This document shows positions 1 to 64,000 of a stretch of 64,000 nt of DNA, piece by piece. The position numbers and the translations under genes were made by a program. Positions within the stretch are counted from its first letter, which is position 1. Each line of letters begins with the position of its first letter. Origin of the DNA: Gallionella sp. (lineage in GTDB: Bacteria; Pseudomonadota; Gammaproteobacteria; Burkholderiales; Gallionellaceae); assembly GCA_028710565.1 (NCBI GenBank), contig JAQTTV010000013.1:1-64000 (forward strand), written 5' to 3'. Under the pieces are notes generated by a model, which was not told the DNA's origin, searched no databases, and saw only the letters and a list, made by a program, of their open reading frames with translations.

Positions 1-17
1 TTTGTGTCGTCATCTGC

Positions 18-66
18 TTCATCCTCATGATAAAGTATAAAAAATCCCTTTCGGGGTGAGGATGAA
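18..66. repeat. 10-bp inverted repeat with nested hairpin
   Basis: TTCATCCTCA at 18-27 is matched perfectly by TGAGGATGAA at 57-66, and a small CCC/GGG hairpin lies between the arms at 46-55. The element sits at the left edge of the window, so it may be the terminator or 3' structure of a gene outside it. No coding region is seen in 1-233. Confidence 0.45.
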
Positions 67-168
67 TTATCTTGTCTAATCAATCGCTGAAGGAATATTT
101 CTCCGCGATAGCGGCTTCGTTCAACACGGGGTTCAAAACACACCCCATAAAAAAGTGTGCGTAAAATT

Positions 169-195
169 TGTCATTTTTGAAATTATCGGTATAAT
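169..195 (+). promoter_or_regulatory. Candidate promoter of tRNA-Phe
   Basis: A perfect TATAAT at 190-195 is preceded by TTGTCA at 169-174 with a 15-bp spacer (16 bp if read as TTTGTC). A GC-rich GCGCGAC discriminator follows, as often seen at stringently controlled stable-RNA promoters. The tRNA 5' end lies about 38 bases downstream. Confidence 0.6.
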
Positions 196-233
196 GCGCG
201 ACTTCGCTGCTTGACCTTGTCAAGTCGGTGTAT

Positions 234-309
234 GGCCTGGTAGCTCAGTCGGTAGAGCAGAGGATTGAAAATCCTTGTGTCGGTGGTTCGATTCCGCCCC
301 GGGCCACCA
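234..309 (+). tRNA. tRNA-Phe (anticodon GAA)
   Basis: This 76-base tRNA includes an encoded CCA end. The 7-bp acceptor stem pairs 234-240 with 299-305, with one G-U pair. The D stem is GCTC/GAGC. The anticodon stem pairs 260-264 with 272-276 around the loop TTGAAAA, giving anticodon GAA. The GGTTCGATTCC T-loop is canonical. It has its own promoter upstream and terminator downstream, so it is probably transcribed alone. Confidence 0.97.
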
Positions 310-325
310 GAATTAGTAGCATCAG

Positions 326-360
326 AAACCAGAACTTAACCGTTCTGGTTTTTTGTTTTG
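326..360 (+). terminator. Rho-independent terminator after tRNA-Phe
   Basis: AAACCAGAAC (326-335) and GTTCTGGTTT (342-351) form a perfect 10-bp stem with a 6-base loop, followed by a T-rich tract to 360. It begins 16 bases after the tRNA CCA end. Confidence 0.85.
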
Positions 361-495
361 CGCGAGATGTTTCTGTTCGGCAATTCTCGCAATCCTATCT
401 ATTGGTAATTTGCTCCTCGCCTGTCTATCATTTTCATCCTATCGCAATAAATACGATTCACCGTTTCAGCCTACCTGCTGAGTCACACCACGCAT

Positions 496-1875
496 TTATC
501 TGACGCACCTCGCGTAGTTATCAATCCGTACCGCATCGTTCTGTCCGCCCAAGGAGGGGTAATCCGTAGGGGTGCCTGTCTTGGGATCGGCACGTTGCGC
601 GCCCGCACCGTGGGTGTCCACACCTTGCGCAGATGTGCATTTTCCGAAGCAAATATAAGATGCCATGCGAGTATTGTCGCCATGGGTGGTGCTAGACCAG
701 TACCAACCGTTGCGGTCTGTCTGGGTAAACACGCTGGTGTCGATTGCGGGATCGTTACGCGAATAATCAACGATACTTTGCAACTCTTTCACATTGGGTA
801 AACGCCAATCCTGCTTGCCTGCCAAATTCAGCGTGCTGCAATAGCGCAAGGCGTCTGGCCAGTCACGCGTCTTGCCGTCGTCAGCTTGTTGCCAGACCAG
901 TCCTGTCGCTGCGTCGTTCACGGTACCGTTGGTATTTTTTTGGAAGTTATTGTGCGCCAGATAGGCAGAGCCCCGCACACAGCGGTGAAACAGCGTGAAA
1001 GGACCAGAGGTCGGTGCATTTTTGATATGACCGTCGAAGAAGTTAAAAAAGAATGCGGCTTCCACACCGCGTCCCATGTGATTCCCCGTGTAAATCGTGC
1101 TCGCCCAAGTCTGCCCCATCATTTCGGGATGGTGAGAGGCTTCTCGCCCCATATCTTCGTTCGCGCTAGGATACGCCATTTCAAAATAACGGCTATCCAA
1201 ATAGAAACGCCCTGTGCCTTGCGAGCCACTGAAATCGGCGATGGAAAACAATTCTTTCAACGAAGGTAAACGCCAGTCATTTTTACCGCCGAGTGCCAGC
1301 GATTCGCAATCGCGCTTGGCTTCGTAATAGCCCACGCGTTTAGCGTTGTGCGCCTTTTGCCAGACCAGCCCTGTATTGAGATCGCTCACCGTACCGTCTC
1401 GGTTGTCGTGATAGGCGGGCTGCGTGCCGATGAATTGCGCATCTTGCCCGAAGAATTTCTCGCCACGTTGCGGACAAGTGATGACCGCCCCCTTGTCATC
1501 GAAACAATAAACCTGTGCCGTATCAACCACGCGACTGGGAGCCGAAATCGGGTTGGCGATGGGAGCTGAGCTGGGCAAGGGCTGCGACACTTTGCCACGC
1601 GATCCGTTGCCGAAATTGTGTACGGGCTGAGCCACATTTCCCTGCGGCGGCATTCTCCCCGCTGGCACACAAGCAAAGGCATTCGGCATCGTGCGACACG
1701 TTCCGCTAACTTCACCGCGAGGGGCATCAAAACGACAACTTTCACCTTGCTGCTTACCTTGGCAGGCTTGCGTCGCTTGTGCAGGCGGCATGGGTCTAAA
1801 ACCAGGTTCACCGAATGCGGCAGCATCAAAAACAAATAAACAGCATAAAATCAAAGTAAGTCCGAGAGTTCGCAT
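496..1875 (-). CDS. Secreted protein with two DUF1566 (Lcl) domains
   Basis: A 459-residue exported protein of unknown role. The chosen ATG at 1875 has GAAGGAAA just upstream and opens a clear signal peptide (MRTLGLTLILCC..., cleavage after an AAA region); an in-frame ATG 11 codons earlier lacks that fit. Two DUF1566/Lcl-type repeats follow a proline-rich linker. Each has a DGTV/NGTV start, a TGLVWQ motif, a conserved Cys and a DWRLP(S/N)xKEL core, at roughly residues 155-300 and 310-455. DUF1566 proteins are often surface or adhesion-associated, but no biochemical function can be assigned. It stands alone; the next gene upstream starts 81 bases away on the same strand. Confidence 0.85.
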   Translation of the reverse strand: MRTLGLTLILCCLFVFDAAAFGEPGFRPMPPAQATQACQGKQQGESCRFDAPRGEVSGTCRTMPNAFACVPAGRMPPQGNVAQPVHNFGNGSRGKVSQPLPSSAPIANPISAPSRVVDTAQVYCFDDKGAVITCPQRGEKFFGQDAQFIGTQPAYHDNRDGTVSDLNTGLVWQKAHNAKRVGYYEAKRDCESLALGGKNDWRLPSLKELFSIADFSGSQGTGRFYLDSRYFEMAYPSANEDMGREASHHPEMMGQTWASTIYTGNHMGRGVEAAFFFNFFDGHIKNAPTSGPFTLFHRCVRGSAYLAHNNFQKNTNGTVNDAATGLVWQQADDGKTRDWPDALRYCSTLNLAGKQDWRLPNVKELQSIVDYSRNDPAIDTSVFTQTDRNGWYWSSTTHGDNTRMASYICFGKCTSAQGVDTHGAGAQRADPKTGTPTDYPSLGGQNDAVRIDNYARCVR

Positions 1876-1956
1876 CACGTTTCCTTCGCATATTGAGTTG
1901 TTTATCATTAGTTGCTAGCGACTAACAACTCCACCATCACTATTCAAAAAAATACA

Positions 1957-4170
1957 TCAAGTGCGTTTGAGGAACGCCTCCAATTCTGGCAACGGCAAGG
2001 GACGACTAAACAAATTCCCTTGATACTCATGACAGCCATGCATTGCAAGAAATACGCGCTGTACTTCAGTTTCCACCCCCTCAGCGATCACAGTCATTTT
2101 AAGACCCAAGCCTAAAGTGATGATGGCACACACAATACTTTCATCGTTTTTGCTCCTAGATATATTGCGCACAAATGACTTGTCAATTTTGAGCTGTTCC
2201 AGCGGGAGCTGCGCAAGATAGGATAAGGATGAATAACCTGTACCGAAATCGTCCATAGAAAAAAACACACCCAATTCTTTGATCGCCTGCATCTTGGCGA
2301 TGGTATCTTTCATATTTTCCAGCAACATACTTTCAGTCAACTCAAGCTTTAAGCGCGCGGGATTCGCACCGCTGGCCACCAAAATGCGCTGCACCTGCGC
2401 CACAAAATCGGGCTGATGGAATTGAACGGCACTGACATTCACTGCGATTTTCAACCCACTTGCCAGCCCATCCCCCTCCCATTTTCTGATCTGTTCACAA
2501 GCGGTTTCTATGACCCAACGTCCTATGGGTAGGATCAGCCCTGTGTCTTCCGCCAGCGGGATAAACTCCTCTGGCAGCACCACCCCGTGTTGAGGATGCT
2601 GCCAACGCACCAATGCCTCGACCCCGACGACTTGATGTGTTGCATCCAGCTGCGGCTGGTAATACAGTCTGAGTTGTTTGAGCGCAACCACCTTACGCAG
2701 TGCTGCCTCTAAGATACTGCGCTGCTCCAGTGCATCCTGCATGGCGGGGTCGAAAAAGCGCAGCCTATCTCCCCCCGAAGTCTTAGCCTGATACAGCGCG
2801 AGGTCGGCGTGTTTAAACAGCCCCTCCACGGAATCCTGCGCATGAAACAGACCAACACCGATACTAGTCTTGCAATAATATTCATAGCCCTTCAGGTTGA
2901 AGGGTGCAGCCAATGCCGTATGCAGCTTGTCGCCGAGTTGAGCAGCCAACACAGCCGCCTCATTGGCGGTATTACCTAATCCCTCCATCAACACCACAAA
3001 CTCGTCCCCCCCCTGACGCGCCACCGTATCATTTTCACGTATATTCTCTTGCAAACGTTGAGCGACATCGACCAACAACAAATCGCCCACATCATGACCG
3101 CGTGTGTCATTGAGTGCTTTAAAATGATCGAGGTCAATAAAAAATAGCGCGCCAAATAATGCACTACGTGCCGCAACAGCGATGGCATGCCCCAGTCGAT
3201 CTTGCAACAGGCGGCGATTAGCGAGCTTGGTCAACGGATCGTAATAGGCCAAGCGATGTATTTCGGCATCAGCTTCCTTTTTCTGGGTGATGTCGGTAAA
3301 ACTGCCGACGTAATGGGTGATACGCTGCTCGGATGAATAAATGGCGGTGATTGTCAACATCTCGGCATAGAGCTGACCACTCTTACGCTTATTCCATATC
3401 TCGCCCTGCCAGCAACCTTTCTCTTTCAGCGTTTCCCACATCTGCTGATAAAATAACGAATCTTGACGATCCGATTGCAATATAGCGGGGGTTTTTCCAA
3501 TTGCATCGCTGGCAGTGTAGCCCGTCAATTGGGTGAAGGCAGGATTGACCCGTTGAATCACGCCCTCAGGATTAGTAATCATCATGCCATTGTGAGAGGA
3601 AAAAGCGGCGGCGGCGATGCGCAATTCATCTTCAATCAACTTACGCTGGGTGATGTCGCTCAACGTGATGCGTACCGTAGTCGCATTGCCGACACAATCA
3701 AGCTGTGCATAAAACACCTTGCCATCACCGCGCCGCATTTCCAGCTCCACTGAGCTTGGCACCTCCAGCTTCCTTGCTGCCATAAAATGGCGCACCCAAC
3801 GATCCTGATCATCAGCGATCACCAACATACGCAAACTTTTATGCATTAACTTGCTGCGCTTACACCCCAACAGCGTCACGGCTGTCAAATTGATCTCAGC
3901 AATCATGCCGTCCACCGTCAAGGTGAGATAGCCTACAGGTGCAAACTCATACAGATCAATATAGCGGTCACGCGATTCTCCCAAAGCAAGCTGCGTCTGA
4001 CGCAAGGCTTCATTCTGCATCTCAAGCTCAATTTGATGCACGCGCAATTCATGCAGCAATTCCTCAACGGGACGTGACGAGATTTCTGCCAATGAGGTCT
4101 TGACTAGCTGCGCCTCCGCCACCTTGCGCAGTGACAGTGCTGATGGCTTGTTGGATTCATCTGCGATCAT
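1957..4170 (-). CDS. PAS-PAS-GGDEF-EAL cyclic-di-GMP signalling protein
   Basis: A 737-residue cytoplasmic protein combining diguanylate cyclase and c-di-GMP phosphodiesterase domains. A short coiled coil is followed by a PAS domain (about 60-170, with a YEFAPVGYLTL core) and a second PAS (about 185-300). The GGDEF domain has intact GGDEF at residues 387-391, and the EAL domain starts with intact EAL at 518-520 and keeps DDFGTGYSSL. Either activity is therefore possible, and which dominates cannot be told from sequence. No membrane segments are seen. Its ATG overlaps the stop of the CheB-CheR gene by 4 bases (ATGA), so the two are translationally coupled and probably form one signalling unit. 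Confidence 0.93.
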   Translation of the reverse strand: MIADESNKPSALSLRKVAEAQLVKTSLAEISSRPVEELLHELRVHQIELEMQNEALRQTQLALGESRDRYIDLYEFAPVGYLTLTVDGMIAEINLTAVTLLGCKRSKLMHKSLRMLVIADDQDRWVRHFMAARKLEVPSSVELEMRRGDGKVFYAQLDCVGNATTVRITLSDITQRKLIEDELRIAAAAFSSHNGMMITNPEGVIQRVNPAFTQLTGYTASDAIGKTPAILQSDRQDSLFYQQMWETLKEKGCWQGEIWNKRKSGQLYAEMLTITAIYSSEQRITHYVGSFTDITQKKEADAEIHRLAYYDPLTKLANRRLLQDRLGHAIAVAARSALFGALFFIDLDHFKALNDTRGHDVGDLLLVDVAQRLQENIRENDTVARQGGDEFVVLMEGLGNTANEAAVLAAQLGDKLHTALAAPFNLKGYEYYCKTSIGVGLFHAQDSVEGLFKHADLALYQAKTSGGDRLRFFDPAMQDALEQRSILEAALRKVVALKQLRLYYQPQLDATHQVVGVEALVRWQHPQHGVVLPEEFIPLAEDTGLILPIGRWVIETACEQIRKWEGDGLASGLKIAVNVSAVQFHQPDFVAQVQRILVASGANPARLKLELTESMLLENMKDTIAKMQAIKELGVFFSMDDFGTGYSSLSYLAQLPLEQLKIDKSFVRNISRSKNDESIVCAIITLGLGLKMTVIAEGVETEVQRVFLAMHGCHEYQGNLFSRPLPLPELEAFLKRT

Positions 4171-7100
4171 GGCAAGTCCGCCACTTCAACCGCCATCATC
4201 GCCAGCAGAATCAATTCAATTTTACCTAGCGCAGTGACAATACGACGGGCATTGAGTACGATGCGCCGTTTGCCCAGCTCAGGAAAATCGTGATACACCA
4301 TAAAGTTTTCCATCACCTGCCGTTGCGGCAACACTTCTTCGAGCAGCTCGCGTAAAGCGGGGATATTCCATTGACCATTGCCCAGATCATAGATTTTTCG
4401 TCCCACAGTCTGTTCGGGGGCGACTAGAAAATACTGGTAAAAAGCACGACTGGCCGACACCACCAACAAGTCACTGTCGAGTACAACGAGGGGTTCACGC
4501 ACTGTATTGACGATATCTTCGGCAAGCTCTCGTGCCAATTGCACCGCTGCAAGTTTGATCTGTGCCGCTTCATGACTTTCGGTAATATTGGTAAAGGTCA
4601 ACACCACGCCATCAATTACGTTATCTAGTGTGCGGTACGGTTTCATTCTTGCCAAGTACCAAGTGCCATCGTTAGCCTGCACTTCACGCTCGCGTGGAAT
4701 TAACGTTTCCAGCACCACATGCAACTCAGGAAGCAAACTAGCACCTTGTAGATTCGAGGTGATGTCACCCAGTGGACGACCAACATCCGCCTCGATCAGA
4801 CGGTAAACTTTCACTGCATCACGCGTGTAACGTCGAATAATTAAGTGATAGTCGAGGAACAGCGTGCCTGTATTAACGTTATCGAACAGGTTTTGCAGGT
4901 CATTCTGAATCACGCTCAATTGCTCAATCTTGTTATTCAGTTCGCTGTTGACCGTGATGGTTTCTTCATTCAGCGATTGCAGCTCTTCCTTGGATGTTTC
5001 CAGTTCTTCATTGGACGATTGGAGTTCTTCGTTGGTGGACTGCAACTCCTCGTTAGCTGACTTGAGCTCTTCGTTGGTTGCCTGCTGTGCTTCGATACTA
5101 GCCTGCATATTTTCTTTAGCGTAGGCGAGTTCGCGCTCCAGTTGCACGATGCGCATTTGCGCTTCAGAGGATGCGGCCAATTTGCCGCGATTCCGTTTGA
5201 CGTGAGGCTTGACCACTTCAGCCACATCCTGAAAACTGACTAACAGCATGCTTTCACTGGCACTCGTACTGGCGGCGGGCAGCAGGCGCACGCTAAACTT
5301 CACCGACTGCGTGCCAGTTTCAGTTTTAAGCGACACCTCTCGACCCAGCGTGGAATCGCCTTGGGTCGCTGACTGGATAGCTAAACGCAAATCTAATTGC
5401 AAGCCCTCACGCGCCATCTCGACCACATTGGTGGTCACTATGCCAGCAGGCTGACGCAAATAATGACTGGTGTCGCCATGCACATACAGGATGTTCCCCT
5501 TGGCATCGGTGGTTACCGAGGCAGGGGCATAAGACTGAAGTAAGAGTCGATTGCTTATATCGGCAATGCCGCCGACTTGCGCTTTATTGACCGCGATTAC
5601 AGTGGGCATTTTGTTGGTTTCAGGTGTCATGACTGAACTCGCTTTGAACGGAATGTTTACCGTAAGTGATGTCAGGCTGCTGCGATAAAACTTCCATTTG
5701 CGATTGAGTACGGTAAATAGCTCTGGATGATGGGTGATGCTTTCCGAACTGGATAGAAACAACACGCCACCTGCTTTGAGCGCGTAATGAAAAATAGGAA
5801 TCAAGCGATCTTGCTGTTCCCGCTCCAAATAGATCATCAGGTTGCGGCAACTGAGCAAATCTAGCCGAGTAAAAGGAGGATCCTTGATAACACTCTGCAC
5901 GGCAAACACCACCATATCGCGAATATTTTTCTTGATCTTGTACCCCGTCGCTTCGTCGATAAAAAAACGGCTCAGTCGTTCAGGCGACACATCCAGCGCG
6001 ATGCCCGCAGGATAAGTGCCACTACGTGCCGTGTTAATCGCCTCGTCATCGAGGTCAGTAGCGTAGATTTGCACTTTAAAATCCTTGTGCATCTCATCCA
6101 TTAGCTCCCGCAGCACAATAGCAAGGGAATAAGCTTCTTCCCCACTAGCACACCCCGCCACCCAAACGCGAAATACATATTCCGCTGGTTTATCTGCAAA
6201 AAGCGCGGGCAATATATCTTGCTTGAGCGCGGCAAAGGCTTCGGCATCTCGAAAGAAACTGGTGACGTTAATCAGCAATTCTTTGAACAGCACTTGGACT
6301 TCGGCTGGGTTTTGTTTGAGAAAGCGCGCATAGATCACCATGTCCTCGATGTTGTTCTGCGCCATCCTGCGCTCAATGCGGCGAGCAATGGTACTCCTTT
6401 TATAGAGCGAAAAATCATGACCTGTGCTGCTGCGAATTTGCAACAATATCTGATTAAGCGTACTCAATGTCGTAGAGGGTAAAACGTGCGGCACTTTCTG
6501 GCGAAAAATTGATTGTCCTGCCAATTTCACCAGCATCGACGGCATTGCGGTTACGGGCAAAATGTGCGTAGCATATCCAGCATTGATGGCACTTTTAGGC
6601 ATACCGTCATACTTGGCAGTGGATGGTTCTTGCACCATACACACACCTCCCACACCAAGAATGGCGCGCAGACCGAGTGTGCCATCCGACGCGGTGCCAG
6701 ACAGTATGATGCCGATAGCATGTTCCGCCTGATCGTCTGCCAGCGAACGCAAAAATCCATTGATCGGCAATCTATGTCCACGCGCATGGTCGGGCAAGGA
6801 CAACTGCAACACACCGTGCAGTATCGCCATATCACGGTTAGGCGGGATAATATAAATGTGATTGGGTTCAACCCGAATTTGATCCAGTGCCTGCGCCACA
6901 GGCATGGTGGTACAACGTTGCAGAATCTCGGTGAGCAGACTTTGATGATCGGGATCAAGATGCGGCACAAGCACGAAGCCCATCCCCGTATCAGATGGGC
7001 ACGCTTTAAAGAAAGCCTCAAAGGCTTCCAGTCCGCCAGCAGAAGCACCCATGCCAACAATGTGAAAATCGACGGTGTGCGGGGGTACATCATCCGCTAC

Positions 7101-7232
7101 CCGACTCGCTGACGGTTGAGTGGGAAGGGACACGATTGTCTCTGGCTCCCGATTATCTTGATCTTCAATTGTCATACGAGTCTGTTCAGTATGTGATGGC
7201 GTGGTCGGTGAAGCATATCCCATCACAAGCAT
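4167..7232 (-). CDS. CheB-CheR-PAS hybrid (methylesterase/methyltransferase)
   Basis: A 1021-residue fusion. The N-terminal CheB methylesterase domain (about 55-250) has the catalytic Ser in GASAGG (Ser64), a PHLDPDH motif and the SGTASDGTLG acidic site. CheR methyltransferase follows (about 265-500), with ARRIERRM, TSFFRD, the SAM-binding WVAGCASGEEAYS and CRNLMIYL. A long Glu/Ser/Asn-rich coiled coil (about 690-765) leads to two PAS domains. The usual CheB receiver domain is absent. Such hybrids occur widely outside classical chemotaxis operons; here no receptor, CheA or CheW is nearby. The start is uncertain, because neither this ATG nor the one at codon 20 has a strong ribosome site. It lies 27 bases after sucB with no visible terminator. 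Confidence 0.92.
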   Translation of the reverse strand: MLVMGYASPTTPSHTEQTRMTIEDQDNREPETIVSLPTQPSASRVADDVPPHTVDFHIVGMGASAGGLEAFEAFFKACPSDTGMGFVLVPHLDPDHQSLLTEILQRCTTMPVAQALDQIRVEPNHIYIIPPNRDMAILHGVLQLSLPDHARGHRLPINGFLRSLADDQAEHAIGIILSGTASDGTLGLRAILGVGGVCMVQEPSTAKYDGMPKSAINAGYATHILPVTAMPSMLVKLAGQSIFRQKVPHVLPSTTLSTLNQILLQIRSSTGHDFSLYKRSTIARRIERRMAQNNIEDMVIYARFLKQNPAEVQVLFKELLINVTSFFRDAEAFAALKQDILPALFADKPAEYVFRVWVAGCASGEEAYSLAIVLRELMDEMHKDFKVQIYATDLDDEAINTARSGTYPAGIALDVSPERLSRFFIDEATGYKIKKNIRDMVVFAVQSVIKDPPFTRLDLLSCRNLMIYLEREQQDRLIPIFHYALKAGGVLFLSSSESITHHPELFTVLNRKWKFYRSSLTSLTVNIPFKASSVMTPETNKMPTVIAVNKAQVGGIADISNRLLLQSYAPASVTTDAKGNILYVHGDTSHYLRQPAGIVTTNVVEMAREGLQLDLRLAIQSATQGDSTLGREVSLKTETGTQSVKFSVRLLPAASTSASESMLLVSFQDVAEVVKPHVKRNRGKLAASSEAQMRIVQLERELAYAKENMQASIEAQQATNEELKSANEELQSTNEELQSSNEELETSKEELQSLNEETITVNSELNNKIEQLSVIQNDLQNLFDNVNTGTLFLDYHLIIRRYTRDAVKVYRLIEADVGRPLGDITSNLQGASLLPELHVVLETLIPREREVQANDGTWYLARMKPYRTLDNVIDGVVLTFTNITESHEAAQIKLAAVQLARELAEDIVNTVREPLVVLDSDLLVVSASRAFYQYFLVAPEQTVGRKIYDLGNGQWNIPALRELLEEVLPQRQVMENFMVYHDFPELGKRRIVLNARRIVTALGKIELILLAMMAVEVADLP

Positions 7233-7259
7233 TTCAAATATTGCCTACCGCTCACAACG

Positions 7260-8423
7260 CTACAAATCCAGCAATATTCTTTCTGGATTTTCTAGGGTTT
7301 CCTTGATAGACACCAAGAACTGCACCGCTTCACGTCCATCAATAATGCGGTGGTCGTAAGAAACCGCGAAGTAGTTAATCGGACGGATGACGATTTGTCC
7401 ATTTTCGACCACGGCGCGCTCTTTGGTGGCGTGTATGCCTAAAATTGCGGATTGCGGTGGGTTGATAATCGGGGTGGAGAGCATGGAGCCAAATACGCCG
7501 CCATTGGAAACCGTGAACGTGCCGCCCGTGAGTTCTTCTAAGGTCAATTTACCGACTTTGGCACGTGCGGCAAATTCAGCAATTTGCTTTTCAATTTCAG
7601 CAAAAGACAACTTATCCGCATCGCGCACGATCGGCACAACCAAACCGCGTTCGCTGCCTATTGCCACGCCGATGTCGAAATATCCGTGATAGATGACATC
7701 GCTACCATCCACAGACGCGTTGATGATGGGGAATTTTTGCAGGGCAATGACCACGGCTTTAACAAAGAACGAGGAAAACCCCAGCTTCACGCCGTGCTTT
7801 TTCTCGAAAGCGTCTTTGTAGCGGGTGCGCAGCTCCATCACAGGCTGCATGTTGATTTCATTGAACGTGGTCAGGATGGCAGCACTTTGTTGCGACTGCA
7901 ACAGCCGTTCGGCGATGCGTTGACGAATACGCGTCATCGGCACGCGCTGTTCAGGGCGGTTGCCTGCCAGTACAATCGGTGCGACGGGTTCAGTCGGACT
8001 CAGCAAAACAGGCGATGCTGTCACTGCTGCTGCGAGCACATCTTCTTTAGTCACACGTCCATTGCGTCCTGTGCCATGCAAACTGTGCGCATCCACTTCT
8101 TGTTCGCGAGCTAATTTGCGCACCGAAGGGGATGCTGCCCCAGCAGATTCAACCTCGGCGGCAACCGCAGTTTGTGCGACGGCTGCGGTGTCGATTTCGG
8201 CAATCAATTCACCACTGCCGACTTGCTCACCGTTGTTTTTGAGGATGCGCACCAAGGTGCCCGTTTTGCCCGCAGGCAATTCCAAGACCACTTTATCGGT
8301 TTCGACATCAATTAGATTCTCGCCTTCCAGCACAGCATCCCCCACGTTTTTATGCCAAGCCACCAAGGTAGCTTCTGTGACGGATTCCGATAATTGAGGG
8401 ACTTTAACTTCAATGATGCTCAT
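7260..8423 (-). CDS. sucB: 2-oxoglutarate dehydrogenase E2, dihydrolipoyl succinyltransferase
   Basis: Transfers the succinyl group from E1 to coenzyme A in the 2-oxoglutarate dehydrogenase complex. The 387 residues show a lipoyl domain with the modified Lys44 in ETDKV, a peripheral-subunit-binding domain at about 98-133, an Ala/Pro linker, and the catalytic domain ending with the SYDHRIIDGREAV active-site motif. The start overlaps the 3' end of sucA by 14 bases, and its ribosome site (GGAG) lies inside sucA, implying coupled translation. No lpd (E3) gene follows in this window, so E3 must be encoded elsewhere. Confidence 0.97.
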   Translation of the reverse strand: MSIIEVKVPQLSESVTEATLVAWHKNVGDAVLEGENLIDVETDKVVLELPAGKTGTLVRILKNNGEQVGSGELIAEIDTAAVAQTAVAAEVESAGAASPSVRKLAREQEVDAHSLHGTGRNGRVTKEDVLAAAVTASPVLLSPTEPVAPIVLAGNRPEQRVPMTRIRQRIAERLLQSQQSAAILTTFNEINMQPVMELRTRYKDAFEKKHGVKLGFSSFFVKAVVIALQKFPIINASVDGSDVIYHGYFDIGVAIGSERGLVVPIVRDADKLSFAEIEKQIAEFAARAKVGKLTLEELTGGTFTVSNGGVFGSMLSTPIINPPQSAILGIHATKERAVVENGQIVIRPINYFAVSYDHRIIDGREAVQFLVSIKETLENPERILLDL

Positions 8424-11256
8424 GTGAGGCTCCTAGATGAGGTTTGATATCGAGATCCGCACGGAATGCGGCCTCAATCACGGCTTTTTGTTGTTCTTGA
8501 TGCACGGCTAAATACCCTGCTGCAGGCGCGGCAGATGAAGGACGCAAGGCGTAATCGAGACGCATCCCTGACCGCAGATGGCGCGTCAAATAATGCTGAA
8601 TACGGTGCCACGCGCCTTGATTACCAGGCTCTTCCTGACACCACACCAACTCAGTGGCATTCGGGTAAGCGGCAATTTGCGCGGCAAAATCCGCGTGCGG
8701 GAAAGGATATAGCTGTTCAAGACGAATAATCGCCATATCGCGAATTTCCTTGCTGCGGCGATAAGCCAACAGCTCGTAATACACTTTGCCACTACACGCA
8801 ATGATACGGCGCACTTCCGTCGCGACCAAATCATCGACTTCCGCAATCACGGGCTGGAATTTACCATCGGTAAAATCGCTGAGCGGGGACGCGGCATCCT
8901 TGCTACGCAGCAAGCTCTTAGGCGTGAACACAATCAGCGGCCTACGCATTTGACGGATCATCTGGCGACGGAGCAAATGGAAAATCTGCGCTGAATTGGA
9001 CGGTATGCAAACTTGAATGTTGTAATCGGCACATAGTTGCAAATAACGCTCTATCCGACCCGAAGAGTGTTCTGCGCCCTGCCCTTCATAGCCATGGGGC
9101 AACAACATCACCAGCCCGCACAACCTTCCCCACTTCACTTCGCCCGACGCGATAAATTGGTCAATGACGACTTGCGCCCCGTTGGCAAAATCGCCAAATT
9201 GCGCTTCCCACAACACCAAGGAATTCGGTTCAGCGGTGGCATAGCCATACTCAAAGCCCAGCACCGCTTCTTCGGACAACAGCGAATCCACCACGAAGAA
9301 ATCTGATTGGTCAGCCGATAAGTGTTTCAAGGGCGTGTGCGCGCCTTCATGCCAAACGTGGCGTTCTTGATCGTGCCACGTGGCATGGCGGTGAAAGAAG
9401 GTGCCGCGACGACAATCTTGCCCCGTCAGTCGCACGGGGTAGCCTTCGGTCAACAAGGTGGCGTAGGCTAGGTTCTCAGCCATCCCCCAATCTAAGGGGA
9501 GTTCGCCCATACCCATGCTGCGCCTATCCGCGACGATTTTCTCGACGCGAGACTGCAACACAAATCCTGCTGGCACGGTGGTGAGTGCAACGGACAATTG
9601 CTGCAAACGCGCCAATGCCACCCCCGTCTGCACGTCCTCATCCCATCGGTGCTTGAAATTCAGCCACGCATTTTTGGGTTTCACTTGGGTTTGATCGAGC
9701 GCGGGATGGATAGAATTCGTCCCATTATCCATCGCCAGACGATAGCGCGAGACCATGTCATCTGCTTCTGTGTCGCTGATGACTTTTTGTGCCAGCAATC
9801 GCTGAGCGTACACGGCACGCGTGCCAGGGTGATTGCGGATGTAGCGATACATAAACGGCTGGGTGACAAGGGGTTCATCTTGCTCGTTATGTCCCAATTT
9901 GCGGAAGCACACCAAGTCGATCACCACATCGGCATGAAACTGCATACGGTAATCCAAGGCGATTTCGGTCACTAACATCACCGCATCAGGATCATCTGCA
10001 TTCACGTGAAAAATCGGCGCATCAATCATCTTGGCGATGTCGCTGCAATAGGCACTGGAACGCGCATCACGTTTGTCCGAGACCGTAAAGCCAATTTGGT
10101 TATTGGTGATAATGTGCACTGTGCCGCCCGTGTAATAACCACGGGTTTGAGACATCGCCAAGGTTTCCATCACCACGCCTTGTCCCGCAAACGCAGCATC
10201 ACCATGCAGCAAAATCGGCAACACCTTATCGCCCTTCACATCTTTCAGCCTGTGCTGACGCGCCCGCACCGAGCCTTCCACCACAGGATTCACGATTTCC
10301 AAATGCGAGGGATTGAACGCCAGTGCAACATGGATATTTCCGCCCGCTGTACCAATATCGGCCGAGAAACCTTGGTGATATTTCACATCCCCCGACGTAA
10401 GGTGTTCCGCGTGTATGCCTTCAAATTCGGCAAATAACATCGACGGTTGCTTGCCCAAAATATTGACCAACACATTGAGCCGACCGCGATGTGCCATACC
10501 AATCACGGCTTCTTGTACGCCTTGTGCACCGCAGCGTTGCAACAAATGATCCAACAAAGGAATCAGCGTTTCGCCACCTTCTAGGGAAAATCGCTTTTGC
10601 CCCACGTATTTGGTATGTAAATATCGCTCCAGCGTTTCGGCTGCCGTGATGCATTCTAGGATGCGCTTGCGTTGATTGACATCATAATTCGCCTGACCCC
10701 GCACGCCTTCCAAGCGTTGTTGTATCCAACGCTTTTTGCTGATATCGCTGATGTACATGTACTCCGCGCCGATACTACCGCAATAAGTTTGGCGCAGAAA
10801 TGCCAAAATATCACGCAAAGTCATGCGCTTGTCCGCCACCAAGGATCCCGTATCAAACCACAAATCTAAATCAGATTCGCTTAAATGATAATAATCAGGG
10901 CTGAGCTGGCTTACGACGGGTTTGGCATGGCGATTTAAGGGGTCTAGGCTGGCAACTTGTACCCCCAAGAAGCGATGCGCATTAATCAATTGCAACACCG
11001 CAACCTGCTTGCCTTCCAAAACCGCATCGGCAGCGGGTGCGTGAGACTGACTGGGTAGCGCAGCGAAAGCCAGTTGAATAGGCGTATGCGCTTGATCTTT
11101 ACCGCCATTGGCAGGCAAAGCATCAAAATAGGCACGCCATTCCTCTGCGACACTAGACGCATCCTGCAAATAGCTTTCGTACAGTCCTTCAATAAAAGGC
11201 GCGTTTGCCCCAAACAAAAGGGAATTACCCTGCATCTGCTTCAAAAAGGAGGTCAT
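8410..11256 (-). CDS. sucA: 2-oxoglutarate dehydrogenase E1 component
   Basis: Thiamine-diphosphate enzyme that decarboxylates 2-oxoglutarate in the TCA cycle. The 948 residues match the normal E1o length. An N-terminal E2-binding region ([17 protein letters not shown]) and [12 protein letters not shown] are visible, as is the ThDP/Mg site beginning GDAAFAGQG and ending with NNQIGFT; the C-terminal part carries [14 protein letters not shown]. The ATG overlaps the gltA stop as ATGA, so it is coupled to gltA in the sdh-gltA-suc operon. Confidence 0.97.
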
Positions 11257-12551
11257 TTTGTTCCGCGCTCTACCATATCAAGATAACCTCGTTTAACCGC
11301 GCCTTGATACAACTGACGTGGACGACCAATTTTATGTTCGACATCACCGATCATTTCATTCCATTGCGAAATCCAACCTATGGTACGTGCCACGGCAAAA
11401 ATCACGGTAAACATATTGGTGGGGATACCCAATGCGCGCAACACAATGCCAGAATAGAAATCGACGTTAGGATAGAGTTTGCGCTCGATAAAATAAGGGT
11501 CGCTCAAGGCGATTTGTTCTAATTCCATCGCCAGTTTGAATAATTTATCGTCCGCCAGCCCTAACTCGCTCAACACTTCATGGCACGTTTCACGCATCAC
11601 GGATGCGCGGGGGTCCATGTTTTTATAAACCCGATGACCAAAACCCATCAGTCTGTGCTTTTTGTCTTTTACGCCTTGGACAAAAGCGGCGACATTGGAC
11701 ACATCCCCAATTTCTTCCAACATTCTCAATGCAGCCTCATTCGCACCACCATGTGCGGGTCCCCACAGTGCGGCAATACCCGATGCCACGCAAGCAAACG
11801 GATTCGCACCACTAGAACCTGCCAAGCGCACCGTAGAAGTCGAGGCATTTTGCTCATGATCAGCATGCAAAATGAAAATCCGTTCCAACGCCCGTGTCAA
11901 TACAGGATTGGGCACATATTCTTCAGCTGGGGTGGCAAACATCATGTACATGAAATTTTCCACATAACTGAATTTATTGTTGGGATACATAAACGGGAAA
12001 CCCGTGTGGTATTTATGTGCCATCGCCGCAATGGTGGGTACTTTTGCCAGCAAACGTAACGCGGACAAATCGCGGTGGGTCGGATTATTGATGTCCAAAG
12101 AATCATGGTAGAACGCGGACAATGCCCCGACCACCCCCACCATCACCGCCATGGGGTGGGCATCACGGCGAAACCCTGTAAAGAACCGCGCCAACTGGTC
12201 ATGCACCATGGTGTGCGAAGTGACCTTGGTATTAAACTCTTTGCGCTGCTCAACATTAGGCAACTCCCCATTGAGCAACAAATAGCACACTTCCAAAAAG
12301 TCTGATTTTTCAGCTAATTGCTCGATAGGATAGCCACGGTAATACAGCAAGCCCGCATCGCCATCAATAAAGGTAATGGAAGAAATACAACTGGCGGTGG
12401 AAAAAAAACCTAAATCATAGGTAAAGACCCCCAACTTGCTCAAAGTGCGGATATCAATCACATCAGGCCCTAAAGTCCCCGATATCAGTGGCAACTCGAT
12501 GCTGCGTCCATCGTCCAAGGTTAGTGTTGCGACACGTTTTTTATTTTCCAT
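11253..12551 (-). CDS. gltA: Citrate synthase
   Basis: Condenses acetyl-CoA and oxaloacetate, the entry step of the TCA cycle. The 432-residue type II (hexameric-type) enzyme carries [19 protein letters not shown] and [15 protein letters not shown], containing the catalytic and substrate-binding His and Arg residues. The ATG at 12551 ([10 protein letters not shown]) was preferred over an upstream in-frame start because it matches family N-termini and has GGGGGA about ten bases upstream. It overlaps the end of sdhE by 11 bases. Confidence 0.97.
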
Positions 12552-12813
12552 CCTCAAATTCCCCCATGTTGATGCGACAAGATGCCGCGCTGATTTTTTC
12601 CAACAAGACTTTTTGCGCCAACGATGCTGCTTCACTGCGCCCCATAATTTGATCTAACAACGGATTGTCTGGCATATCCAAGATCACTTCAAATAGCTGC
12701 TTTTCCTCAAGCGTAAGCTCGGCATAATGTGCGGTGATAAAACGCTCAAAAATAATATCCAGCTCCAACAAGCCACGTCGGGCGCGCCAACGCACCCGCT
12801 CCAAATGCTTCAT
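12541..12813 (-). CDS. sdhE: FAD assembly factor SdhE
   Basis: A small 90-residue protein of the SdhE/YgfY (DUF339) family that promotes covalent flavinylation of SdhA. The diagnostic RGxxE motif is present near residue 13 (RRGLLELD). It lies between sdhB and gltA, overlapping both (4 bases with sdhB, 11 with gltA), as expected for a succinate dehydrogenase assembly factor. Confidence 0.93.
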
Positions 12814-13505
12814 ACCATGCGCTTGGTCATCAAATCTTTGATGTGACCAATCGCCTCCGTCGGATTAAGCTCTTTCGGACACACATCCGTACAATTCATA
12901 ATCGTGTGGCAGCGGAATAAACGATAAGGATCTTCCAGATCGTCCAAGCGCGCACTGGTTGCTTGATCGCGACTATCGGCAATAAAGCGATAGGCTTGCA
13001 ACAAGCCCGCGGGCCCGACAAATTTATCGGGATTCCACCAGAATGACGGACAGGCGGTGGTGCAGCAACCACACAAGATGCACTCATACAACCCATTCAA
13101 ATGTTCCCGTTGGGCGGGCGATTGTAACCGTTCCGTTTCAGGCGGGGGATCATTATTGATGAGATAAGGCTTGATGGAATGATATTGCTTAAAGAACTGC
13201 GTCATATCCACGATTAAATCCCGTATCACAGGCAAACCTGGCAAGGGACGCAATTCAATGGGCGACTTCAACGTTGACAACGGCGTGATACACGCCAAGC
13301 CATTGCGTCCATTTATATTCATCGCATCCGAGCCACACACCCCCTCGCGACAGGACTTGCGTATCGACAAACTATCATCTTGCTCTTTCAACAGTACCAG
13401 CGCGTCCAGCAACATCATGTCACCCGCCTCAACGGCCAGCTCGTAATCCTGCATATACGGCTTGGTGTCGGTATCGGGGTTGTAGCGGTAAATTCTAAAT
13501 TTCAT
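12810..13505 (-). CDS. sdhB: Succinate dehydrogenase iron-sulfur subunit
   Basis: Carries electrons from the SdhA flavin to quinone in respiratory complex II. The 231 residues contain all three cluster sites: the [2Fe-2S] motif CREGVCGSDAM with its distal Cys, the [4Fe-4S] motif CILCGCCTTACP, and the [3Fe-4S] motif CHTIMNCTDVCPK. It lies 13 bases after sdhA and ends in an ATGA overlap with sdhE. Confidence 0.98.
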   Translation of the reverse strand: MKFRIYRYNPDTDTKPYMQDYELAVEAGDMMLLDALVLLKEQDDSLSIRKSCREGVCGSDAMNINGRNGLACITPLSTLKSPIELRPLPGLPVIRDLIVDMTQFFKQYHSIKPYLINNDPPPETERLQSPAQREHLNGLYECILCGCCTTACPSFWWNPDKFVGPAGLLQAYRFIADSRDQATSARLDDLEDPYRLFRCHTIMNCTDVCPKELNPTEAIGHIKDLMTKRMV

Positions 13506-13518
13506 GGTTTTTCCTGAC

Positions 13519-15279
13519 TTAATACACCCGCGCTTTGAGCGGGAAGGAATCCACGGTCAGTGGTTTGAGCCGCACAGGTTTGTAATCCAAACGTCGATCC
13601 GCGCTGAAATATAAGCTGTGTTTCAGCCAATTCACGTCATCACGGTCAGGATAATCATCGCGCGCATGTGCGCCGCGACTTTCTTTCCGCGCTTCGGCGG
13701 CAATCATGGTGGCTTGTGCCACCTCGATTAAATTATCCAACTCCAAGGCTTCGATACGCGCAGTGTTAAATACCCGACTTTTATCTTGTATTACAGTTTG
13801 CGATACGCGTTCGCTGATTTCCTTGATTTTGGTGACACCTTCGCTGAGCAAATCAGGGAAGCGAAACACCCCGCAATGTTTTTGCATATTACGGCGCATG
13901 GCCTCACCGACTTCCGACACGCGCTCACCCGTTTTTTGACTCTCCAAGCGTGCCAAACGCGACATCGACAAATCACCTGCATGCGCGGGTAAGGGCTTAG
14001 GATGCGGATGACGTTGCAAATCTTCGATGATTTGTCGCCCAGCCGCACGTCCAAACACGATCAAATCCAACAAAGAGTTGCAGCCCAAACGATTCGCGCC
14101 ATGCACGGAAACGCAAGCGCATTCGCCCACGGCGTACAGTCCTTGCACCACTTCTTCACCTGTGTGATACGGCACCACCACTTGTCCATGGTAGTTAGTC
14201 GGGATGCCACCCATCATATAATGCGCGGTCGGCACGACGGGAATCGCTTGTTTAGCGGGATCCACGTGGGCAAATTTCAAGGCAATTTCGCGTATCCCAG
14301 GCAGGCGTTGCTTAATCACGTCTTCGCCCAAATGATCCAACTTCAACATCACATGATCGCCATGTTTGCCGCAACCACGGCCTTCGTTGATTTCGATGGT
14401 CATGGCGCGCGACACCACATCACGACTGGCCAAATCTTGTGCATTCGGGGCGTATTTAGGCATAAAGCGTTCACCGTCTTTATTCACCAAATAGCCGCCC
14501 TCCCCTCGCACGCCTTCGGTAATCAACACCCCTGCGCCATACACGCCCGTAGGATGGAATTGGAAAAATTCCATATCTTCCAGCGGAATGCCTGCACGTG
14601 CCGCCATCCCCAGCCCATCGCCCGTATTGATATAGGCATTGGTGCTAGATTGAAAAATGCGCCCTGCCCCACCCGTGGCAAATAATGTCGCGCGCGCATG
14701 GAAAATCATCACTTCACCTGTTTCGATTTCCATCGCCGTCACACCCAACACGTCGCCCTCGGCATCGCGAATCAAATCCAACGCCATCCATTCAATAAAG
14801 AAATGGGTATTAGCTTTGACGTTTTGTTGATACAGGGTGTGCAATAGCGCGTGTCCTGTGCGATCCGCTGCCGCGCAAGCCCGTTGCACAGGGATTTTGC
14901 CGTAATCTTGCATGTGTCCCCCAAAGGGACGCTGATAAATTTTACCGCTGTCCAAACGGTCAAACGGCATCCCAAAATGCTCTAGCTCATACACGACTTC
15001 AGGTGCGGCGCGGCACATAAATTCAATGGCATCTTGATCGCCCAGATAATCCGAGCCTTTCACGGTGTCATACATATGCCAATGCCAATTATCTTCATTG
15101 ACATTGCCTAACGAGGCAGCGATACCGCCTTGCGCCGCCACGGTGTGCGAACGAGTTGGAAACACTTTGGATAACACCGCCACTTTCAGTCCTGCCTGCG
15201 CTAACTGCAACGCGGCGCGCATCCCTGCCCCACCCGCGCCTACCACCACCACATCAAACGTGCGTTTTGCGACTGCCAT
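13519..15279 (-). CDS. sdhA: Succinate dehydrogenase flavoprotein subunit
   Basis: Oxidises succinate to fumarate. The 586 residues show an N-terminal GAGGAG dinucleotide site, the [10 protein letters not shown] segment containing the His that binds FAD covalently, and a [12 protein letters not shown] / [14 protein letters not shown] core. The ATG at 15279 has GGGGA five bases upstream and shares its A with the sdhD stop (TAATG); an in-frame GTG four codons earlier is less likely. Confidence 0.98.
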
Positions 15280-15626
15280 TACATTCCCCACAAAATTTGT
15301 ACTGACCAGATGATATACAGCACCAGTGCCAAAATCACCACCGTATGAATCACCAAGCGTACGCTGGCGGGCTTCACATAATCCATCACGATGTCACGCA
15401 CGCCTATCCAAGCGTGATAAAACAAACTCAATAAAAACAATAAACTAAATGTTTTGACTGCTTGATCTGCAAAAATCTGATGCCATGCGGCGTAATCAGC
15501 GGGCGGCTGCCACAACACATAACCCACACCCAGCACCACATAAACCGCCATGACCACGGCCGTGATGCGCTGAACCAACCAATCGCGCAAACCATAATGC
15601 GCGCCGACAACCACCCGATCTACCAT
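15279..15626 (-). CDS. sdhD: Succinate dehydrogenase membrane anchor SdhD
   Basis: A 115-residue membrane anchor of complex II with three transmembrane helices. The [14 protein letters not shown] segment carries the His that ligates heme b and the residues lining the quinone site. It overlaps the 3' end of sdhC by 7 bases and touches sdhA through TAATG. Confidence 0.95.
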
Positions 15627-16006
15627 AATTTTGCCCCTACGATGACGGTCAACAATAGACTGACCCCCATGACGATTTTGCTACTGCTGCGCGCTTGCGC
15701 CAAATTCCGTACCGCATGTAAATCAATCGCTAAATAACGCAGTCCTGCACAGAAGTGATGCAATAAAGCCCATGCAAACCCAAATATCAGCAACTTGACT
15801 AAAGGATGCGCTAACACGGTACTCAGCTGCGTATAAGTTTCTGACGACTGCAAACTCGCTTGCAACATATACAAAAACAAGGGGAGTGCTAAAAACAATG
15901 CTACGCCACTGACGCGATGGAGGATGGAAACAATACCTGGAAGAGGAAGCTTAATAAGATGTAAAGCGAGATGTTTAGGGCGTTGCTGATGGGGGGTAAA
16001 GCGCAT
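15620..16006 (-). CDS. sdhC: Succinate dehydrogenase cytochrome b556 subunit SdhC
   Basis: A 128-residue membrane anchor of complex II. The N-terminus (RPKHLALHLIKLPLPGIVSILHRVSG) includes the quinone-site SILHRVSG motif, and LLHHFCAGLRYL holds the heme-ligand His. The ATG at 16006 (MRFTPHQQRP) was chosen over an upstream in-frame start because it matches family N-termini and has GAGAGAG six bases upstream. It is the first gene of the TCA operon. Confidence 0.95.
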   Translation of the reverse strand: MRFTPHQQRPKHLALHLIKLPLPGIVSILHRVSGVALFLALPLFLYMLQASLQSSETYTQLSTVLAHPLVKLLIFGFAWALLHHFCAGLRYLAIDLHAVRNLAQARSSSKIVMGVSLLLTVIVGAKLW

Positions 16007-16037
16007 AATTGGCTCTCTCGGCGTTAGACTAGCGCGC

Positions 16038-16066
16038 ATATTACTCGCTCTATACCGTCGATTCAA
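16038..16066 (-). promoter_or_regulatory. Candidate sdhC promoter
   Basis: On the minus strand TTGAAT (plus 16061-16066) and TAATAT (plus 16038-16043) are separated by exactly 17 bp and lie about 32 bases before the sdhC start. This fits a sigma-70 promoter for the sdh-gltA-suc operon. Confidence 0.6.
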
Positions 16067-16171
16067 ACTTAGCTCGCGGTACACGAAACGAATTAAAGAT
16101 GCATTTCCGATATAATGACATCCCAATAGAACGAAGCGTCTGTTTTTAGAGCAGAATCACTCAAAGTCAAA

Positions 16172-16243
16172 ATGACGAAAATCGTTACGAAACGTATAAT
16201 ACCTCACCGACTGTAATGACAGACGGGAACAATCAAGTATTAT
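16172..16243 (+). promoter_or_regulatory. Two tandem candidate promoters for the GTPase cluster
   Basis: The first candidate is ATGACG (16172-16177), 17 bp, then a perfect TATAAT (16195-16200). The second is ATGACA (16216-16221), 16 bp, then TATTAT (16238-16243). Both read toward the gene starting at 16304 and diverge from the sdh promoter. Which is used cannot be told from sequence. Confidence 0.5.
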
Positions 16244-16303
16244 GCTTGTCCGAGCAGCGAGGTATCTTGTATACCACCTAAATACCTAACTAATGAGGGC
16301 GAT

Positions 16304-16954
16304 ATGACAGCCAATATGCTTGACCAAACCATGAGTATAGAAATACCGCCCTTTAGACCGTCCGATCACCTATTGGGCATCGTGCAAGGAATTATAGCTT
16401 CGCGAGTCAATTCGCGAATAGTACTTGCTGGACAAGGCGAAATCATTGTATTGCCTAAAGCAGGAAGTTATTACACTAATGCGCAAAATATGGCTCGGTT
16501 TTGTCAAGCACCCGCAGCACAGTTTGAAACAACCCCTCTCGGCAACAGCTCCCTTTCCTACCCTATTGAATCAGCAAGAAATATAAAGGAATTATTGTGG
16601 CAAGCCGCATTTCATGTCTCTCAAGGACGCTTACCCGAAGGTTGTACCAAGTACGATGTGGTGCAATTCCGCCACTGGCCTAACCTCACGCGCTTACCCA
16701 TCACCCCCCATGCCGCACAAATTTGTGCGCTCTTGACCCGCACCCCCACGACCATCATGCTGGTTCGGCGCATTTTGGATATCCCAAGAGAGGAAGTTTT
16801 CCAAATTTACAGTGCCGCATACTGTGCAGGCATTACCACAAAAATCCAGAAAACCCCCGAACAATCGCAAGCTGAAGCTGACATTGCCAATACACCGCCC
16901 CCTGCCCCACATGGTTTGATGCGCTCTTTGTTTGCTAAAATTCTAGGACTGTAA
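16304..16954 (+). CDS. Uncharacterised protein, first gene of GTPase/roadblock cluster
   Basis: I do not recognise the family of this 216-residue soluble protein. The N-terminal half contains GIVQGIIASRVNSRIVLAGQGEIIVLP. The C-terminal half (about 140-180) reads like a winged-helix DNA- or partner-binding segment, with LLTRTPTTIMLVRRILDIP followed by VFQIYSAAYCAGI, and is followed by a Pro/Ala linker and a short amphipathic tail. It has GAGGG before its ATG and ends 3 bases before the GTPase start, so the two are very likely made together. By analogy with Streptomyces conservons, which pair a GTPase with roadblock and DUF742 proteins, it may be the DNA-binding or adaptor partner; this is inference only. 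Confidence 0.75.
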   Translation: MTANMLDQTMSIEIPPFRPSDHLLGIVQGIIASRVNSRIVLAGQGEIIVLPKAGSYYTNAQNMARFCQAPAAQFETTPLGNSSLSYPIESARNIKELLWQAAFHVSQGRLPEGCTKYDVVQFRHWPNLTRLPITPHAAQICALLTRTPTTIMLVRRILDIPREEVFQIYSAAYCAGITTKIQKTPEQSQAEADIANTPPPAPHGLMRSLFAKILGL

Positions 16955-16957
16955 CTC

Positions 16958-17512
16958 ATGGAAAATAAAATCATTTTTGCAGGTCCTGTCGGTTCAGGTA
17001 AAACAACCTCAATTAGCGCAGTCAGCGACATTATGGTGGTTGGCACAGAGGCAAAAGCCTCTGATGACGTTGCCAAACGCAAGCAAAATACGACTGTAGC
17101 GATGGATTACGGTGTACTTAATCTTGAAGGTGGAAAACGTGTGCATCTTTATGGCACGCCAGGTCAGGAACGCTTCAACTTTATGTGGGAAATTCTAAGT
17201 GAAAATGCGATTGGATTTATTATCCTCATTGATAGCATTCGACCCGACCCTATGGCTGACCTTGATTTTTATATCAAGGCCTTTCGCAAGTCGATTACCC
17301 AATGCAACGATGCTGTTGTGATCGGCGTGACCCGCACAGAAGTATGTCCTCATGTGGATTTACTGGATCGTATTAACGACCACCTCGCCACACTCAAACT
17401 CAATGTACCTGTTTTTGAAGTCGATGGACGAGAACGTAAAGATGTTAAACAAATGCTACTTGCCTTGCTCACCTTGATCGACCCTAAAACGATGCGACTC
17501 AAAGCCGCATAA
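16958..17512 (+). CDS. Small Ras-like GTPase (MglA/CvnD type)
   Basis: A 184-residue nucleotide-binding switch protein. The P-loop GPVGSGKT is at residues 9-16, a threonine pair (45-46) could serve switch I, and switch II is YGTPGQERF starting at residue 65, where the usual Asp of DxxG is Tyr. The base-specificity motif NKxD appears only as TRTE (125-128), so guanine specificity is uncertain. This combination resembles the bacterial MglA/CvnD-like GTPases that work with roadblock-domain partners, and two such proteins are encoded just downstream. It is tightly packed after the preceding gene. Confidence 0.88.
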   Translation: MENKIIFAGPVGSGKTTSISAVSDIMVVGTEAKASDDVAKRKQNTTVAMDYGVLNLEGGKRVHLYGTPGQERFNFMWEILSENAIGFIILIDSIRPDPMADLDFYIKAFRKSITQCNDAVVIGVTRTEVCPHVDLLDRINDHLATLKLNVPVFEVDGRERKDVKQMLLALLTLIDPKTMRLKAA

Positions 17513-17647
17513 AACAAATCCGTACGTGCTCAAAACTCAAACGCAACACCCTAGATCCAGTAATGACCACAAAAAGTATTTAGATATTTATAGCGCACTT
17601 AAGCAAATTTTTCAGCTAAGATTCCACTTTAGTTACGGGTACAGACG

Positions 17648-19036
17648 ATGAAATTTGCACAAACGCCAACACCACCACAAACGACTCACTTCACGCAAGA
17701 CCTGCCCTCCCACCACAAAATCACCCCGCCAGCGGCGGGTGTGTTACTTGAACTACGCCAATTTGGTGCGGCTTTTGGGCAAAAGGTGGTATTAGGCGCA
17801 CTCTCTCTCAAAATCCCAGAACTCGGCACGGTTATTTTACTTGGCCCCTCTGGCACAGGGAAATCAACATTATTACGCACGCTGGCAGGTCTTAGCTGTG
17901 CCAGCCCTTCTTTCCGCACTTGGGGGGAGGTTTTTTACAATGGCGAAGTGCTGAGTGACAAAGAACGCCCCGAATTGGTCGCACAAAGTGTTCAACTGAT
18001 GATGTCATCGGTACTTGACAACGTGGTGGTCAATTTATCAGAACGCAGCCAACTCACCCGTATCCAGCAGCGTGAACTGGCTTACCGTCTATTGAAACAC
18101 GCAGGATTGGATGAGCTGTGTTCTAGACTAGATGAACTGGTGGTCAATTTACCACTGGCGTTGCAGCGGCACCTTGCCATCCTACGTCAAGTGGTCTCTC
18201 GTCCACGCCTGCTCTGCATCGACGAACCCACCACTGGACTCAATGATGAAGAAAGCACTCGATTATTAACTTACATTCGAGAAGAAGCGACCCGCCGTGC
18301 TTTGCTTGTCACACTACACAATCAACGCCATGCGCGCTTTCTGGGGGGGATGGGCGTTTTACTGGCGGGGGGATATATTCAGGAACAGCAAGAGATTCCT
18401 GCCCTATTTGACTCCCCTATTTCTCACGCCGCACGAGAATTTGTCCGCACAGGTTCATGCGCCGTCGCCAGTCCTGGCACGCCAATAGAGGAGTTGGATG
18501 ACTCACTTCCCCCTCCTAAGCCTCTCCCCAAAGCGGCTATGCATCACGCCAGTAGCGCATCAGGTCCAAGGGGTTTCTTGTGGCTAAAGCGCAATCAACT
18601 GGCAGGCACACCCAAACCAGGGGTATTTTTTGAAAAGGAATATGACCTCAAAGCACTGCAACGCGTTGGCGTGACGACGCTGATTACACTACTGGAAGAC
18701 CACTTAGACGAAGAACGTCTCAAACCCTTTGGCCTCAGAAGTATTTGGGAACCCATTAAGGACATGCACGCACCTACCATTGAACAGGGTATTCGGATCT
18801 GCGAAACAATCGAACATCTGATAGCCGATCACGAAGTCATTGCAGTCCATTGTCTTGCTGGCATGGGGCGCACGGGGACAATTTTAGCTGCCTATTTAAT
18901 ATGGGAAGGACAGAGTGCCTTAGACGCGCTTGAAACAGCACGCAGCATTGAGCCCCGTTGGGTGCAGTCGCAAGTTCAAGTGGAATTTCTCACGGCATTT
19001 GAACAGGCTATTACAAAAAAATCATGCCAAAATTGA
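17648..19036 (+). CDS. ABC-type ATPase fused to a cysteine phosphatase
   Basis: A 462-residue fusion. The N-terminal ABC ATPase domain (about 30-270) has Walker A GPSGTGKS (66-73), Walker B LLCIDEPTTGL and an H-loop LVTLHNQ. The LSGGQ signature is replaced by a degenerate NLPLALQRH, so transport-type dimerisation may be altered. After a Pro-rich linker the C-terminal domain (about 310-455) is a dual-specificity/tyrosine phosphatase with HCLAGMGRTG (catalytic Cys402, Arg408) and a candidate general acid Asp in KDMHAPT. No membrane partner is encoded nearby. The fusion suggests phosphatase activity gated by ATP binding, possibly as part of the GTPase cluster. A 135-base gap separates it from the GTPase gene. 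Confidence 0.85.
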   Translation: MKFAQTPTPPQTTHFTQDLPSHHKITPPAAGVLLELRQFGAAFGQKVVLGALSLKIPELGTVILLGPSGTGKSTLLRTLAGLSCASPSFRTWGEVFYNGEVLSDKERPELVAQSVQLMMSSVLDNVVVNLSERSQLTRIQQRELAYRLLKHAGLDELCSRLDELVVNLPLALQRHLAILRQVVSRPRLLCIDEPTTGLNDEESTRLLTYIREEATRRALLVTLHNQRHARFLGGMGVLLAGGYIQEQQEIPALFDSPISHAAREFVRTGSCAVASPGTPIEELDDSLPPPKPLPKAAMHHASSASGPRGFLWLKRNQLAGTPKPGVFFEKEYDLKALQRVGVTTLITLLEDHLDEERLKPFGLRSIWEPIKDMHAPTIEQGIRICETIEHLIADHEVIAVHCLAGMGRTGTILAAYLIWEGQSALDALETARSIEPRWVQSQVQVEFLTAFEQAITKKSCQN

Positions 19037-19122
19037 GATGGGCACAGCTATAATGGGGCAGTAGTCACCGTCTAGCCCTTGTGGTAAGACGCTTTTTCAA
19101 CCTAACATAAATAGGGAGTTTT

Positions 19123-19527
19123 ATGTCTTCTTTAGATCAAGCATTACAAACAGCCGCGTCAGCCGTTCCAGAATGTTTGGCGGCGGGTTATATCGACTTG
19201 GCATCAGGCATGTTATTAGGGATCAAATCAGTTGATTCGCAACCCAGCGAAGTCATTGATTTACTGGCCGCTGCTACATCCGATCTGTTCCAAGGTCCTA
19301 ACGTGCGCATGATTGAAAGCATTTTCAAAAAAGCTCGCGGTTTGACTGACGATGGTCATCATTATTTCCAAGAAATTATTATCAACAGTGACAACTTACT
19401 GCACGTTTTTCTGCGCGGAAAAAATGAAGAGCAAGTCGCTTGCTTCGTTTGCCGTCGCTCTGTGAACTTGGGCATGGCCTTAACAAAGGCACGCTCTTCA
19501 ATGCCTGCTATCGAGGCTGCTCTGTAA
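19123..19527 (+). CDS. Roadblock-like protein (divergent)
   Basis: A 134-residue soluble protein with a predicted alpha-beta layout like roadblock/LC7 domains: an N-terminal helix, a GYIDLASGMLLGI strand pair, a long helix with DLLAAATSDLF, then strands with FQEIIINSDNLLHVFLR. The match is weaker than for the second roadblock gene downstream. Roadblock proteins bind small GTPases as activators or scaffolds, which fits the neighbouring GTPase. AGGGAG lies seven bases before the ATG. A terminator-like hairpin follows at 19576. Confidence 0.65.
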   Translation: MSSLDQALQTAASAVPECLAAGYIDLASGMLLGIKSVDSQPSEVIDLLAAATSDLFQGPNVRMIESIFKKARGLTDDGHHYFQEIIINSDNLLHVFLRGKNEEQVACFVCRRSVNLGMALTKARSSMPAIEAAL

Positions 19528-19575
19528 CACAAACACTAGGCAAGAGCATATAGCTCACAATTGGTTGAAACATGG

Positions 19576-19614
19576 TCAGGCACAAGATTTTCGCGTGCCT
19601 GATTCTTTGTGTTT
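19576..19614 (+). terminator. Candidate terminator between the roadblock genes
   Basis: TCAGGCAC (19576-19583) and GTGCCTGA (19595-19602) form an 8-bp stem with an 11-base loop followed by a T-rich tail. It could end or attenuate transcription before the second half of the cluster. Confidence 0.6.
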
Positions 19615-19629
19615 AAGCAAGGCCGCATC

Positions 19630-19677
19630 GTCAAAAGTACGGCGTACTTGGCACCGCATTAATGCCGTACTTTTGAC
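19630..19677. promoter_or_regulatory. 14-bp perfect inverted repeat, two-state hairpin
   Basis: GTCAAAAGTACGGC at 19630-19643 is the exact reverse complement of 19664-19677, with 20 bases between. The left arm also overlaps a smaller palindrome (AAGTAC-GGC-GTACTT), so two mutually exclusive hairpins are possible. It lies 56 bases before the second roadblock gene. It could be an operator or an RNA switch; no protein or ligand can be named. Confidence 0.5.
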
Positions 19678-19732
19678 CATGCTTGGCATAACAGGTTTTG
19701 TTTACATTTTTCTGAATTAGGTGACTCGCAAC

Positions 19733-20149
19733 ATGAGACAAGAACCCAAATCCGCGACCGAAGTCCGCGCTTCTGCCCTCAGATCCGTACTCCGTGAACT
19801 CAATAGTGCTTCTGGTGACATTGAAGCATCTGCCTGTATTTCTAGCGATGGCTACACCCTTGCAGCCGTACTGGGTTCTGGCGTGGACGCAGATCGCTTT
19901 GGCGCGATGTGCGCCTCACTGCTGGCATTAGCCAGTCGCGCAGCACAAGAAATTCAACGCGGCGAACTCAAATTGGTGATGGTTGAAGGTGAGCTTGGTG
20001 TGATGTTATTGGTTCATGCAGGACCTGATGCGATTTTGGCCGTTGCCGCTAAACCAGGCAAGAACTTGGGTATGATTTTCTTGGACTCCAAAAAGACCGC
20101 CGTTAAGCTGTTGCAAACATTGGATCGTCATGAGCCATTAGTCGGTTAA
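19733..20149 (+). CDS. Roadblock/LC7 domain protein
   Basis: A 138-residue protein with a convincing roadblock/LC7 domain: an N-terminal helix (SALRSVLRELNS), then GDIEASACISSDGYTLAAVL, a central helix and the LKLVMVEGELGVMLLVHAGPDAILAVAA strand region. The ATG at 19733 has TTAGGTGA upstream at good spacing; an in-frame GTG 12 bases earlier is less likely. Members of this family bind Ras-like GTPases (MglB with MglA, CvnB with CvnD). It lies 21 bases upstream of the reductase-globin gene, so the two are probably cotranscribed. Confidence 0.88.
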   Translation: MRQEPKSATEVRASALRSVLRELNSASGDIEASACISSDGYTLAAVLGSGVDADRFGAMCASLLALASRAAQEIQRGELKLVMVEGELGVMLLVHAGPDAILAVAAKPGKNLGMIFLDSKKTAVKLLQTLDRHEPLVG

Positions 20150-20170
20150 CACTCATCCAGAGAGCGACAG

Positions 20171-21736
20171 ATGCCTTATTTAAAGTATCAGGGTAAGGAA
20201 GTCTTTGCCCGTAAAGACGAGAATGTCCTTGATGCTATGTTGCGTAGCGGCGTGGATATCCCATTTTCGTGCCGCAGCGGCGTATGTCATATTTGCGTAC
20301 AACGCTGTACCCAAGGCGAGATCCCCCCCTTGGCACAAAATGGGCTGCGTCCTGAATTGCGTGAACAAGGCTATTTTATGACTTGCAAATGCGTTCCGCT
20401 GACGGATATGGAAATCGTTCCACCCAGCGATCTTTTTACGACCACGTTGGTACACAGTAAAGAGCTGCTAACACCCAAAATCTGTAAATTACTCATTGAG
20501 CCGCCCCAAGATTTCACCTATCGTGCTGGGCAATACATTAACGTGCGCAATCCCAAAGGCGTGGTGCGCAGTTATTCGTTAGCCAGCCTACCTGCCACAG
20601 ATTACTTTCTCGAACTCCACATTCAGCTCACAGCAAATGGCGAAATGAGTCCGTGGATATTTGATACCCTGAGTTCAGGGGATGAAATTGAAATTCAACG
20701 CGCCGAGGGCGAATGCTGTTATCAAACCAAAATACAGACTCAACCCATGCTGCTCATTGGCACGGGAACGGGTCTATCTCCGCTACTTGGCGTGATACGA
20801 GATGCTTTGCATCAACAACATCAAGGCGAAATCCATCTTTATCATGGTAGCCGCACCTTAGATCATTTGTATTTACACAACGATCTACGCCAACTTGAGC
20901 AGCAACACCCCAATTTCCATTATCACCCCTGCCTATCAGGCAGCGAATCCCCTCCCGAAGGCATGAATGCGGGAAGAGCCGATGTCATTGCCTTTGCCGA
21001 ACTTCAAAACTTGCATGATTGGCAAGTCTATTTGACGGGACTCACCGAAATGGTTGAGAAAGGTCGGTTGATCGCACTAGAGCATGGCGCGGCATTGTCA
21101 TCCATACACACGGACGCGTTTTCTATTACCACAGCAACGCCATCCGACAAGCCCGTACAGCCCTCCACGCGCGACTATCCCCCACCTGACCCAGTGCTTT
21201 GGAAGGCACTTGGCGAAGGGGAATTGCTGATGGCTGTGCTGCGTGATTTTTATGGCCGTGTGTTTCAGGACCCGCGTTTATCATCCTTTTTTGAGGGGGT
21301 CACCAAGCAACGCTCCATTGAGAAGCAATATCTCTTTACGCGCCAAATTCTAACGGGTGAAAAGATTTATTTTGGGGAACGCCCCCGTAATTCACATCAC
21401 TGGATGGTCATCTCAGATGAACTGTTTGATTATCGAGCAGAAATCATGGTGAGCTGTTTACGTGAGCACGGATTAGCTGAAGATATGGTGCACCGATTCC
21501 GCGAAGTAGAGGAATTCTTTAGAGCCGCGATTGTTAAATCCAGCCCTTTTGCGCGAGTGATGGGGGATGTAGAAGTTCCATTTGAGGGTTTTGGTGAAAT
21601 TACATTGGATGTTGGCACCCTATGCGACGTGTGCGAACGTGAAGTTTCTATTGGCGAAAAGGTGATCTACCATCTGCGCTTAGGCAAAATTTACTGCTCT
21701 GATTGCAGCTCACAGCACCACCACGAAGTCTCCTAG
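20171..21736 (+). CDS. Ferredoxin-flavin reductase-truncated globin-zinc ribbon fusion
   Basis: A 521-residue multidomain redox protein. Residues 1-85 form a [2Fe-2S] ferredoxin with Cys34, Cys39, Cys42 and Cys72. About 95-320 is an FAD/NAD(P)H reductase with RSYSLASLP for flavin and GTGTGLSPL for the nicotinamide. About 345-470 is a truncated hemoglobin (FYGRVFQDPRLSSFF; candidate proximal His409 in RNSHHWMVIS). The C-terminus has two Cys-x2-Cys pairs (CDVC, CSDC), a zinc-ribbon-like module, then a His-rich tail. The domain order suggests NAD(P)H electrons passing via FAD to the cluster and heme, for example in NO or oxygen chemistry or sensing. No function is proven. Its TAG stop lies within the target-site duplication of the adjacent short mobile element. 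Confidence 0.88.
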   Translation: MPYLKYQGKEVFARKDENVLDAMLRSGVDIPFSCRSGVCHICVQRCTQGEIPPLAQNGLRPELREQGYFMTCKCVPLTDMEIVPPSDLFTTTLVHSKELLTPKICKLLIEPPQDFTYRAGQYINVRNPKGVVRSYSLASLPATDYFLELHIQLTANGEMSPWIFDTLSSGDEIEIQRAEGECCYQTKIQTQPMLLIGTGTGLSPLLGVIRDALHQQHQGEIHLYHGSRTLDHLYLHNDLRQLEQQHPNFHYHPCLSGSESPPEGMNAGRADVIAFAELQNLHDWQVYLTGLTEMVEKGRLIALEHGAALSSIHTDAFSITTATPSDKPVQPSTRDYPPPDPVLWKALGEGELLMAVLRDFYGRVFQDPRLSSFFEGVTKQRSIEKQYLFTRQILTGEKIYFGERPRNSHHWMVISDELFDYRAEIMVSCLREHGLAEDMVHRFREVEEFFRAAIVKSSPFARVMGDVEVPFEGFGEITLDVGTLCDVCEREVSIGEKVIYHLRLGKIYCSDCSSQHHHEVS

Positions 21737-21882
21737 AGAGGCACTGATTAAATCTTCCGTTCGTGGTGAGCTTGTCGAACCATGAACGGAAGATTTAATG
21801 AAATCAAAGAATTAAATCCGATTACCCTTCGACCGTTCGACAAGCTCACGGCTCAGAGCGAACGAATTTAACCAGCGTTTCC
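21737..21882. mobile_element. IS5-type MITE, copy 1 (146 bp)
   Basis: A short non-autonomous element flanked by CTAG on both sides (21733-21736 and 21883-21886). The ends are inverted repeats related to GGAAACGCTGATTAAATC. Inside are two hairpin arms built around GAGCTTGTCGAA-like cores. It is about 15 bp longer than the 131-bp copies owing to an insertion in the right arm. The left CTAG contains the stop codon of the reductase-globin gene. Confidence 0.85.
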
Positions 21883-21890
21883 CTAGAAAG

Positions 21891-21917
21891 GAGAAGGGCA
21901 AAACCACTCCCCCTTCT
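21891..21917 (-). terminator. Possible terminator of the patatin gene
   Basis: AGAAGGG and CCCTTCT arms form a 7-bp stem with a 12-base loop just after the patatin stop codon on the minus strand. The following tract is only moderately T-rich. Confidence 0.35.
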
Positions 21918-21920
21918 TGC

Positions 21921-24803
21921 TCAAGACACAAACCCCCTCCACTTATGGCTACGTGGGCTTGAGGTTTTATCTATGCCCGCTAAAACCTCGCCCATTAAAA
22001 AGTAGCCCAATTTGCGATAGCTCTCAAATTGCGCTTCATCAAAGAATTGATCTGATGTGGACTGATGTGGGAAACACGCATTTTTTGACGCATAGTTCAA
22101 TATATCTTCAGGAATGTGTCCCATTAAGCTGGGTTTGATGTAGAGCAACAGACCTATCATTTCTTCAGAATTTGCGGGGTTGTGTTTAGGATAATGCACG
22201 TCACCCAGTGCCCAGCAGCATTCGCTGTATCCCGTCTTGGGATCCAATCGCAAAGCATCTAAATCAATATCAATGCGCACACCAAAATCGGTGTAGCACT
22301 TGCGGCTGAGGCTAGCAAAATCTTCAAAGATACGTTTATCGTCTTCTGCTGCATCGACCACCATAATCAAGCGGCAACGACGACGCACCAGTTCATAAAC
22401 CCCCAAGTTCTCAAAATGCCCACCATCGCTGAGATACACGAAATTGTCTGTGTCATTGCTCATGACAAACAATTCTTTGAATAAGTACCATGCGCCCATG
22501 GTGGGGCTGTCTCTTCTGAGCACGCGTTCATTGATAGATTTAGGATTGGGACACCAATGTCCTAAGCGCACATTAAATACTGTGAGCATAAAAGCGGTGA
22601 CAGGAGAGGTGTGATAACCCATATTAGGACTTGCCGCAGCACCCGATGCCGCCATCGCCGTCCCTAACTTCACCCCACCCATGTAGGTATGGCTATAACA
22701 ATAACCTCCTCGTTCACGTTTTTGACATTCTTCCTCTTTGCCATATTGATATGAATAACCACAAGCAATGGGCGAAAAAGTAAACGAAGCAGCTTTGCGA
22801 TCTTGCCAAGCCAACTCATTTTGCTGCGATAGGTTAATCGTGGTATTGAGCAAATGCAGCGGACGCTGCACCATGGTATGCAGTTTAATATCGTCACAAG
22901 GATCAAAACCTGTGAATGGGTGGGCATCGCGTTCATGACTGGCATAACGGCTGGCACCCAAATAACAACGCGCCAAACGGTTGCGATAAAAATAATGGAT
23001 GGAAAATAAATTTACATCTAATCGCCAAGCCAACACCAAAAACCCTAGGCCTGCCGCCAATAGCATGTAAAACAACTCGATGATGGAAGCTTGATTTTTT
23101 GCTTTGATGGTTTGATTCAGCCGTTCTTGAAATGTGGGGACACTCGCTTGCTTGGGACGCATCACCCTACTATGACCGTGTCGTAGTACGGTAGGCGTGT
23201 ATTGTGTGGCTTCCACCACCTCAGCATGTCGTTGAAACACCAAACGATGGGTCGCAACGGACATCATGGAAATCATCCCCAATACCAGTAAATAAGGCGC
23301 GGCAATCACAAACCACTCTTTCCACCCCTTATTGCCCTTTGCTCCCGTGCTTGCGCCATTGGCAAACAATAATCCTGTGACGGTCGGAACTAGCCAAGTA
23401 ATCCCACCTACCGTCACATATTCAGTTTTCAATACATCAAACAAGGGCGGTGCATAAACCAGCAAAACATGTACGGATGCCCAACCAGCAGCCACTACAA
23501 ACACCACACCACCTAATCGCGCCCACCACTCAAATTGACTGATCCGAAACAATCGCGCCATCAACCCCTGATGCAACACTAAAGTCACACAAAAAATGAC
23601 CAACATCAATGGCGTACCAAACCCCGCCGCCCACCAATCTCGTCCTGTGGCGGGCAAGCTGCCAATATAGTTTGCCAGCGTATAAATCAACGCCCCCCCC
23701 ACCACACCAGAAATCATCGGTGATAGCCATACTGCCAACCCTGCATGCCACGTGGCATGTCTCTGCTCGCAGGGAGTATGTTGAAATACTCTTTTAATCA
23801 TGCGGTTGAACAACGTCGCGATCCACCAAGGAACGGTATAAAGCATAGCAATGTATAAGGTCCAATCTGCCATTGGGACTAACTTTTTGGGTAAACCTAA
23901 TACATTCCATTGTGCAAAATGGGGTAAGAACGAGAGAATTTGAGACGTGTAATGGTACAAACCTAAGCTCAGCGCATAACAACTGATCACGGCAAAAGTA
24001 ACGACATAAAGTGGGATTTTGATGCGAATATCGGGTAGCGTTTTGGGTAAATCCAGCGCAGAAATGAAAATCGCCGAAGTCATGCAAAACAAACCAATCA
24101 AGGTTAAGTTCTGGGTAATAACCGCACTCATGGAATAGGCGGGTTGTGTGAGCAAGAGAAAAGTCCATTGCGGCAACAACAGTGCTAAAAAGAAAAACAG
24201 AAACAACAACACTTGATTGAGCACGGTATTGCGCATCCAATAAGCTATGGTTGCGACAAAATCCCCCGAAAACCCCATCTTAGGGGATAAGTAATTGCTA
24301 TAGCGACGCAGCCACGCCACCACCACTGGCTCATTGCCTCTTTCATGCGACGCGTGCCAATTCCGTTCTAACTGCAATACGCCTGATGCTGGATCGAACG
24401 CTGCCGCTGGAGGCCGATCCGCTTGATTTTTGAACAACTGCTTCAAGCGTGCACCCGTGGAATGGGTGTCGGGTTGAGGATCCTTTTCTTGCTTAAGCCA
24501 CGGCTTGCGATGCACCAAACTGGAAAACCACGAACCAATATACCCGCCGCCTGACACAGTGGAAAGATAGTCGAATGAATCGAGCAAGCGCTGTTCCGCT
24601 AATTTTTGCAACACGCCCAAGCAAAAGGTTGCGCTACGTATACCGCCACCCGAAAATGCCAAGCCTTGCAAATTCGCCTGCCACGCCCGCGTCTGCGCAT
24701 CGGTCTCGCGTGAGGAAGGAGTGGCATTTTTCTCACGCGCAATCGCATCTAACTCATCGTGCAATACGTCAGAAAAATCCATCGCCTTATCATTTGGTTG
24801 CAT
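21921..24803 (-). CDS. Large membrane protein with patatin-like phospholipase domain
   Basis: A 960-residue protein with a split-looking patatin fold. The N-terminal part has the oxyanion motif SGGGIRSA near residue 52 and the nucleophile region STVSGGGYIGS. The catalytic Asp motif SDGGHFENLG appears near residue 800. About 500 residues between them hold eight or more hydrophobic helices, suggesting a membrane-embedded insertion. Patatin-family enzymes hydrolyse acyl lipids with a Ser-Asp dyad. The nucleophile is followed by GGG rather than the strict GxSxG context, so activity needs testing. The start has a good GAGGAG ribosome site. It is a stand-alone gene. Confidence 0.82.
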   Translation of the reverse strand: MQPNDKAMDFSDVLHDELDAIAREKNATPSSRETDAQTRAWQANLQGLAFSGGGIRSATFCLGVLQKLAEQRLLDSFDYLSTVSGGGYIGSWFSSLVHRKPWLKQEKDPQPDTHSTGARLKQLFKNQADRPPAAAFDPASGVLQLERNWHASHERGNEPVVVAWLRRYSNYLSPKMGFSGDFVATIAYWMRNTVLNQVLLFLFFFLALLLPQWTFLLLTQPAYSMSAVITQNLTLIGLFCMTSAIFISALDLPKTLPDIRIKIPLYVVTFAVISCYALSLGLYHYTSQILSFLPHFAQWNVLGLPKKLVPMADWTLYIAMLYTVPWWIATLFNRMIKRVFQHTPCEQRHATWHAGLAVWLSPMISGVVGGALIYTLANYIGSLPATGRDWWAAGFGTPLMLVIFCVTLVLHQGLMARLFRISQFEWWARLGGVVFVVAAGWASVHVLLVYAPPLFDVLKTEYVTVGGITWLVPTVTGLLFANGASTGAKGNKGWKEWFVIAAPYLLVLGMISMMSVATHRLVFQRHAEVVEATQYTPTVLRHGHSRVMRPKQASVPTFQERLNQTIKAKNQASIIELFYMLLAAGLGFLVLAWRLDVNLFSIHYFYRNRLARCYLGASRYASHERDAHPFTGFDPCDDIKLHTMVQRPLHLLNTTINLSQQNELAWQDRKAASFTFSPIACGYSYQYGKEEECQKRERGGYCYSHTYMGGVKLGTAMAASGAAASPNMGYHTSPVTAFMLTVFNVRLGHWCPNPKSINERVLRRDSPTMGAWYLFKELFVMSNDTDNFVYLSDGGHFENLGVYELVRRRCRLIMVVDAAEDDKRIFEDFASLSRKCYTDFGVRIDIDLDALRLDPKTGYSECCWALGDVHYPKHNPANSEEMIGLLLYIKPSLMGHIPEDILNYASKNACFPHQSTSDQFFDEAQFESYRKLGYFLMGEVLAGIDKTSSPRSHKWRGFVS

Positions 24804-24871
24804 TTGATGCTCCTCAATTCAATCTACATAAAAATCAAGTTTTAAAGCGACATTCAGCTGTAGGGCTATAG

Positions 24872-24936
24872 GGTGGATAAGCGGGCGCATCCACCATTTT
24901 TTAATATCAATTCAAACGGATACGCTACGCTTATCC
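24872..24936. repeat. Pair of intergenic palindromes
   Basis: GGTGGAT...ATCCACC (24872-24895) and GGATA...TATCC (24918-24936) share the words GGATAAGCG and GCGTATCC-like sequence, forming two related hairpins between the patatin and vapC genes. They look like a REP-type intergenic repeat. No gene is present in 24804-24946. Confidence 0.45.
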
Positions 24937-24946
24937 AACCTGCCAA

Positions 24947-25360
24947 CTAAATACTCGCCTCATCCTGCCAATTTTCGATAAGCAAATCTGGCACACGATT
25001 GAATTCCGTCACATTTCGCGTCACCAAACACAATCCAGATGTGCGTGCAATTGCTGCAATTTGCAAATCATAAGGACCGATAGGTCGTCCTTCGCGTGCC
25101 AATAACGCCCGAATATCACCACAATGTTCACCTGCACGATTATCAAACGGTAAGCTCGGTACAAAGGCAACCAATTCCCGAATGCGTGCTTGATTTTCCG
25201 CAATGCGCTGACTTTTGCACGCCCCAAACCATAACTCAGACCAAACAGGCGCACACAAATACAACGCATCTAATCCAACGCGCTGCACTCGCGCTTTGAC
25301 CTTTGCGTCATTTTTTAATAGCGCGATCCAAACATTGGTATCCAGCAAATAGCCTTTCAT
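24947..25360 (-). CDS. vapC: VapC-type PIN-domain toxin
   Basis: A 137-residue PIN-domain ribonuclease toxin. LLDTNVWIALL at the N-terminus supplies the first catalytic Asp. Further acidic residues lie in VWSELWFG, GPYDLQIAA and the TRNVTEFNRVPDL segment, matching the four-acid metal site of VapC proteins. The ATG overlaps the stop of the upstream antitoxin by 4 bases, the usual coupling for such pairs. Confidence 0.92.
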   Translation of the reverse strand: MKGYLLDTNVWIALLKNDAKVKARVQRVGLDALYLCAPVWSELWFGACKSQRIAENQARIRELVAFVPSLPFDNRAGEHCGDIRALLAREGRPIGPYDLQIAAIARTSGLCLVTRNVTEFNRVPDLLIENWQDEASI

Positions 25361-25596
25361 TCCAAAGACTCCCGCACACTGTCATTTACCAAATCGGCAT
25401 CGCCAATTTCATCTGGAAAATCATCGCTTAAGCAACCTGCGAAGCGCGCCAGAAAGGCTTCGGTGGTCGTTAGCGGCAGTTGTTTGGGTATGACACGATA
25501 ACGCTGCTCAAGATAGGCGATAAAATCTAGCGTTTCACGTTGTAAATCAATGGGTAATGCCTGTGCGTGGGCATAAATGGTGTCAGATAGATTCAT
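25357..25596 (-). CDS. vapB: VapB-type antitoxin (DUF2281-like)
   Basis: A 79-residue partner of VapC. The ATG at 25596 has an excellent AGGAGG site six bases upstream and was preferred to an earlier in-frame start. The N-terminal DTIYAHAQALPIDLQRETLDFI segment resembles DUF2281 antitoxins, and the acidic C-terminus (DDFPDEIGDADLVNDS) would wrap the toxin. The pair lies directly next to an attC-like site and may have arrived as a cassette, although no attC follows vapC. Confidence 0.85.
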   Translation of the reverse strand: MNLSDTIYAHAQALPIDLQRETLDFIAYLEQRYRVIPKQLPLTTTEAFLARFAGCLSDDFPDEIGDADLVNDSVRESLE

Positions 25597-25635
25597 ATTG
25601 CCTCCTTGCTTTAATGAAATTTGTCTTGGCGGTTT

Positions 25636-25751
25636 GCCTAACGGCGAATCCACCTTACGAGTTACAAATGAATCTCATACGGCGCAATAACGATTGCGCC
25701 CTACGCGGGCTGCGCGCTTTTGCGCAGTCCCTCTCGACTGACAGGTTAGAC
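25636..25751 (-). other. attC-like recombination site B (116 bp)
   Basis: Read on the minus strand the site begins GTCTAAC and ends GTTAGGC, the RYYYAAC and GTTRRRY cores of integron attC sites. The inner left part CTGTCAGTCGAGAGGGAC closely resembles that of site A, and GC-rich imperfect hairpins fill the middle. The stop codon TAA of the upstream cassette gene lies inside the GTCTAAC core, as is common for gene cassettes. Confidence 0.8.
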
Positions 25752-26468
25752 ATCATTGCGCAACACAACTGTTTGCGGGGTGTTTGCAAAGAGCAATAGC
25801 GTTTGGTCAAACGGAGAATCGTACCTGTGTTCTAGTGCTTGCTTCGGGAACTCGATTGACGGGTTATTCGACACTTCGAACGCGATAACCAACGCCACTG
25901 TCTCACATTTAGTCCGATATGCCGAGTACCGAATGGCCTTCTTGGTAATGACATCTTGGAGGTCGGAAATGGTACATTCTTTCACCCACCCCCCACCGCT
26001 GACATTCCAATCCTCGTTGCCACGCCAGTAGTCGCCGCACACCGCCAAGATGCCTTTCAAGCCAGAAACGTCGACGATTTCGGACCAACCTGGCAGATCC
26101 TTCTCTGGAAAGTCTCGCGCTGCAACCGCACTGGCCAGTTGAATTGCAAGAGGCTTGACATCGGCATTTCGCAAGCGAACGTCGTCGTCGAACTCGACAT
26201 CAATTAGCAAGCGTTTGCCCCTTTGTTCTCGATGATTTAAGAGCGCACGCTCAACTATTTGCTGACGGAGCGCATTTGACTTCTGGTGGTGCGATTCGCC
26301 CGTCGAAGGTGACTTTACGAACTCGGTGATCTCGAACCCATGAGTGCGCAAATGGTTCTTGATCAGAAAATCTGGACGCTCGGTCTCCTGGACTTCACCG
26401 CTCGGAAAGTCGCCCCACGAAGCCTTCAATTGCTCGAGATACCAGCGTTCCTTTTTTTTGTCGGGCAT
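25746..26468 (-). CDS. Cassette-encoded protein, possible PD-(D/E)xK nuclease fold
   Basis: A 240-residue soluble protein that I do not recognise. RPDFLIKNHLRTHGFEITEF near residue 30 resembles the Asp...Glu-x-(Thr/Lys) core of PD-(D/E)xK nucleases, but a clear Lys is missing, so this is a weak assignment. Other regions (GKRLLIDVEFDDDVRLR, a conserved-looking SGGGWVKECTISDLQ) suggest an alpha-beta enzyme. It is bracketed by two attC-like sites and reads in their orientation, so it is best described as an integron-type cassette gene. Confidence 0.7.
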   Translation of the reverse strand: MPDKKKERWYLEQLKASWGDFPSGEVQETERPDFLIKNHLRTHGFEITEFVKSPSTGESHHQKSNALRQQIVERALLNHREQRGKRLLIDVEFDDDVRLRNADVKPLAIQLASAVAARDFPEKDLPGWSEIVDVSGLKGILAVCGDYWRGNEDWNVSGGGWVKECTISDLQDVITKKAIRYSAYRTKCETVALVIAFEVSNNPSIEFPKQALEHRYDSPFDQTLLLFANTPQTVVLRNDV

Positions 26469-26481
26469 TTTGTGTGTTGAT

Positions 26482-26544
26482 GTCTAACGTGGAATTGAGA
26501 AGCAGACCGCTTCTGGCCTGTCCCTCTCGAATGATGGGTTAGGC
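26482..26544 (-). other. attC-like recombination site A (63 bp)
   Basis: On the minus strand it starts GCCTAAC and ends GTTAGAC, fitting the RYYYAAC and GTTRRRY cores. Inside are CCATCATTCGAGAGGGAC and a hairpin AGAAGC-GGTCT-GCTTCT, giving the expected imperfect palindrome. It lies between the stop of one orphan gene and the start of the next, the normal place for attC. Confidence 0.85.
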
Positions 26545-26549
26545 ATATT

Positions 26550-27401
26550 TTAAGAGAACAACCTCTTCCAGTACGGTTCAAGCCGAGTTCCTTCCACGCC
26601 TTTGCTTACGTTGTCCAACCCACGAACCATTACATAGAGGCCACCTAGTATCTGCATCCCTTCGACCACGCTGAGAGCGGCGTAACTGAAGTTAGGGAAG
26701 AAGACATAGTAGGTCATCATGACTCCAACAATAAATTCAAACACACCATACGAGAGACGAAATTTTTGTCTGTACCAAAACAAGAAGATTCCAAGCAATG
26801 GCAGTGCGACCACAGTTCCCCAAATGGAGATTGTAGCAACAAGGTACGAAAACTTGGAGTAACCGATATTAGCTATAAGCGAGCCGAGTGCACCTAGTGC
26901 GAGGCTGAGGGCTAGGTGCCGCCCCTGTGATTTTACAAACGTCGTAGCCGAGGTTTGAAGTTCTTTGTCAGGTGTATCAGCGGCAGTCTCGCCTAAAAAT
27001 TCAGAACCGGAAATTGATCTAATTCCACAGGATGATAAAAACATGGCAAGTGCACGATCAGAGGTGACAACGCAGACAGCAGAAGGGGAGAGACGCTCTG
27101 AATAATCAATTGCAATTCTTGCTATATCAATGTCTGCACCACTTAATCTTTGAGCATTCCGATCTGACGCCAACAACTCATTTTTAATGGTGCTCGGGCT
27201 GCGAACGATCTTAGCGCCACGAGCTGAAGCTTGATTTATTAGGTTTGCGATGCCACTACGGGCGCCATCGCGTCCACGAACGGACATTTCATGAGACACG
27301 GCTTCAGGGATGACGAGTTTTCTACTCCCGGCTCTCGACAGAATTTCGGGGTGCTGTAGTAACGCACTTGTATCTAAAATGTATCTTTGCGGCTCGGTCA
27401 T
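26550..27401 (-). CDS. PIN-like domain protein with membrane C-terminus
   Basis: A 283-residue protein with an N-terminal PIN-like nuclease domain (about 5-140): YILDTSALLQHP gives the first Asp, SGADIDIARIAI and VVTSDRALAMFL the later acidic residues. The C-terminal half (about 165-270) has four hydrophobic segments (LALSLALGALGSLIANIGY, YLVATISIWGTVVALPLL and two more), so the enzyme would be tethered to the membrane. No antitoxin partner is evident. It is the first cassette-like gene after a partial attC, and a membrane-anchored RNase role is possible but unproven. Confidence 0.75.
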   Translation of the reverse strand: MTEPQRYILDTSALLQHPEILSRAGSRKLVIPEAVSHEMSVRGRDGARSGIANLINQASARGAKIVRSPSTIKNELLASDRNAQRLSGADIDIARIAIDYSERLSPSAVCVVTSDRALAMFLSSCGIRSISGSEFLGETAADTPDKELQTSATTFVKSQGRHLALSLALGALGSLIANIGYSKFSYLVATISIWGTVVALPLLGIFLFWYRQKFRLSYGVFEFIVGVMMTYYVFFPNFSYAALSVVEGMQILGGLYVMVRGLDNVSKGVEGTRLEPYWKRLFS

Positions 27402-27408
27402 GTGATAT

Positions 27409-27440
27409 GCCTAACGTGAAATAGACAGAACTTCTTCTGT
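27409..27440 (-). other. Partial attC or attI-like end
   Basis: The minus strand reads TTTCACGTTAGGC, nearly identical to the right end of site A (TTCCACGTTAGAC), and is preceded by a CAGAA/TTCTG hairpin. No matching RYYYAAC core is found within 150 bases upstream, so it is a truncated attC or a remnant of the recombination point. Confidence 0.5.
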
Positions 27441-27710
27441 ATAAGTAAGTGGGGTGTTCTGTATAAGATGTCCTGCCATATTGTAACCCTATGATTTAAA
27501 TAACATCGAAATTGAAACAGGTCATCCTCTCCTGCTAACTCAGCACCTCATATTCCTTTGCCGCAGGAAGTGGTGCGTGAGCACATGTGACCGAGGTCAT
27601 TATAGTCGGCGGACTGAAGCATTATATCCAAAGGGATTAAAAAGTTTGTCGTTATCATCCTTAAGAAGGATGCGCCGCTGGCATCCGCCTTTGCCCCGCA
27701 ATCGGTCGCC
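27441..27710. other. Intergenic region without genes
   Basis: I see no gene here. It holds the second copy of an 11-bp direct repeat TTCTGTATAAG (27435-27445 and 27457-27467) and a 7-bp hairpin CATCCTT-AAG-AAGGATG (27656-27672) downstream of uup, which might act as a weak terminator. Confidence 0.5.
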
Positions 27711-29612
27711 CTACGCCCCTTTCGCTTCCAGCTCTTCCCACCGCGCCATCAACACCAGCAATTCTTCGTCAATTGCTTCACTACGCGCTTGCAACTGTTT
27801 GGCGCGTTTGACATCGCTGCGGAATAACGTGCCGTCTGCCAAATGGGCGGCGATGTCGATTTGTTCTTGTTCCAAGTCGGCGATTTGTTTGGGGAGGGCT
27901 TCTAATTCGCGTGCGTCTTTGTAGCTTAACTTATTGTTAGCCTTGGGTTTTTCGACGATTTTTTCCACAGCTTTGGGCGGTGTAGGGGCGGCGACGGCTT
28001 TGGCGGCTTGGAATTTTTGCACGCGCACCCAATCTTCATAACCGCCGACGTATTCCATCAATTTGCCGTCGCCTTCAAAGGCGATGACTTGGGTGACCAC
28101 GTTGTCCAAAAAGGCGCGGTCATGGCTGACTAAGAATAACGTGCCGTCGTAGTTGGCTAATAATTCTTCCAGCAATTCCAGCGTTTCAATGTCCAAATCG
28201 TTGGTGGGTTCGTCCAAGACCAATACGTTGGCGGGGCGCGTAAACAATCGCGCTAACAATAAGCGATTGCGTTCGCCGCCTGAGCAGCTTTTAACGGGAG
28301 AACGGGCGCGTTCGGGCGGGAATAAAAAGTCGCCCAAATAGCTGATGACGTGTTTTTTCACGCCGCCAATTTCAATAAAATCAGCCCCTTGGCTAATGGT
28401 ATCCGCCAAGGTCATGTTTTCATCTAACTGTTCACGCAGTTGGTCAAAATATGCCACGGCGATTTTCGTGCCTAATTTGACCGTGCCGCTATCGGGTTCG
28501 AGATCGCCCAAAATCATTTTCAGCAAGGTGCTTTTGCCCGCGCCATTGGGGCCCAACAGCCCAATTTTGTCGCCGCGTTGAATGCGGCACGAGAATTTAT
28601 CCACCAGCGTGCGTTCGCCGTAGCTTTTGCACACATCGACCAATTCGGCGACCAACTTGCCTGAACGCTCGCCTGTTTCCACGTTCATTTCGACTTTGCC
28701 TTGTTTTTCACGGCGGGCAGAGCGTTCGCGGCGCAGTTGTTCCAAGCGCAACACGCGCCCTTCGTTGCGGGTACGGCGCGCTTTCACGCCTTGGCGTATC
28801 CACACTTCTTCCTGCGCCAACACCTTGTCGAACTTGGCATTCACCACGGCTTCGTCGCTTAACATGCGTTCTTTGATGGCTTGATACGCGGTGAAATTCC
28901 CAGGGAAACTCGCCAATTTGCCGCGATCCAGTTCCACAATGCGCGTCGTCACATTGTCCAAAAAGCGTCGGTCATGGGTGACGAACAACACCGAACCGCC
29001 AAAATTATTCAGCAAGCCTTCCAGCCATTCAATCGAGGCAAAATCCAGATGATTGGTCGGTTCGTCCAAAATCAACACATCAGGTTCGGCGACCAAGGCT
29101 TGCGCCAACGCCACGCGTTTACGTTGCCCACCCGACAAATCGCCCACGCGGCTGTCTTCTTTTAAATCCAAGCGTGCAATCGCGGTTTCAATCCGCGCCT
29201 GCACCGACCAGCCGTCTTGCGCTTCGAGTTGCGTTTGCAACACCTGCATTTCCGCCAGCAGCGTGTCAAAATCCGCATCGGGTTCAGCCAATTGATGCGA
29301 CACATGATGATAGTCGTGCAGCAATTTTTGCAACGCGCCCAAGCCTTTTGCCACGGCATCAAACACCGTATCTTCAGGGTCTAACACAGGTTCTTGGCTG
29401 ACATAACAAATCCGCGCCGTGGGCGCACGCCACACCAGCCCGTCATCCAAATTCGCTTGCCCCGCCAACACCCGCATCATGCTGGACTTGCCACCGCCAT
29501 TGCGCCCGATTAAGCCGACGCGTTCGCCTTCGTCCAACTGAAAATCCGCATGATCCAACAAGGCAACGTGCCCAAACGCAAGGCTAGCCTTGTCTAAGTT
29601 AATGAAAGGCAT
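27711..29612 (-). CDS. uup: ABC-F ATPase Uup
   Basis: A 633-residue soluble ABC-F protein with two ATPase domains: Walker A GRNGGGKSS and GPNGAGKST, two signature motifs (LSGGQRKR, CSGGERNR) and two DEPTNHLD/DEPTNDLD boxes. The C-terminal coiled-coil domain after residue 550 identifies Uup rather than EttA. ABC-F proteins act on ribosomes or on branched nucleic acid structures; Uup loss in E. coli raises precise transposon excision. It starts 2 bases after the stop of the upstream membrane gene (TAATTATG), so translation is probably coupled. Confidence 0.93.
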   Translation of the reverse strand: MPFINLDKASLAFGHVALLDHADFQLDEGERVGLIGRNGGGKSSMMRVLAGQANLDDGLVWRAPTARICYVSQEPVLDPEDTVFDAVAKGLGALQKLLHDYHHVSHQLAEPDADFDTLLAEMQVLQTQLEAQDGWSVQARIETAIARLDLKEDSRVGDLSGGQRKRVALAQALVAEPDVLILDEPTNHLDFASIEWLEGLLNNFGGSVLFVTHDRRFLDNVTTRIVELDRGKLASFPGNFTAYQAIKERMLSDEAVVNAKFDKVLAQEEVWIRQGVKARRTRNEGRVLRLEQLRRERSARREKQGKVEMNVETGERSGKLVAELVDVCKSYGERTLVDKFSCRIQRGDKIGLLGPNGAGKSTLLKMILGDLEPDSGTVKLGTKIAVAYFDQLREQLDENMTLADTISQGADFIEIGGVKKHVISYLGDFLFPPERARSPVKSCSGGERNRLLLARLFTRPANVLVLDEPTNDLDIETLELLEELLANYDGTLFLVSHDRAFLDNVVTQVIAFEGDGKLMEYVGGYEDWVRVQKFQAAKAVAAPTPPKAVEKIVEKPKANNKLSYKDARELEALPKQIADLEQEQIDIAAHLADGTLFRSDVKRAKQLQARSEAIDEELLVLMARWEELEAKGA

Positions 29613-29614
29613 AA

Positions 29615-30049
29615 TTATTTTTCAACAGGTAAAGAAGATTGATACAACAAAGAAAATCCGATTGCCCAACAGGCTAAAGTCCAATAGCCAAAAGCATCGG
29701 TGAAACCGTCCAGCAATTTTCGTACATCAAGATTGGCAATCAAAGGATGGGTCAGTTGGAAAATCACAAACATGGCCGCGAGGATATTGCCTGCCAACAC
29801 CAAGCGTTGACCATAGGTGAAACCCTTACCTTCAGGTTCGCCTTCAGGGGGCAGTGAACCGCGAAAATACATCACCAAAAACACCGTCGCCATCAGCAAC
29901 ACCGCGCCCACCAATATCCCTGGAATACTGCCTTCAGGTGTAACTATCCCCAACAGATGCAATAGCCCGCGCCCCGTCGCCGCAATCCACCCCATCCCCA
30001 AGGTAATCGGAATAAAAAACCATGCCATAAATACATTGAAACGCGCCAT
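29615..30049 (-). CDS. Four-helix membrane protein of unknown function
   Basis: A 144-residue integral membrane protein with four hydrophobic segments: VFMAWFFIPITLGMGWIAA, SIPGILVGAVLLMATVFLVMY, LVLAGNILAAMFVIFQL and YWTLACWAIGFSLLY. GGAGG lies eight bases before the ATG. I do not recognise the family. It is coupled to uup by near-overlap. Confidence 0.75.
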   Translation of the reverse strand: MARFNVFMAWFFIPITLGMGWIAATGRGLLHLLGIVTPEGSIPGILVGAVLLMATVFLVMYFRGSLPPEGEPEGKGFTYGQRLVLAGNILAAMFVIFQLTHPLIANLDVRKLLDGFTDAFGYWTLACWAIGFSLLYQSSLPVEK

Positions 30050-30337
30050 TCCCCACTACCTCCACGATTAAACAGCTAGAAGACCCTTACAACAAGGCAT
30101 GCATCATACCAGATGGCGGGAGCGAGATTGGCGTGAGGGAAAAGCAAGCGCACTAATCCCCTAAGACACCGAAATCAGCATATCAAGATTGTGCATATCT
30201 TCCGAGCGAATAAAACGATTTGGATCACACAAAAATCGCTTGTCACTTACAGCCATCAAGTTTAATTTACGCCCTTGCCCATCGCGGCAATCTGTAGCCA
30301 CATTTTCAGTTACCAGTTCATTTTGGAGAAAAATATC

Positions 30338-30913
30338 ATGAAAATATTGAAGAAACAATGCGTAGCGTTTTTGTTGTTTGCGCCGTTGAGCGCGATGGCA
30401 GGCACCTATTTCTGCGGTGGCAACATCGTGCCTGAATCCACCCGCGCTTGCCCAGACGGATCCATTCCAGTTTACAAAAGTGTGCCGATGCAACCTGTAC
30501 AGCCCGTAGCCCCACAAAACCCGCCTGTTCAGCCTACACCGCCCAGTACCCCACAACCCACACCAAAACCACCGCCCTCCACTGATTTGAGCATTTATTT
30601 TGGGGTTTGGCAGACAAATGTGCCAGGGGCTGTATGGACTTCGCCCAGCACCACACCAGGCTATGACAACCTTCATGTCAGCACAGGCGCAGTGGCGGGC
30701 AACTTGGTCATCAAGGCAAACGGCACCTACACATGGGCATCCTACGGTGGAAAGTCAGGGAAATGGGTGAATGGCGATAGCGAGTATCCCATTGTGTTGA
30801 TTGATACCGTGGAAAATCGGCAATGGAAAGTCGGACTAGACACCCATCATCCAGACGGTCAACACATCTACATCTGGGATGGCAATGCGTATTATTACAA
30901 TGGGAAGAGATAG
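30338..30913 (+). CDS. Exported protein with Pro/Thr-rich linker
   Basis: A 191-residue secreted protein. The ATG at 30338 has GGAG upstream and starts a signal peptide (KILKKQCVAFLLFAPLSAMAG). A short Cys-containing domain (TYFCGGNIVPESTRACPDGS) is followed by a Pro/Gln/Thr linker (about 60-95) and a Trp/Tyr-rich beta domain (about 97-191: FGVWQTNVPG, GTYTWASYGGKSGKW). The last domain resembles small ligand-binding or lipocalin-like sensor domains, but I cannot name it. A short mobile-like repeat begins right after its stop. Confidence 0.75.
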   Translation: MKILKKQCVAFLLFAPLSAMAGTYFCGGNIVPESTRACPDGSIPVYKSVPMQPVQPVAPQNPPVQPTPPSTPQPTPKPPPSTDLSIYFGVWQTNVPGAVWTSPSTTPGYDNLHVSTGAVAGNLVIKANGTYTWASYGGKSGKWVNGDSEYPIVLIDTVENRQWKVGLDTHHPDGQHIYIWDGNAYYYNGKR

Positions 30914-30917
30914 CTAA

Positions 30918-31007
30918 AGAGGCACTGACTTATTTGTCATTCCGACGCAAGGGTTAAGCAGGCAGTCTGCGAAGCAGATGCTCGCAAAGTCGGAATGCTG
31001 TGCCTTG
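30918..31007. mobile_element. IS5-type MITE relative, copy 6 (90 bp)
   Basis: Flanked by CTAA at 30914-30917 and 31008-31011. The left end AGAGGCACTGA matches that of copy 1; the right end in reverse is CAAGGCACAGC, an imperfect inverted repeat. The interior differs from other copies and contains CATTCCGAC/GTCGGAATG-type arms. It lies directly after a stop codon. Confidence 0.6.
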
Positions 31008-31018
31008 CTAAAAAATAA

Positions 31019-31036
31019 TTTTTGCTTCAGCAAAAA
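31019..31036 (+). terminator. Short AT-rich hairpin, possible terminator
   Basis: TTTTTGCT-TC-AGCAAAAA forms a perfect 8-bp stem. It lies between the secreted protein gene and recQ, and either strand carries a T-run in one arm. Confidence 0.4.
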
Positions 31037-31092
31037 GCACAAAGCATTTTTCAGTAGAATGCCCCCTCGTTTTTCACTCCCACTCAACATCC

Positions 31093-32922
31093 ATGTCCTC
31101 CCCTCATCAAATTTTGCAAGACGTTTTCGGCTACGCCGCGTTTCGGGGTGAGCAACAGGCGGTGGTGGAACACGTCGCAGCGGGCGGGGACGCGCTGGTG
31201 TTGATGCCCACGGGCGGCGGGAAATCTTTGTGTTATCAAATCCCTGCGCTCTTGCGCGAGGGCGTGGGGATTGTGGTGTCGCCTTTGATTGCGCTGATGC
31301 AAGACCAAGTCGATGCCCTCACCCAATTGGGCGTAAAAGCGGCGTTTTTAAATTCCAGTTTGGATGCCAACACGGCGCGCACGGTGTTTGGGCAATTGAT
31401 GCGCGGCGAGTTGGATTTGTTATATGTCGCGCCAGAACGCTTGTTGTCTGCGGGATTTTTGACCGCATTAGAGCAAATTCAAGACCAACTGGCGTTGTTT
31501 GCCATTGACGAGGCGCATTGTGTGTCGCAATGGGGGCATGATTTCCGTCCTGAATACCGTGCGCTGACCGTGTTGCACGAGCGTTTCCCCAATGTGCCGC
31601 GCATCGCCTTGACCGCCACGGCGGACGCGCCCACACGACGCGAGATTGTGGAACGCTTGGCGTTGGAACAGGCGCGGCAATTTGTGTCCAGCTTTGACCG
31701 CCCCAATATTCGCTATCGCGTGACCAACAAAAATAATGCGCGCCAGCAATTATTAGCCTTTTTGAGTGCCGAACATCCAAACGATGCGGGCATTGTGTAT
31801 TGTTTATCGCGCAAAAAAGTAGAAGAAACCGCCGCGTGGTTGCAAGAGCAAGGTTGGGATGCGCTGCCGTATCACGCGGGATTGGATGCCAGCATTCGCC
31901 ATCAAAACCAACGGCGATTTTTGCGCGAAGAAGGTGTGGTGATGGTCGCCACGGTGGCGTTTGGCATGGGCATCGACAAACCCAATGTGCGCTTTGTGGC
32001 GCATCTGGATTTGCCGAAAAGCATGGAAGGCTATTACCAAGAAACAGGGCGGGCGGGGCGCGATGGCTTGCCCGCCAATACATGGATGGCTTATGGCTTG
32101 GGCGATGTGGTGTCAATGCGGCAGATGGTGCAATCAGGCGACGCACCCGAAGAACGCAAACGCGTGGAGTTGCTCAAATTGGACGCGTTGCTGGGATTTT
32201 GCGAGTCCACTGAATGCCGCCACCAAACCTTGTTGCGCTATTTCGGCGAAGAAAATCACGCGGGCAATTGCGGCGAATGCGACAACTGTTTAACGCCTGT
32301 GGCAACGTGGCAAGCCACCCGCGAAGCGCAAATGGCGTTGTCGTGCGTGTATCGCAGCGGGCAACGCTTCGGCACGGGGCATTTAATCGACGTGTTGTTG
32401 GGCAAAACCACCGTGCGCATTGAACAATTTCAACATCAAAATCTATCCACTTTTGGCATTGGCAAAGAGCTGACCGACAAACAATGGAGCAGCGTGTATC
32501 GCCAATTGGTCGCGGCAGGTTTGCTCACTGTGGATGTCGAGGGCTACGGCAGTTTACAGTTGACCGAAGCCGCCCGCCCCGTGCTGCGCGGCGAACGCGA
32601 CATCTGGTTACGCCGCGATGCGGAAGTGGTCAAGAAACCCCGTGAACGCCGCACAGGCGAACGCGCCGATGAACTCCGCGCCGCATACGCCAGTGCCAAC
32701 GAAGACCCGCTCTGGTTAGCCCTTAAAGCCAAACGACTGGAACTGGCTCGTGAACAAGGCGTGCCGCCTTATGTGATTTTCCACGACAGTACTTTGCTGG
32801 AAATCCTCAATCATCTCCCGCAAACCCTAGAAGAAATGGGAAAACTCAGCGGCATCGGACAAGCGAAATTGGCGCGTTATGGCAATGAGTTTTTGCAGGT
32901 ATTGGCAAAACATGAAGCCTAG
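31093..32922 (+). CDS. recQ: ATP-dependent DNA helicase RecQ
   Basis: A 609-residue 3'-5' DNA helicase for recombination and fork repair. Walker [13 protein letters not shown] is near residue 35, the DEAH box [18 protein letters not shown] is intact, and motif [12 protein letters not shown] is present. The RQC domain has the zinc Cys set ([16 protein letters not shown]), and a C-terminal HRDC domain ends with [15 protein letters not shown]. This is the full E. coli-like architecture. The next gene starts 15 bases after its stop. Confidence 0.97.
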
Positions 32923-32936
32923 TGAGGAGTAATGAC

Positions 32937-33698
32937 ATGTTGAAAAATTTTGGTATTGTGCTGATTTTGCTACTGGAAAACTTTGTTTTCAGTACCACAT
33001 GTTATGCAGAAACAGCAAGTTACACCCTGCCGCCCGCACTACAGCAACAACTCAAACTCGCCACGGAGCAACTGCGTAAAGCCGAATGTGATGAGGCGAA
33101 ACTACCGCTCTCCAGCGAACTGTTTTACAGCTTACCGACGGGCGAATTGTTAATCCTGATGGGGTTGCCGAGCTATATGTGCCAAATCGGGAGCTTTATG
33201 CCGATGAGGGTGGATCGCCAAGGATATTGGTCGTGGGGCGATGCCATTGATGGCTACCCTACCCTATTCCTGACGGACAGCACACAGGGATATTGGCTGG
33301 TGAGTCATGGCGAAATTGAAGCCGTTTATCCAGAATTGCGCCACAGTCGTGACGGTTTGCATTGGCAAGAAATTGTTTTACCCGAATCGCGCAAAATCGA
33401 CTGCTGCTTTGAATGGCTAAAACAAGTGTGTGAAGTCGATGGCAAGATTCAATTGCAATTTAGTGGCATGGATGACGAAGTCACGGGCTTTTGGTCCACT
33501 ACGCTGAACGACAGCCTGACCTCCACACCCCATTGGCAAAAACTCGAACCTGAACAAGTCCAGCCCACCACGCAATGCCAAACTACCCCCATAAATCATG
33601 GCAACTGGCAACGTAAGCTCAGCGAAAATGGCAAAACGGTGCGATTTCAATCCAAGCAACAACGTAGCACCGTTGTGATACCGTATTGGCTTAAGTAA
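32937..33698 (+). CDS. Exported protein of unknown function
   Basis: A 253-residue secreted protein. The ATG at 32937 has GAGGAG eight bases upstream and was chosen over an in-frame GTG at 32922. It opens a signal peptide (MLKNFGIVLILLL..., cleavage near CYAE). The mature part has paired Cys residues (KAECDEAK, PSYMCQIGS, KIDCCFEWLKQVCEVDG) consistent with disulfides. I do not recognise the family. It probably shares the recQ transcript. Confidence 0.72.
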   Translation: MLKNFGIVLILLLENFVFSTTCYAETASYTLPPALQQQLKLATEQLRKAECDEAKLPLSSELFYSLPTGELLILMGLPSYMCQIGSFMPMRVDRQGYWSWGDAIDGYPTLFLTDSTQGYWLVSHGEIEAVYPELRHSRDGLHWQEIVLPESRKIDCCFEWLKQVCEVDGKIQLQFSGMDDEVTGFWSTTLNDSLTSTPHWQKLEPEQVQPTTQCQTTPINHGNWQRKLSENGKTVRFQSKQQRSTVVIPYWLK

Positions 33699-33866
33699 CG
33701 ATGGTCAAAATCACGCTGCTCTTCGACACAATGCAGGAACAGATTCAACCGCAATCGACAAAACTTTGAGCTGATTTAGTCTCTCTTTGTTTATACCGAT
33801 CCAAATTTTTACGCACTCTGTCACAGGATCTTAACAAGAATACGTCACAAAAATTTGATTATGCGT

Positions 33867-34564
33867 TTATTTTTTGGTTAACACCTTTGCGAACCGAGCA
33901 AATGGACGAACAAATCCAACCTTAGCATTCGCATTTTCAACGGAAATCGTTTGTGCACTCACGGAAGGTGGCAAGTGTTTAACTGTTGCGGCATAATCCA
34001 TGTCATATTGAATGTGGTGCTCAATCCACTTCGTTAAAATTCAATGCAACTTCTCCGCAACATCTTCACCCGCAGCAAATCTTTCCTTGTACTTTTTGAT
34101 GCGACTAAGAAAAACATCATGCGTTTCCTTATGGGAATCACTTAGGGAAACGCTGATTAAATCTCCCGTTCGTGGTGAGCTTGTCGAACCATGAGCGGAA
34201 GATTTAATAAAATCAATGGATTAAATCCATTCATCCTTCGACAAGCTCAGGACGAACGGATTTAATCAGTGCCTTCTTAGCTGATAATGCGTCTGCTGAT
34301 GCAAATTTTCCTCAAAATCAAAATGCGTTTCAAGGCAAACAATGAGATCTTCTAACACATAGCTAAACTCCCCTGTCGACAATGACTGAAACAATAAGGC
34401 GTAATGTGCGTACTCATCTGCATCGTGGTCATGAGATTCTGGCTGCGATGTCTTGGCACTCGGAATGGCTGTACCCAACTTATTGATTGCTCAGCAATAC
34501 TATGCTGCTGCCTGTCGATTGCTTCCAGCCCAGTATTCCAACGGCTTTTCCAGACAATAGTCAT
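33867..34564 (-). pseudogene. Bacteriohemerythrin, broken by frameshift, MITE and stop
   Basis: Remnant of a diiron oxygen-binding hemerythrin. The start reads MTIVWKSRWNTGLEAIDRQQ; a frameshift near 34495 moves to the frame with INKLGTAIPSAK and the metal-binding DADEYAHYALLF and CLETHFDFEENLH. A 131-bp MITE (34146-34276) then interrupts the gene and supplies a premature TGA. Removing the element plus one TTAG duplication continues the frame as YQLSDSHKETHDVFL, KERFAAGEDVAEKLH, one more stop (34041-34043), then KWIEHHIQYDMDYA, the expected C-terminal ligand segment. At least three lesions show it is inactive. Confidence 0.88.
34146..34276. mobile_element. IS5-type MITE, copy 2 (131 bp), inside hemerythrin
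   Basis: Flanked by TTAG at 34142-34145 and 34277-34280. The ends GGAAACGCTGATTAAATC and its inverted partner AATCAGTGCCTTC match the other copies, and two internal hairpin arms carry the GAGCTTGTCGAA and TTCGACAAGCTC cores. It has the same orientation as copy 1. Its right end provides the TGA that truncates the hemerythrin frame. Confidence 0.9.
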
Positions 34565-35096
34565 TTTATTTATCCAAATAGGGTAAAGAATTTGTGTTAA
34601 TTATAACGACACTATGATGATTTTATTAAATTTATTCACCAAAATCAGACGCATCATCAGTCAGATGACTGTGTGAAATATAACGAGAATTTCAAGTATG
34701 CGAATAGAAAATATATAGACATTGCCATCATGACTTAAGTCATCCCGCATTATATGGCAAACCAATCAACAACAAAGTCGTTGCACTTCAAACTTGAATG
34801 CGCGGGCGATGAACAAAGCCGAGACAAAAAATAGGGCTTATTTTCTGTGAAAGCAGCACGTATAAAGTGATTGATTTGACCCAAGTCTGGTTGGTCACAA
34901 AGTCCGACGTATGCACCGCACTCGTTTACGCCAGGGGCAAAAATTACTGAATTTCTGCGGAATGATAAGCAACTCGACGAGTGAACTAGGGCTGGGTTAT
35001 AGGTTAAATCACAGATTGATCGGCTGCAGCCGAATGTAAAGTTGCAACGTTTTGGAGAATAGACGCGCCCGATTTTTCGGGCGGTGGAGTGTGCGA
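34565..35096. other. Intergenic region without recognisable genes
   Basis: About 530 bases with no convincing reading frame on either strand and no recognisable RNA gene. The only structure seen is a perfect 7-bp hairpin CGCCCGA-TTTT-TCGGGCG at 35066-35083 just beyond the 3' end of qorB, which could terminate it weakly because no T-run follows on the minus strand. Confidence 0.5.
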
Positions 35097-35945
35097 TTAA
35101 AGCGCGGCTGATACGGTGGTTACTAGCGAAGTGGTGGGTCTATTGAGGAGACGGCCAAGTTGATGACTGTCGTCAAACAAAGCACCTTGACTCACCCCCG
35201 TGTCGGAATTAGCCAGTAATTCTGCGAGAAATTCGGGCAATCCAGCACCGAGCAGTGCTTGCTTGTAGGCTGCTTCTGGCAGGTTGACGTAGCCGATTGC
35301 CTTGCCACTCTGGCGCGAGATTTCCGCTGCGAATTCACCCAGAGTATAGGCGGTATCGCCTGCTAGCTCATAGACTTTTCCTGCTTGATCGGCTGCGGTG
35401 AGCACAACAGCCGCCGCTTCAGCGTAGTCGGCACGTGCAGCGGAAGCAATACGCCCCTCGCCCGCGCAGCCATACACCGCACCTAAGGACAGCGCAGCGG
35501 GAATCCCTGCCGTGTAGTTCTCGGTATACCAGCCATTGCGCAACAACGTAAACGGCACACCCGATGCGCGGATCAGTGCTTCCGTTTCTATGTGTTCAGC
35601 CACCAAGCCGAGTACCGAGGTATCGGCGTGCAGCAGGCTGGTGTATGCCAGCAATTTCACCCCCGCACGCTTGGCAGCGTCGATCACGTTTTGATGTTGC
35701 TGCGTACGCTGTCCCACTTCGCTGGACGAAATCAGCAACACTTTATCCGCGCCTTGCAAGGCTGCATTCCAGCTTTCTGCTTGGCTATAGTCCGCGTGGC
35801 GCACTTGCACGCCCAATGCGGCAAGGTCTTTTGCCTTGTCCACATTGCGCACGGCAGCGACGATATTGCCCGCAGTGGTTTTTTTCAACAAGGCGGCAAT
35901 CACCAAACGCCCTAATTGTCCTGTTGCACCTGTGACGACGATCAT
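35097..35945 (-). CDS. qorB: NAD(P)H:quinone oxidoreductase QorB-like
   Basis: A 282-residue atypical short-chain dehydrogenase/NmrA-like protein. It starts with the nucleotide-binding GATGQLG motif and keeps stretches typical of E. coli QorB (LLISSSEVGQR, AYTSLLHADTS, TLLRNGWYTENY, KVYELAGDTAYTL). QorB reduces quinones with NADPH. It diverges from an HxlR-family regulator of the YtfH type, the same pairing as qorB-ytfH in enterobacteria, so it is probably repressed by that neighbour. Confidence 0.93.
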   Translation of the reverse strand: MIVVTGATGQLGRLVIAALLKKTTAGNIVAAVRNVDKAKDLAALGVQVRHADYSQAESWNAALQGADKVLLISSSEVGQRTQQHQNVIDAAKRAGVKLLAYTSLLHADTSVLGLVAEHIETEALIRASGVPFTLLRNGWYTENYTAGIPAALSLGAVYGCAGEGRIASAARADYAEAAAVVLTAADQAGKVYELAGDTAYTLGEFAAEISRQSGKAIGYVNLPEAAYKQALLGAGLPEFLAELLANSDTGVSQGALFDDSHQLGRLLNRPTTSLVTTVSAAL

Positions 35946-35972
35946 GTTTTTTCCTTTCGTTTAAATTGATAT

Positions 35973-36017
35973 TTGGGAGGTGCGCAGTGTATCTGCTATG
36001 ATTACTTTTCGTAAGTA
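35973..36017 (+). promoter_or_regulatory. ytfH promoter with candidate HxlR operator
   Basis: TTGGGA (35973-35978), an 18-bp spacer and TATGAT (35997-36002) form a plausible promoter. An inverted repeat TACTT-N5-AAGTA (36003-36017) lies directly after the -10 box, with a further GTAAGTA word near 36030. The placement suits a repressor site for the HxlR regulator controlling both divergent genes. Confidence 0.5.
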
Positions 36018-36037
36018 CGCACAAAAAGGTAAGTATC

Positions 36038-36430
36038 ATGATTTATGCTATTCAAGAAGCCTCATTGGCTGCCAAGTTGCGACGAGGGGATGTGTTTGCA
36101 ACCGAATGTCCTTCACGCGAAGTGCTTAAACACGTCACCAGCCGATGGGGAGTATTGGTACTGGTGGCTTTGCGAGACGGGACGCATCGTTTCAGCGAGC
36201 TGCGCCGCAAGATCGGGGGCGTAAGCGAAAAAATGCTCGCACAGACATTACAACAGCTAGAGCAAGATGGCTTCGTCAACCGACTATCGCATCCAGTGGT
36301 GCCACCGCACGTGGAATATACCCTCACCCCGCTGGGTGAAGAAGTGAGTCTACAAGTTGAGTCACTGACCAACTGGATAGAAACCAACTTGCCAAACATC
36401 ATGAATGCACAGCAAAAATCAGCCCGTTAA
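36038..36430 (+). CDS. ytfH: HxlR-family transcriptional regulator
   Basis: A 130-residue winged-helix regulator. The conserved Cys in ATECPSREVLKHVTSRWG is present; in related HxlR proteins this Cys senses quinones, aldehydes or oxidants. The recognition region reads HRFSELRRKIGGVSEKMLAQTLQQLEQDG, and the wing segment is VPPHVEYTLTPLG. It closely resembles E. coli YtfH and diverges from qorB, so it likely controls qorB and itself. Confidence 0.93.
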   Translation: MIYAIQEASLAAKLRRGDVFATECPSREVLKHVTSRWGVLVLVALRDGTHRFSELRRKIGGVSEKMLAQTLQQLEQDGFVNRLSHPVVPPHVEYTLTPLGEEVSLQVESLTNWIETNLPNIMNAQQKSAR

Positions 36431-36459
36431 GTTTTAATGCACTTGAGTACACAAATAAA

Positions 36460-36487
36460 AAGCCCACTTCAACCAAGGAGTGGGCTT
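36460..36487. terminator. Bidirectional terminator
   Basis: AAGCCCACT (36460-36468) and AGTGGGCTT (36479-36487) form a 9-bp stem with a 10-base loop. The A-run before the stem serves the minus-strand porin gene, and the stem also closes the plus-strand regulator gene: a shared convergent terminator. Confidence 0.75.
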
Positions 36488-36512
36488 GATGTTGCCGCCG
36501 TGCTAAATCAAC

Positions 36513-37733
36513 TTAGAGCTTCCAGCTATACGCCACGCCCAAGGAGTCTTGGTACATATTGATATTCGCAGCTGTGCCACCGACCATCCCCGCCGTTCCA
36601 GCCGTACCACTCACGCTTTGTTTAAATGCGTGCATATAGGAGAAAGACAACTCGTTGTCTTTGGAAACATTCCAAGTTGCGCCTAAAGTCAGATGATCTT
36701 GCACCACCCCAGGGGCTAACACGTTGAACAAGGTTTGTGTATTCGGAATTTGTGCATTGTTATGGTTGTAACCCGCACGTACTGTCCAAGCGTCATTCCA
36801 AGCATGACTCACGCCCAGCTTGTACACGGTCATATTTTGCCAACCAAAACCTGAACCATTACTCATCCCCAATGCGCCACCTGCGGCATTGCTATTGGCA
36901 ATGGAAGCCACATTACCGTAGTCAATTTTTTCAATATCGAAAGCCATCGTGGTGCTAGGCATCATTTTGTATGCAAAACCAATGCCATAACTGGCTGGAA
37001 TATCAAAGCCACCTTGCTCAGCAAACAACCCTGCATATTTATTGAGTTTGCCCATCTTTGTTTTGGGTTGGTAAGTCGCACCCATGGTAAATTCAGGCGT
37101 AATTTCACCTGTCCAACCTAAGCGCAGCCCAATCCCCGTGGAGCTGTCTGTACCTGTATTGGTCAATGCAGCAGCGTTGCTGGACATAGGTGCGAAGGCA
37201 GCTAAACCCGTTGCGGAGAAAGTTTGATAGACCAAATTGAGCGATACGCCGATTGAGTGCTGAGGGTTGATCTTCATCGCCCAAGTGGGGGCAATAAATA
37301 ATTGCTCTAAATTGATACCCGCATTCGGACCAAAGGGGCTGGCAGTGTAAGTCGTATTCATCCCGCCGTTGCCATACACCGCCACGCCCAGCGACATATC
37401 TGAACCCATCATCTTGTTATAGCCAAATTCAGGAATCAGGAAATTACTTTTGCCATTGCCACTATAGGTATTGGCTGCCGCCCCTGTAATGTCAGCACCG
37501 CGATTCGGCACAAATAAATCCACACCCAAATCAATGCGATCACCCACCATCACCATACCAGCAGGATTGGTGGCGGCAGCCAAGCTATCTTGTGGCAACG
37601 CGATGCCCACGCCGCCCATACCTTTGGCTTTAATGCCGTAGCCGTGTGAAAAATAACCATTGGTAGCATTCGCCATCAATGGCGACAGCAACGCGGCGGC
37701 TAGAACGGACAGTACAATTTGTTTCTGATTCAT
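36513..37733 (-). CDS. FadL/OmpP1-type outer-membrane transport protein
   Basis: A 406-residue outer-membrane beta barrel. The signal peptide (MNQKQIVLSVLAAALLSPLMANA) is followed by the FadL N-terminal hatch region TNGYFSHGYGIKAKGMGGVGIALPQDSLAAATNPAGM, and the chain ends in the aromatic C-terminus typical of barrels (YSWKL). FadL-family porins take up hydrophobic molecules such as fatty acids or aromatics; the substrate here is unknown. It has its own terminator downstream. Confidence 0.9.
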   Translation of the reverse strand: MNQKQIVLSVLAAALLSPLMANATNGYFSHGYGIKAKGMGGVGIALPQDSLAAATNPAGMVMVGDRIDLGVDLFVPNRGADITGAAANTYSGNGKSNFLIPEFGYNKMMGSDMSLGVAVYGNGGMNTTYTASPFGPNAGINLEQLFIAPTWAMKINPQHSIGVSLNLVYQTFSATGLAAFAPMSSNAAALTNTGTDSSTGIGLRLGWTGEITPEFTMGATYQPKTKMGKLNKYAGLFAEQGGFDIPASYGIGFAYKMMPSTTMAFDIEKIDYGNVASIANSNAAGGALGMSNGSGFGWQNMTVYKLGVSHAWNDAWTVRAGYNHNNAQIPNTQTLFNVLAPGVVQDHLTLGATWNVSKDNELSFSYMHAFKQSVSGTAGTAGMVGGTAANINMYQDSLGVAYSWKL

Positions 37734-37805
37734 GGTACTTCTCTCCCTGAAGTTTTTTTAAATTTTTTACAACATTGTAGGCAGGGGTTTTGCCCGCCAA
37801 AAAAT

Positions 37806-37833
37806 AAAAGGTCGGGTAAAAACCCGACCTTTT
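37806..37833. terminator. Strong terminator between DsrE and FadL genes
   Basis: AAAAGGTCGGGT (37806-37817) and ACCCGACCTTTT (37822-37833) form a perfect 12-bp stem with a 4-base loop and a T-run on both strands. It lies three bases after the DsrE-type gene (minus strand) and upstream of the FadL gene start. Confidence 0.9.
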
Positions 37834-37835
37834 CG

Positions 37836-38306
37836 CTAAACAAACAGGCAAATATCTGTTTCGCCTGCAAAACCAAAGAACATCGACGCGCCGCCGTATT
37901 CCACAGGTTCGATAAACTCTTTCTTATCGAATTCAAACAAATCCACCGTCATTTGACAGGCAATAAACTTGACATCCATTTCCAAGCACATTTCACGTAA
38001 TTCTTCCAATGACGCAACGCCATGTTTTTTTAGCTTATTTTTCATCATCATGGTCGCCATTGACTCCATCCCTGGCAACATTTGCACCATCACAGGCATG
38101 GGAATCGGCATCGGCATCGCAGGATTCGCCAAAGGACTAATCATCACATCCGACAAATCCTTACGCAGCAATTGCAATCCATAAAAAGTGAAGAAAATCT
38201 GCACTTCATAGCCCAATGCTGCTGCGGTAGAAGCCAGAATAAACGGCGGATATGCCATATCCAGCGTGCCTTTGGTGGCGATAATCGCCATTTTTTTGGT
38301 AGTCAT
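37836..38306 (-). CDS. DsrE2-type sulfur-transfer protein
   Basis: A 156-residue DsrE/DsrF-like protein. The start MTTKKMAIIATKGTLDMAYPPFILASTAAALG and a membrane-leaning MPMPIPMPVMVQMLP segment match the DsrE2 subgroup. A conserved Cys in KFIACQMTVDLF is the probable persulfide carrier, with another in LREMCLEMD. DsrE2 and TusA are commonly encoded together in sulfur oxidisers and pass sulfane sulfur toward Dsr or Hdr-like oxidation. It lies 30 bases after tusA and ends at a strong terminator. Confidence 0.9.
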   Translation of the reverse strand: MTTKKMAIIATKGTLDMAYPPFILASTAAALGYEVQIFFTFYGLQLLRKDLSDVMISPLANPAMPMPIPMPVMVQMLPGMESMATMMMKNKLKKHGVASLEELREMCLEMDVKFIACQMTVDLFEFDKKEFIEPVEYGGASMFFGFAGETDICLFV

Positions 38307-38336
38307 GTTTTCCCCTTTGGAGTGGCGACTGGAAAC

Positions 38337-38564
38337 TTATTTCTTCTGCATAAAGAAAATGTACTTACCACCTTCTTCAGTATTGGACAGCAAGGTGTTA
38401 CCCGTTTGGTTGGCAAAAGCCTGCATATCTTTCACTGCGCCGCAGTCTGTAGCGATGATCTTCAACACTTGTCCAGATTCCATATCGACCAATGCCTTTT
38501 TGGTTTTGACAATAGGCAAAGGGCAAGACATACCGCTCGCATCAAATTCTTTATTGAAGTTCAT
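38337..38564 (-). CDS. tusA: TusA sulfur carrier protein
   Basis: A 75-residue sulfur carrier with the CPxP motif (GMSCPLPIVKTKKAL), whose Cys carries persulfide. The ATG at 38564 has GGGAG nine bases upstream; earlier in-frame starts lack this. It probably receives sulfur from Sox-bound or cytoplasmic donors and hands it to the DsrE-type protein encoded next. Confidence 0.95.
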   Translation of the reverse strand: MNFNKEFDASGMSCPLPIVKTKKALVDMESGQVLKIIATDCGAVKDMQAFANQTGNTLLSNTEEGGKYIFFMQKK

Positions 38565-38684
38565 TCTTTTCATCTCCCACAAGTTAATAAATTGCCACTG
38601 AAAACACACCGTTGCATGATACAAATTGCAACCCGCATTAGAGTGCATTCAGCTTGCCATCGCCATACCCACGAAGAGCAAACG

Positions 38685-38704
38685 AAATAACCCATTGGGG
38701 TTAT
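38685..38704 (-). terminator. Terminator after DUF302 gene
   Basis: AATAACCC (38685-38692) and GGGTTATT (38697-38704) form an 8-bp stem with a 4-base loop, followed on the minus strand by a moderately T-rich tract. It separates the sox genes from tusA. Confidence 0.55.
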
Positions 38705-38708
38705 TGGG

Positions 38709-39206
38709 TTAAATATCCCCGCTGCTTGCCGCCAACATCATGTCTTTTAACGCTGCCATCACGCGCTCGGCATTTTTGCGCGTATCACCCCTTAACCCTT
38801 GTATCGTGGCATCGTCCATCATCATGGCAATCACCCAGCGTTTACCTGCGTCGTCCTCCACAATGGCGATGCGACAAGGCATAAAGGCGATGGTATTCAG
38901 GTCAGCAGCGAGCATTTGTTGCGCAGTCAGTCCGTCACAAAAGTTGAAGATTTCCATGCGTTTTGCAGGTTTTCCCGTCAATGACTCGATTTCTTTGTAA
39001 AGCTGATTCACGCCCACAAACTTAAGATTGTGCTGATTAGCGCGCAGTTTTAAGGATTCGACCGCATCGTTAAAACTCACACTGTCCGCCACTTGAATGC
39101 GCAACTGTTGCACTTGGACTTTGCTGATTTCCAAGGCGGGCGGCGCGGCAAGCGTGGTTTGAGTAGAACCGAATAACAGGGCGAGAGCAAAAATAACATG
39201 GCGCAT
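38709..39206 (-). CDS. Periplasmic DUF302 protein
   Basis: A 165-residue exported protein. A signal peptide (RHVIFALALLFGSTQTTLAA) precedes a DUF302 domain with VADSVSFNDAVESLKLRANQHNLKFVGV, a FNFCDGLTAQQML segment and MPCRIAIVEDDAGKRWV. DUF302 proteins are frequent beside sox genes in sulfur oxidisers, but their role is not established. The two Cys residues could bind heme, metal or sulfur. AAGGAAA precedes the ATG. Confidence 0.88.
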   Translation of the reverse strand: MRHVIFALALLFGSTQTTLAAPPALEISKVQVQQLRIQVADSVSFNDAVESLKLRANQHNLKFVGVNQLYKEIESLTGKPAKRMEIFNFCDGLTAQQMLAADLNTIAFMPCRIAIVEDDAGKRWVIAMMMDDATIQGLRGDTRKNAERVMAALKDMMLAASSGDI

Positions 39207-39232
39207 GGTGGTTTCCTTACAATTGAGTTTGT

Positions 39233-39793
39233 TTAACGGACAAATGCTTCTAACTTGAGTAAGTGGCGTTCATTGGGGGCGAGTTTATGCTTTACCTCGC
39301 TAGATTTCCCGTTGAAAGTCTCCCGTTCAATGACCATCCCCGTCAGGTAATTGGTGCTGATCGTCCGCTTTATTTCATCTTCAGGCGCATAAGAATTTTC
39401 TTCCTGCCCAATAAGAAAAAATCCAGCTGATTGAGTGACATATTTAAACTGGTAAACCTCGTTGAAAGTTAGGGCGAGGGAGTTGTGAAATACCGTAATA
39501 AAAATAGATTTTCGCTTTATTTCTATATCTGCTGTGCCATATTCAATCTCTGATGATCTGGCAAATGACTCATAAGACCCATCTGACTTACCTTTTAGCA
39601 CAACAACTGCATCATTCAACCCATCCTTGTTAAGTAACACAAAGTCGTCGATACCATCATTATTTAGGTCACCTTGGACAATTCGACCTGAATTGGGATA
39701 CATCGCTTTAATGCGCTCCACTACATTGATCGGTGGCAAGGCAAACGCGGATTGTACGAAGCCGAATAACAGAGCGATAATCAGGTAGCGCAT
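39233..39793 (-). CDS. Exported protein with FG-GAP/EF-hand-like repeat
   Basis: A 186-residue secreted protein of unknown role. The ATG at 39793 opens a signal peptide (RYLIIALLFGFVQSAFA) and was chosen over an upstream start for that reason; its ribosome site (AAAGAAA) is weak. GDLNNDGIDDFVLL is a calcium-binding-like repeat of the FG-GAP type. The signal peptide ends and short PP motifs resemble the DUF302 neighbour. It lies between soxB and the DUF302 gene in the same direction. Confidence 0.72.
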   Translation of the reverse strand: MRYLIIALLFGFVQSAFALPPINVVERIKAMYPNSGRIVQGDLNNDGIDDFVLLNKDGLNDAVVVLKGKSDGSYESFARSSEIEYGTADIEIKRKSIFITVFHNSLALTFNEVYQFKYVTQSAGFFLIGQEENSYAPEDEIKRTISTNYLTGMVIERETFNGKSSEVKHKLAPNERHLLKLEAFVR

Positions 39794-39889
39794 GATGATT
39801 TCTTTTGTAGGGGCGCACCTGTGTGTGCGCCCATTTTTCACGAGATGAACATATTGGGGCGAAAGAAGGGCTGACACGTAGGTCTGCCC

Positions 39890-41614
39890 CTACGATATCC
39901 CTAAATTGCCATCCGTCCCTTTGATTTTCGGCACGTTCGGCTGGATCACTTTAATGACTTTTTCATGCCGTAAATATCTTGCCACCAAATCCCAAATTGC
40001 TTCGCCGCCGCTGTCGCGTGCCGCTTCGGACACGCCTGCCCAGCCTGCGACTTTGTAGCGTTTATCCGCCTCTAAAGGTTTACCGTTGAGTTGCAGCTCT
40101 TGGATGCGGTTGCCCATTTTGGCGGCAGGATCGCAGGTGTATTGCACGCCGCCAACACGCACCATGTCGCCGCCTTGTTGGTAATACGGGTCGGGGTTGA
40201 ACAGGTTGTCGCCCACGTCTTCCAGTACGTTTTTGATTTGCGCGCCTGTCATTTCGGTGAGCGTGGTCGCGGAATAAGTAATAGCCGTCTGTGCCATCAA
40301 ATCTTCCATGGTAATCATACTGTTAGGCAATAGCGATGTCCCCCAACGAAAGCCTGGGGAGAAGGCAATCGGTGCGTCTTTTTCGCGCATCAACGCGTCC
40401 AAAATCACTTGGTCAAAGCTGCCGTTGAAGTTGCCACGGCGATACAGCAAGCCATCGGTCAGCGCAAGCGGTTCGGCGAGTTTTGCGGCAAACGGGCTGC
40501 GCACGCGTTGAATCAATGCCGCCATGTCAGCATCGGCGGGTAGCAAATTGGCAAAAATCGGCAGCAATTTATAATGGAAATTCGCCACTTTGCCGTTTTT
40601 AACTTCAAAGTCCAACACGCCTAAAAACTTGCCGTTAGAACCTGCATTCGTCACCAAAGTGGTGCCGCCCGCATTTTTCACGGGAATCGGCGTAGGGATG
40701 CCGTCGTGGGTATGTCCGCCCAAAATCGCGTCTAGCCCGCGCACGCGGGAGGCGAGTTTCAAATCTACATCCATGCCGTTGTGCGACAACAGCACCACCA
40801 CTTGCGCGCCTTTTTGACGGGCTTCATCTATGGTGGTTTGCAAGGATTCTTCTTGAATACCGAACGACCAATCGGGCACAAAATAGCGTGGATTGGCGAT
40901 GGTGGTGTAGGGAAAAGCCTGCCCGATAATGGCGACAGGGATGTGATTGATTTCGCGGATGACGTAAGGTTTAAACACGGGATCGCCAAAATCGGTCGTT
41001 TTGACGTTTTGCGCCACGATGTCGATATGTCCTTTCAGCGTCCCCGCCTCCGCATCTTTGATACGTTCCGCGCCGTAAGTCGCTTCAAAATGCAGGGTCA
41101 TCACATCCACGCCCAATTGCACACACGCATCCATCATGTCTTGCCCACGCGTCCACAGCGCGGTCGCCGACCCTTGCCAAGTATCGCCGCCATCCAATAG
41201 CAGCGATTGCGGGCGGGCGGCGCGCAGTTGTTTCACCAAAGTGGCGAGATGCGCGAAACCCCCGACTTTGCCGTAAATTTTCGCCGCTTCGGTGTAATTG
41301 AGCGAAGTAAAAGCGTGGGCTTCGGGAGTATTGGGGCGAATGCCGAATTGTTTCAGAAACGCATGATTGACCAGATGCGGCGGCTGATTGCGCATCGCGC
41401 CAAACCCCAGATTGATATGCGGTTCACGGTAGTACAGCGGATTGAGTTGCGCGTGTACATCGGTGATATGCAGCAGACTGACGTTGCCACGATTCGGCAC
41501 GTCATACAATTTCGCGGCGTGTGCGGCGGCAAGGCTTTCGCGGCTGCTCAAAGTCAATCCCCCCGCAGCGGTGATGGCTAACACCTGTAAAAATTCACGA
41601 CGATTGATACTCAT
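39890..41614 (-). CDS. soxB: Sulfate thiohydrolase SoxB
   Basis: A 574-residue periplasmic enzyme that releases sulfate from SoxYZ-bound S-sulfonate. It starts with a Tat signal (NRREFLQVLAITAAGG). The 5'-nucleotidase-type dimetal site is visible in LLHITDVHAQLNPLYYR, LLDGGDTWQGSA, LLSHNGMDVD and ILGGHTHDGIP. AGGAG lies seven bases before the ATG. Length and motifs are normal for SoxB. Confidence 0.97.
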   Translation of the reverse strand: MSINRREFLQVLAITAAGGLTLSSRESLAAAHAAKLYDVPNRGNVSLLHITDVHAQLNPLYYREPHINLGFGAMRNQPPHLVNHAFLKQFGIRPNTPEAHAFTSLNYTEAAKIYGKVGGFAHLATLVKQLRAARPQSLLLDGGDTWQGSATALWTRGQDMMDACVQLGVDVMTLHFEATYGAERIKDAEAGTLKGHIDIVAQNVKTTDFGDPVFKPYVIREINHIPVAIIGQAFPYTTIANPRYFVPDWSFGIQEESLQTTIDEARQKGAQVVVLLSHNGMDVDLKLASRVRGLDAILGGHTHDGIPTPIPVKNAGGTTLVTNAGSNGKFLGVLDFEVKNGKVANFHYKLLPIFANLLPADADMAALIQRVRSPFAAKLAEPLALTDGLLYRRGNFNGSFDQVILDALMREKDAPIAFSPGFRWGTSLLPNSMITMEDLMAQTAITYSATTLTEMTGAQIKNVLEDVGDNLFNPDPYYQQGGDMVRVGGVQYTCDPAAKMGNRIQELQLNGKPLEADKRYKVAGWAGVSEAARDSGGEAIWDLVARYLRHEKVIKVIQPNVPKIKGTDGNLGIS

Positions 41615-41657
41615 GGAAAAACTCCTAGGAGGTATTTAAATGGCACACTACCACCAT

Positions 41658-41692
41658 GCGTAGGTTGGGTTGAGCGCAAGCTGCGCCCAACC
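41658..41692. repeat. Palindromic intergenic repeat
   Basis: GGTTGGG...CCCAACC arms enclose GAGCGCAAGCTGCGC, forming a long imperfect hairpin just upstream of soxB. The same words recur at 42130-42211, so this is a dispersed repeat family distinct from the YTAR-flanked elements. Confidence 0.6.
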
Positions 41693-41709
41693 AATCAGCG
41701 CAAATTCGA

Positions 41710-42099
41710 TTACAAGCAAACAGTGGGTAGCCTACCATCGGGTAATTTTCGAGTAATGAAATGGGTGACTTGATCTTGAGTATTAACGACCAACGTTACT
41801 TGCAGTTTTTGAGTGCATGGAAAACCAGGCAATTCCTGATAACAAATAAGGGGTTCGCAGTAAAAATCTTTACTTCTAAAAATGGCAATCGCTACATTGC
41901 GTGATTTACCTGTCAGTTGCCATGATTGAACAATCGCTTCAAATTCAGCCGCACTTTGATAGCGTACTCCCGTATTGAACATGGCTGCACCAAGTAATAG
42001 ACCCGCAGAAACTAGGGCTTGAAAGTTAATTGCGATTATGGCAATCACTATCACAATCATCACACCTTGCCGACGTGAGCCTAGCTTGAACAGTTTCAT
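41710..42099 (-). CDS. Small membrane-anchored protein of unknown function
   Basis: A 129-residue protein with an N-terminal basic stretch and a hydrophobic helix (GVMIVIVIAIIAINFQALVSAGLLLGA) that would anchor it, followed by a periplasmic domain with Cys residues in FYCEPLICYQELPGFPCTQ and a final Cys. I do not recognise the family. It lies between soxX and soxB and has AGGAG before its ATG. Confidence 0.65.
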   Translation of the reverse strand: MKLFKLGSRRQGVMIVIVIAIIAINFQALVSAGLLLGAAMFNTGVRYQSAAEFEAIVQSWQLTGKSRNVAIAIFRSKDFYCEPLICYQELPGFPCTQKLQVTLVVNTQDQVTHFITRKLPDGRLPTVCL

Positions 42100-42129
42100 G
42101 TTGGTTATGCTCCTACTCTAAAAACAGCG

Positions 42130-42211
42130 CGTAGCTTGGGTTGAGTGCAAGCTGCGCCCAATAAATTCACGCGGTAAACGTTGGGCTTCACTGCGTTCAA
42201 CCCAACCTACG
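42130..42211. repeat. Inverted pair of palindromic repeats
   Basis: CGTAGCTTGGGTTGAG at the left and CTTCACTGCGTTCAACCC with CCTACG at the right are inverted relatives. The left unit also matches the repeat at 41658. It fills most of the gap between soxX and the small membrane protein gene. Confidence 0.6.
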
Positions 42212-42280
42212 GACTCCTTGTTGGAACGCGGTACCGATGGCGCAATTCCCTCGCCCGCTTGTGGGAGAGGGGAGTCAAAA

Positions 42281-42892
42281 TTATTCCTTATTCACCAACG
42301 ACTCTGGATCAAGCAGCAACGCGACTAGGTCTTTGATTTGACTTTCGGTCAATGCGCCGACGTGTCCGAAGCGGGGCATGTTGGTGCATAAATTAAAGGC
42401 TTTGGCGTTGTAGATGCGACCATAGACATACTTTTGCATTTCTGGGGTGTTGCCGCGATTCCTGCCGAAATGCAGCAAACTAGGACCTATCGTGCCGTAG
42501 GCGATTTCTTTGGGGGAGAGTTGGTGGCAGTTATAGCAATTGCCGCCGACCACGTCGCCTTCTTTATCCGTCCACGTCAAGCCGCGCCCGCTTTGGGCTA
42601 ATTTTTCGCCTGCTTTCCAGTCGCCCATCAATTTTCCATCGGCGGGATATTTGACCGCAGCGAGTTGTTCTTTTTCCAGCTTATCTTGCAAGGCGTGGGG
42701 CGGGCGGTCGCGGTATTGGGTACACAGGGCTTGGATTTTGTCTTGTTTGACGCGATCCACTTTGGCGATGCCTTTGTCGCGGAAGTCACGTTGAATGACG
42801 GTCAACGCCTTGGTATCAAGGGCGGTATCTTTGTTGGCGGCGTAAGCGGTTGGTGCGCACATTGCGATGACGAGCAGTACAATTTTTTTCAT
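42281..42892 (-). CDS. soxX: Cytochrome c SoxX
   Basis: A 203-residue periplasmic monoheme cytochrome that pairs with SoxA to attach thiosulfate to SoxY. The signal peptide is MKKIVLLVIAMCAPTAYA. The heme site is NCYNCHQ, with the distal Met in TNMPRFGH. An N-terminal extension of about 90 residues before the heme domain makes it longer than the smallest SoxX proteins. It lies 12 bases after soxA. Confidence 0.95.
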   Translation of the reverse strand: MKKIVLLVIAMCAPTAYAANKDTALDTKALTVIQRDFRDKGIAKVDRVKQDKIQALCTQYRDRPPHALQDKLEKEQLAAVKYPADGKLMGDWKAGEKLAQSGRGLTWTDKEGDVVGGNCYNCHQLSPKEIAYGTIGPSLLHFGRNRGNTPEMQKYVYGRIYNAKAFNLCTNMPRFGHVGALTESQIKDLVALLLDPESLVNKE

Positions 42893-42904
42893 GTTTTTTC
42901 TCCC

Positions 42905-43705
42905 TTATCGTTTGATGGCAGGGCCGTCATACACGGCATCATTGGCATTGGCTGCCAAGAACATGGTCAATGCCACGGTCAATTCCGAGCCAAACACGGG
43001 TTCGGGGAAGCGTTGTTGACGGAAGCAATCGTTGATGCGCCATTGGAACGAGCGGAACAAGCCTTGTGAGACGCGATACGCGGGCCAAGTGGTGTAAGCG
43101 CGTTGCGCGCCGATATTGGTGGTGAGATTGGGCAAATCTTGCAAGCGAATGCGGCGACCATTTTCGCTATGGCAAGTGGCGCAAGAAAAGTCATAAGGAC
43201 CTGCGCGGTAGAAGAAAATCCGCTTGCCGATTTCGTAGGCGGCTTTTTCTTTGGGATGTTTGAGCGCAACCGCCATTTTCATGCCCTTGGATTGCCCCAC
43301 GACATAGGCGACCAAGCCTTCAATGTTGGATTTTTCGCTGGTGGTGCTAAACGGTTTGCGGGTGATGTCGGCTTCGGGGATACCTTGCAAGGTGGTCATG
43401 CAGGTCAATAAGCGCGATTCCAAATCTTGCACGCGTTTGGTGTCGGCGAAATAACGCGGCAATTCGGCATACGCGCCTTTCACCATGCCCGCCCCTTTGC
43501 CCAGATCGCATTTTTCCAAGGAGGCGTTTTTCGTCCCCGCAGCGGTTTTCCACAGCTCTTCGCCACGCATTTCGTCTAATTCGGCAGGATTGCCATCGCT
43601 GACCATTTCGCGGTATTTCGCGATTTCGTCAGCACTTTTGTCGTCACTGGCAAAGCCCAAACAGGGGATCGCCAGTGCTAAGGTGAGGATAATTCGAGTG
43701 TACAT
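42905..43705 (-). CDS. soxA: Cytochrome SoxA (monoheme type)
   Basis: A 266-residue periplasmic subunit of SoxAX. The signal peptide is MYTRIILTLALAIPCLGFA. Only the C-terminal heme motif is present (CATCHSENG); the N-terminal domain has KCDLGKG without a CxxCH, so this is the monoheme class. The active-site Cys lies in RINDCFRQQRFPEP. GGAGAG precedes the ATG. A short mobile element separates it from soxZ upstream. Confidence 0.95.
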   Translation of the reverse strand: MYTRIILTLALAIPCLGFASDDKSADEIAKYREMVSDGNPAELDEMRGEELWKTAAGTKNASLEKCDLGKGAGMVKGAYAELPRYFADTKRVQDLESRLLTCMTTLQGIPEADITRKPFSTTSEKSNIEGLVAYVVGQSKGMKMAVALKHPKEKAAYEIGKRIFFYRAGPYDFSCATCHSENGRRIRLQDLPNLTTNIGAQRAYTTWPAYRVSQGLFRSFQWRINDCFRQQRFPEPVFGSELTVALTMFLAANANDAVYDGPAIKR

Positions 43706-43792
43706 TGCAATACTCTCCAGAAGAAGGGGTTCAAAAATGAGTTGTGAGCTAATAGTTACTAGTTAGCAAGCACACAATCTCAGTTTATCTAA

Positions 43793-43923
43793 GGAAGCAC
43801 TGATTAAATCCGTTCGCCCTGAGCTTGTCGAAGTGTGAACGGATTTAATTCATTGATTTTATTAAATCTTCCGCTCATGGTTCGACAGGCTCACCACGAA
43901 CGGAAGATTTAATCAGTATTTCC
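43793..43923. mobile_element. IS5-type MITE, copy 3 (131 bp), between soxZ and soxA
   Basis: Flanked by CTAA at 43789-43792 and 43924-43927. The ends GGAAGCACTGATTAAATCC and AATCAGTATTTCC are inverted repeats. The arms are in the reverse order to copies 1 and 2, so the element is inverted. It lies in the soxYZ-soxAX gap and could affect cotranscription. The rest of 43706-43978 holds no gene. Confidence 0.88.
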
Positions 43924-43978
43924 CTAACTTAATTTATGCTAAAAAACCATCAACCAGCCATCGACCAACAGCTATCCA

Positions 43979-44299
43979 CTAAACTTTTTCAGTAATTTCG
44001 ACTTCGTCGCTGCGGGTATCACCTTTGTTATCCAACCACGTGACTGACACTTTTTCACCTTTTACGCCGCCTTTGAAGCGGAAAGCCAAATAGGGATCTT
44101 TAGACACCGCCGTACCAAATTGCGCATCCAACACCACTTTATCTTGATGTTTAGCGAGGACTTCCGTGATAAACCAAGCGGGTACCAGCGCGCCATCGGC
44201 ATCTTTGCGCAAACCTGTTTCCATCGCGTGTCCCATCAGGACTTTGACTTCTGTGATGCCATCCTTAACGGCGGCACGAATTTTCATTGGGCTACCCAT
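43979..44299 (-). CDS. soxZ: Sulfur carrier complex subunit SoxZ
   Basis: A 106-residue immunoglobulin-like partner of SoxY. Typical segments include KVLMGHAMETGLRKD, PAWFITEV and the C-terminal KGEKVSVTWLDNKGDTR. It lacks a signal peptide and would be exported with SoxY through the Tat system. GGAG precedes the ATG, and soxY lies 24 bases upstream. Confidence 0.96.
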   Translation of the reverse strand: MGSPMKIRAAVKDGITEVKVLMGHAMETGLRKDADGALVPAWFITEVLAKHQDKVVLDAQFGTAVSKDPYLAFRFKGGVKGEKVSVTWLDNKGDTRSDEVEITEKV

Positions 44300-44323
44300 G
44301 CTTATTTCTCCTTGTTCCGTTGA

Positions 44324-44791
44324 TTAGCCGCCGCAGCCGCCTTGCGTCACTTTGACTTCTTTCGCGGCACGATACAATTTTCCATCGGCTTTCACCAGCA
44401 CAATCACCGTGGCGGTTTGTCCCATTTTAACGCGCGTGGTCACAAAGGTTTCTGTGCCAGCGGGCAGATTAAAGTTCGCCGCCAGCACATTAGGATTCTT
44501 ATCCACAAACACCATAATTTGCGTGGCATTGGGCAAGGTGCTGCTCACACTGATCGGCACCACTGCGCCATTTTCAGCAATTTCAGGCACATTGAGCTGA
44601 ATATCCCCACTATTTTCGGGCAACACTGCACCAATCAAATCCAAGGCTTCATTCATGCTTTTGGCAGAAAATAAAGTCTTATTCCATTCGGCGTGCGCGA
44701 AAGAGGGCATCAGTCCCAGCGAGGCGAACACGCCCCACAGTCCTAATGCCCCTCCTGTTTTCAATACCTGACGGCGTTCCAAATTAACCAT
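44324..44791 (-). CDS. soxY: Sulfur carrier SoxY
   Basis: A 155-residue periplasmic carrier whose C-terminal Cys holds pathway intermediates. The chain ends VTQGGCGG, the expected swinging arm. The N-terminus has a twin-arginine signal (LERRQVLKTGGALGLWG). GGAGGAG lies just before the ATG. It is the first sox gene after the usp gene in the transcription direction. Confidence 0.97.
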   Translation of the reverse strand: MVNLERRQVLKTGGALGLWGVFASLGLMPSFAHAEWNKTLFSAKSMNEALDLIGAVLPENSGDIQLNVPEIAENGAVVPISVSSTLPNATQIMVFVDKNPNVLAANFNLPAGTETFVTTRVKMGQTATVIVLVKADGKLYRAAKEVKVTQGGCGG

Positions 44792-44818
44792 TGCTCCTCC
44801 GTATGTTGATGATGTTAA

Positions 44819-45640
44819 TCAATTTGTTACAACCAGCGTAGACACTTCCATCTTGCCCGCAATTTCTTGCATAATGCTGCGATGGCCAAATGGAATTAGG
44901 TGATAACGTTGACGACCAATGACGACCAAATCCGCTCCACTTTCTTTGACCGCTGCGACAGTTTGTTCAACCGCATGACCGACACGAACGCTGCCACGAG
45001 CTTTATTCGATGCGCTTGATGCCAAAGATACATTTAAGGTGTTAAAGCTTTGTATTTTTGACAGCGAGGCTTGATCTGGCGCAACACTCAAAAGTGTCAA
45101 TGGAAGATCACAGATACCTGCAATTAAGCCCGCTGTTTTGGCAATATGGGGAGCGGCAGGCGTATCGCCTACGGCTGCCAGTACATGGTTAGACCAAAAC
45201 TCTGCTTTGCGTGGTACCAGCAATACACTACAAGTCGTGTCGCGTATCACGCGACTGACCATTTCACCCACCATCATGCGCGCAAAAAAGCTTGGCTTGC
45301 CGCGACGGCGTATCACGATCAAATCCGCGTTAAATTCCCGTGCATCATCCACAATTTCAGTATGAATTTCAGACCCCCGTCTGACTTTTACGTCTAATGA
45401 CACCCCCGCTATCACGGCGGCTTGACGTAAATTATCAATCTTCACCGCCACGTCTTGTTCCGCACGCAAGGCGTGTTCAGGCATTTCGGCTTCGTATTCA
45501 GGGTTGCTGAGTAAGGGAAACACCACGCGTAGCGGCACGCCACAGCGTTGTGCCATGGCAAAAGCCAGTCGTTCGGCTCCTGTGTCAAATTCGGTGTGTT
45601 CGGTTGCCAATAAAATTCGGCTAAATGGGTAGTCGCTCAT
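44819..45640 (-). CDS. Tandem universal stress protein
   Basis: A 273-residue cytoplasmic protein with two UspA-like domains. The first (1-145) begins with FSRILLATEHTEFDTGAERLAFAMAQ and ends SRVIRDTTCSVLLVPRKAE; the second (150-273) ends with GADLVVIGRQRYHLIPFG and VSTLVV. An ATP-binding GxxG pattern is only partly kept. It lies between the TauE-associated gene and soxY, suggesting a stress role tied to sulfur oxidation. Confidence 0.88.
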   Translation of the reverse strand: MSDYPFSRILLATEHTEFDTGAERLAFAMAQRCGVPLRVVFPLLSNPEYEAEMPEHALRAEQDVAVKIDNLRQAAVIAGVSLDVKVRRGSEIHTEIVDDAREFNADLIVIRRRGKPSFFARMMVGEMVSRVIRDTTCSVLLVPRKAEFWSNHVLAAVGDTPAAPHIAKTAGLIAGICDLPLTLLSVAPDQASLSKIQSFNTLNVSLASSASNKARGSVRVGHAVEQTVAAVKESGADLVVIGRQRYHLIPFGHRSIMQEIAGKMEVSTLVVTN

Positions 45641-45652
45641 TATCTCTGTCCT

Positions 45653-46069
45653 TTAATGTCCGACCGTGAGGATGCCAGATGCCGCCAATAATTGCACGAA
45701 CAATGCCACTACGCACAAGCCGACGAACACCCAATCTTTGCGCTTGGCATAGATAGGCATGACCGCAAGCAGGCACAACAGCGAGCAGCCAGACAACCAT
45801 GCAATGCCCAGCAAACTGGCGAAATCGCCTTGTCCTAGGAGACTTAACCAATGCCAACCTGTGGGTGCGCCTGTTTTTTGCAAATAGTCATGCGTGGAAA
45901 GACTCCAGACGGTGGGCATTTGCTCCAGCGGAATACGAGCGGGCAAGCCACTCAACACATAGCCCAAAAAGGTGACGATCAGTACCGCTAAGCCAGAACG
46001 CGAACCCCAACTGAGCCACGTGGCATAACGTTGCTGTTCGGTGGAAATAAAACTTGTTTTGTCATTCAT
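45653..46069 (-). CDS. Four-helix membrane protein coupled to TauE
   Basis: A 138-residue membrane protein with about three or four hydrophobic segments (SGLAVLIVTFLGYVLSG, ASLLGIAWLSGCSLLCLLAVM, VFVGLCVVALFVQLLAASG). It is not a family I can name. Its ATG overlaps the tauE stop as ATGA, so it probably works with the exporter or with the Usp protein encoded 12 bases downstream. Confidence 0.72.
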   Translation of the reverse strand: MNDKTSFISTEQQRYATWLSWGSRSGLAVLIVTFLGYVLSGLPARIPLEQMPTVWSLSTHDYLQKTGAPTGWHWLSLLGQGDFASLLGIAWLSGCSLLCLLAVMPIYAKRKDWVFVGLCVVALFVQLLAASGILTVGH

Positions 46070-47046
46070 ACCCAGATCCCCAATCCTTTCAATAAGGCGC
46101 GCAGCCCTGCAAACAACAGCAAGGAGATGACCATCTTGCGCACCACCGAGGCTTTGAGTACATGCAGCAATTTTGCCCCGATGGTCGCCCCTAGCATCAT
46201 GCCAATCACAGACGGCACGGCAATAATCGCCAATACCGCGCCTTTATTCAGGTAAATCCACGCGGCCGAAGAATCGACCAAGGTTAGGATAAAACTGGAG
46301 GTTCCCGCAGACACCTTCAGCGGCGCGCCCATCAGCAAATTCAACACAGGCACATTCGCCCAACCCGCGCCCATGCCAAATAGCCCTGCCAAGAATCCGA
46401 TGCCCACAAACAACAGCAGCCCTAATGGCGTGCGATGCACATGCCAATTGATTTTTTCATTGCGCGCCGCATCGTGATAAATACCATTCATTGCCAAGGC
46501 ACTGGAAAGCTTATCGGGTGTACCCACTTCAGGAAATTCAGATTTTTTCGCCAATGCCATCAAGGTCACAATGCCGAGTATGGTCAAACCGAGCGCAATT
46601 TGCACAATCGCGGCAGGAATTGCCAAGCCTATCATCGCCCCTGCAATGGAGCTGGCGGATGCCAATACCGCCATGGGCAATGCCAGTCGCAAATCCGCCA
46701 AGCCGCCGCGCAACAAGGAAGGGCCTGCGGCTAATGCGCTCGCCAAAGCCACCAGCAACCCTGCACCGCGCACGAAATCCAGATGAAACGGGAAAAATCC
46801 GCCCACAATTGGCACAAACAACACCCCGCCGCCCACACCCGACGGCACGGCAACAATCCCTAAAAAGAAACAGGTGACAAACAAGGCGATCACCCATCCC
46901 CACCACGGCATGGTGCTTGCCGTAGGCAGATTTTCAGCCGCAAATGCGCCCACGGTAAACAAAGACAGCGTCAGCAACAGCAGCATGACGTTGGCTTTTA
47001 GCAAGGCTCCCGTGTGTTGCAGTTTAGAGAATACGTGCGCCAACAT
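46066..47046 (-). CDS. TauE/SafE-family anion exporter
   Basis: A 326-residue membrane protein with eight or nine hydrophobic helices and the repeated TauE motifs (VPSGVGGGVLFVPIVGGF, GIGFLAGLFGMGAGWANVPVLNLLMG). TauE/SafE proteins export sulfite or sulfoacetate. Its place directly after soeC (stop and start overlap as TAATG) suggests removal of excess sulfite. The first helix may be a signal-like anchor. Confidence 0.92.
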   Translation of the reverse strand: MLAHVFSKLQHTGALLKANVMLLLLTLSLFTVGAFAAENLPTASTMPWWGWVIALFVTCFFLGIVAVPSGVGGGVLFVPIVGGFFPFHLDFVRGAGLLVALASALAAGPSLLRGGLADLRLALPMAVLASASSIAGAMIGLAIPAAIVQIALGLTILGIVTLMALAKKSEFPEVGTPDKLSSALAMNGIYHDAARNEKINWHVHRTPLGLLLFVGIGFLAGLFGMGAGWANVPVLNLLMGAPLKVSAGTSSFILTLVDSSAAWIYLNKGAVLAIIAVPSVIGMMLGATIGAKLLHVLKASVVRKMVISLLLFAGLRALLKGLGIWV

Positions 47047-47948
47047 TATGAATTCCCTTGGTAATAGAGATTTTGCGGATGTTTCGCTTCAGCAAAGAAA
47101 TACCAACGTTCCGCCAATAACCCCGCATATTGCAAGATAAACGCCAACAACGGCAGGGTTAACACCAGCAACAAGGGCAAGGCAAACGACAGCACTAAAA
47201 ATGCAGGTATGATCACGCGCACAAATCCCACACTTTTGCCATGGAAAAATTCACGGGTGTTATACGACCCACCCATCGCACCTTGGGCTTTTTGTACGAT
47301 ATGGGGGTGACGAATCCCAATGGCGGTTTGCAGCGTACTGGCAGGACTCAACTGAGCGTTGCGCACCAAAGCCGCGCCGCGTGTTAGCAAGCTTAACGCG
47401 GTGAGGACAAAAGCGGCTTGCGCGAGCGGGGCGGTGAGGGTAGGGGCAACAAAGCTGGCATAAGCCGCCGCCAGTGTCATGCCCGATGCCGAACCTAGCA
47501 GGCTAAAGTTCACCAGTGTCAAGGGATGCGCCCATTCTTTGAGTACTTTGACCGCCGCGTAAATCATGCCCGTGCAGATAAACAAGGTAATGGACAACAC
47601 CACGCCGACGACCCCGATGAGCAAGGTATGTCCCAACGCCATCCAATGCGCGACACCGTAAGCAAACGCGGCTGCCATAAAGGCGGGCAAGGCGATGACT
47701 TCACGCGATAACCAAGAAGTACGCCACATCATCATCGAACGCCAAGCACGTTCGGGATGACCCAAGTGAAAAAAGGAAGCCAGTAAGCCTAAGCCACTGA
47801 GCAACAACACGATGACACTGCCGCCAATAAGAAAGTTTGGCGTGATAGCGTTTGGGGCAAGCAATTCACACAAAAACAGTGCGATAAACAAACCTTGCGC
47901 GGCACCAATCAGCGTGGTCAACAGTAATACAGAAAAAGCGGGACGCAT
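47046..47948 (-). CDS. soeC: Sulfite dehydrogenase membrane subunit SoeC
   Basis: A 300-residue DmsC-type membrane anchor with eight hydrophobic helices, which would pass electrons from the iron-sulfur subunit to quinone. LASFFHLGHPERAWRSMMMWRTSWLSREV is the characteristic DmsC signature. It follows soeB by 11 bases. The assignment to sulfite rather than another substrate rests on the sulfur gene context. Confidence 0.88.
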   Translation of the reverse strand: MRPAFSVLLLTTLIGAAQGLFIALFLCELLAPNAITPNFLIGGSVIVLLLSGLGLLASFFHLGHPERAWRSMMMWRTSWLSREVIALPAFMAAAFAYGVAHWMALGHTLLIGVVGVVLSITLFICTGMIYAAVKVLKEWAHPLTLVNFSLLGSASGMTLAAAYASFVAPTLTAPLAQAAFVLTALSLLTRGAALVRNAQLSPASTLQTAIGIRHPHIVQKAQGAMGGSYNTREFFHGKSVGFVRVIIPAFLVLSFALPLLLVLTLPLLAFILQYAGLLAERWYFFAEAKHPQNLYYQGNS

Positions 47949-47959
47949 TGAGTAATTCC

Positions 47960-48682
47960 TTAGTTAAGCTCTTCGTTAGTCGGTGGCAGATTCCTGTCAA
48001 ATGGCGCACCGTCAATTTTGTGCGGATTATCCGAGCGATACAGTTCCTCATCACGTACCGTTACCGTCGTCTTGCGACGTGGCAAATAATGATTCGCGGG
48101 CTTGGTATTGGCTTCGGGCATCAAGGTGTACCCCCCGCGTTCGCGTATCGCCACCGAGACTTCGGATTCGGGATCATGTACGTCACCAAACAAGCGCGCA
48201 CCTGGCGGACATGCCAATACGCACGACGGTTTACGGCGATCTTCAGGCAAACTCATGTCATAGATGCGATCCACGCACAGCGTACATTTGGTCATCACTT
48301 TGCGTTGTTCGTCGAACTCGCGCACGCCGTATGGACACGCCCAAGAACAATACTTACAACCGATGCACTTGTCATAATCGACCAGCACAATGCCATCCGA
48401 TTTACGTTTGTACGATGCGCCTGTTGGACACACGGGGACACACGCGGGATCTTCGCAATGCAAACACGATTTTGGGAAGTGCACGGTTTCGGTTTTGGGA
48501 TACTGACCGACTTCAAAAGTCTGCACCCGATTGAAAAACGTGCCGTTAGGTTCGGCTTCGTAAGGATTGCAGTCGGTCAACGCACCCGCCGCCCCCGAAG
48601 TATTCCACTGCTTACAGTTGGTCACGCAAGCATGACAACCGACACAGACATTTAAATCAATTACGAGTGCTAGTTGGGTCAT
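47960..48682 (-). CDS. soeB: Sulfite dehydrogenase iron-sulfur subunit SoeB
   Basis: A 240-residue ferredoxin-like subunit with four cluster motifs: CVGCHACVTNCKQ, CLHCEDPACVPVCP, CIGCKYCSWACP and CTLCVDR...CVLACPP. The ATG at 48682 overlaps the soeA stop as ATGA and was preferred over an in-frame start 12 codons earlier. It links the molybdenum subunit to SoeC. Confidence 0.92.
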   Translation of the reverse strand: MTQLALVIDLNVCVGCHACVTNCKQWNTSGAAGALTDCNPYEAEPNGTFFNRVQTFEVGQYPKTETVHFPKSCLHCEDPACVPVCPTGASYKRKSDGIVLVDYDKCIGCKYCSWACPYGVREFDEQRKVMTKCTLCVDRIYDMSLPEDRRKPSCVLACPPGARLFGDVHDPESEVSVAIRERGGYTLMPEANTKPANHYLPRRKTTVTVRDEELYRSDNPHKIDGAPFDRNLPPTNEELN

Positions 48683-51594
48683 CGCGCACCGCCTTTCTTT
48701 TTGCTGCCAGCAAACCATGCTTGCCAGCCCATATTTCTGGATGCCATCCCTGGTACAGGATTGAGCGTTTCAAATTGAGGTGAACTCTCCTCTGCTTCAC
48801 CCGCTGTTGCTGGATAGATACGCACCCGCACGTCATACCACGCCGCTTGTCCTGTAATCGGGTCGGAGTTGGAGAAACGCTTGCCATCGGCATTGGCACC
48901 CAGCTCTTCGGAAATCAAATGATTCAGCAAGAAACCTTGCTTGGACTCATTGGCATCGCCTTTCAGATTCCATGCCCCAGAGGATTTGCCAATGGCATTC
49001 CATGTCCACACCGTGCCAGGCTCTACCGCTTCGGAATAACGGCACAGACAACGCACCTTACCCCATTGTGATTCCACCCACATCCAACCACCATCGGCAA
49101 TGCCTGCATCTGCCGCAGTTTGCGTATTCACGTACAAATGGTTATAGGTATGAATCTGACGCAACCATGCATTTTGCGAATCCCACGAGTGGTACATCGC
49201 CATGGGGCGTTGCGTTAAGGCATTCAGGGGATAGTGTTGCAAATCACTTTCTAAATCTTCCAATGGCGCGTACCAGAAGGGCAGGGGGTCGAAATACGTC
49301 GCCACGCGTTCGCGCAACTCATCGGGCGGCTGTTTACCTGCGCGTTTACCCTCCGCTGCCAAGCGGAAACCCTGCAAAATTTCAGAATAAATGTGAATAA
49401 TCACGGGGTCATTGTCGCGGCGCATCCCTGCTTGTTGCGCCCATTCCATGTATTCTTTATTCCAGTTGCGCATGTATTGACTGGACGGCGGCAGATGGTA
49501 TTGGAAGAAGCAGCCATTCTTTTCGTACATTTCCCATTGTTTAGGATTCGGTTCGCCGCGCATGGCTTTATCACCGTCTTTACCGCGCCAGCCCGTTAAG
49601 AAACCAATGCCAGAACCTGGGGCGGTTTCATAATTGACCACAAAATCAGGGTAATTTTTGAACTTACGCCCGCCTTCTGCGTTGGTAAACGCAGGCAACT
49701 TGAGACGACCACCCAACTCGACCAGCACTTCTTGGAAGGGTTTGCAGTCCCCCTTGGGTGCGACCACGGGGATACGCACCGCATCCACAGGGCCATCGAA
49801 TTCCGAAATAGGACGATCGAGCATGGACATGCAATCGTGCCGTTCGAGGTAAGTGGTGTCGGGCAGAATCAAATCGGCAAAGGCAGTGGTTTCAGATTGA
49901 AACGCGTCGCATACCACGATAAACGGGATTTTGTAGCCGCCATCTGGATTTTTGTCTACCAGCATTTTGCGCACTTCCGAGGTGTTCATGCTGGAATTCC
50001 ACGCCATATTCGCCATAAACAACAACAATGTGTCGATGGGGTAAGGATCGCCGCGCCACGCATTGGTGATGGCATTGTGCATCAAGCCATGCGCTGACAA
50101 CGGGTGTTCCCAAGAGAACGCTTTATCCAAGCGCACAGGTTTGCCCTCGGCATCCACGAATAAATCATCTGGGCTTTCTGGCCAACCAAGCGGCGCGCCA
50201 TTCAACGGCGTGTTCGGTTGTACCGCTTCAGGGCCTTTGGGCGGGCGGGCATTGGGCGGAATGGCGCGGGGGTAAGGCGCTTTGTGACGGAAGCCGCCAG
50301 GTCTATCTATCGTGCCCAACAAGGACATCAAAATCGCCAACGAGCGTATGGTTTGAAAACCATTGGAATGCGCTGCCAAGCCACGCATGGCATGGAATGC
50401 CACTGGATTGCCTGTGACAGTTTCATGCTCCTCACCCCACCAATCCGTCCAAGGAATCGGCAGCTCAATTTTTTGGTCGCGCGCGGTAATCCCCATCTCA
50501 TGCGCAATGCGCTTAATGGTTGCCGCATCAATGCCCGTGATACTGGCCGCCCAGTCAGGCGTGCAATCCGCCAACCGTTCTTTCAGCAACTGAAAAGCAG
50601 GCTTAACAGGTGTGCCGTCAGGCATGATAAAACTGCCAAACAAGGCAGGATCCGCGTGTTTTGCGTGGTCATCCACCGCTTGATTGGTATGCCTATCCCA
50701 CCAATAAAAATTATGGGGGCGCAGCGGGTTGATTTTATCGCCTTCAGGATTGCGCATCATCATGCCGAATTCTTTGCTGGATTCGTCCTGATTCACCAGT
50801 TGCCCAGAGTTGGTATAGCGCGCCAAGAAGTCACGGTCATACAAACCCAGCGCGATAATTTCGCGAATAATCGCCAAAATCAGTGCGCCATCGGTGCCTG
50901 GTTTGATGGGGATCCATTCATCTGCAATAGCGGCATAGCCACTGCGCACGGGGTTAATCGCGACGAAGCGTCCACCATTACGTTTGAAATCCCCAATCGC
51001 GCTCTTCAGCGGATTGGAGTGATGATCTTCTGCGGTGCCGATCATGTAGAACACTTTGGCGCGTTCCAGATCGGGACCACCGAATTCCCAGAACGAGCCG
51101 CCGATGGTGTAAATCATGCCCGCCGCCATATTCACCGAGCAGAAGCCGCCGTGCGCCGCATAGTTGGGTGTGCCGAATTGACGGGCAAACATACCCGTCA
51201 ACGCCTGCATCTGATCGCGCCCCGTAAACAGCGCAAATTTTTTGGGATCCGTGGCGCGCAAATGCGACAGCCGCTTTTCCAAAATATCAAACGTTTCGTC
51301 CCAGCTAATCTCTTCAAACTGGTTTTCACCGCGTTCCGTCCCCGCTTTGCGACGCAAAGGCTTAGTCAGGCGCGCGGGCGAGTATTGCTTCATAATCCCC
51401 GAACCGCCCTTAGCGCAGATCACACCCTTGTTCAACGGATGGTCGGGATTGCCTTCGATATAGCGAACCTCGCCATCGCGCAAATGTACTTTAATGCCGC
51501 AACGGCAAGCACACATGTAGCATGTCGTCGTTTTGGTCTCAGTTGCCGCATCGGGCAACGGAGAAGAGATGGGATCGTGTATGGGTGAGGACAT
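48679..51594 (-). CDS. soeA: Sulfite dehydrogenase molybdopterin subunit SoeA
   Basis: A 971-residue DMSO-reductase-family molybdoenzyme. The N-terminal [4Fe-4S] motif is CYMCACRCGIKVHL near residue 25, followed by the pterin-binding core and a C-terminal dinucleotide-binding domain. No Tat signal is seen, consistent with the cytoplasmic SoeABC enzyme that oxidises sulfite to sulfate with quinone as acceptor. The ATG at 51594 lacks a Shine-Dalgarno sequence and lies six bases after a TATAAA-like box, so a very short or absent leader is possible. Polysulfide or thiosulfate reductase is the main alternative; context favours sulfite. Confidence 0.88.
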   Translation of the reverse strand: MSSPIHDPISSPLPDAATETKTTTCYMCACRCGIKVHLRDGEVRYIEGNPDHPLNKGVICAKGGSGIMKQYSPARLTKPLRRKAGTERGENQFEEISWDETFDILEKRLSHLRATDPKKFALFTGRDQMQALTGMFARQFGTPNYAAHGGFCSVNMAAGMIYTIGGSFWEFGGPDLERAKVFYMIGTAEDHHSNPLKSAIGDFKRNGGRFVAINPVRSGYAAIADEWIPIKPGTDGALILAIIREIIALGLYDRDFLARYTNSGQLVNQDESSKEFGMMMRNPEGDKINPLRPHNFYWWDRHTNQAVDDHAKHADPALFGSFIMPDGTPVKPAFQLLKERLADCTPDWAASITGIDAATIKRIAHEMGITARDQKIELPIPWTDWWGEEHETVTGNPVAFHAMRGLAAHSNGFQTIRSLAILMSLLGTIDRPGGFRHKAPYPRAIPPNARPPKGPEAVQPNTPLNGAPLGWPESPDDLFVDAEGKPVRLDKAFSWEHPLSAHGLMHNAITNAWRGDPYPIDTLLLFMANMAWNSSMNTSEVRKMLVDKNPDGGYKIPFIVVCDAFQSETTAFADLILPDTTYLERHDCMSMLDRPISEFDGPVDAVRIPVVAPKGDCKPFQEVLVELGGRLKLPAFTNAEGGRKFKNYPDFVVNYETAPGSGIGFLTGWRGKDGDKAMRGEPNPKQWEMYEKNGCFFQYHLPPSSQYMRNWNKEYMEWAQQAGMRRDNDPVIIHIYSEILQGFRLAAEGKRAGKQPPDELRERVATYFDPLPFWYAPLEDLESDLQHYPLNALTQRPMAMYHSWDSQNAWLRQIHTYNHLYVNTQTAADAGIADGGWMWVESQWGKVRCLCRYSEAVEPGTVWTWNAIGKSSGAWNLKGDANESKQGFLLNHLISEELGANADGKRFSNSDPITGQAAWYDVRVRIYPATAGEAEESSPQFETLNPVPGMASRNMGWQAWFAGSKKKGGAR

Positions 51595-51697
51595 GGCAGT
51601 CAGTTTTATAGGGTTGGGGTTGCAACAACAGGAAAACGGCATTCGCGTAAGTATTTTGACTCTATTTTTATTAGGCACAATCAGACCCCACAGTGTC

Positions 51698-51763
51698 TAT
51701 ACCCACCTTGGGTGGGAGCAGGTATAACCCTGATGGGTCAGAAAGACATCTTTAGAATATAAT
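51698..51763 (+). promoter_or_regulatory. Sensor kinase promoter with upstream palindrome
   Basis: TATAAT at 51758-51763 is preceded 17 bp upstream only by a weak GGGTCA (51735-51740). Just before that lies a double palindrome: TATACC (51698-51703) paired with GGTATA (51721-51726), enclosing CCCACC-TTG-GGTGGG. The layout suits an activator site compensating for a poor -35 box. It is in the gap divergent with soeA, so it could serve both directions. Confidence 0.5.
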
Positions 51764-51806
51764 CTGTTGATGTTTTAGGGAATTCAACATAGTCTATTGC
51801 ACGTTT

Positions 51807-53057
51807 TTGGAGCTCGCGACGAAATTGATAAAGAGAAAAAAGATCCCCATTATAGACAGGACGCACAGTGAATTTTTATGGACGCATCGTCCTGAGTTCG
51901 TTCCGCCGAATCGTTCGAGGACTGGGAGTGTTCCTCTTGCTGCAGATACGCCGCGCATGGGCGATCTCAAAATGCTGTTGGAAACCTTTCTGGAAAGCAT
52001 TATCGGGACTGTGAATGCAACTGCAGGCGTGGTTAGACTACTCTCACCAGACGGCTGTACCTTGCAAATTATCAGCTCAGCAGGATTGTCTGCTGAATTA
52101 CAAAAAGAAGCAGAAAACTTTGTAGAGTTGAATTGCGAATCCAATGACATCGCCACCCTAGGGCATATTATTCACTCTTCAGATGTCAGCACCTGCGACT
52201 CTCGCCATCTCTGCCCCTATGCTAGCTGTCGTTTCCAGTCACTGGTCGCAGCCCCGCTAGAAGCTCAAAACACGACAGGTGCGCCACTGGGTATTTTGAC
52301 CATTTTTTTCGATGTCCCCCGTACTGCAGCCAGCCAAATAATGAACACGTTGGCAGCATTTACCGAAGTGATGGCAGCCACCATAGAACACACCCGCATT
52401 ACGCGTGAGGTGCAGCGCACAGACCGACTCGCTGCACGACAGGACATCGCCAATGAAATTCACGACTCTTTAGCGCAAACTCTGACTTATTCCCGCATGC
52501 GCGCCAGCCTACTACGCGAAGCTATCAGCACAGGTAAAGCATCTCTAGCCGCCCAGCTGACCAATGACATCGATGAAGCACTGGAAATCGGACAAAAAAG
52601 CGTGCGTCATCTCATCGCTGATTTTCGCTGTGAAATCAACCATGGTGGCCTAGCGGCTGCACTACAAGACCTTGTCAGTGATTTCCGCAAACGAAATGAC
52701 ATCGAATTGGAATACCACAATCATTTAGTCGAATTTGAGTTGCCGCTCGAACACGAGATTCAGGTATATTACATTGTGCGCGAAGCACTGACCAATATCG
52801 GCCGCCATTCTGGCGCATCGCATGCCCGTCTGTTTGTGGATGCCGAATTTGGTTATTACGTTTTTACCATTGAAGACAATGGCAGCGGCGCATCTACCTT
52901 TAAGCCGATAGAAGGTCATTATGGTGTCATTATTATGCGTGAACGGGCGCAGCGTATCGGCGGCGAAATTCGTGTCAAAAGCGCAGCAGGATTGGGCACG
53001 AAAGTGCAATTGTTTTTCCCTGAACCACCGACGGACTGGAGAGTAACGAGTGAATGA
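51807..53057 (+). CDS. NarX-like histidine kinase with GAF domain
   Basis: A 416-residue (maximum) sensor kinase. A GAF-like domain (about 52-200) contains a Cys cluster, STCDSRHLCPYASCRF, that could bind an iron-sulfur cluster or act as thiol switch. The kinase part has the HisKA_3 box NEIHDSLAQTL with the phospho-His and an HATPase region (REALTNIGRHSGA, EDNGSG). No membrane helix is visible, so it should sense cytoplasmic signals. The start is uncertain: TTG at 51807, or ATG at 51957 before MGDLKMLLETFL. Its end overlaps the regulator gene by 8 bases. Confidence 0.88.
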   Translation: MELATKLIKRKKIPIIDRTHSEFLWTHRPEFVPPNRSRTGSVPLAADTPRMGDLKMLLETFLESIIGTVNATAGVVRLLSPDGCTLQIISSAGLSAELQKEAENFVELNCESNDIATLGHIIHSSDVSTCDSRHLCPYASCRFQSLVAAPLEAQNTTGAPLGILTIFFDVPRTAASQIMNTLAAFTEVMAATIEHTRITREVQRTDRLAARQDIANEIHDSLAQTLTYSRMRASLLREAISTGKASLAAQLTNDIDEALEIGQKSVRHLIADFRCEINHGGLAAALQDLVSDFRKRNDIELEYHNHLVEFELPLEHEIQVYYIVREALTNIGRHSGASHARLFVDAEFGYYVFTIEDNGSGASTFKPIEGHYGVIIMRERAQRIGGEIRVKSAAGLGTKVQLFFPEPPTDWRVTSE

Positions 53058-53727
53058 TAAATTGAAATTGGTACTGGTCGATGACCAATGTTTGTGTCGA
53101 CGTGGTTTGAGCGAATTACTGGCCAATTGTTATGATTTTGCCGTACTGGGCGCAACAGACAATGTTGCAGAGTTACATCAATTACTCGACCAAAAACCAG
53201 ATCTACTCATTCTCGATTTGCGCATGAAACCCATGAACGGCATCACACTGCTGCAACAACTTCGTGCGGACGGCTATACCACTCCAGCAGTCATGCTCAC
53301 CATGAGCGACTCAGAAGTCGATATGCAAAATGCTATTCGCGCAGGGGTAAGGGGTTATTTGCTCAAGGATATGGCTCCCGATGATGTGGTCGATGCCATT
53401 CGACGTATCGCTGCGGGTGAGTTGGTGGTAGCACCCGCGATGACCATGAAAATGATCGAAATGTTGCGTGGCGACCAACCCAGCCAAGACGCGAAGAGTT
53501 CACTGAAATTACTCACCGAACGGGAACGAGAGATTTTGCAATTATTGTCGCGTGGCGAAAGTAACAAAGCCATCGCGATTACCCTGAAAATCAGCTATGA
53601 CACGGTCAAACAGCATGTACGTCACATTTTAAACAAGCTGAACCTATCCTCTCGCGTCAAAGCCGCCGTTCTATTCACCAAAGAACAAGAAACACATTTT
53701 GGCAAAGATTCCTCGCGCAACGGATAG
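53050..53727 (+). CDS. NarL/LuxR-family response regulator
   Basis: A 225-residue response regulator. The receiver keeps the acidic pair (LVLVDDQ), the phospho-acceptor Asp in LLILDLRMKP, and the Thr and Lys (LTMSD, LLKDMAP). The LuxR helix-turn-helix is EREREILQLLSRGESNKAIA with ISYDTVKQHVRHILNKL. It uses a GTG start with GGAGAG six bases upstream and overlaps the kinase gene. The pair probably regulates the divergent soe genes, although no target can be proven. Confidence 0.93.
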   Translation: MNDKLKLVLVDDQCLCRRGLSELLANCYDFAVLGATDNVAELHQLLDQKPDLLILDLRMKPMNGITLLQQLRADGYTTPAVMLTMSDSEVDMQNAIRAGVRGYLLKDMAPDDVVDAIRRIAAGELVVAPAMTMKMIEMLRGDQPSQDAKSSLKLLTEREREILQLLSRGESNKAIAITLKISYDTVKQHVRHILNKLNLSSRVKAAVLFTKEQETHFGKDSSRNG

Positions 53728-53816
53728 AAATAATCGGGTCGTTAGTCTCTAGTTGCTGGTCATTAGCTATTAGCTGGGGTGGTCAAGTCCAGTGAACAGA
53801 TGTTTTTTTCTATATA

Positions 53817-53830
53817 TTCATATATATGAA
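53817..53830. promoter_or_regulatory. 14-bp perfect AT palindrome
   Basis: TTCATATATATGAA lies about 80 bases upstream of the nitroreductase gene, in a gap that also contains degenerate TTAGT/ACTAA words. It could be a regulator binding site. Confidence 0.35.
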
Positions 53831-53908
53831 CTAAATCCTCCACATTACGAACCAAAAACTAACGACTAGAGACCAACAACTAACACAAACCTTCATCAGG
53901 AGAAAACC

Positions 53909-54493
53909 ATGCAACTCGACGACGCTAGTTTAGACACGCTTTTTCGTACCGCTCGCACCCATAACGGTTGGCAAGATAAACCTGTTAGTGATGAGCAGTT
54001 AAGACAAATTTATGACCTGATGAAATGGGCTCCCACCAGTGCTAATTGCAGCCCAGCACGCATCGTTTTTGTCAAAAGCGCGGAAGCGAAGCAACGCTTG
54101 CTGCCCGCCATGATCCCTGGCAACGAGGAAAAAACGCGTACTGCGCCTGTGACCGCCATTATTGCGCAAGATTATGCGTTCTATGAAAAGCTCCCACAGC
54201 TATTTCCCCATACCGATGCGCGCGCTTGGTTTGTCGGCAATCAGTCACTCATTGACACAACCACATTTCGCAACGCCACCTTGCAAGGAGCCTATTTACT
54301 CTTGGCGGTACGTGCACTGGGATTGGATGCAGGCCCGATGTCGGGCTTTGACAATGCCAAAGTGGATGCAGAGTTCTTTCCCAACAGCACAATCAAATCC
54401 AATTTCCTCATCAACATTGGCTATGGAAACGCGACCAAACTATTCGCGCGCAGCCCTAGACTCACGTTTGAAGAAGCGGCACAAATTTTATAG
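53909..54493 (+). CDS. Nitroreductase-family protein, RutE-like
   Basis: A 194-residue FMN enzyme of the malonic-semialdehyde-reductase subgroup. The N-terminal [39 protein letters not shown] and the [20 protein letters not shown] segment are typical. RutE reduces malonic semialdehyde in uracil breakdown, but no other rut gene is here, so it may serve general aldehyde or nitro reduction. AGGAG precedes the ATG. Confidence 0.88.
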
Positions 54494-54973
54494 TTAGCCG
54501 CCTGTCTGACTTATAGGTTTGCGCTGTTCAGGACGTAGACGAGACTTCAACAATTCGTCTGCGGCATCCGCATCTACGGCGTTTCCTGCTGCGTCGATGA
54601 GGGGTTGTTCAAAGTCATTCCAGCCTCGTATCCCTGTTTTGAGTGAAACCACGCGTTGAAACCCCATCTGCTGCATCACGTCGGCTGCGAGCACCGAACG
54701 ATAGCCAGAACGACAAATCACCACGATCTCTGCTTCACGCCCAGCAGCCAGTTCAGGCACAGTTTCGTCAAAATCCCATTCGCAGGACTGTTCTAGAATT
54801 CCCCGTGGTACATTGATGGAATTGGGAATACGCAAGCAATGGAATTCACTAGGTTCACGCACATCCAACAACAGGGGATGATGACCTGCCGCAAGCAGCT
54901 TGCTCAAATCCCAAGGTTGAATTTCTGTGACGCGGATAAGCGCGGCGGCGACCAGTTCAGGATAGCGTTTCAT
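54494..54973 (-). CDS. Rhodanese-domain sulfurtransferase
   Basis: A 159-residue protein with one rhodanese domain: LLLDVREPSEFHCLRIPNSINVPRG, the active-site loop VICRSGYRS with its catalytic Cys, and GFQRVVSLKTGIRGW. Rhodaneses move sulfane sulfur to acceptors; a contribution to the sulfur pathway is plausible. It converges tail-to-tail with the nitroreductase gene with no gap. The ribosome site is weak. Confidence 0.92.
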   Translation of the reverse strand: MKRYPELVAAALIRVTEIQPWDLSKLLAAGHHPLLLDVREPSEFHCLRIPNSINVPRGILEQSCEWDFDETVPELAAGREAEIVVICRSGYRSVLAADVMQQMGFQRVVSLKTGIRGWNDFEQPLIDAAGNAVDADAADELLKSRLRPEQRKPISQTGG

Positions 54974-55106
54974 CGATTTTGACTTCTTTCAAGATAACAA
55001 TGGGCATACACGTTTAAAATGCCTGCGCATTATAAACTTCAGCGCAAGCACATTTACATCGTCATCCACCCTTCCCTGCTATTACTTATGCCGTTCGTGT
55101 GCCATC

Positions 55107-55508
55107 ATGTCTGAATCCACCAGCCTACTTTCCTTATTTATCAGTAGCTTATTGGGTGCCACCTTATTACCAGGGGGGTCGGAAGCTGTTTTACTTTTAC
55201 TTTTAAAATCCTACCCCAATAGTGCATGGATGGCCGTCGGGATTGCCACCTTAGGCAACACACTGGGCGGCATGGTGAGTTTTGGCATGGGCTGGATGCT
55301 GCCACAAACACAAACGCTGAAACACGTCGATAAAGTACGGCACTATGGCACGCCCGTCTTATTACTGGCTTGGACACCGTTGTTAGGCGATGCACTATGT
55401 TTGGCAGCAGGTTGGTTGCGGCTCAATATCTGGCAAGCTACCCTGTTTATGGCAGTGGGCAAGCTGTCTCGCTATGCTGTAATAGTCGCAATTGCCCAGC
55501 ACACATAG
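55107..55508 (+). CDS. YqaA-type SNARE-associated membrane protein
   Basis: A 133-residue membrane protein with four hydrophobic helices. GATLLPGGSEAVLLLLL, VGIATLGNTLGGMVSFGMGW and LAWTPLLGDALCLAAGWLRL match the YqaA/DedA-related family, of unknown function. No good Shine-Dalgarno sequence is seen before the ATG. Confidence 0.88.
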   Translation: MSESTSLLSLFISSLLGATLLPGGSEAVLLLLLKSYPNSAWMAVGIATLGNTLGGMVSFGMGWMLPQTQTLKHVDKVRHYGTPVLLLAWTPLLGDALCLAAGWLRLNIWQATLFMAVGKLSRYAVIVAIAQHT

Positions 55509-55584
55509 CCCACCATCGCTTACTTTGTTGTATGATTGGCCAAGTCGCTTCTAATAAACCATTCATCACGCTAAGGAGAGAAAA

Positions 55585-56361
55585 ATGTACCGTACCCTAC
55601 TGGTAGTTGCTTTATCGAGCATATTCGGTCTGAGCTACGCCGCTGATAACACAGCCGACAGCTATGACTCGGGCGCATCACAGCCCTACTCGGCTCCCGC
55701 CACCAAGAAATCAAAACGCAACAAAGTCAAACAACCCACTCGCAGTAACAAAGTTAAAGTCGCCCCCCCTAAAGTGGTAGACGCACCAGATACGACCGAT
55801 GCAGCAGATTCAACAGATGGAGCTGATGTCGCAGATAGCCCAGAATTTGCCGCACCCAAATCCTCAAAATTCACCCTTGCCAGTGAAGACATTGCCCCTA
55901 ACAGCACGATTCCACAAATTTTCGAATCGGATAGCTTTGGTTGCACGGGAGACAATAGCTCGCCTGAATTGCATTGGTCTGGCGCACCCGCTGATACAAA
56001 AAGTTTTGCCGTGACCGTTTATGATCCTGATGCGCCTTCAGGTTCGGGATGGTGGCACTGGGTCGTTTATGACTTGCCTGCGGATACTGATCGTCTAGAC
56101 CCTGGTGTAGGCACACTGAACAGCAGCAGCTTGCCTGGCAACGCCATGCAAGCACTCAGCGACTTTGGTGTCCAAGCTTGGGGCGGCACTTGCCCTCCCC
56201 AAGGTGACAAACCTCACCGCTATATCTTTACGGTACATGCGTTGAATATCGAACAATTGGACGTACCCAACAATGCCACCCCTGCGATGGTCGGGTATAT
56301 GATCCATGCCAACACCCTTGCCACGGCTTCCTTTACAGCTCGATATGGTCGTCGCAAATAA
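55585..56361 (+). CDS. Exported YbhB/YbcL (PEBP-like) protein
   Basis: A 258-residue protein with a signal peptide (MYRTLLVVALSSIFGLSYA), a low-complexity Lys then Asp/Ala-rich linker (about 30-95), and a Raf-kinase-inhibitor-like domain from about 95. FGCTGDNSSPELHWSGAP, VYDPDAPSGSGWWHWVVYDLP and PPQGDKPHRYIFTVHAL are diagnostic. The ligand is unknown. AAGGAGA precedes the ATG. Confidence 0.92.
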   Translation: MYRTLLVVALSSIFGLSYAADNTADSYDSGASQPYSAPATKKSKRNKVKQPTRSNKVKVAPPKVVDAPDTTDAADSTDGADVADSPEFAAPKSSKFTLASEDIAPNSTIPQIFESDSFGCTGDNSSPELHWSGAPADTKSFAVTVYDPDAPSGSGWWHWVVYDLPADTDRLDPGVGTLNSSSLPGNAMQALSDFGVQAWGGTCPPQGDKPHRYIFTVHALNIEQLDVPNNATPAMVGYMIHANTLATASFTARYGRRK

Positions 56362-56384
56362 TTTTTATTCTTCGTAGCAAGCTC

Positions 56385-56427
56385 TTAAATCTCCCGCACA
56401 GCACGCGTTGTTATGCGGGAGATTTAA
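56385..56427. terminator. 14-bp perfect inverted repeat, likely terminator
   Basis: TTAAATCTCCCGCA (56385-56398) and TGCGGGAGATTTAA (56414-56427) pair perfectly around a 15-base loop, just after the PEBP gene. No long T-run follows. It lies four bases from the target duplication of MITE copy 4. Confidence 0.5.
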
Positions 56428-56434
56428 CATCTAG

Positions 56435-56565
56435 GAAAACGCTGATTAAATCCGCTCGCCCTGAGCTTGTCGAAGGGAGGGCGGATTTAACACACTGATT
56501 TTATTAAATCTTCCGTTCATGGTTCGACAGACTCACCACGAACGGAAGATTTAATCAGCGTCTCC
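56435..56565. mobile_element. IS5-type MITE, copy 4 (131 bp)
   Basis: Flanked by CTAG at 56431-56434 and 56566-56569. The ends GAAAACGCTGATTAAATCC and AATCAGCGTCTCC are inverted repeats, and the arm order matches copy 3. It has the same length as copies 2 and 3. Confidence 0.9.
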
Positions 56566-56610
56566 CTAGCATTCCGTTTCATACCGCGCCTTGACGGCCT
56601 AGGAACTCCA

Positions 56611-57213
56611 ATGCAAAAACTGGTCATTGCTTCCAATAACGCAGGTAAGCTGCGTGAATTTCAAACCCTACTCGCGCCTTTAGGTATCGAAATCGTCACC
56701 CAAGCACAACTTGGCATTTCGGAAGCCGAAGAACCACATTTAACCTTTGTCGAAAATGCACTCGCCAAAGCGCGCCATGTCAGTTTAGCCTGCGGCTTGC
56801 CCGCACTGGCAGATGACTCAGGCATCTGTGTCCACGCCCTAAATAGCGCACCAGGCGTATTTTCTGCGCGCTACACAGGACTCCCCTCATCGGATGAACG
56901 CAACAACCTTGGCTTATTACAAGCCATGCAAGCACACACGGATCGCCGCGCCTATTTTTACTGTTCCCTTGTGCTGATTCGCCATGCAGGCGATCCGACC
57001 CCCCTGATCGCCGAAGGCGCATGGCATGGCGAAATTGCGCATCAAGCGTCAGGAGACGGTGGTTTTGGCTATGACCCCCTGTTCTACCTACCTGAACTCG
57101 GCAAAAGCAGCGCACAACTCGACCACGACCAAAAACACGCCATCAGCCACCGAGGTCAAGCCATGCGCGTGTTATTAGAAAAACTCAAAGTACGGCAAGC
57201 GCACGAAGGCTGA
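56611..57213 (+). CDS. rdgB: XTP/dITP diphosphatase (RdgB/HAM1)
   Basis: A 200-residue house-cleaning enzyme that hydrolyses non-canonical purine nucleoside triphosphates. IASNNAGKLREFQTLL at the N-terminus, TFVENALAKARH, LADDSGICVHALNSAPGVFSARY and the ASGDGGFGYDPLFYLPE loop are all present and intact. AGGAA precedes the ATG. Confidence 0.96.
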   Translation: MQKLVIASNNAGKLREFQTLLAPLGIEIVTQAQLGISEAEEPHLTFVENALAKARHVSLACGLPALADDSGICVHALNSAPGVFSARYTGLPSSDERNNLGLLQAMQAHTDRRAYFYCSLVLIRHAGDPTPLIAEGAWHGEIAHQASGDGGFGYDPLFYLPELGKSSAQLDHDQKHAISHRGQAMRVLLEKLKVRQAHEG

Positions 57214-57291
57214 ACCACAATTCAGGCGCATAGAAAAACTCTTGTGCGTAAAATTGACGTACAATACAAGCTCTCATTTAGGAGCATTATT

Positions 57292-57552
57292 ATGCAACTC
57301 GCCAATGAATCTGCGCGCATCAATTTGCGCACCAGCGTGGAAGCCAAAACCATGATTGAACGCGCCGCTGCCTTGATGGGAACAACGGTGTCGGCGTTTA
57401 TGGTGCAAAATGCCTATCAAGCGGCGCAGCGGATTGTGTCAGAAAACGACACGTTGCTTTTGACGCAACGCGATTTTGCCGCATTTACCGCCGCGCTGGA
57501 TAATCCGCCGCCCCCTTCTCCCGCCCTGATTGAATTGATGGTGCGCCGTTAA
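57292..57552 (+). CDS. DUF1778 (TacA-type) antitoxin
   Basis: An 86-residue ribbon-helix-helix antitoxin. ARINLRTSVEAKTMIERAAALMGTTVSAFM is the DUF1778 DNA-binding part, and the C-terminal TQRDFAAFTAALDNPPPPSPAL is the toxin-blocking tail. The ATG at 57292 has TAGGAGC upstream; an in-frame GTG at 57244 was rejected. It is followed 3 bases later by a GNAT toxin gene. Confidence 0.92.
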   Translation: MQLANESARINLRTSVEAKTMIERAAALMGTTVSAFMVQNAYQAAQRIVSENDTLLLTQRDFAAFTAALDNPPPPSPALIELMVRR

Positions 57553-57555
57553 GCG

Positions 57556-58071
57556 ATGGTCACGATTGCATTATTGAATGCACAACACCAACGGGCAGGC
57601 TTTGATTGCGGCGATACCGCGCTGAATGATTTTTTGCACAAACACGCAGGGCAACAGCAACGGCGCGATTTTGGCAAAACCTACCTAGCACTAGATGATG
57701 ATGGCAACACGGTGTTGGGCTTTATCACCATCAGCGCGGGGCAAATAGCCACTGCCGCCCTGCCCGCCGAACTGAAATTGCCACGTTATCCCGTCCCCAT
57801 TTTGCGCATCGGTAGATTAGCCGTCGATGTCCGCTCCCAAGGCAAAGGCATTGCCCAAGATTTATTGGCATTTGCTTTGCGCATTGCACTGGATTTTTCC
57901 CAACAAGTGGGACTGTATGCCGTGGTGGTGGATGCCAAACACAAACGCGCACGGGATTTTTATGTGCGGCTTGGATTTATCCCCTGCGTCGATCAACCGC
58001 TGTGTTTGTATTTACCGATGGGGACGTTGAGGCAGGCGGGAGGCGAAAAACGCGAATTGCCTTACTGCTAA
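57556..58071 (+). CDS. GNAT acetyltransferase toxin (TacT-type)
   Basis: A 171-residue GNAT-fold protein paired with the DUF1778 antitoxin. FDCGDTALNDFLHKHAGQQQRR is the typical start. LGFITISAGQIA, RIGRLAVDVRSQGKGIAQDLL (acetyl-CoA loop) and ARDFYVRLGFIP follow. TacT-like toxins acetylate aminoacyl-tRNA and stop translation. The pair borders the Hachiman genes. Confidence 0.92.
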   Translation: MVTIALLNAQHQRAGFDCGDTALNDFLHKHAGQQQRRDFGKTYLALDDDGNTVLGFITISAGQIATAALPAELKLPRYPVPILRIGRLAVDVRSQGKGIAQDLLAFALRIALDFSQQVGLYAVVVDAKHKRARDFYVRLGFIPCVDQPLCLYLPMGTLRQAGGEKRELPYC

Positions 58072-58147
58072 TATACCTTGCTGATTTTGAAGGATTTAAT
58101 TGCAGATGACTTAAATACTTTGCTCATATTGGGCATGAAAGGTTGGT

Positions 58148-59086
58148 ATGAGCTTGGATTTTGAAGTACTACTGGATGATCTGTTTGAGAATATAGCTAG
58201 TAATGACTTCGGGGAGGCTGAAAAGCCAGTCATCTGCAACAAGAAAGTATTGAGCTTAATAAACGACTTTGAGGATGGCAAATGGAGGGCTAAAAAATTC
58301 CACAATTTCATTTGGGACAATATCAAAGAAACTGCTCTATCCAAAAGTGAAAGAGATTGCCTTGTTGGTCAAGAAAGTTCGATGCTTGAAGCTGCTGCAC
58401 AGAACTTACGTTTAACTGATAAAGAGGGCGACATCGGAAAAGGTAGCGAATTGGCTGAAATTGTCTTGTATGGAATTATGAAACACCATTACAAAGCACT
58501 ATCAGTTGTTCCGAAAATATTTTACAAACAAAATCCGCAGGACAATGCAAAAGGTGCGGACAGTGTTCATATTGTGCTGGATGAACATGACGACTTTACA
58601 CTCTGGTTTGGCGAGGCGAAGTTCTATACCAGTATTGAGGATGCTCGTTTAGCAGAAATTGTCACATCTGTGGGCAACTCTCTGGGAACGGAAAAGTTGC
58701 GTAAAGAAAATGCGATTATTACCAACCTTTCTGACATCGAAAACTTAGGAATTTCTGATGAAGTCAAAAGCAAGATTAGAGATTGTCTGAGTCATAAAAA
58801 ATCAATAGATCAATTAAAACCTAAGATAAATATCCCAATCTTATTGTTACATGAGTGTGCAATAACGCGAGAAGCAAAAGAACTTACCCCCGAATACAAA
58901 CAAAAAATCATTGCTTACCATAAGGCAAGAGCAACAGCCTATTTCAATAAGCAAATCAAATCTCTAGCAAAAGAAGTAACCAAATATGCAGATATAAAGT
59001 TTCACATAATTTTATTTCCTGTTCCCCAAAAATCTCCAATTGTTAATAAATTTGTGGCTAATGTAGCGCACTACAAAGGGGTATAG
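58148..59086 (+). CDS. hamA: Hachiman defence nuclease HamA (DUF1837)
   Basis: A 312-residue DUF1837-type protein. A PD-(D/E)xK-like site is visible: Asp138 in KGADSVHIV and Glu156-x-Lys158 in WFGEAKFY. The helical N-terminus (about 1-100) and C-terminus (NKFVANVAHYKGV) flank it. It is immediately followed, one base after its stop, by a large helicase, the hamA-hamB arrangement of the Hachiman anti-phage system. In known systems HamB restrains HamA until phage DNA is sensed. The gene is AT-rich compared with its neighbours, suggesting transfer. Confidence 0.88.
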   Translation: MSLDFEVLLDDLFENIASNDFGEAEKPVICNKKVLSLINDFEDGKWRAKKFHNFIWDNIKETALSKSERDCLVGQESSMLEAAAQNLRLTDKEGDIGKGSELAEIVLYGIMKHHYKALSVVPKIFYKQNPQDNAKGADSVHIVLDEHDDFTLWFGEAKFYTSIEDARLAEIVTSVGNSLGTEKLRKENAIITNLSDIENLGISDEVKSKIRDCLSHKKSIDQLKPKINIPILLLHECAITREAKELTPEYKQKIIAYHKARATAYFNKQIKSLAKEVTKYADIKFHIILFPVPQKSPIVNKFVANVAHYKGV

Positions 59087-59087
59087 C

Positions 59088-61226
59088 ATGGATGTTTTTA
59101 ATATGTGTTCAGAGATCAATGATTGCTTTGAGAATCAAAAAGAATCACAGGGTAGAGAACAGCTCATCAAAATGCTGGACTACCTGAAGCAGGCTGACCT
59201 TCCATATACCCCGTTGGTTAATCGGATGATTAGACGCTCTGGGCTTTATCCATATTTGAAAACTGAAAGTGCCACATGGGAAGACCGATGTGTTTACGAT
59301 GCATTCAAAGTTGACATAGGTCTTGACAAACCAATTACGCTCCATCGTGAACAATCATCAGTCCTAAAAAAGCTAATAGACGGGAAGGATTTAGCAATCA
59401 GCGCACCTACAAGCTTTGGTAAGAGCTTCATTATTGATGCTTTTATCGCTATAAAGCAGCCTAAAAACGTGATGATTATCGTGCCAACATTGGCTCTCAC
59501 CGACGAGACGAGAAGGCGACTGCAACGAAAGTTTTCACGAGAATATAAAATAATTACAACCAGTGACGTTGCGATGGGAGACAAAAATATTTTTGTCTTT
59601 CCGCAAGAACGAGCTATTCATTATGCAAATTCGATTCAACAACTTGATCTTTTGGTGATAGACGAATTTTACAAAGCCAGCGTTGCTTTCGATAAAGAAC
59701 GTTCTCCTGCTTTATTGCGTGCAATGTTGCGATTAAGTGCAATAGCAAAGCAAAGATATTTTCTTGCGCCTAATGTTTCATCTTTAAAAACAGGATTATT
59801 TACAAAGGGGATGGAATTTACCTCTATAGATTTCAATACGGTGTTCTTGGAAAAGCACGAATTATTCCAAGAGATGAAGATTAAGAAGTCATCGACAAAA
59901 GGTGACGAAAAGCTCAAGGGAAGTTTTCTTGTTGATCTATTAAAAAAAGCAGATGGAAAAACTCTAGTTTATGCAGGGAGCTATCCCAATATAGCCAACA
60001 TTGCCACGCTGCTAATTAAAAAACTTGAACGTAAAAATTGTGATTTGTTGAATCATTTTTCAAAATGGTTGGCGATACATTATGGTGAAAATTGGGATTT
60101 AACCAATTTGGTCAAGCTGGGGGTAGGTATCCATAATGGGCAAATCCATCGCTCATTAAGTCAAATTCAAATCAAATTATTTGGGGAAGTTATTGAGGGA
60201 TTGAACGTAATGGTATCCACCTCTTCCATTATTGAGGGAGTAAATACGTCTGCCGAGAATATTGTGCTATGGAGCAATAAGAATGGAAATCCCAAAATTA
60301 ATGATTTCACCTACCGAAATATTATTGGACGGGGTGGTCGAATGTTTCAGCATTTTGTTGGGAAAATATACATTCTTGAAGAGCCGCCTGTCGCATCGAA
60401 CATTGAATTGGAACTCTTAGTACCCGATGCAATTTTGGGAAATGTTGATGAGAAACAATATGCTCAAGATTTAACCCAAGAACAAGTCGAATCAATTATC
60501 GCTTACAAGATGGAAATGCGACAGTTGCTGGGTGTTAGCAATATAGAGGAACTCTATAACAGCAATGCACTGCAAACATCAGATTCAAATTTCATTAGAG
60601 ATATGGCTCGCGATATTTCCAAGAAACCAAATGATTGGAATGGACTTTTGCACCTAAACTCGGACACCCCAGAAGAATGGGAGCGACTTTTATACAAATT
60701 GATCCAGTTACGTTCAGTAGCATGGGGCTTTAAAGATAGTCAAGTTGTCGCTTTCGTTAAGGTAATTAGCCATAACTGGAAAAAAACTATTCCAGAAATG
60801 TTGAAGGATTTAAAAGGGAACGATATTAGCCTAGATGACTTTTTTAAATTGGAGAGAGTCGTCACGAATAACTTTGCACCTTTGCTTAATGACTTGACTT
60901 TTGTTCACCGCAAGGTAGTCAAATCAGACGTAGATGTATCCCCTTTCATCGCAAAGATTTCTTGTGCATTTTTACCCCCTGTTGTGTTTAAGCTTGAAGA
61001 GTATGGATTGCCGCGCATGATTTCTAAAAAAATACATCGTGCGCGACTAATTGACTTCACAAATTCAGATTTGACATTACATACCTGCATTGATTGGTTC
61101 ATTAACACGGGCGTAGAAAAAATAAAGAATGCTGTTCCTGATTTTGATAGTTTCGACTTGTATGTGCTAGACCATTTTTTTGAGGGTATTCAGGTCGCTG
61201 TTTCCAATAATGAAGAAAATTGTTAG
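59088..61226 (+). CDS. hamB: Hachiman defence helicase HamB
   Basis: A 712-residue superfamily 2 helicase. Walker A is APTSFGKS at residues 106-113; motif II is DEFY (192-195) rather than DEAH. VSTSSIIEGVNTSAENIV (motif V) and IIGRGGRMFQHFVGKIYI (motif VI) follow, with a long C-terminal region of no recognised domain. AAGGGG precedes the ATG. With hamA upstream this completes a Hachiman system. Codon use is AT-rich like hamA. Confidence 0.88.
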   Translation: MDVFNMCSEINDCFENQKESQGREQLIKMLDYLKQADLPYTPLVNRMIRRSGLYPYLKTESATWEDRCVYDAFKVDIGLDKPITLHREQSSVLKKLIDGKDLAISAPTSFGKSFIIDAFIAIKQPKNVMIIVPTLALTDETRRRLQRKFSREYKIITTSDVAMGDKNIFVFPQERAIHYANSIQQLDLLVIDEFYKASVAFDKERSPALLRAMLRLSAIAKQRYFLAPNVSSLKTGLFTKGMEFTSIDFNTVFLEKHELFQEMKIKKSSTKGDEKLKGSFLVDLLKKADGKTLVYAGSYPNIANIATLLIKKLERKNCDLLNHFSKWLAIHYGENWDLTNLVKLGVGIHNGQIHRSLSQIQIKLFGEVIEGLNVMVSTSSIIEGVNTSAENIVLWSNKNGNPKINDFTYRNIIGRGGRMFQHFVGKIYILEEPPVASNIELELLVPDAILGNVDEKQYAQDLTQEQVESIIAYKMEMRQLLGVSNIEELYNSNALQTSDSNFIRDMARDISKKPNDWNGLLHLNSDTPEEWERLLYKLIQLRSVAWGFKDSQVVAFVKVISHNWKKTIPEMLKDLKGNDISLDDFFKLERVVTNNFAPLLNDLTFVHRKVVKSDVDVSPFIAKISCAFLPPVVFKLEEYGLPRMISKKIHRARLIDFTNSDLTLHTCIDWFINTGVEKIKNAVPDFDSFDLYVLDHFFEGIQVAVSNNEENC

Positions 61227-61281
61227 CGAGATGTCGATTCTTTAACCCCACCTCGCCCTATGAAATCTATTTAACTCCACC

Positions 61282-62481
61282 ATGCGCCTCCCCGACCTTA
61301 TTCGCCTCACCACCTCCAGCTTTATCGCTTACCCGATGCGCAGTTTCCTCACGGGGTTGGGGATTGCCATCGGCATCACGGCGGTGATTTTGCTGACTTC
61401 GATTGGCGAGGGATTGCATCAATTTATCTTGGCGGAATTCAGTCAATTCGGTACCAATCTGATTGCGATTCAGCCAGGAAAAACTCAAACGCAAGGCGGC
61501 AATGTGGGGATGTTTGGGTCGGTGCGTCCGCTGTCGTTGGATGACGCGCAAGCCTTACGCCGCTTGCCTTATATCGAACATGTCAATCCCAGTATCCAAG
61601 GCAATGCCGAGTTGCGCGCCAACGATAAAAGTCGCCGCACCACGGTGTTTGGTGCGGGACATGACTTGGTGAATGTGCTGAATGTCTCGGTGCAAAGTGG
61701 GCAATTTTTGCCCGACGACGACCCCAGTCAAGCGCGCGCTTTTGTGGTGTTGGGGTCTAAGGTCAGGCAAGAATTATTCAATGGCATCAATCCATTGGGC
61801 AGCTATTTGCGGGTCGGTGGGCAGCGTTATCGCGTCATTGGGGTGATGCAGCCCAAAGGACAGATGCTGGGTTTTGATATGGATGACACGGTATTTATCC
61901 CCGCTGCCCGCGCCTTGGAGTTGTTTAATCGCCCTGGCTTGATGGAGGTTCAAATCAGTTATCAGCCCAATGCCAAGCTGGACAATGTGGTCGCGGGCAT
62001 CACCGCGTTGTTGAAAGAACGCCACGGACGCGAAGATTTTACCTTGATTCCACAGGAAAAAGCCCTCGAAGTATTGGGATCGGTGTTAAACATCATCACC
62101 TTCGCCGTGGGGGCGTTGGGCGGGATTTCGTTGTTTGTCGGCGGGGTGGGGATTTTGACCATTATGACCATGGCCGTCACCGAACGCACGGCGGAAATAG
62201 GCTTGCTGCGGGCATTGGGCGCACAGGAAAACCAAGTGCTGCAATTGTTTTTGGGCGAGGCGATGTTGTTGTCGGCGTTGGGCGGATTGGCGGGATTGCT
62301 GCTGGGGGTGGGCATTGCGCAGGCACTGCATTTGCTTTTTCCCGCGCTGCCCGTCCACACGCCGTGGGCTTTTGCCGTCGCCGCCGAAGGCAGTGCCATC
62401 ACCATCGGCTTATTGGCAGGCGTAATGCCCGCCCGCCGCGCCGCACGGCTTGACCCTGTTGAGGCTTTACGTACAGAATAA
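61282..62481 (+). CDS. MacB-like ABC transporter permease
   Basis: A 399-residue FtsX/MacB-type permease. One N-terminal helix (SFLTGLGIAIGITAVILL) is followed by a large periplasmic MacB_PCD domain (about 45-240) and three C-terminal helices with the VTERTAEIGLLRALGA coupling motif and ARRAARLDPVEALR end. No ATPase or membrane-fusion gene is adjacent in the window, so its partners lie elsewhere. The ribosome site is weak. Confidence 0.92.
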   Translation: MRLPDLIRLTTSSFIAYPMRSFLTGLGIAIGITAVILLTSIGEGLHQFILAEFSQFGTNLIAIQPGKTQTQGGNVGMFGSVRPLSLDDAQALRRLPYIEHVNPSIQGNAELRANDKSRRTTVFGAGHDLVNVLNVSVQSGQFLPDDDPSQARAFVVLGSKVRQELFNGINPLGSYLRVGGQRYRVIGVMQPKGQMLGFDMDDTVFIPAARALELFNRPGLMEVQISYQPNAKLDNVVAGITALLKERHGREDFTLIPQEKALEVLGSVLNIITFAVGALGGISLFVGGVGILTIMTMAVTERTAEIGLLRALGAQENQVLQLFLGEAMLLSALGGLAGLLLGVGIAQALHLLFPALPVHTPWAFAVAAEGSAITIGLLAGVMPARRAARLDPVEALRTE

Positions 62482-62486
62482 TCGAA

Positions 62487-62551
62487 GGAAACTGATTAAA
62501 TCCACTTACCCTTCGACAAGCTCAGGGCGAACGGATTTAATCTACATCTCC
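62487..62551. repeat. Half-size MITE relative, copy 5 (65 bp)
   Basis: A single hairpin arm, with CTGATTAAATCC at the left and GGATTTAATCTACATCTCC at the right, around a TTCGACAAGCTCAGGG core. The right flank is CTAA (62552-62555) but the left is CGAA, so the target duplication is degraded. It lies six bases after the permease stop. Confidence 0.65.
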
Positions 62552-62579
62552 CTAAACATTTGCACATGGATAGAAAATA

Positions 62580-64000
62580 ATGACCACTCAAACTGACTTA
62601 CAAATTTCGGGGATGCGCTGTGCGTCATGTTCCGCACGACTGGAAAAAGTGCTCAATCAATTGCCGCATGTGCAAGCGGTGGTGAATATCGCCACGGAAA
62701 AAGCCAGTGTGACGTATGACGCACAACAAACGGATTTGCAAGCGGTGATTGCGGCGATTGAACACGCAGGTTTTGGCGCGAATCTGATGCGGGATTTTGC
62801 TGCCGAACGTGCGTCACGGGCTGCGGCGTTTCGCCATGAACAACTCCAATTTGTGATTTCTGCCTTGCTCACCGCGCCGATGTTGGTGGAAATGGGCTTG
62901 ATGTTGTCGAACGTCCACTGGATGTTGCCCAGTTGGTTGCCGATGGTATTGGCAACGCCTGTGCAATTTGGAATAGGCAGACGATTCTATGTCGGCGCGT
63001 GGCACAGCTTGCGCAGTGGCGGGTCGAATATGGATGTGCTGGTCGCATTAGGCACCAGCAGCGCGTATTTCTTTAGTTTGGTGGTGTGGCTGTTTGGTTT
63101 GGATCAACCGATTTATTTTGAAGCCAGTGCCACACTCATCACCTTGGTTTTATTGGGGAAACTGCTGGAAGGTCGCGCCAAAGGTAAAGCGGCAGATGCG
63201 CTGGAAGCCCTTATTAATTTACAACCCAACACGGCACACGTGGAACGCGATGGGGTGATGGTGGAATTGCCCGTGGCAGAAATGCGCAGCAAAGACGTAT
63301 TTTTGGTACGCGCAGGTGAACGTGTGCCTGTCGATGGTGTGATTTTGGAAGGCAGTTCCAGTTTAGATGAAGCGATGTTGACGGGCGAAAGTCTGCCGCA
63401 AGTCAAACAAGCGGACGACAAAGTGTATGCTGCGACCATCAACCAGCAAGGGTTGTTGAAATGCCGCGCCGTTGCCGTAGGATCACACACCCAATTGGCG
63501 GCAATCATACGGCTGGTGGAGCAAGCACAAGGCTCGAAAGCCGCGATTCAAAAATTAGCCGATCAAATTTCAGCGGTGTTTGTGCCTGTGGTGGTGGGCA
63601 TTGCGGTGCTGACGTTTGCTGCGTGGTACGCATTGGGCGGAAACTTTACCGTTGCGTTGATTAACGCCGTGGCAGTATTGGTGATCGCCTGTCCGTGTGC
63701 ATTGGGTTTAGCCACGCCCACCGCTGTGGTGGTGGCAACAGGGCGCGCGGCACAAGCAGGGATTCTGGTCAAAGATGCCGCCGCATTGGAACGGGCGCAC
63801 AAGTTGCGCGTGTTGGTGGTGGATAAAACGGGCACGCTCACAGTGGGCAAACCCAGTGTGACGGACGTATTGCCTGTTGCGGATTTCACTGTGGAAGTTT
63901 TGCTGCAAACGGCTGCAAAATTGGCACAAGGATCAACCCATCCCTTATCAAAAGCGTTGCATGAATATGCCATAGCAAATGTAGGCGCGACAAATTCGCA
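62580..64000 (+). CDS. copA: Copper-exporting P1B-type ATPase, 5' part
   Basis: The first 473 residues of a heavy-metal P-type ATPase; the frame is open to the window end. The N-terminal metal-binding domain has GMRCASCS (Cys14, Cys17). Membrane helices, the actuator TGES, the ion-binding CPC at 371-373 and the phosphorylation site DKTGT (Asp415) are in order. The CPC motif indicates copper or silver transport out of the cytoplasm. The ribosome site before the ATG is weak. Confidence 0.95.
   Translation, partial: MTTQTDLQISGMRCASCSARLEKVLNQLPHVQAVVNIATEKASVTYDAQQTDLQAVIAAIEHAGFGANLMRDFAAERASRAAAFRHEQLQFVISALLTAPMLVEMGLMLSNVHWMLPSWLPMVLATPVQFGIGRRFYVGAWHSLRSGGSNMDVLVALGTSSAYFFSLVVWLFGLDQPIYFEASATLITLVLLGKLLEGRAKGKAADALEALINLQPNTAHVERDGVMVELPVAEMRSKDVFLVRAGERVPVDGVILEGSSSLDEAMLTGESLPQVKQADDKVYAATINQQGLLKCRAVAVGSHTQLAAIIRLVEQAQGSKAAIQKLADQISAVFVPVVVGIAVLTFAAWYALGGNFTVALINAVAVLVIACPCALGLATPTAVVVATGRAAQAGILVKDAAALERAHKLRVLVVDKTGTLTVGKPSVTDVLPVADFTVEVLLQTAAKLAQGSTHPLSKALHEYAIANVGATNS

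Follow-up and report, generated by a model that had tools for sequence, protein, structure and literature searches.

The closest described relatives of the locus analysed here are the Group 3 MglA systems of beta- and gammaproteobacteria (Wuichet & Sogaard-Andersen 2014, PMC4316618), in which a small GTPase with a deviating G4 motif and an arginine in G5 is accompanied by one or two roadblock proteins and by a partner protein. The N-terminal region of the partner family is receiver-like, and its C-terminal region is predicted to be a winged helix (PMC4316618). In Neisseria and Snodgrassella (PMC11112851), the mgl genes of Group 3 comprise such a partner gene, the GTPase gene and two consecutive roadblock genes. 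The actinobacterial conservons (Group 2; PMC4316618) also hold GTPase and roadblock within one operon, which is headed by a histidine kinase. On the side of the globins, HGbRL of Methylacidiphilum (PMC4476040), a proposed sensor, ties a globin to a roadblock domain in one fused protein that has no reductase.

The window, that is, the whole stretch of 64,000 nucleotides from a contig (JAQTTV010000013.1) of an iron-oxidising Gallionella, carries six genes on the same strand, all of them confirmed as open reading frames:

g1, 16304-16954, + strand: Group 3 partner protein of 216 aa
g2, 16958-17512, + strand: MglA-type small GTPase (Pfam, motifs compared with 42 relatives, tree)
g3, 17648-19036, + strand: soluble fusion of an ABC ATPase and a DSP-type cysteine phosphatase (Pfam, 13-sequence alignment)
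g3 ABC ATPase domain, 17747-18445, + strand: residues ~34-266 (Pfam/NCBIfam, alignment)
g3 cysteine phosphatase domain, 18566-19003, + strand: residues ~307-452 (Pfam, alignment)
g4, 19123-19527, + strand: divergent roadblock protein (AF2, Foldseek)
g5, 19721-20149, + strand: MglB-like roadblock protein (Pfam Robl_LC7, PDB relatives)
g6, 20171-21736, + strand: ferredoxin-FAD/NAD reductase fused to a truncated globin with a four-cysteine tail
g6 reductase arm, 20192-21058, + strand: [2Fe-2S], FAD and NAD domains, residues 8-296 (Pfam)
g6 group I-like truncated globin, 21197-21526, + strand: residues 343-452 (Pfam, PDB relatives, alignment)
g6 tail CxxC...CxxC, 21623-21706, + strand: C485, C488, C509 and C512, present in 8/8 aligned relatives; putatively zinc-ribbon-like by its pattern

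An earlier note on this DNA had described these six genes with tight spacing at 16954/16958 and 20149/20171, and its coordinates and spacing proved correct. The intergenic gaps from g1 to g6 are 3, 135, 86, 193 and 21 bp, so that tight junctions occur at g1/g2 and g5/g6 only. The start codon of g5 is GTG, with an in-frame ATG 12 bp further on. Promoter-like and terminator-like matches were dropped as an argument; their counts were 6 against 7.8 in shuffles and 10 against 6.4, respectively.

Four of the genes, g1, g2, g4 and g5, correspond to Group 3 MglA as published. The g1 protein, which like g4 matched no Pfam or NCBIfam model, is homologous to the Neisseria Group 3 partner protein (match E 1e-7; alignment), and an alignment with nine relatives of up to 384 aa shows that it does not have the N-terminal region of the longer ones. 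The protein (AF2 model pLDDT 81.1) has a predicted C-terminal winged-helix-like region and an amphipathic-looking C-terminal tail. The earlier term winged-helix-like can accordingly be kept tentatively: the printed prediction for the family (PMC4316618) points to it, whereas the best PDB match in the fold search was non-significant (E 0.062). The Ras-like GTPase assignment of g2 was recovered with Pfam (ATP_bind_1, 4.4e-13; Roc/Ras weak). Its G4 motif is the deviating TRTE and its G5 motif is DGR; all 42 relatives carry the G5 arginine, and a G4 lysine is found in only 10 of them. A Group 3 GTPase comes with one MglB (roadblock) gene or two; here they are represented by g5 according to Pfam (Robl_LC7, 1e-13; PDB relatives including CvnB5) and by g4 according to its predicted fold (AF2 pLDDT 84.8, pTM 0.80; Foldseek matches to roadblock/MglB structures with E 3e-7 to 2e-6), in agreement with the roadblock-like label given to both before. 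The host range fits as well, considering the Gallionella locus itself and GTPase matches in 63 of 369 genomes sampled from the class.

Accordingly, Group 3 MglA is nearer to this locus than the Group 1 MglA/MglB pair and the Group 2 conservons with which the earlier note had compared it (PMC4316618). Identity with a conservon was rejected, as Pfam found a kinase domain in none of the six proteins. The difference from Group 3 as published in PMC4316618 is that the window adds g3 between the GTPase and the roadblock genes, plus g6. In Neisseria, g3 and g6 were unmatched in an 18.5-kb stretch, and the second roadblock protein is of another, longer type. The words 'phosphatase' and 'globin' are absent from the main text of PMC4316618, and the full set of six genes could therefore well lack an earlier description. 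A topical literature search found no description of g3 or of the set, though a review of the phosphatase family might contain one. The previous statement that no such system had been described therefore does not stand for the GTPase, its partner and the roadblock proteins, which fit a system published in 2014, but it does for g3 and g6, which go beyond that paper. In short, g1, g2, g4 and g5 match a known type of switch, to which g3 and g6 add apparently undescribed parts.

The proposed fusion of an ABC ATPase to a phosphatase in g3 is borne out by Pfam (ABC_tran 3.3e-15; DSP phosphatase, Tc-R-P, 3.4e-21). In the 13-sequence alignment, the ABC domain keeps Walker A, Q-loop, Walker B and H-loop, and the LSGGQ signature is absent from 13/13. 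As, in addition, none of the six genes encodes a membrane permease according to Pfam, we rejected g3 as part of an ABC transporter. The phosphatase domain keeps its catalytic residues, with C402 and R408 in the HCxxGxxR loop and D372 as the likely general acid.

In flavohaemoglobins, an N-terminal globin is followed by an FAD/NAD reductase in one chain. The g6 protein, in which Pfam found the expected reductase and globin domains (Fer2, FAD_binding_6, NAD_binding_1 and Bac_globin, the last at 2.1e-09), also joins the two in a single chain, but its reductase comes first and it has a [2Fe-2S] domain, a truncated globin and the four-cysteine tail. A plain flavohaemoglobin was thus rejected on the order Fer2-FAD-NAD-globin and on the group I truncated type of the globin, to which its closest solved relatives belong. 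Haem binding is predicted from the B10 tyrosine Y361 and the proximal H409, both kept in 8/8 aligned relatives.

The six genes firmly form one true unit, a conserved cassette, as the neighbourhood check found for the earlier proposal of a single system. The full order g1-g2-g3-g4-g5-g6 occurs in five loci (the window, G023, G025, G265 and G740), and it recurs with a single part missing or shortened in two more: G627 lacks g5, and the globin of G554 has no reductase. A close g4 was found in 8 of the 369 class genomes, with g3 directly 5' of it in all eight, and g4 lies immediately 3' of g3 in 14/14 loci read. All five class genomes with a close g6 globin fall within these eight (P 1.0e-9, or 4.7e-8 excluding the genome's own case; 369 genomes, relatedness uncorrected). 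Both the conserved order and the co-occurrence, which extends to genomes with an unlinked globin, thus support the tie of the globin to the GTPase-roadblock switch. A chance neighbourhood or an assembly artefact of unrelated genes would be in keeping with a GTPase in just 3 of 37 same-genus genomes and with 3/5 gaps of 86-193 bp. We regard it as having next to no probability, considering that the order recurs in other families, where g2 and g3 identity is roughly 50%, that co-occurrence has the P value above, that the source genome is rated 99.99% complete and 0.08% contaminated, and that G023 has the same cluster and flanks. As to spread, a phylum draw matched 5 of 398 genomes, all of the same class, the share of the 398 outside the class not being stated. 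Among plasmid records, a g4 relative (37-41%) was found in five from Ruegeria, where it sits among dynamin-like genes with no g3 annotated (2 of the 5 records).

Membership of the cluster in the GTPase-system family is firm, whereas we infer the direction of signalling and the biochemistry, including the earlier suggestion that redox state or a gas is the input and the phosphatase the output. As an even call, we propose that the cluster is a variant Group 3 MglA system, a small-GTPase switch fitted with a globin, and that the haem globin of g6 is its input. The NAD(P)H-FAD-[2Fe-2S] arm would keep the haem reduced for binding of O2 or NO; alternatively, the haem redox state may report that of the cell. 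Together with its four-cysteine tail, the globin would act on g4 and g5, which as MglB-like GAP/GEF dimers would determine whether g2 carries GTP or GDP. In its GTP form, g2 would then engage g1, whose role as a winged-helix-like protein may be to control transcription or to scaffold an assembly. The ABC-phosphatase g3 would be a partner or output held by g4, where ATP-dependent closing of its nucleotide-binding domains may gate dephosphorylation of a partner protein rather than transport.

The globin as input is suggested by conserved order, by g4/g6 co-occurrence, by the retention of catalytic residues in g3 and of haem ligands in g6, and by the parallel globin-roadblock fusion HGbRL (PMC4476040). 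Unlike HGbRL, the window encodes globin and roadblock in separate genes, its globin is truncated and joined to a reductase, and a GTPase gene is adjacent. It may instead be that g6 is the output, a self-sufficient NO dioxygenase or an O2- or peroxide-handling enzyme, with the GTPase-roadblock-phosphatase system governing either its production or its activity. We consider this unlikely, though it deserves serious weight: the electron-transfer arm is complete in 6/7 in-cluster copies, and NO dioxygenase activity is known from some group I truncated globins, HbN being one example. On the other hand, globin and tail persist in G554, which has no arm, and in G094, whose arm is decayed and whose globin is unlinked to the cluster; this favours the globin as input. 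A split reductase in G554 was rejected, as its CxxCxxCC gene is unlinked and the surrounding 3.4-kb locus gave no reductase match. Protoglobins, which are often sensors, speak for an input too: two further loci of Group 3 have a protoglobin gene flanked by their pair of roadblock genes. Against this counts that just 1 of 29 Group 3 loci screened has the protoglobin within reach.

The composition of the loci bears on a further arrangement, in which g3 and g4 are an independent device serving various switches and the globin belongs to them rather than to the GTPase. In place of the Group 3 GTPase of the window, the switch would be a histidine kinase with a response regulator in G129, which has no GTPase match anywhere, and in G168. 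Loci L029, L030 and L073 have g3 and g4 without an adjacent GTPase, with regulator and kinase genes (by reading) adjoining in the first two, and G795 has the globin unlinked to its g3 and g4. However, g1 and g2 lie directly 5' of g3 in 10/14 loci, and the GTPase occurs in 7/8 close-g4 genomes compared with 63/369 overall, so that we judge the two-module arrangement improbable. The globin itself lies inside the cluster in only 7/14 loci, and searches of G797, G129, G168, G790 and G595, which hold g3 and g4, gave no close globin, indicating that the core can dispense with it.

Returning to the globin as input, its fullest form, to which we give slightly less than an even chance, is a previously undescribed kind of small-GTPase signalling. 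In it, a Ras-like switch would sense O2, NO or redox state through a globin that plugs into a roadblock pair and comes with its own reductase, bare, or as a protoglobin; the partner would be a soluble cysteine phosphatase gated by an ABC ATPase. Group 3-like GTPases are common in the class, and the literature available to us in part gave no known input for them. The haem globin of the cluster, with two different globin families seen, is a testable input candidate for these GTPases. If gated by ATP, the ABC-ATPase-phosphatase fusion would represent control of a cysteine phosphatase outside transport. Gallionella lives at low-O2 iron fronts, where a GTPase switch reading O2 or redox state would, if true, make ecological sense.

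The six open reading frames proposed by the earlier note (g1 to g6, forward strand) were found where it had placed them, at 16304..21736, in a host genome rated 99.99% complete with 0.08% contamination. In order, the gaps between them are 3, 135, 86, 193 and 21 bp. Pfam confirmed the GTPase (g2), the ABC ATPase-phosphatase fusion (g3), one roadblock protein (g5) and the reductase-globin (g6, a ferredoxin-FAD-NAD-globin chain), and matched no family to g1 or g4. The note's other roadblock, g4, is a roadblock by predicted fold: its AlphaFold2 model from 15 relatives (pLDDT 84.8, pTM 0.80) matched roadblock structures including MglB in Foldseek (E 3e-7 to 2e-6). The model of g1, the partner protein that the note calls winged-helix-like (pLDDT 81.1), gave nothing significant against the PDB (best E 0.062). 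The 193 bp that separate g4 from g5 hold a perfect 11-bp inverted repeat, noticed by eye (window 19633-19643 and 19664-19674, +); this stretch, 19633-19674, is possibly a regulatory site.

Other genes in the window
24947-25653, -, PIN-domain gene and small upstream gene, toxin-antitoxin-like by layout
26550-27401, -, second PIN-domain protein
44324-51678, -, sulfur oxidation genes in a Gallionella, including SoxY (PF13501)
47046-51678, -, DmsC-like anchor, 4Fe-4S protein and molybdopterin oxidoreductase, a set we take to be sulfite-dehydrogenase-like
58148-61226, +, HamA and HamB, Hachiman-type anti-phage defence (PADLOC E 3.7e-152, 6.1e-231), where GC is low (0.384 at 58001-60000)

The earlier note had proposed to check whether the genes are conserved together. 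They are: g3 lies directly 5' of g4 in all 14 loci read that hold both (window, L009, L010, L022, L027-L030, L069-L074), and all six genes stand in order in five genomes, the window's, G023, G025, G265 and G740. Because the 14 loci were located via g2, g3 or g4, selection on g3 is avoided only in the eight genomes from the g4 search, and there the pair was found in 8/8. In the 369 class genomes searched, g4 had 23 matches at E <= 1e-6, with a close g4 in eight genomes of eight different families (E <= 4.2e-45; next match 1.9e-12). We conclude that the g3-g4 pairing is real and that the cluster is a conserved unit.

Around this pair, g1 and g2 lie directly 5' of g3 in 10 of the 14 loci, g5 was found in nine, and the g6 globin is inside the cluster in seven. 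No GTPase gene was found beside g3 and g4 in L029, L030 and L073, and L074 has a GTPase of 36% nearby; many compared genomes are drafts, and absences are soft. G554 carries a 212-aa globin ORF without reductase between g4 and g5, and G627 a cluster without g5 there. Within the genus, 3 of 37 genomes, own genome counted, have the GTPase, and all three have the six genes in identical order. G025 shows a doubled g4 and a frame break in g3. The flanks of the cassette in G023 are those of the window (sdh genes, patatin) and those in G025 are others; accordingly, the cassette was kept together on a change of site. A g3 search in the order matched 5/399 genomes, and a pattern scan of named genomes returned six loci, L021, L022 and four ABC ATPases (27-29% identity over the ABC domain). 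Reading of translations placed a regulator of the OmpR type, together with a histidine kinase, directly downstream of g3 and g4 in L029 and L030. Relatives of g4 (37-41%) also occur in Ruegeria plasmid records (L139:6998-7399, L140:5998-6399), among dynamin-family-annotated genes with a protein kinase near.

According to Wuichet & Sogaard-Andersen (PMC4316618), Group 3 MglA systems are beta/gamma-proteobacterial and comprise a conserved protein having receiver-like and winged-helix regions, an MglA, and MglB in one or two copies. On the one hand, g1, g2, g4 and g5 fit this description; on the other hand, the partner protein there has a receiver-like region, whereas the window's g1 is without the N-terminal region. 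The cluster belongs to the Group 3 family. The claim that no described system has this gene set accordingly fails for these four genes; it may well hold for the complete set, as neither g3 nor the six-gene set was found described in the open PMC literature, a search outside which a probably relevant review lay. A Neisseria record has an identical core order, without g3 and g6. Snodgrassella mgl genes are assigned to Group 3 in PMC11112851, where an orphan mglB is linked to colonisation and, as a suggestion, to pilus-dependent motility.

Among 42 GTPase relatives, the G5 Arg is present in all, and the usual G4 Lys in only 10. We read 29 further GTPase loci (L076-L104), one per best-matching genome of the class GTPase search with 1.5 kb either side: 22 have a longer second roadblock-like gene, three have g3 and four neither. 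On the tree of the 42, whose bootstrap was not settled, g3-adjoining GTPases clustered without forming one clade, and g3-adjacency required four changes against a shuffled mean of 9.1 (0/500 shuffles as low).

We aligned 13 g3 sequences, omitting that of G025. All keep Walker A, Q-loop, Walker B, H-loop and the HCxxGxxR loop, as well as D372, likely the general acid. LSGGQ is missing in 13/13, so g3 is unlikely to be part of a transporter. Since the ATP-site and HCxxGxxR motifs are kept and LSGGQ is missing, g3 is likely, judged from its motifs, an ATP-binding live phosphatase.

Among solved structures, those closest to the g6 globin are group I truncated haemoglobins (best E 6.6e-7). Y361, E384, H409 and the four cysteines of the tail are kept in eight g6 sequences; we take the first three to be B10, aligned with E11, and proximal, respectively. 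By eye, the G795 globin has Asp where others have Glu (E384). The reductase is lost in G554 and decayed in G094, and the retention of globin and tail in both suggests that these are the essential part of g6. Separately, a CxxCxxCC protein (PF03692, E 1.3e-5 to 2.8e-7; 123-148 aa) is encoded next to g6 in three loci, with a small ORF bearing a hydrophobic stretch 5' of it in L027 and L071. A search of eight further holders for this protein gave a single relative, in G554, where it is unlinked; Gallionella has none.

CxxCxxCC (PF03692) genes directly 5' of g6
L027:11679-12050, +
L069:9263-9664, -
L071:8921-9367, -

The g6 globin search of the 369 class genomes gave 28 matches at E <= 1e-8, with a close globin in five (E <= 7.9e-44; next match 5.1e-16). 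All five are within the eight close-g4 genomes (hypergeometric P 1.0e-9, or 4.7e-8 without own genome, both uncorrected for relatedness). In G795 the globin is on a separate contig from g3 and g4, and in G094 the ferredoxin-globin is unlinked to the cluster; G797, G129, G168, G790 and G595 gave no close globin, a soft absence. The GTPase, matched in 63/369 genomes, is in seven of the eight (P 2.2e-5; 1.1e-4 without own genome).

A second globin type, a protoglobin, is flanked by the longer roadblock gene and the one of g5 type at two Group 3 loci, one among the 29 short loci and one fetched for its GTPase, a count that is not a rate. A published parallel to this link is HGbRL (PMC4476040), a Methylacidiphilum protein in which a globin and a roadblock domain are fused.

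Protoglobin genes at Group 3 loci
L137:7350-7937, -, PF11563, E 1.3e-20, second Group 3 locus of G627
L078:240-803, -, 48% identical to the L137 copy, in G515

We consider the co-occurrence of the globin with the system to be firm. Its direction can be read in two ways: the globin may be the input of the system or, as the main rival, the globin-reductase may be an enzyme that the system controls. With the globin as input, which we favour, the roadblocks would act as GAP/GEF on the GTPase, g1 would have a role in the system, and the g3 phosphatase would act on a target.
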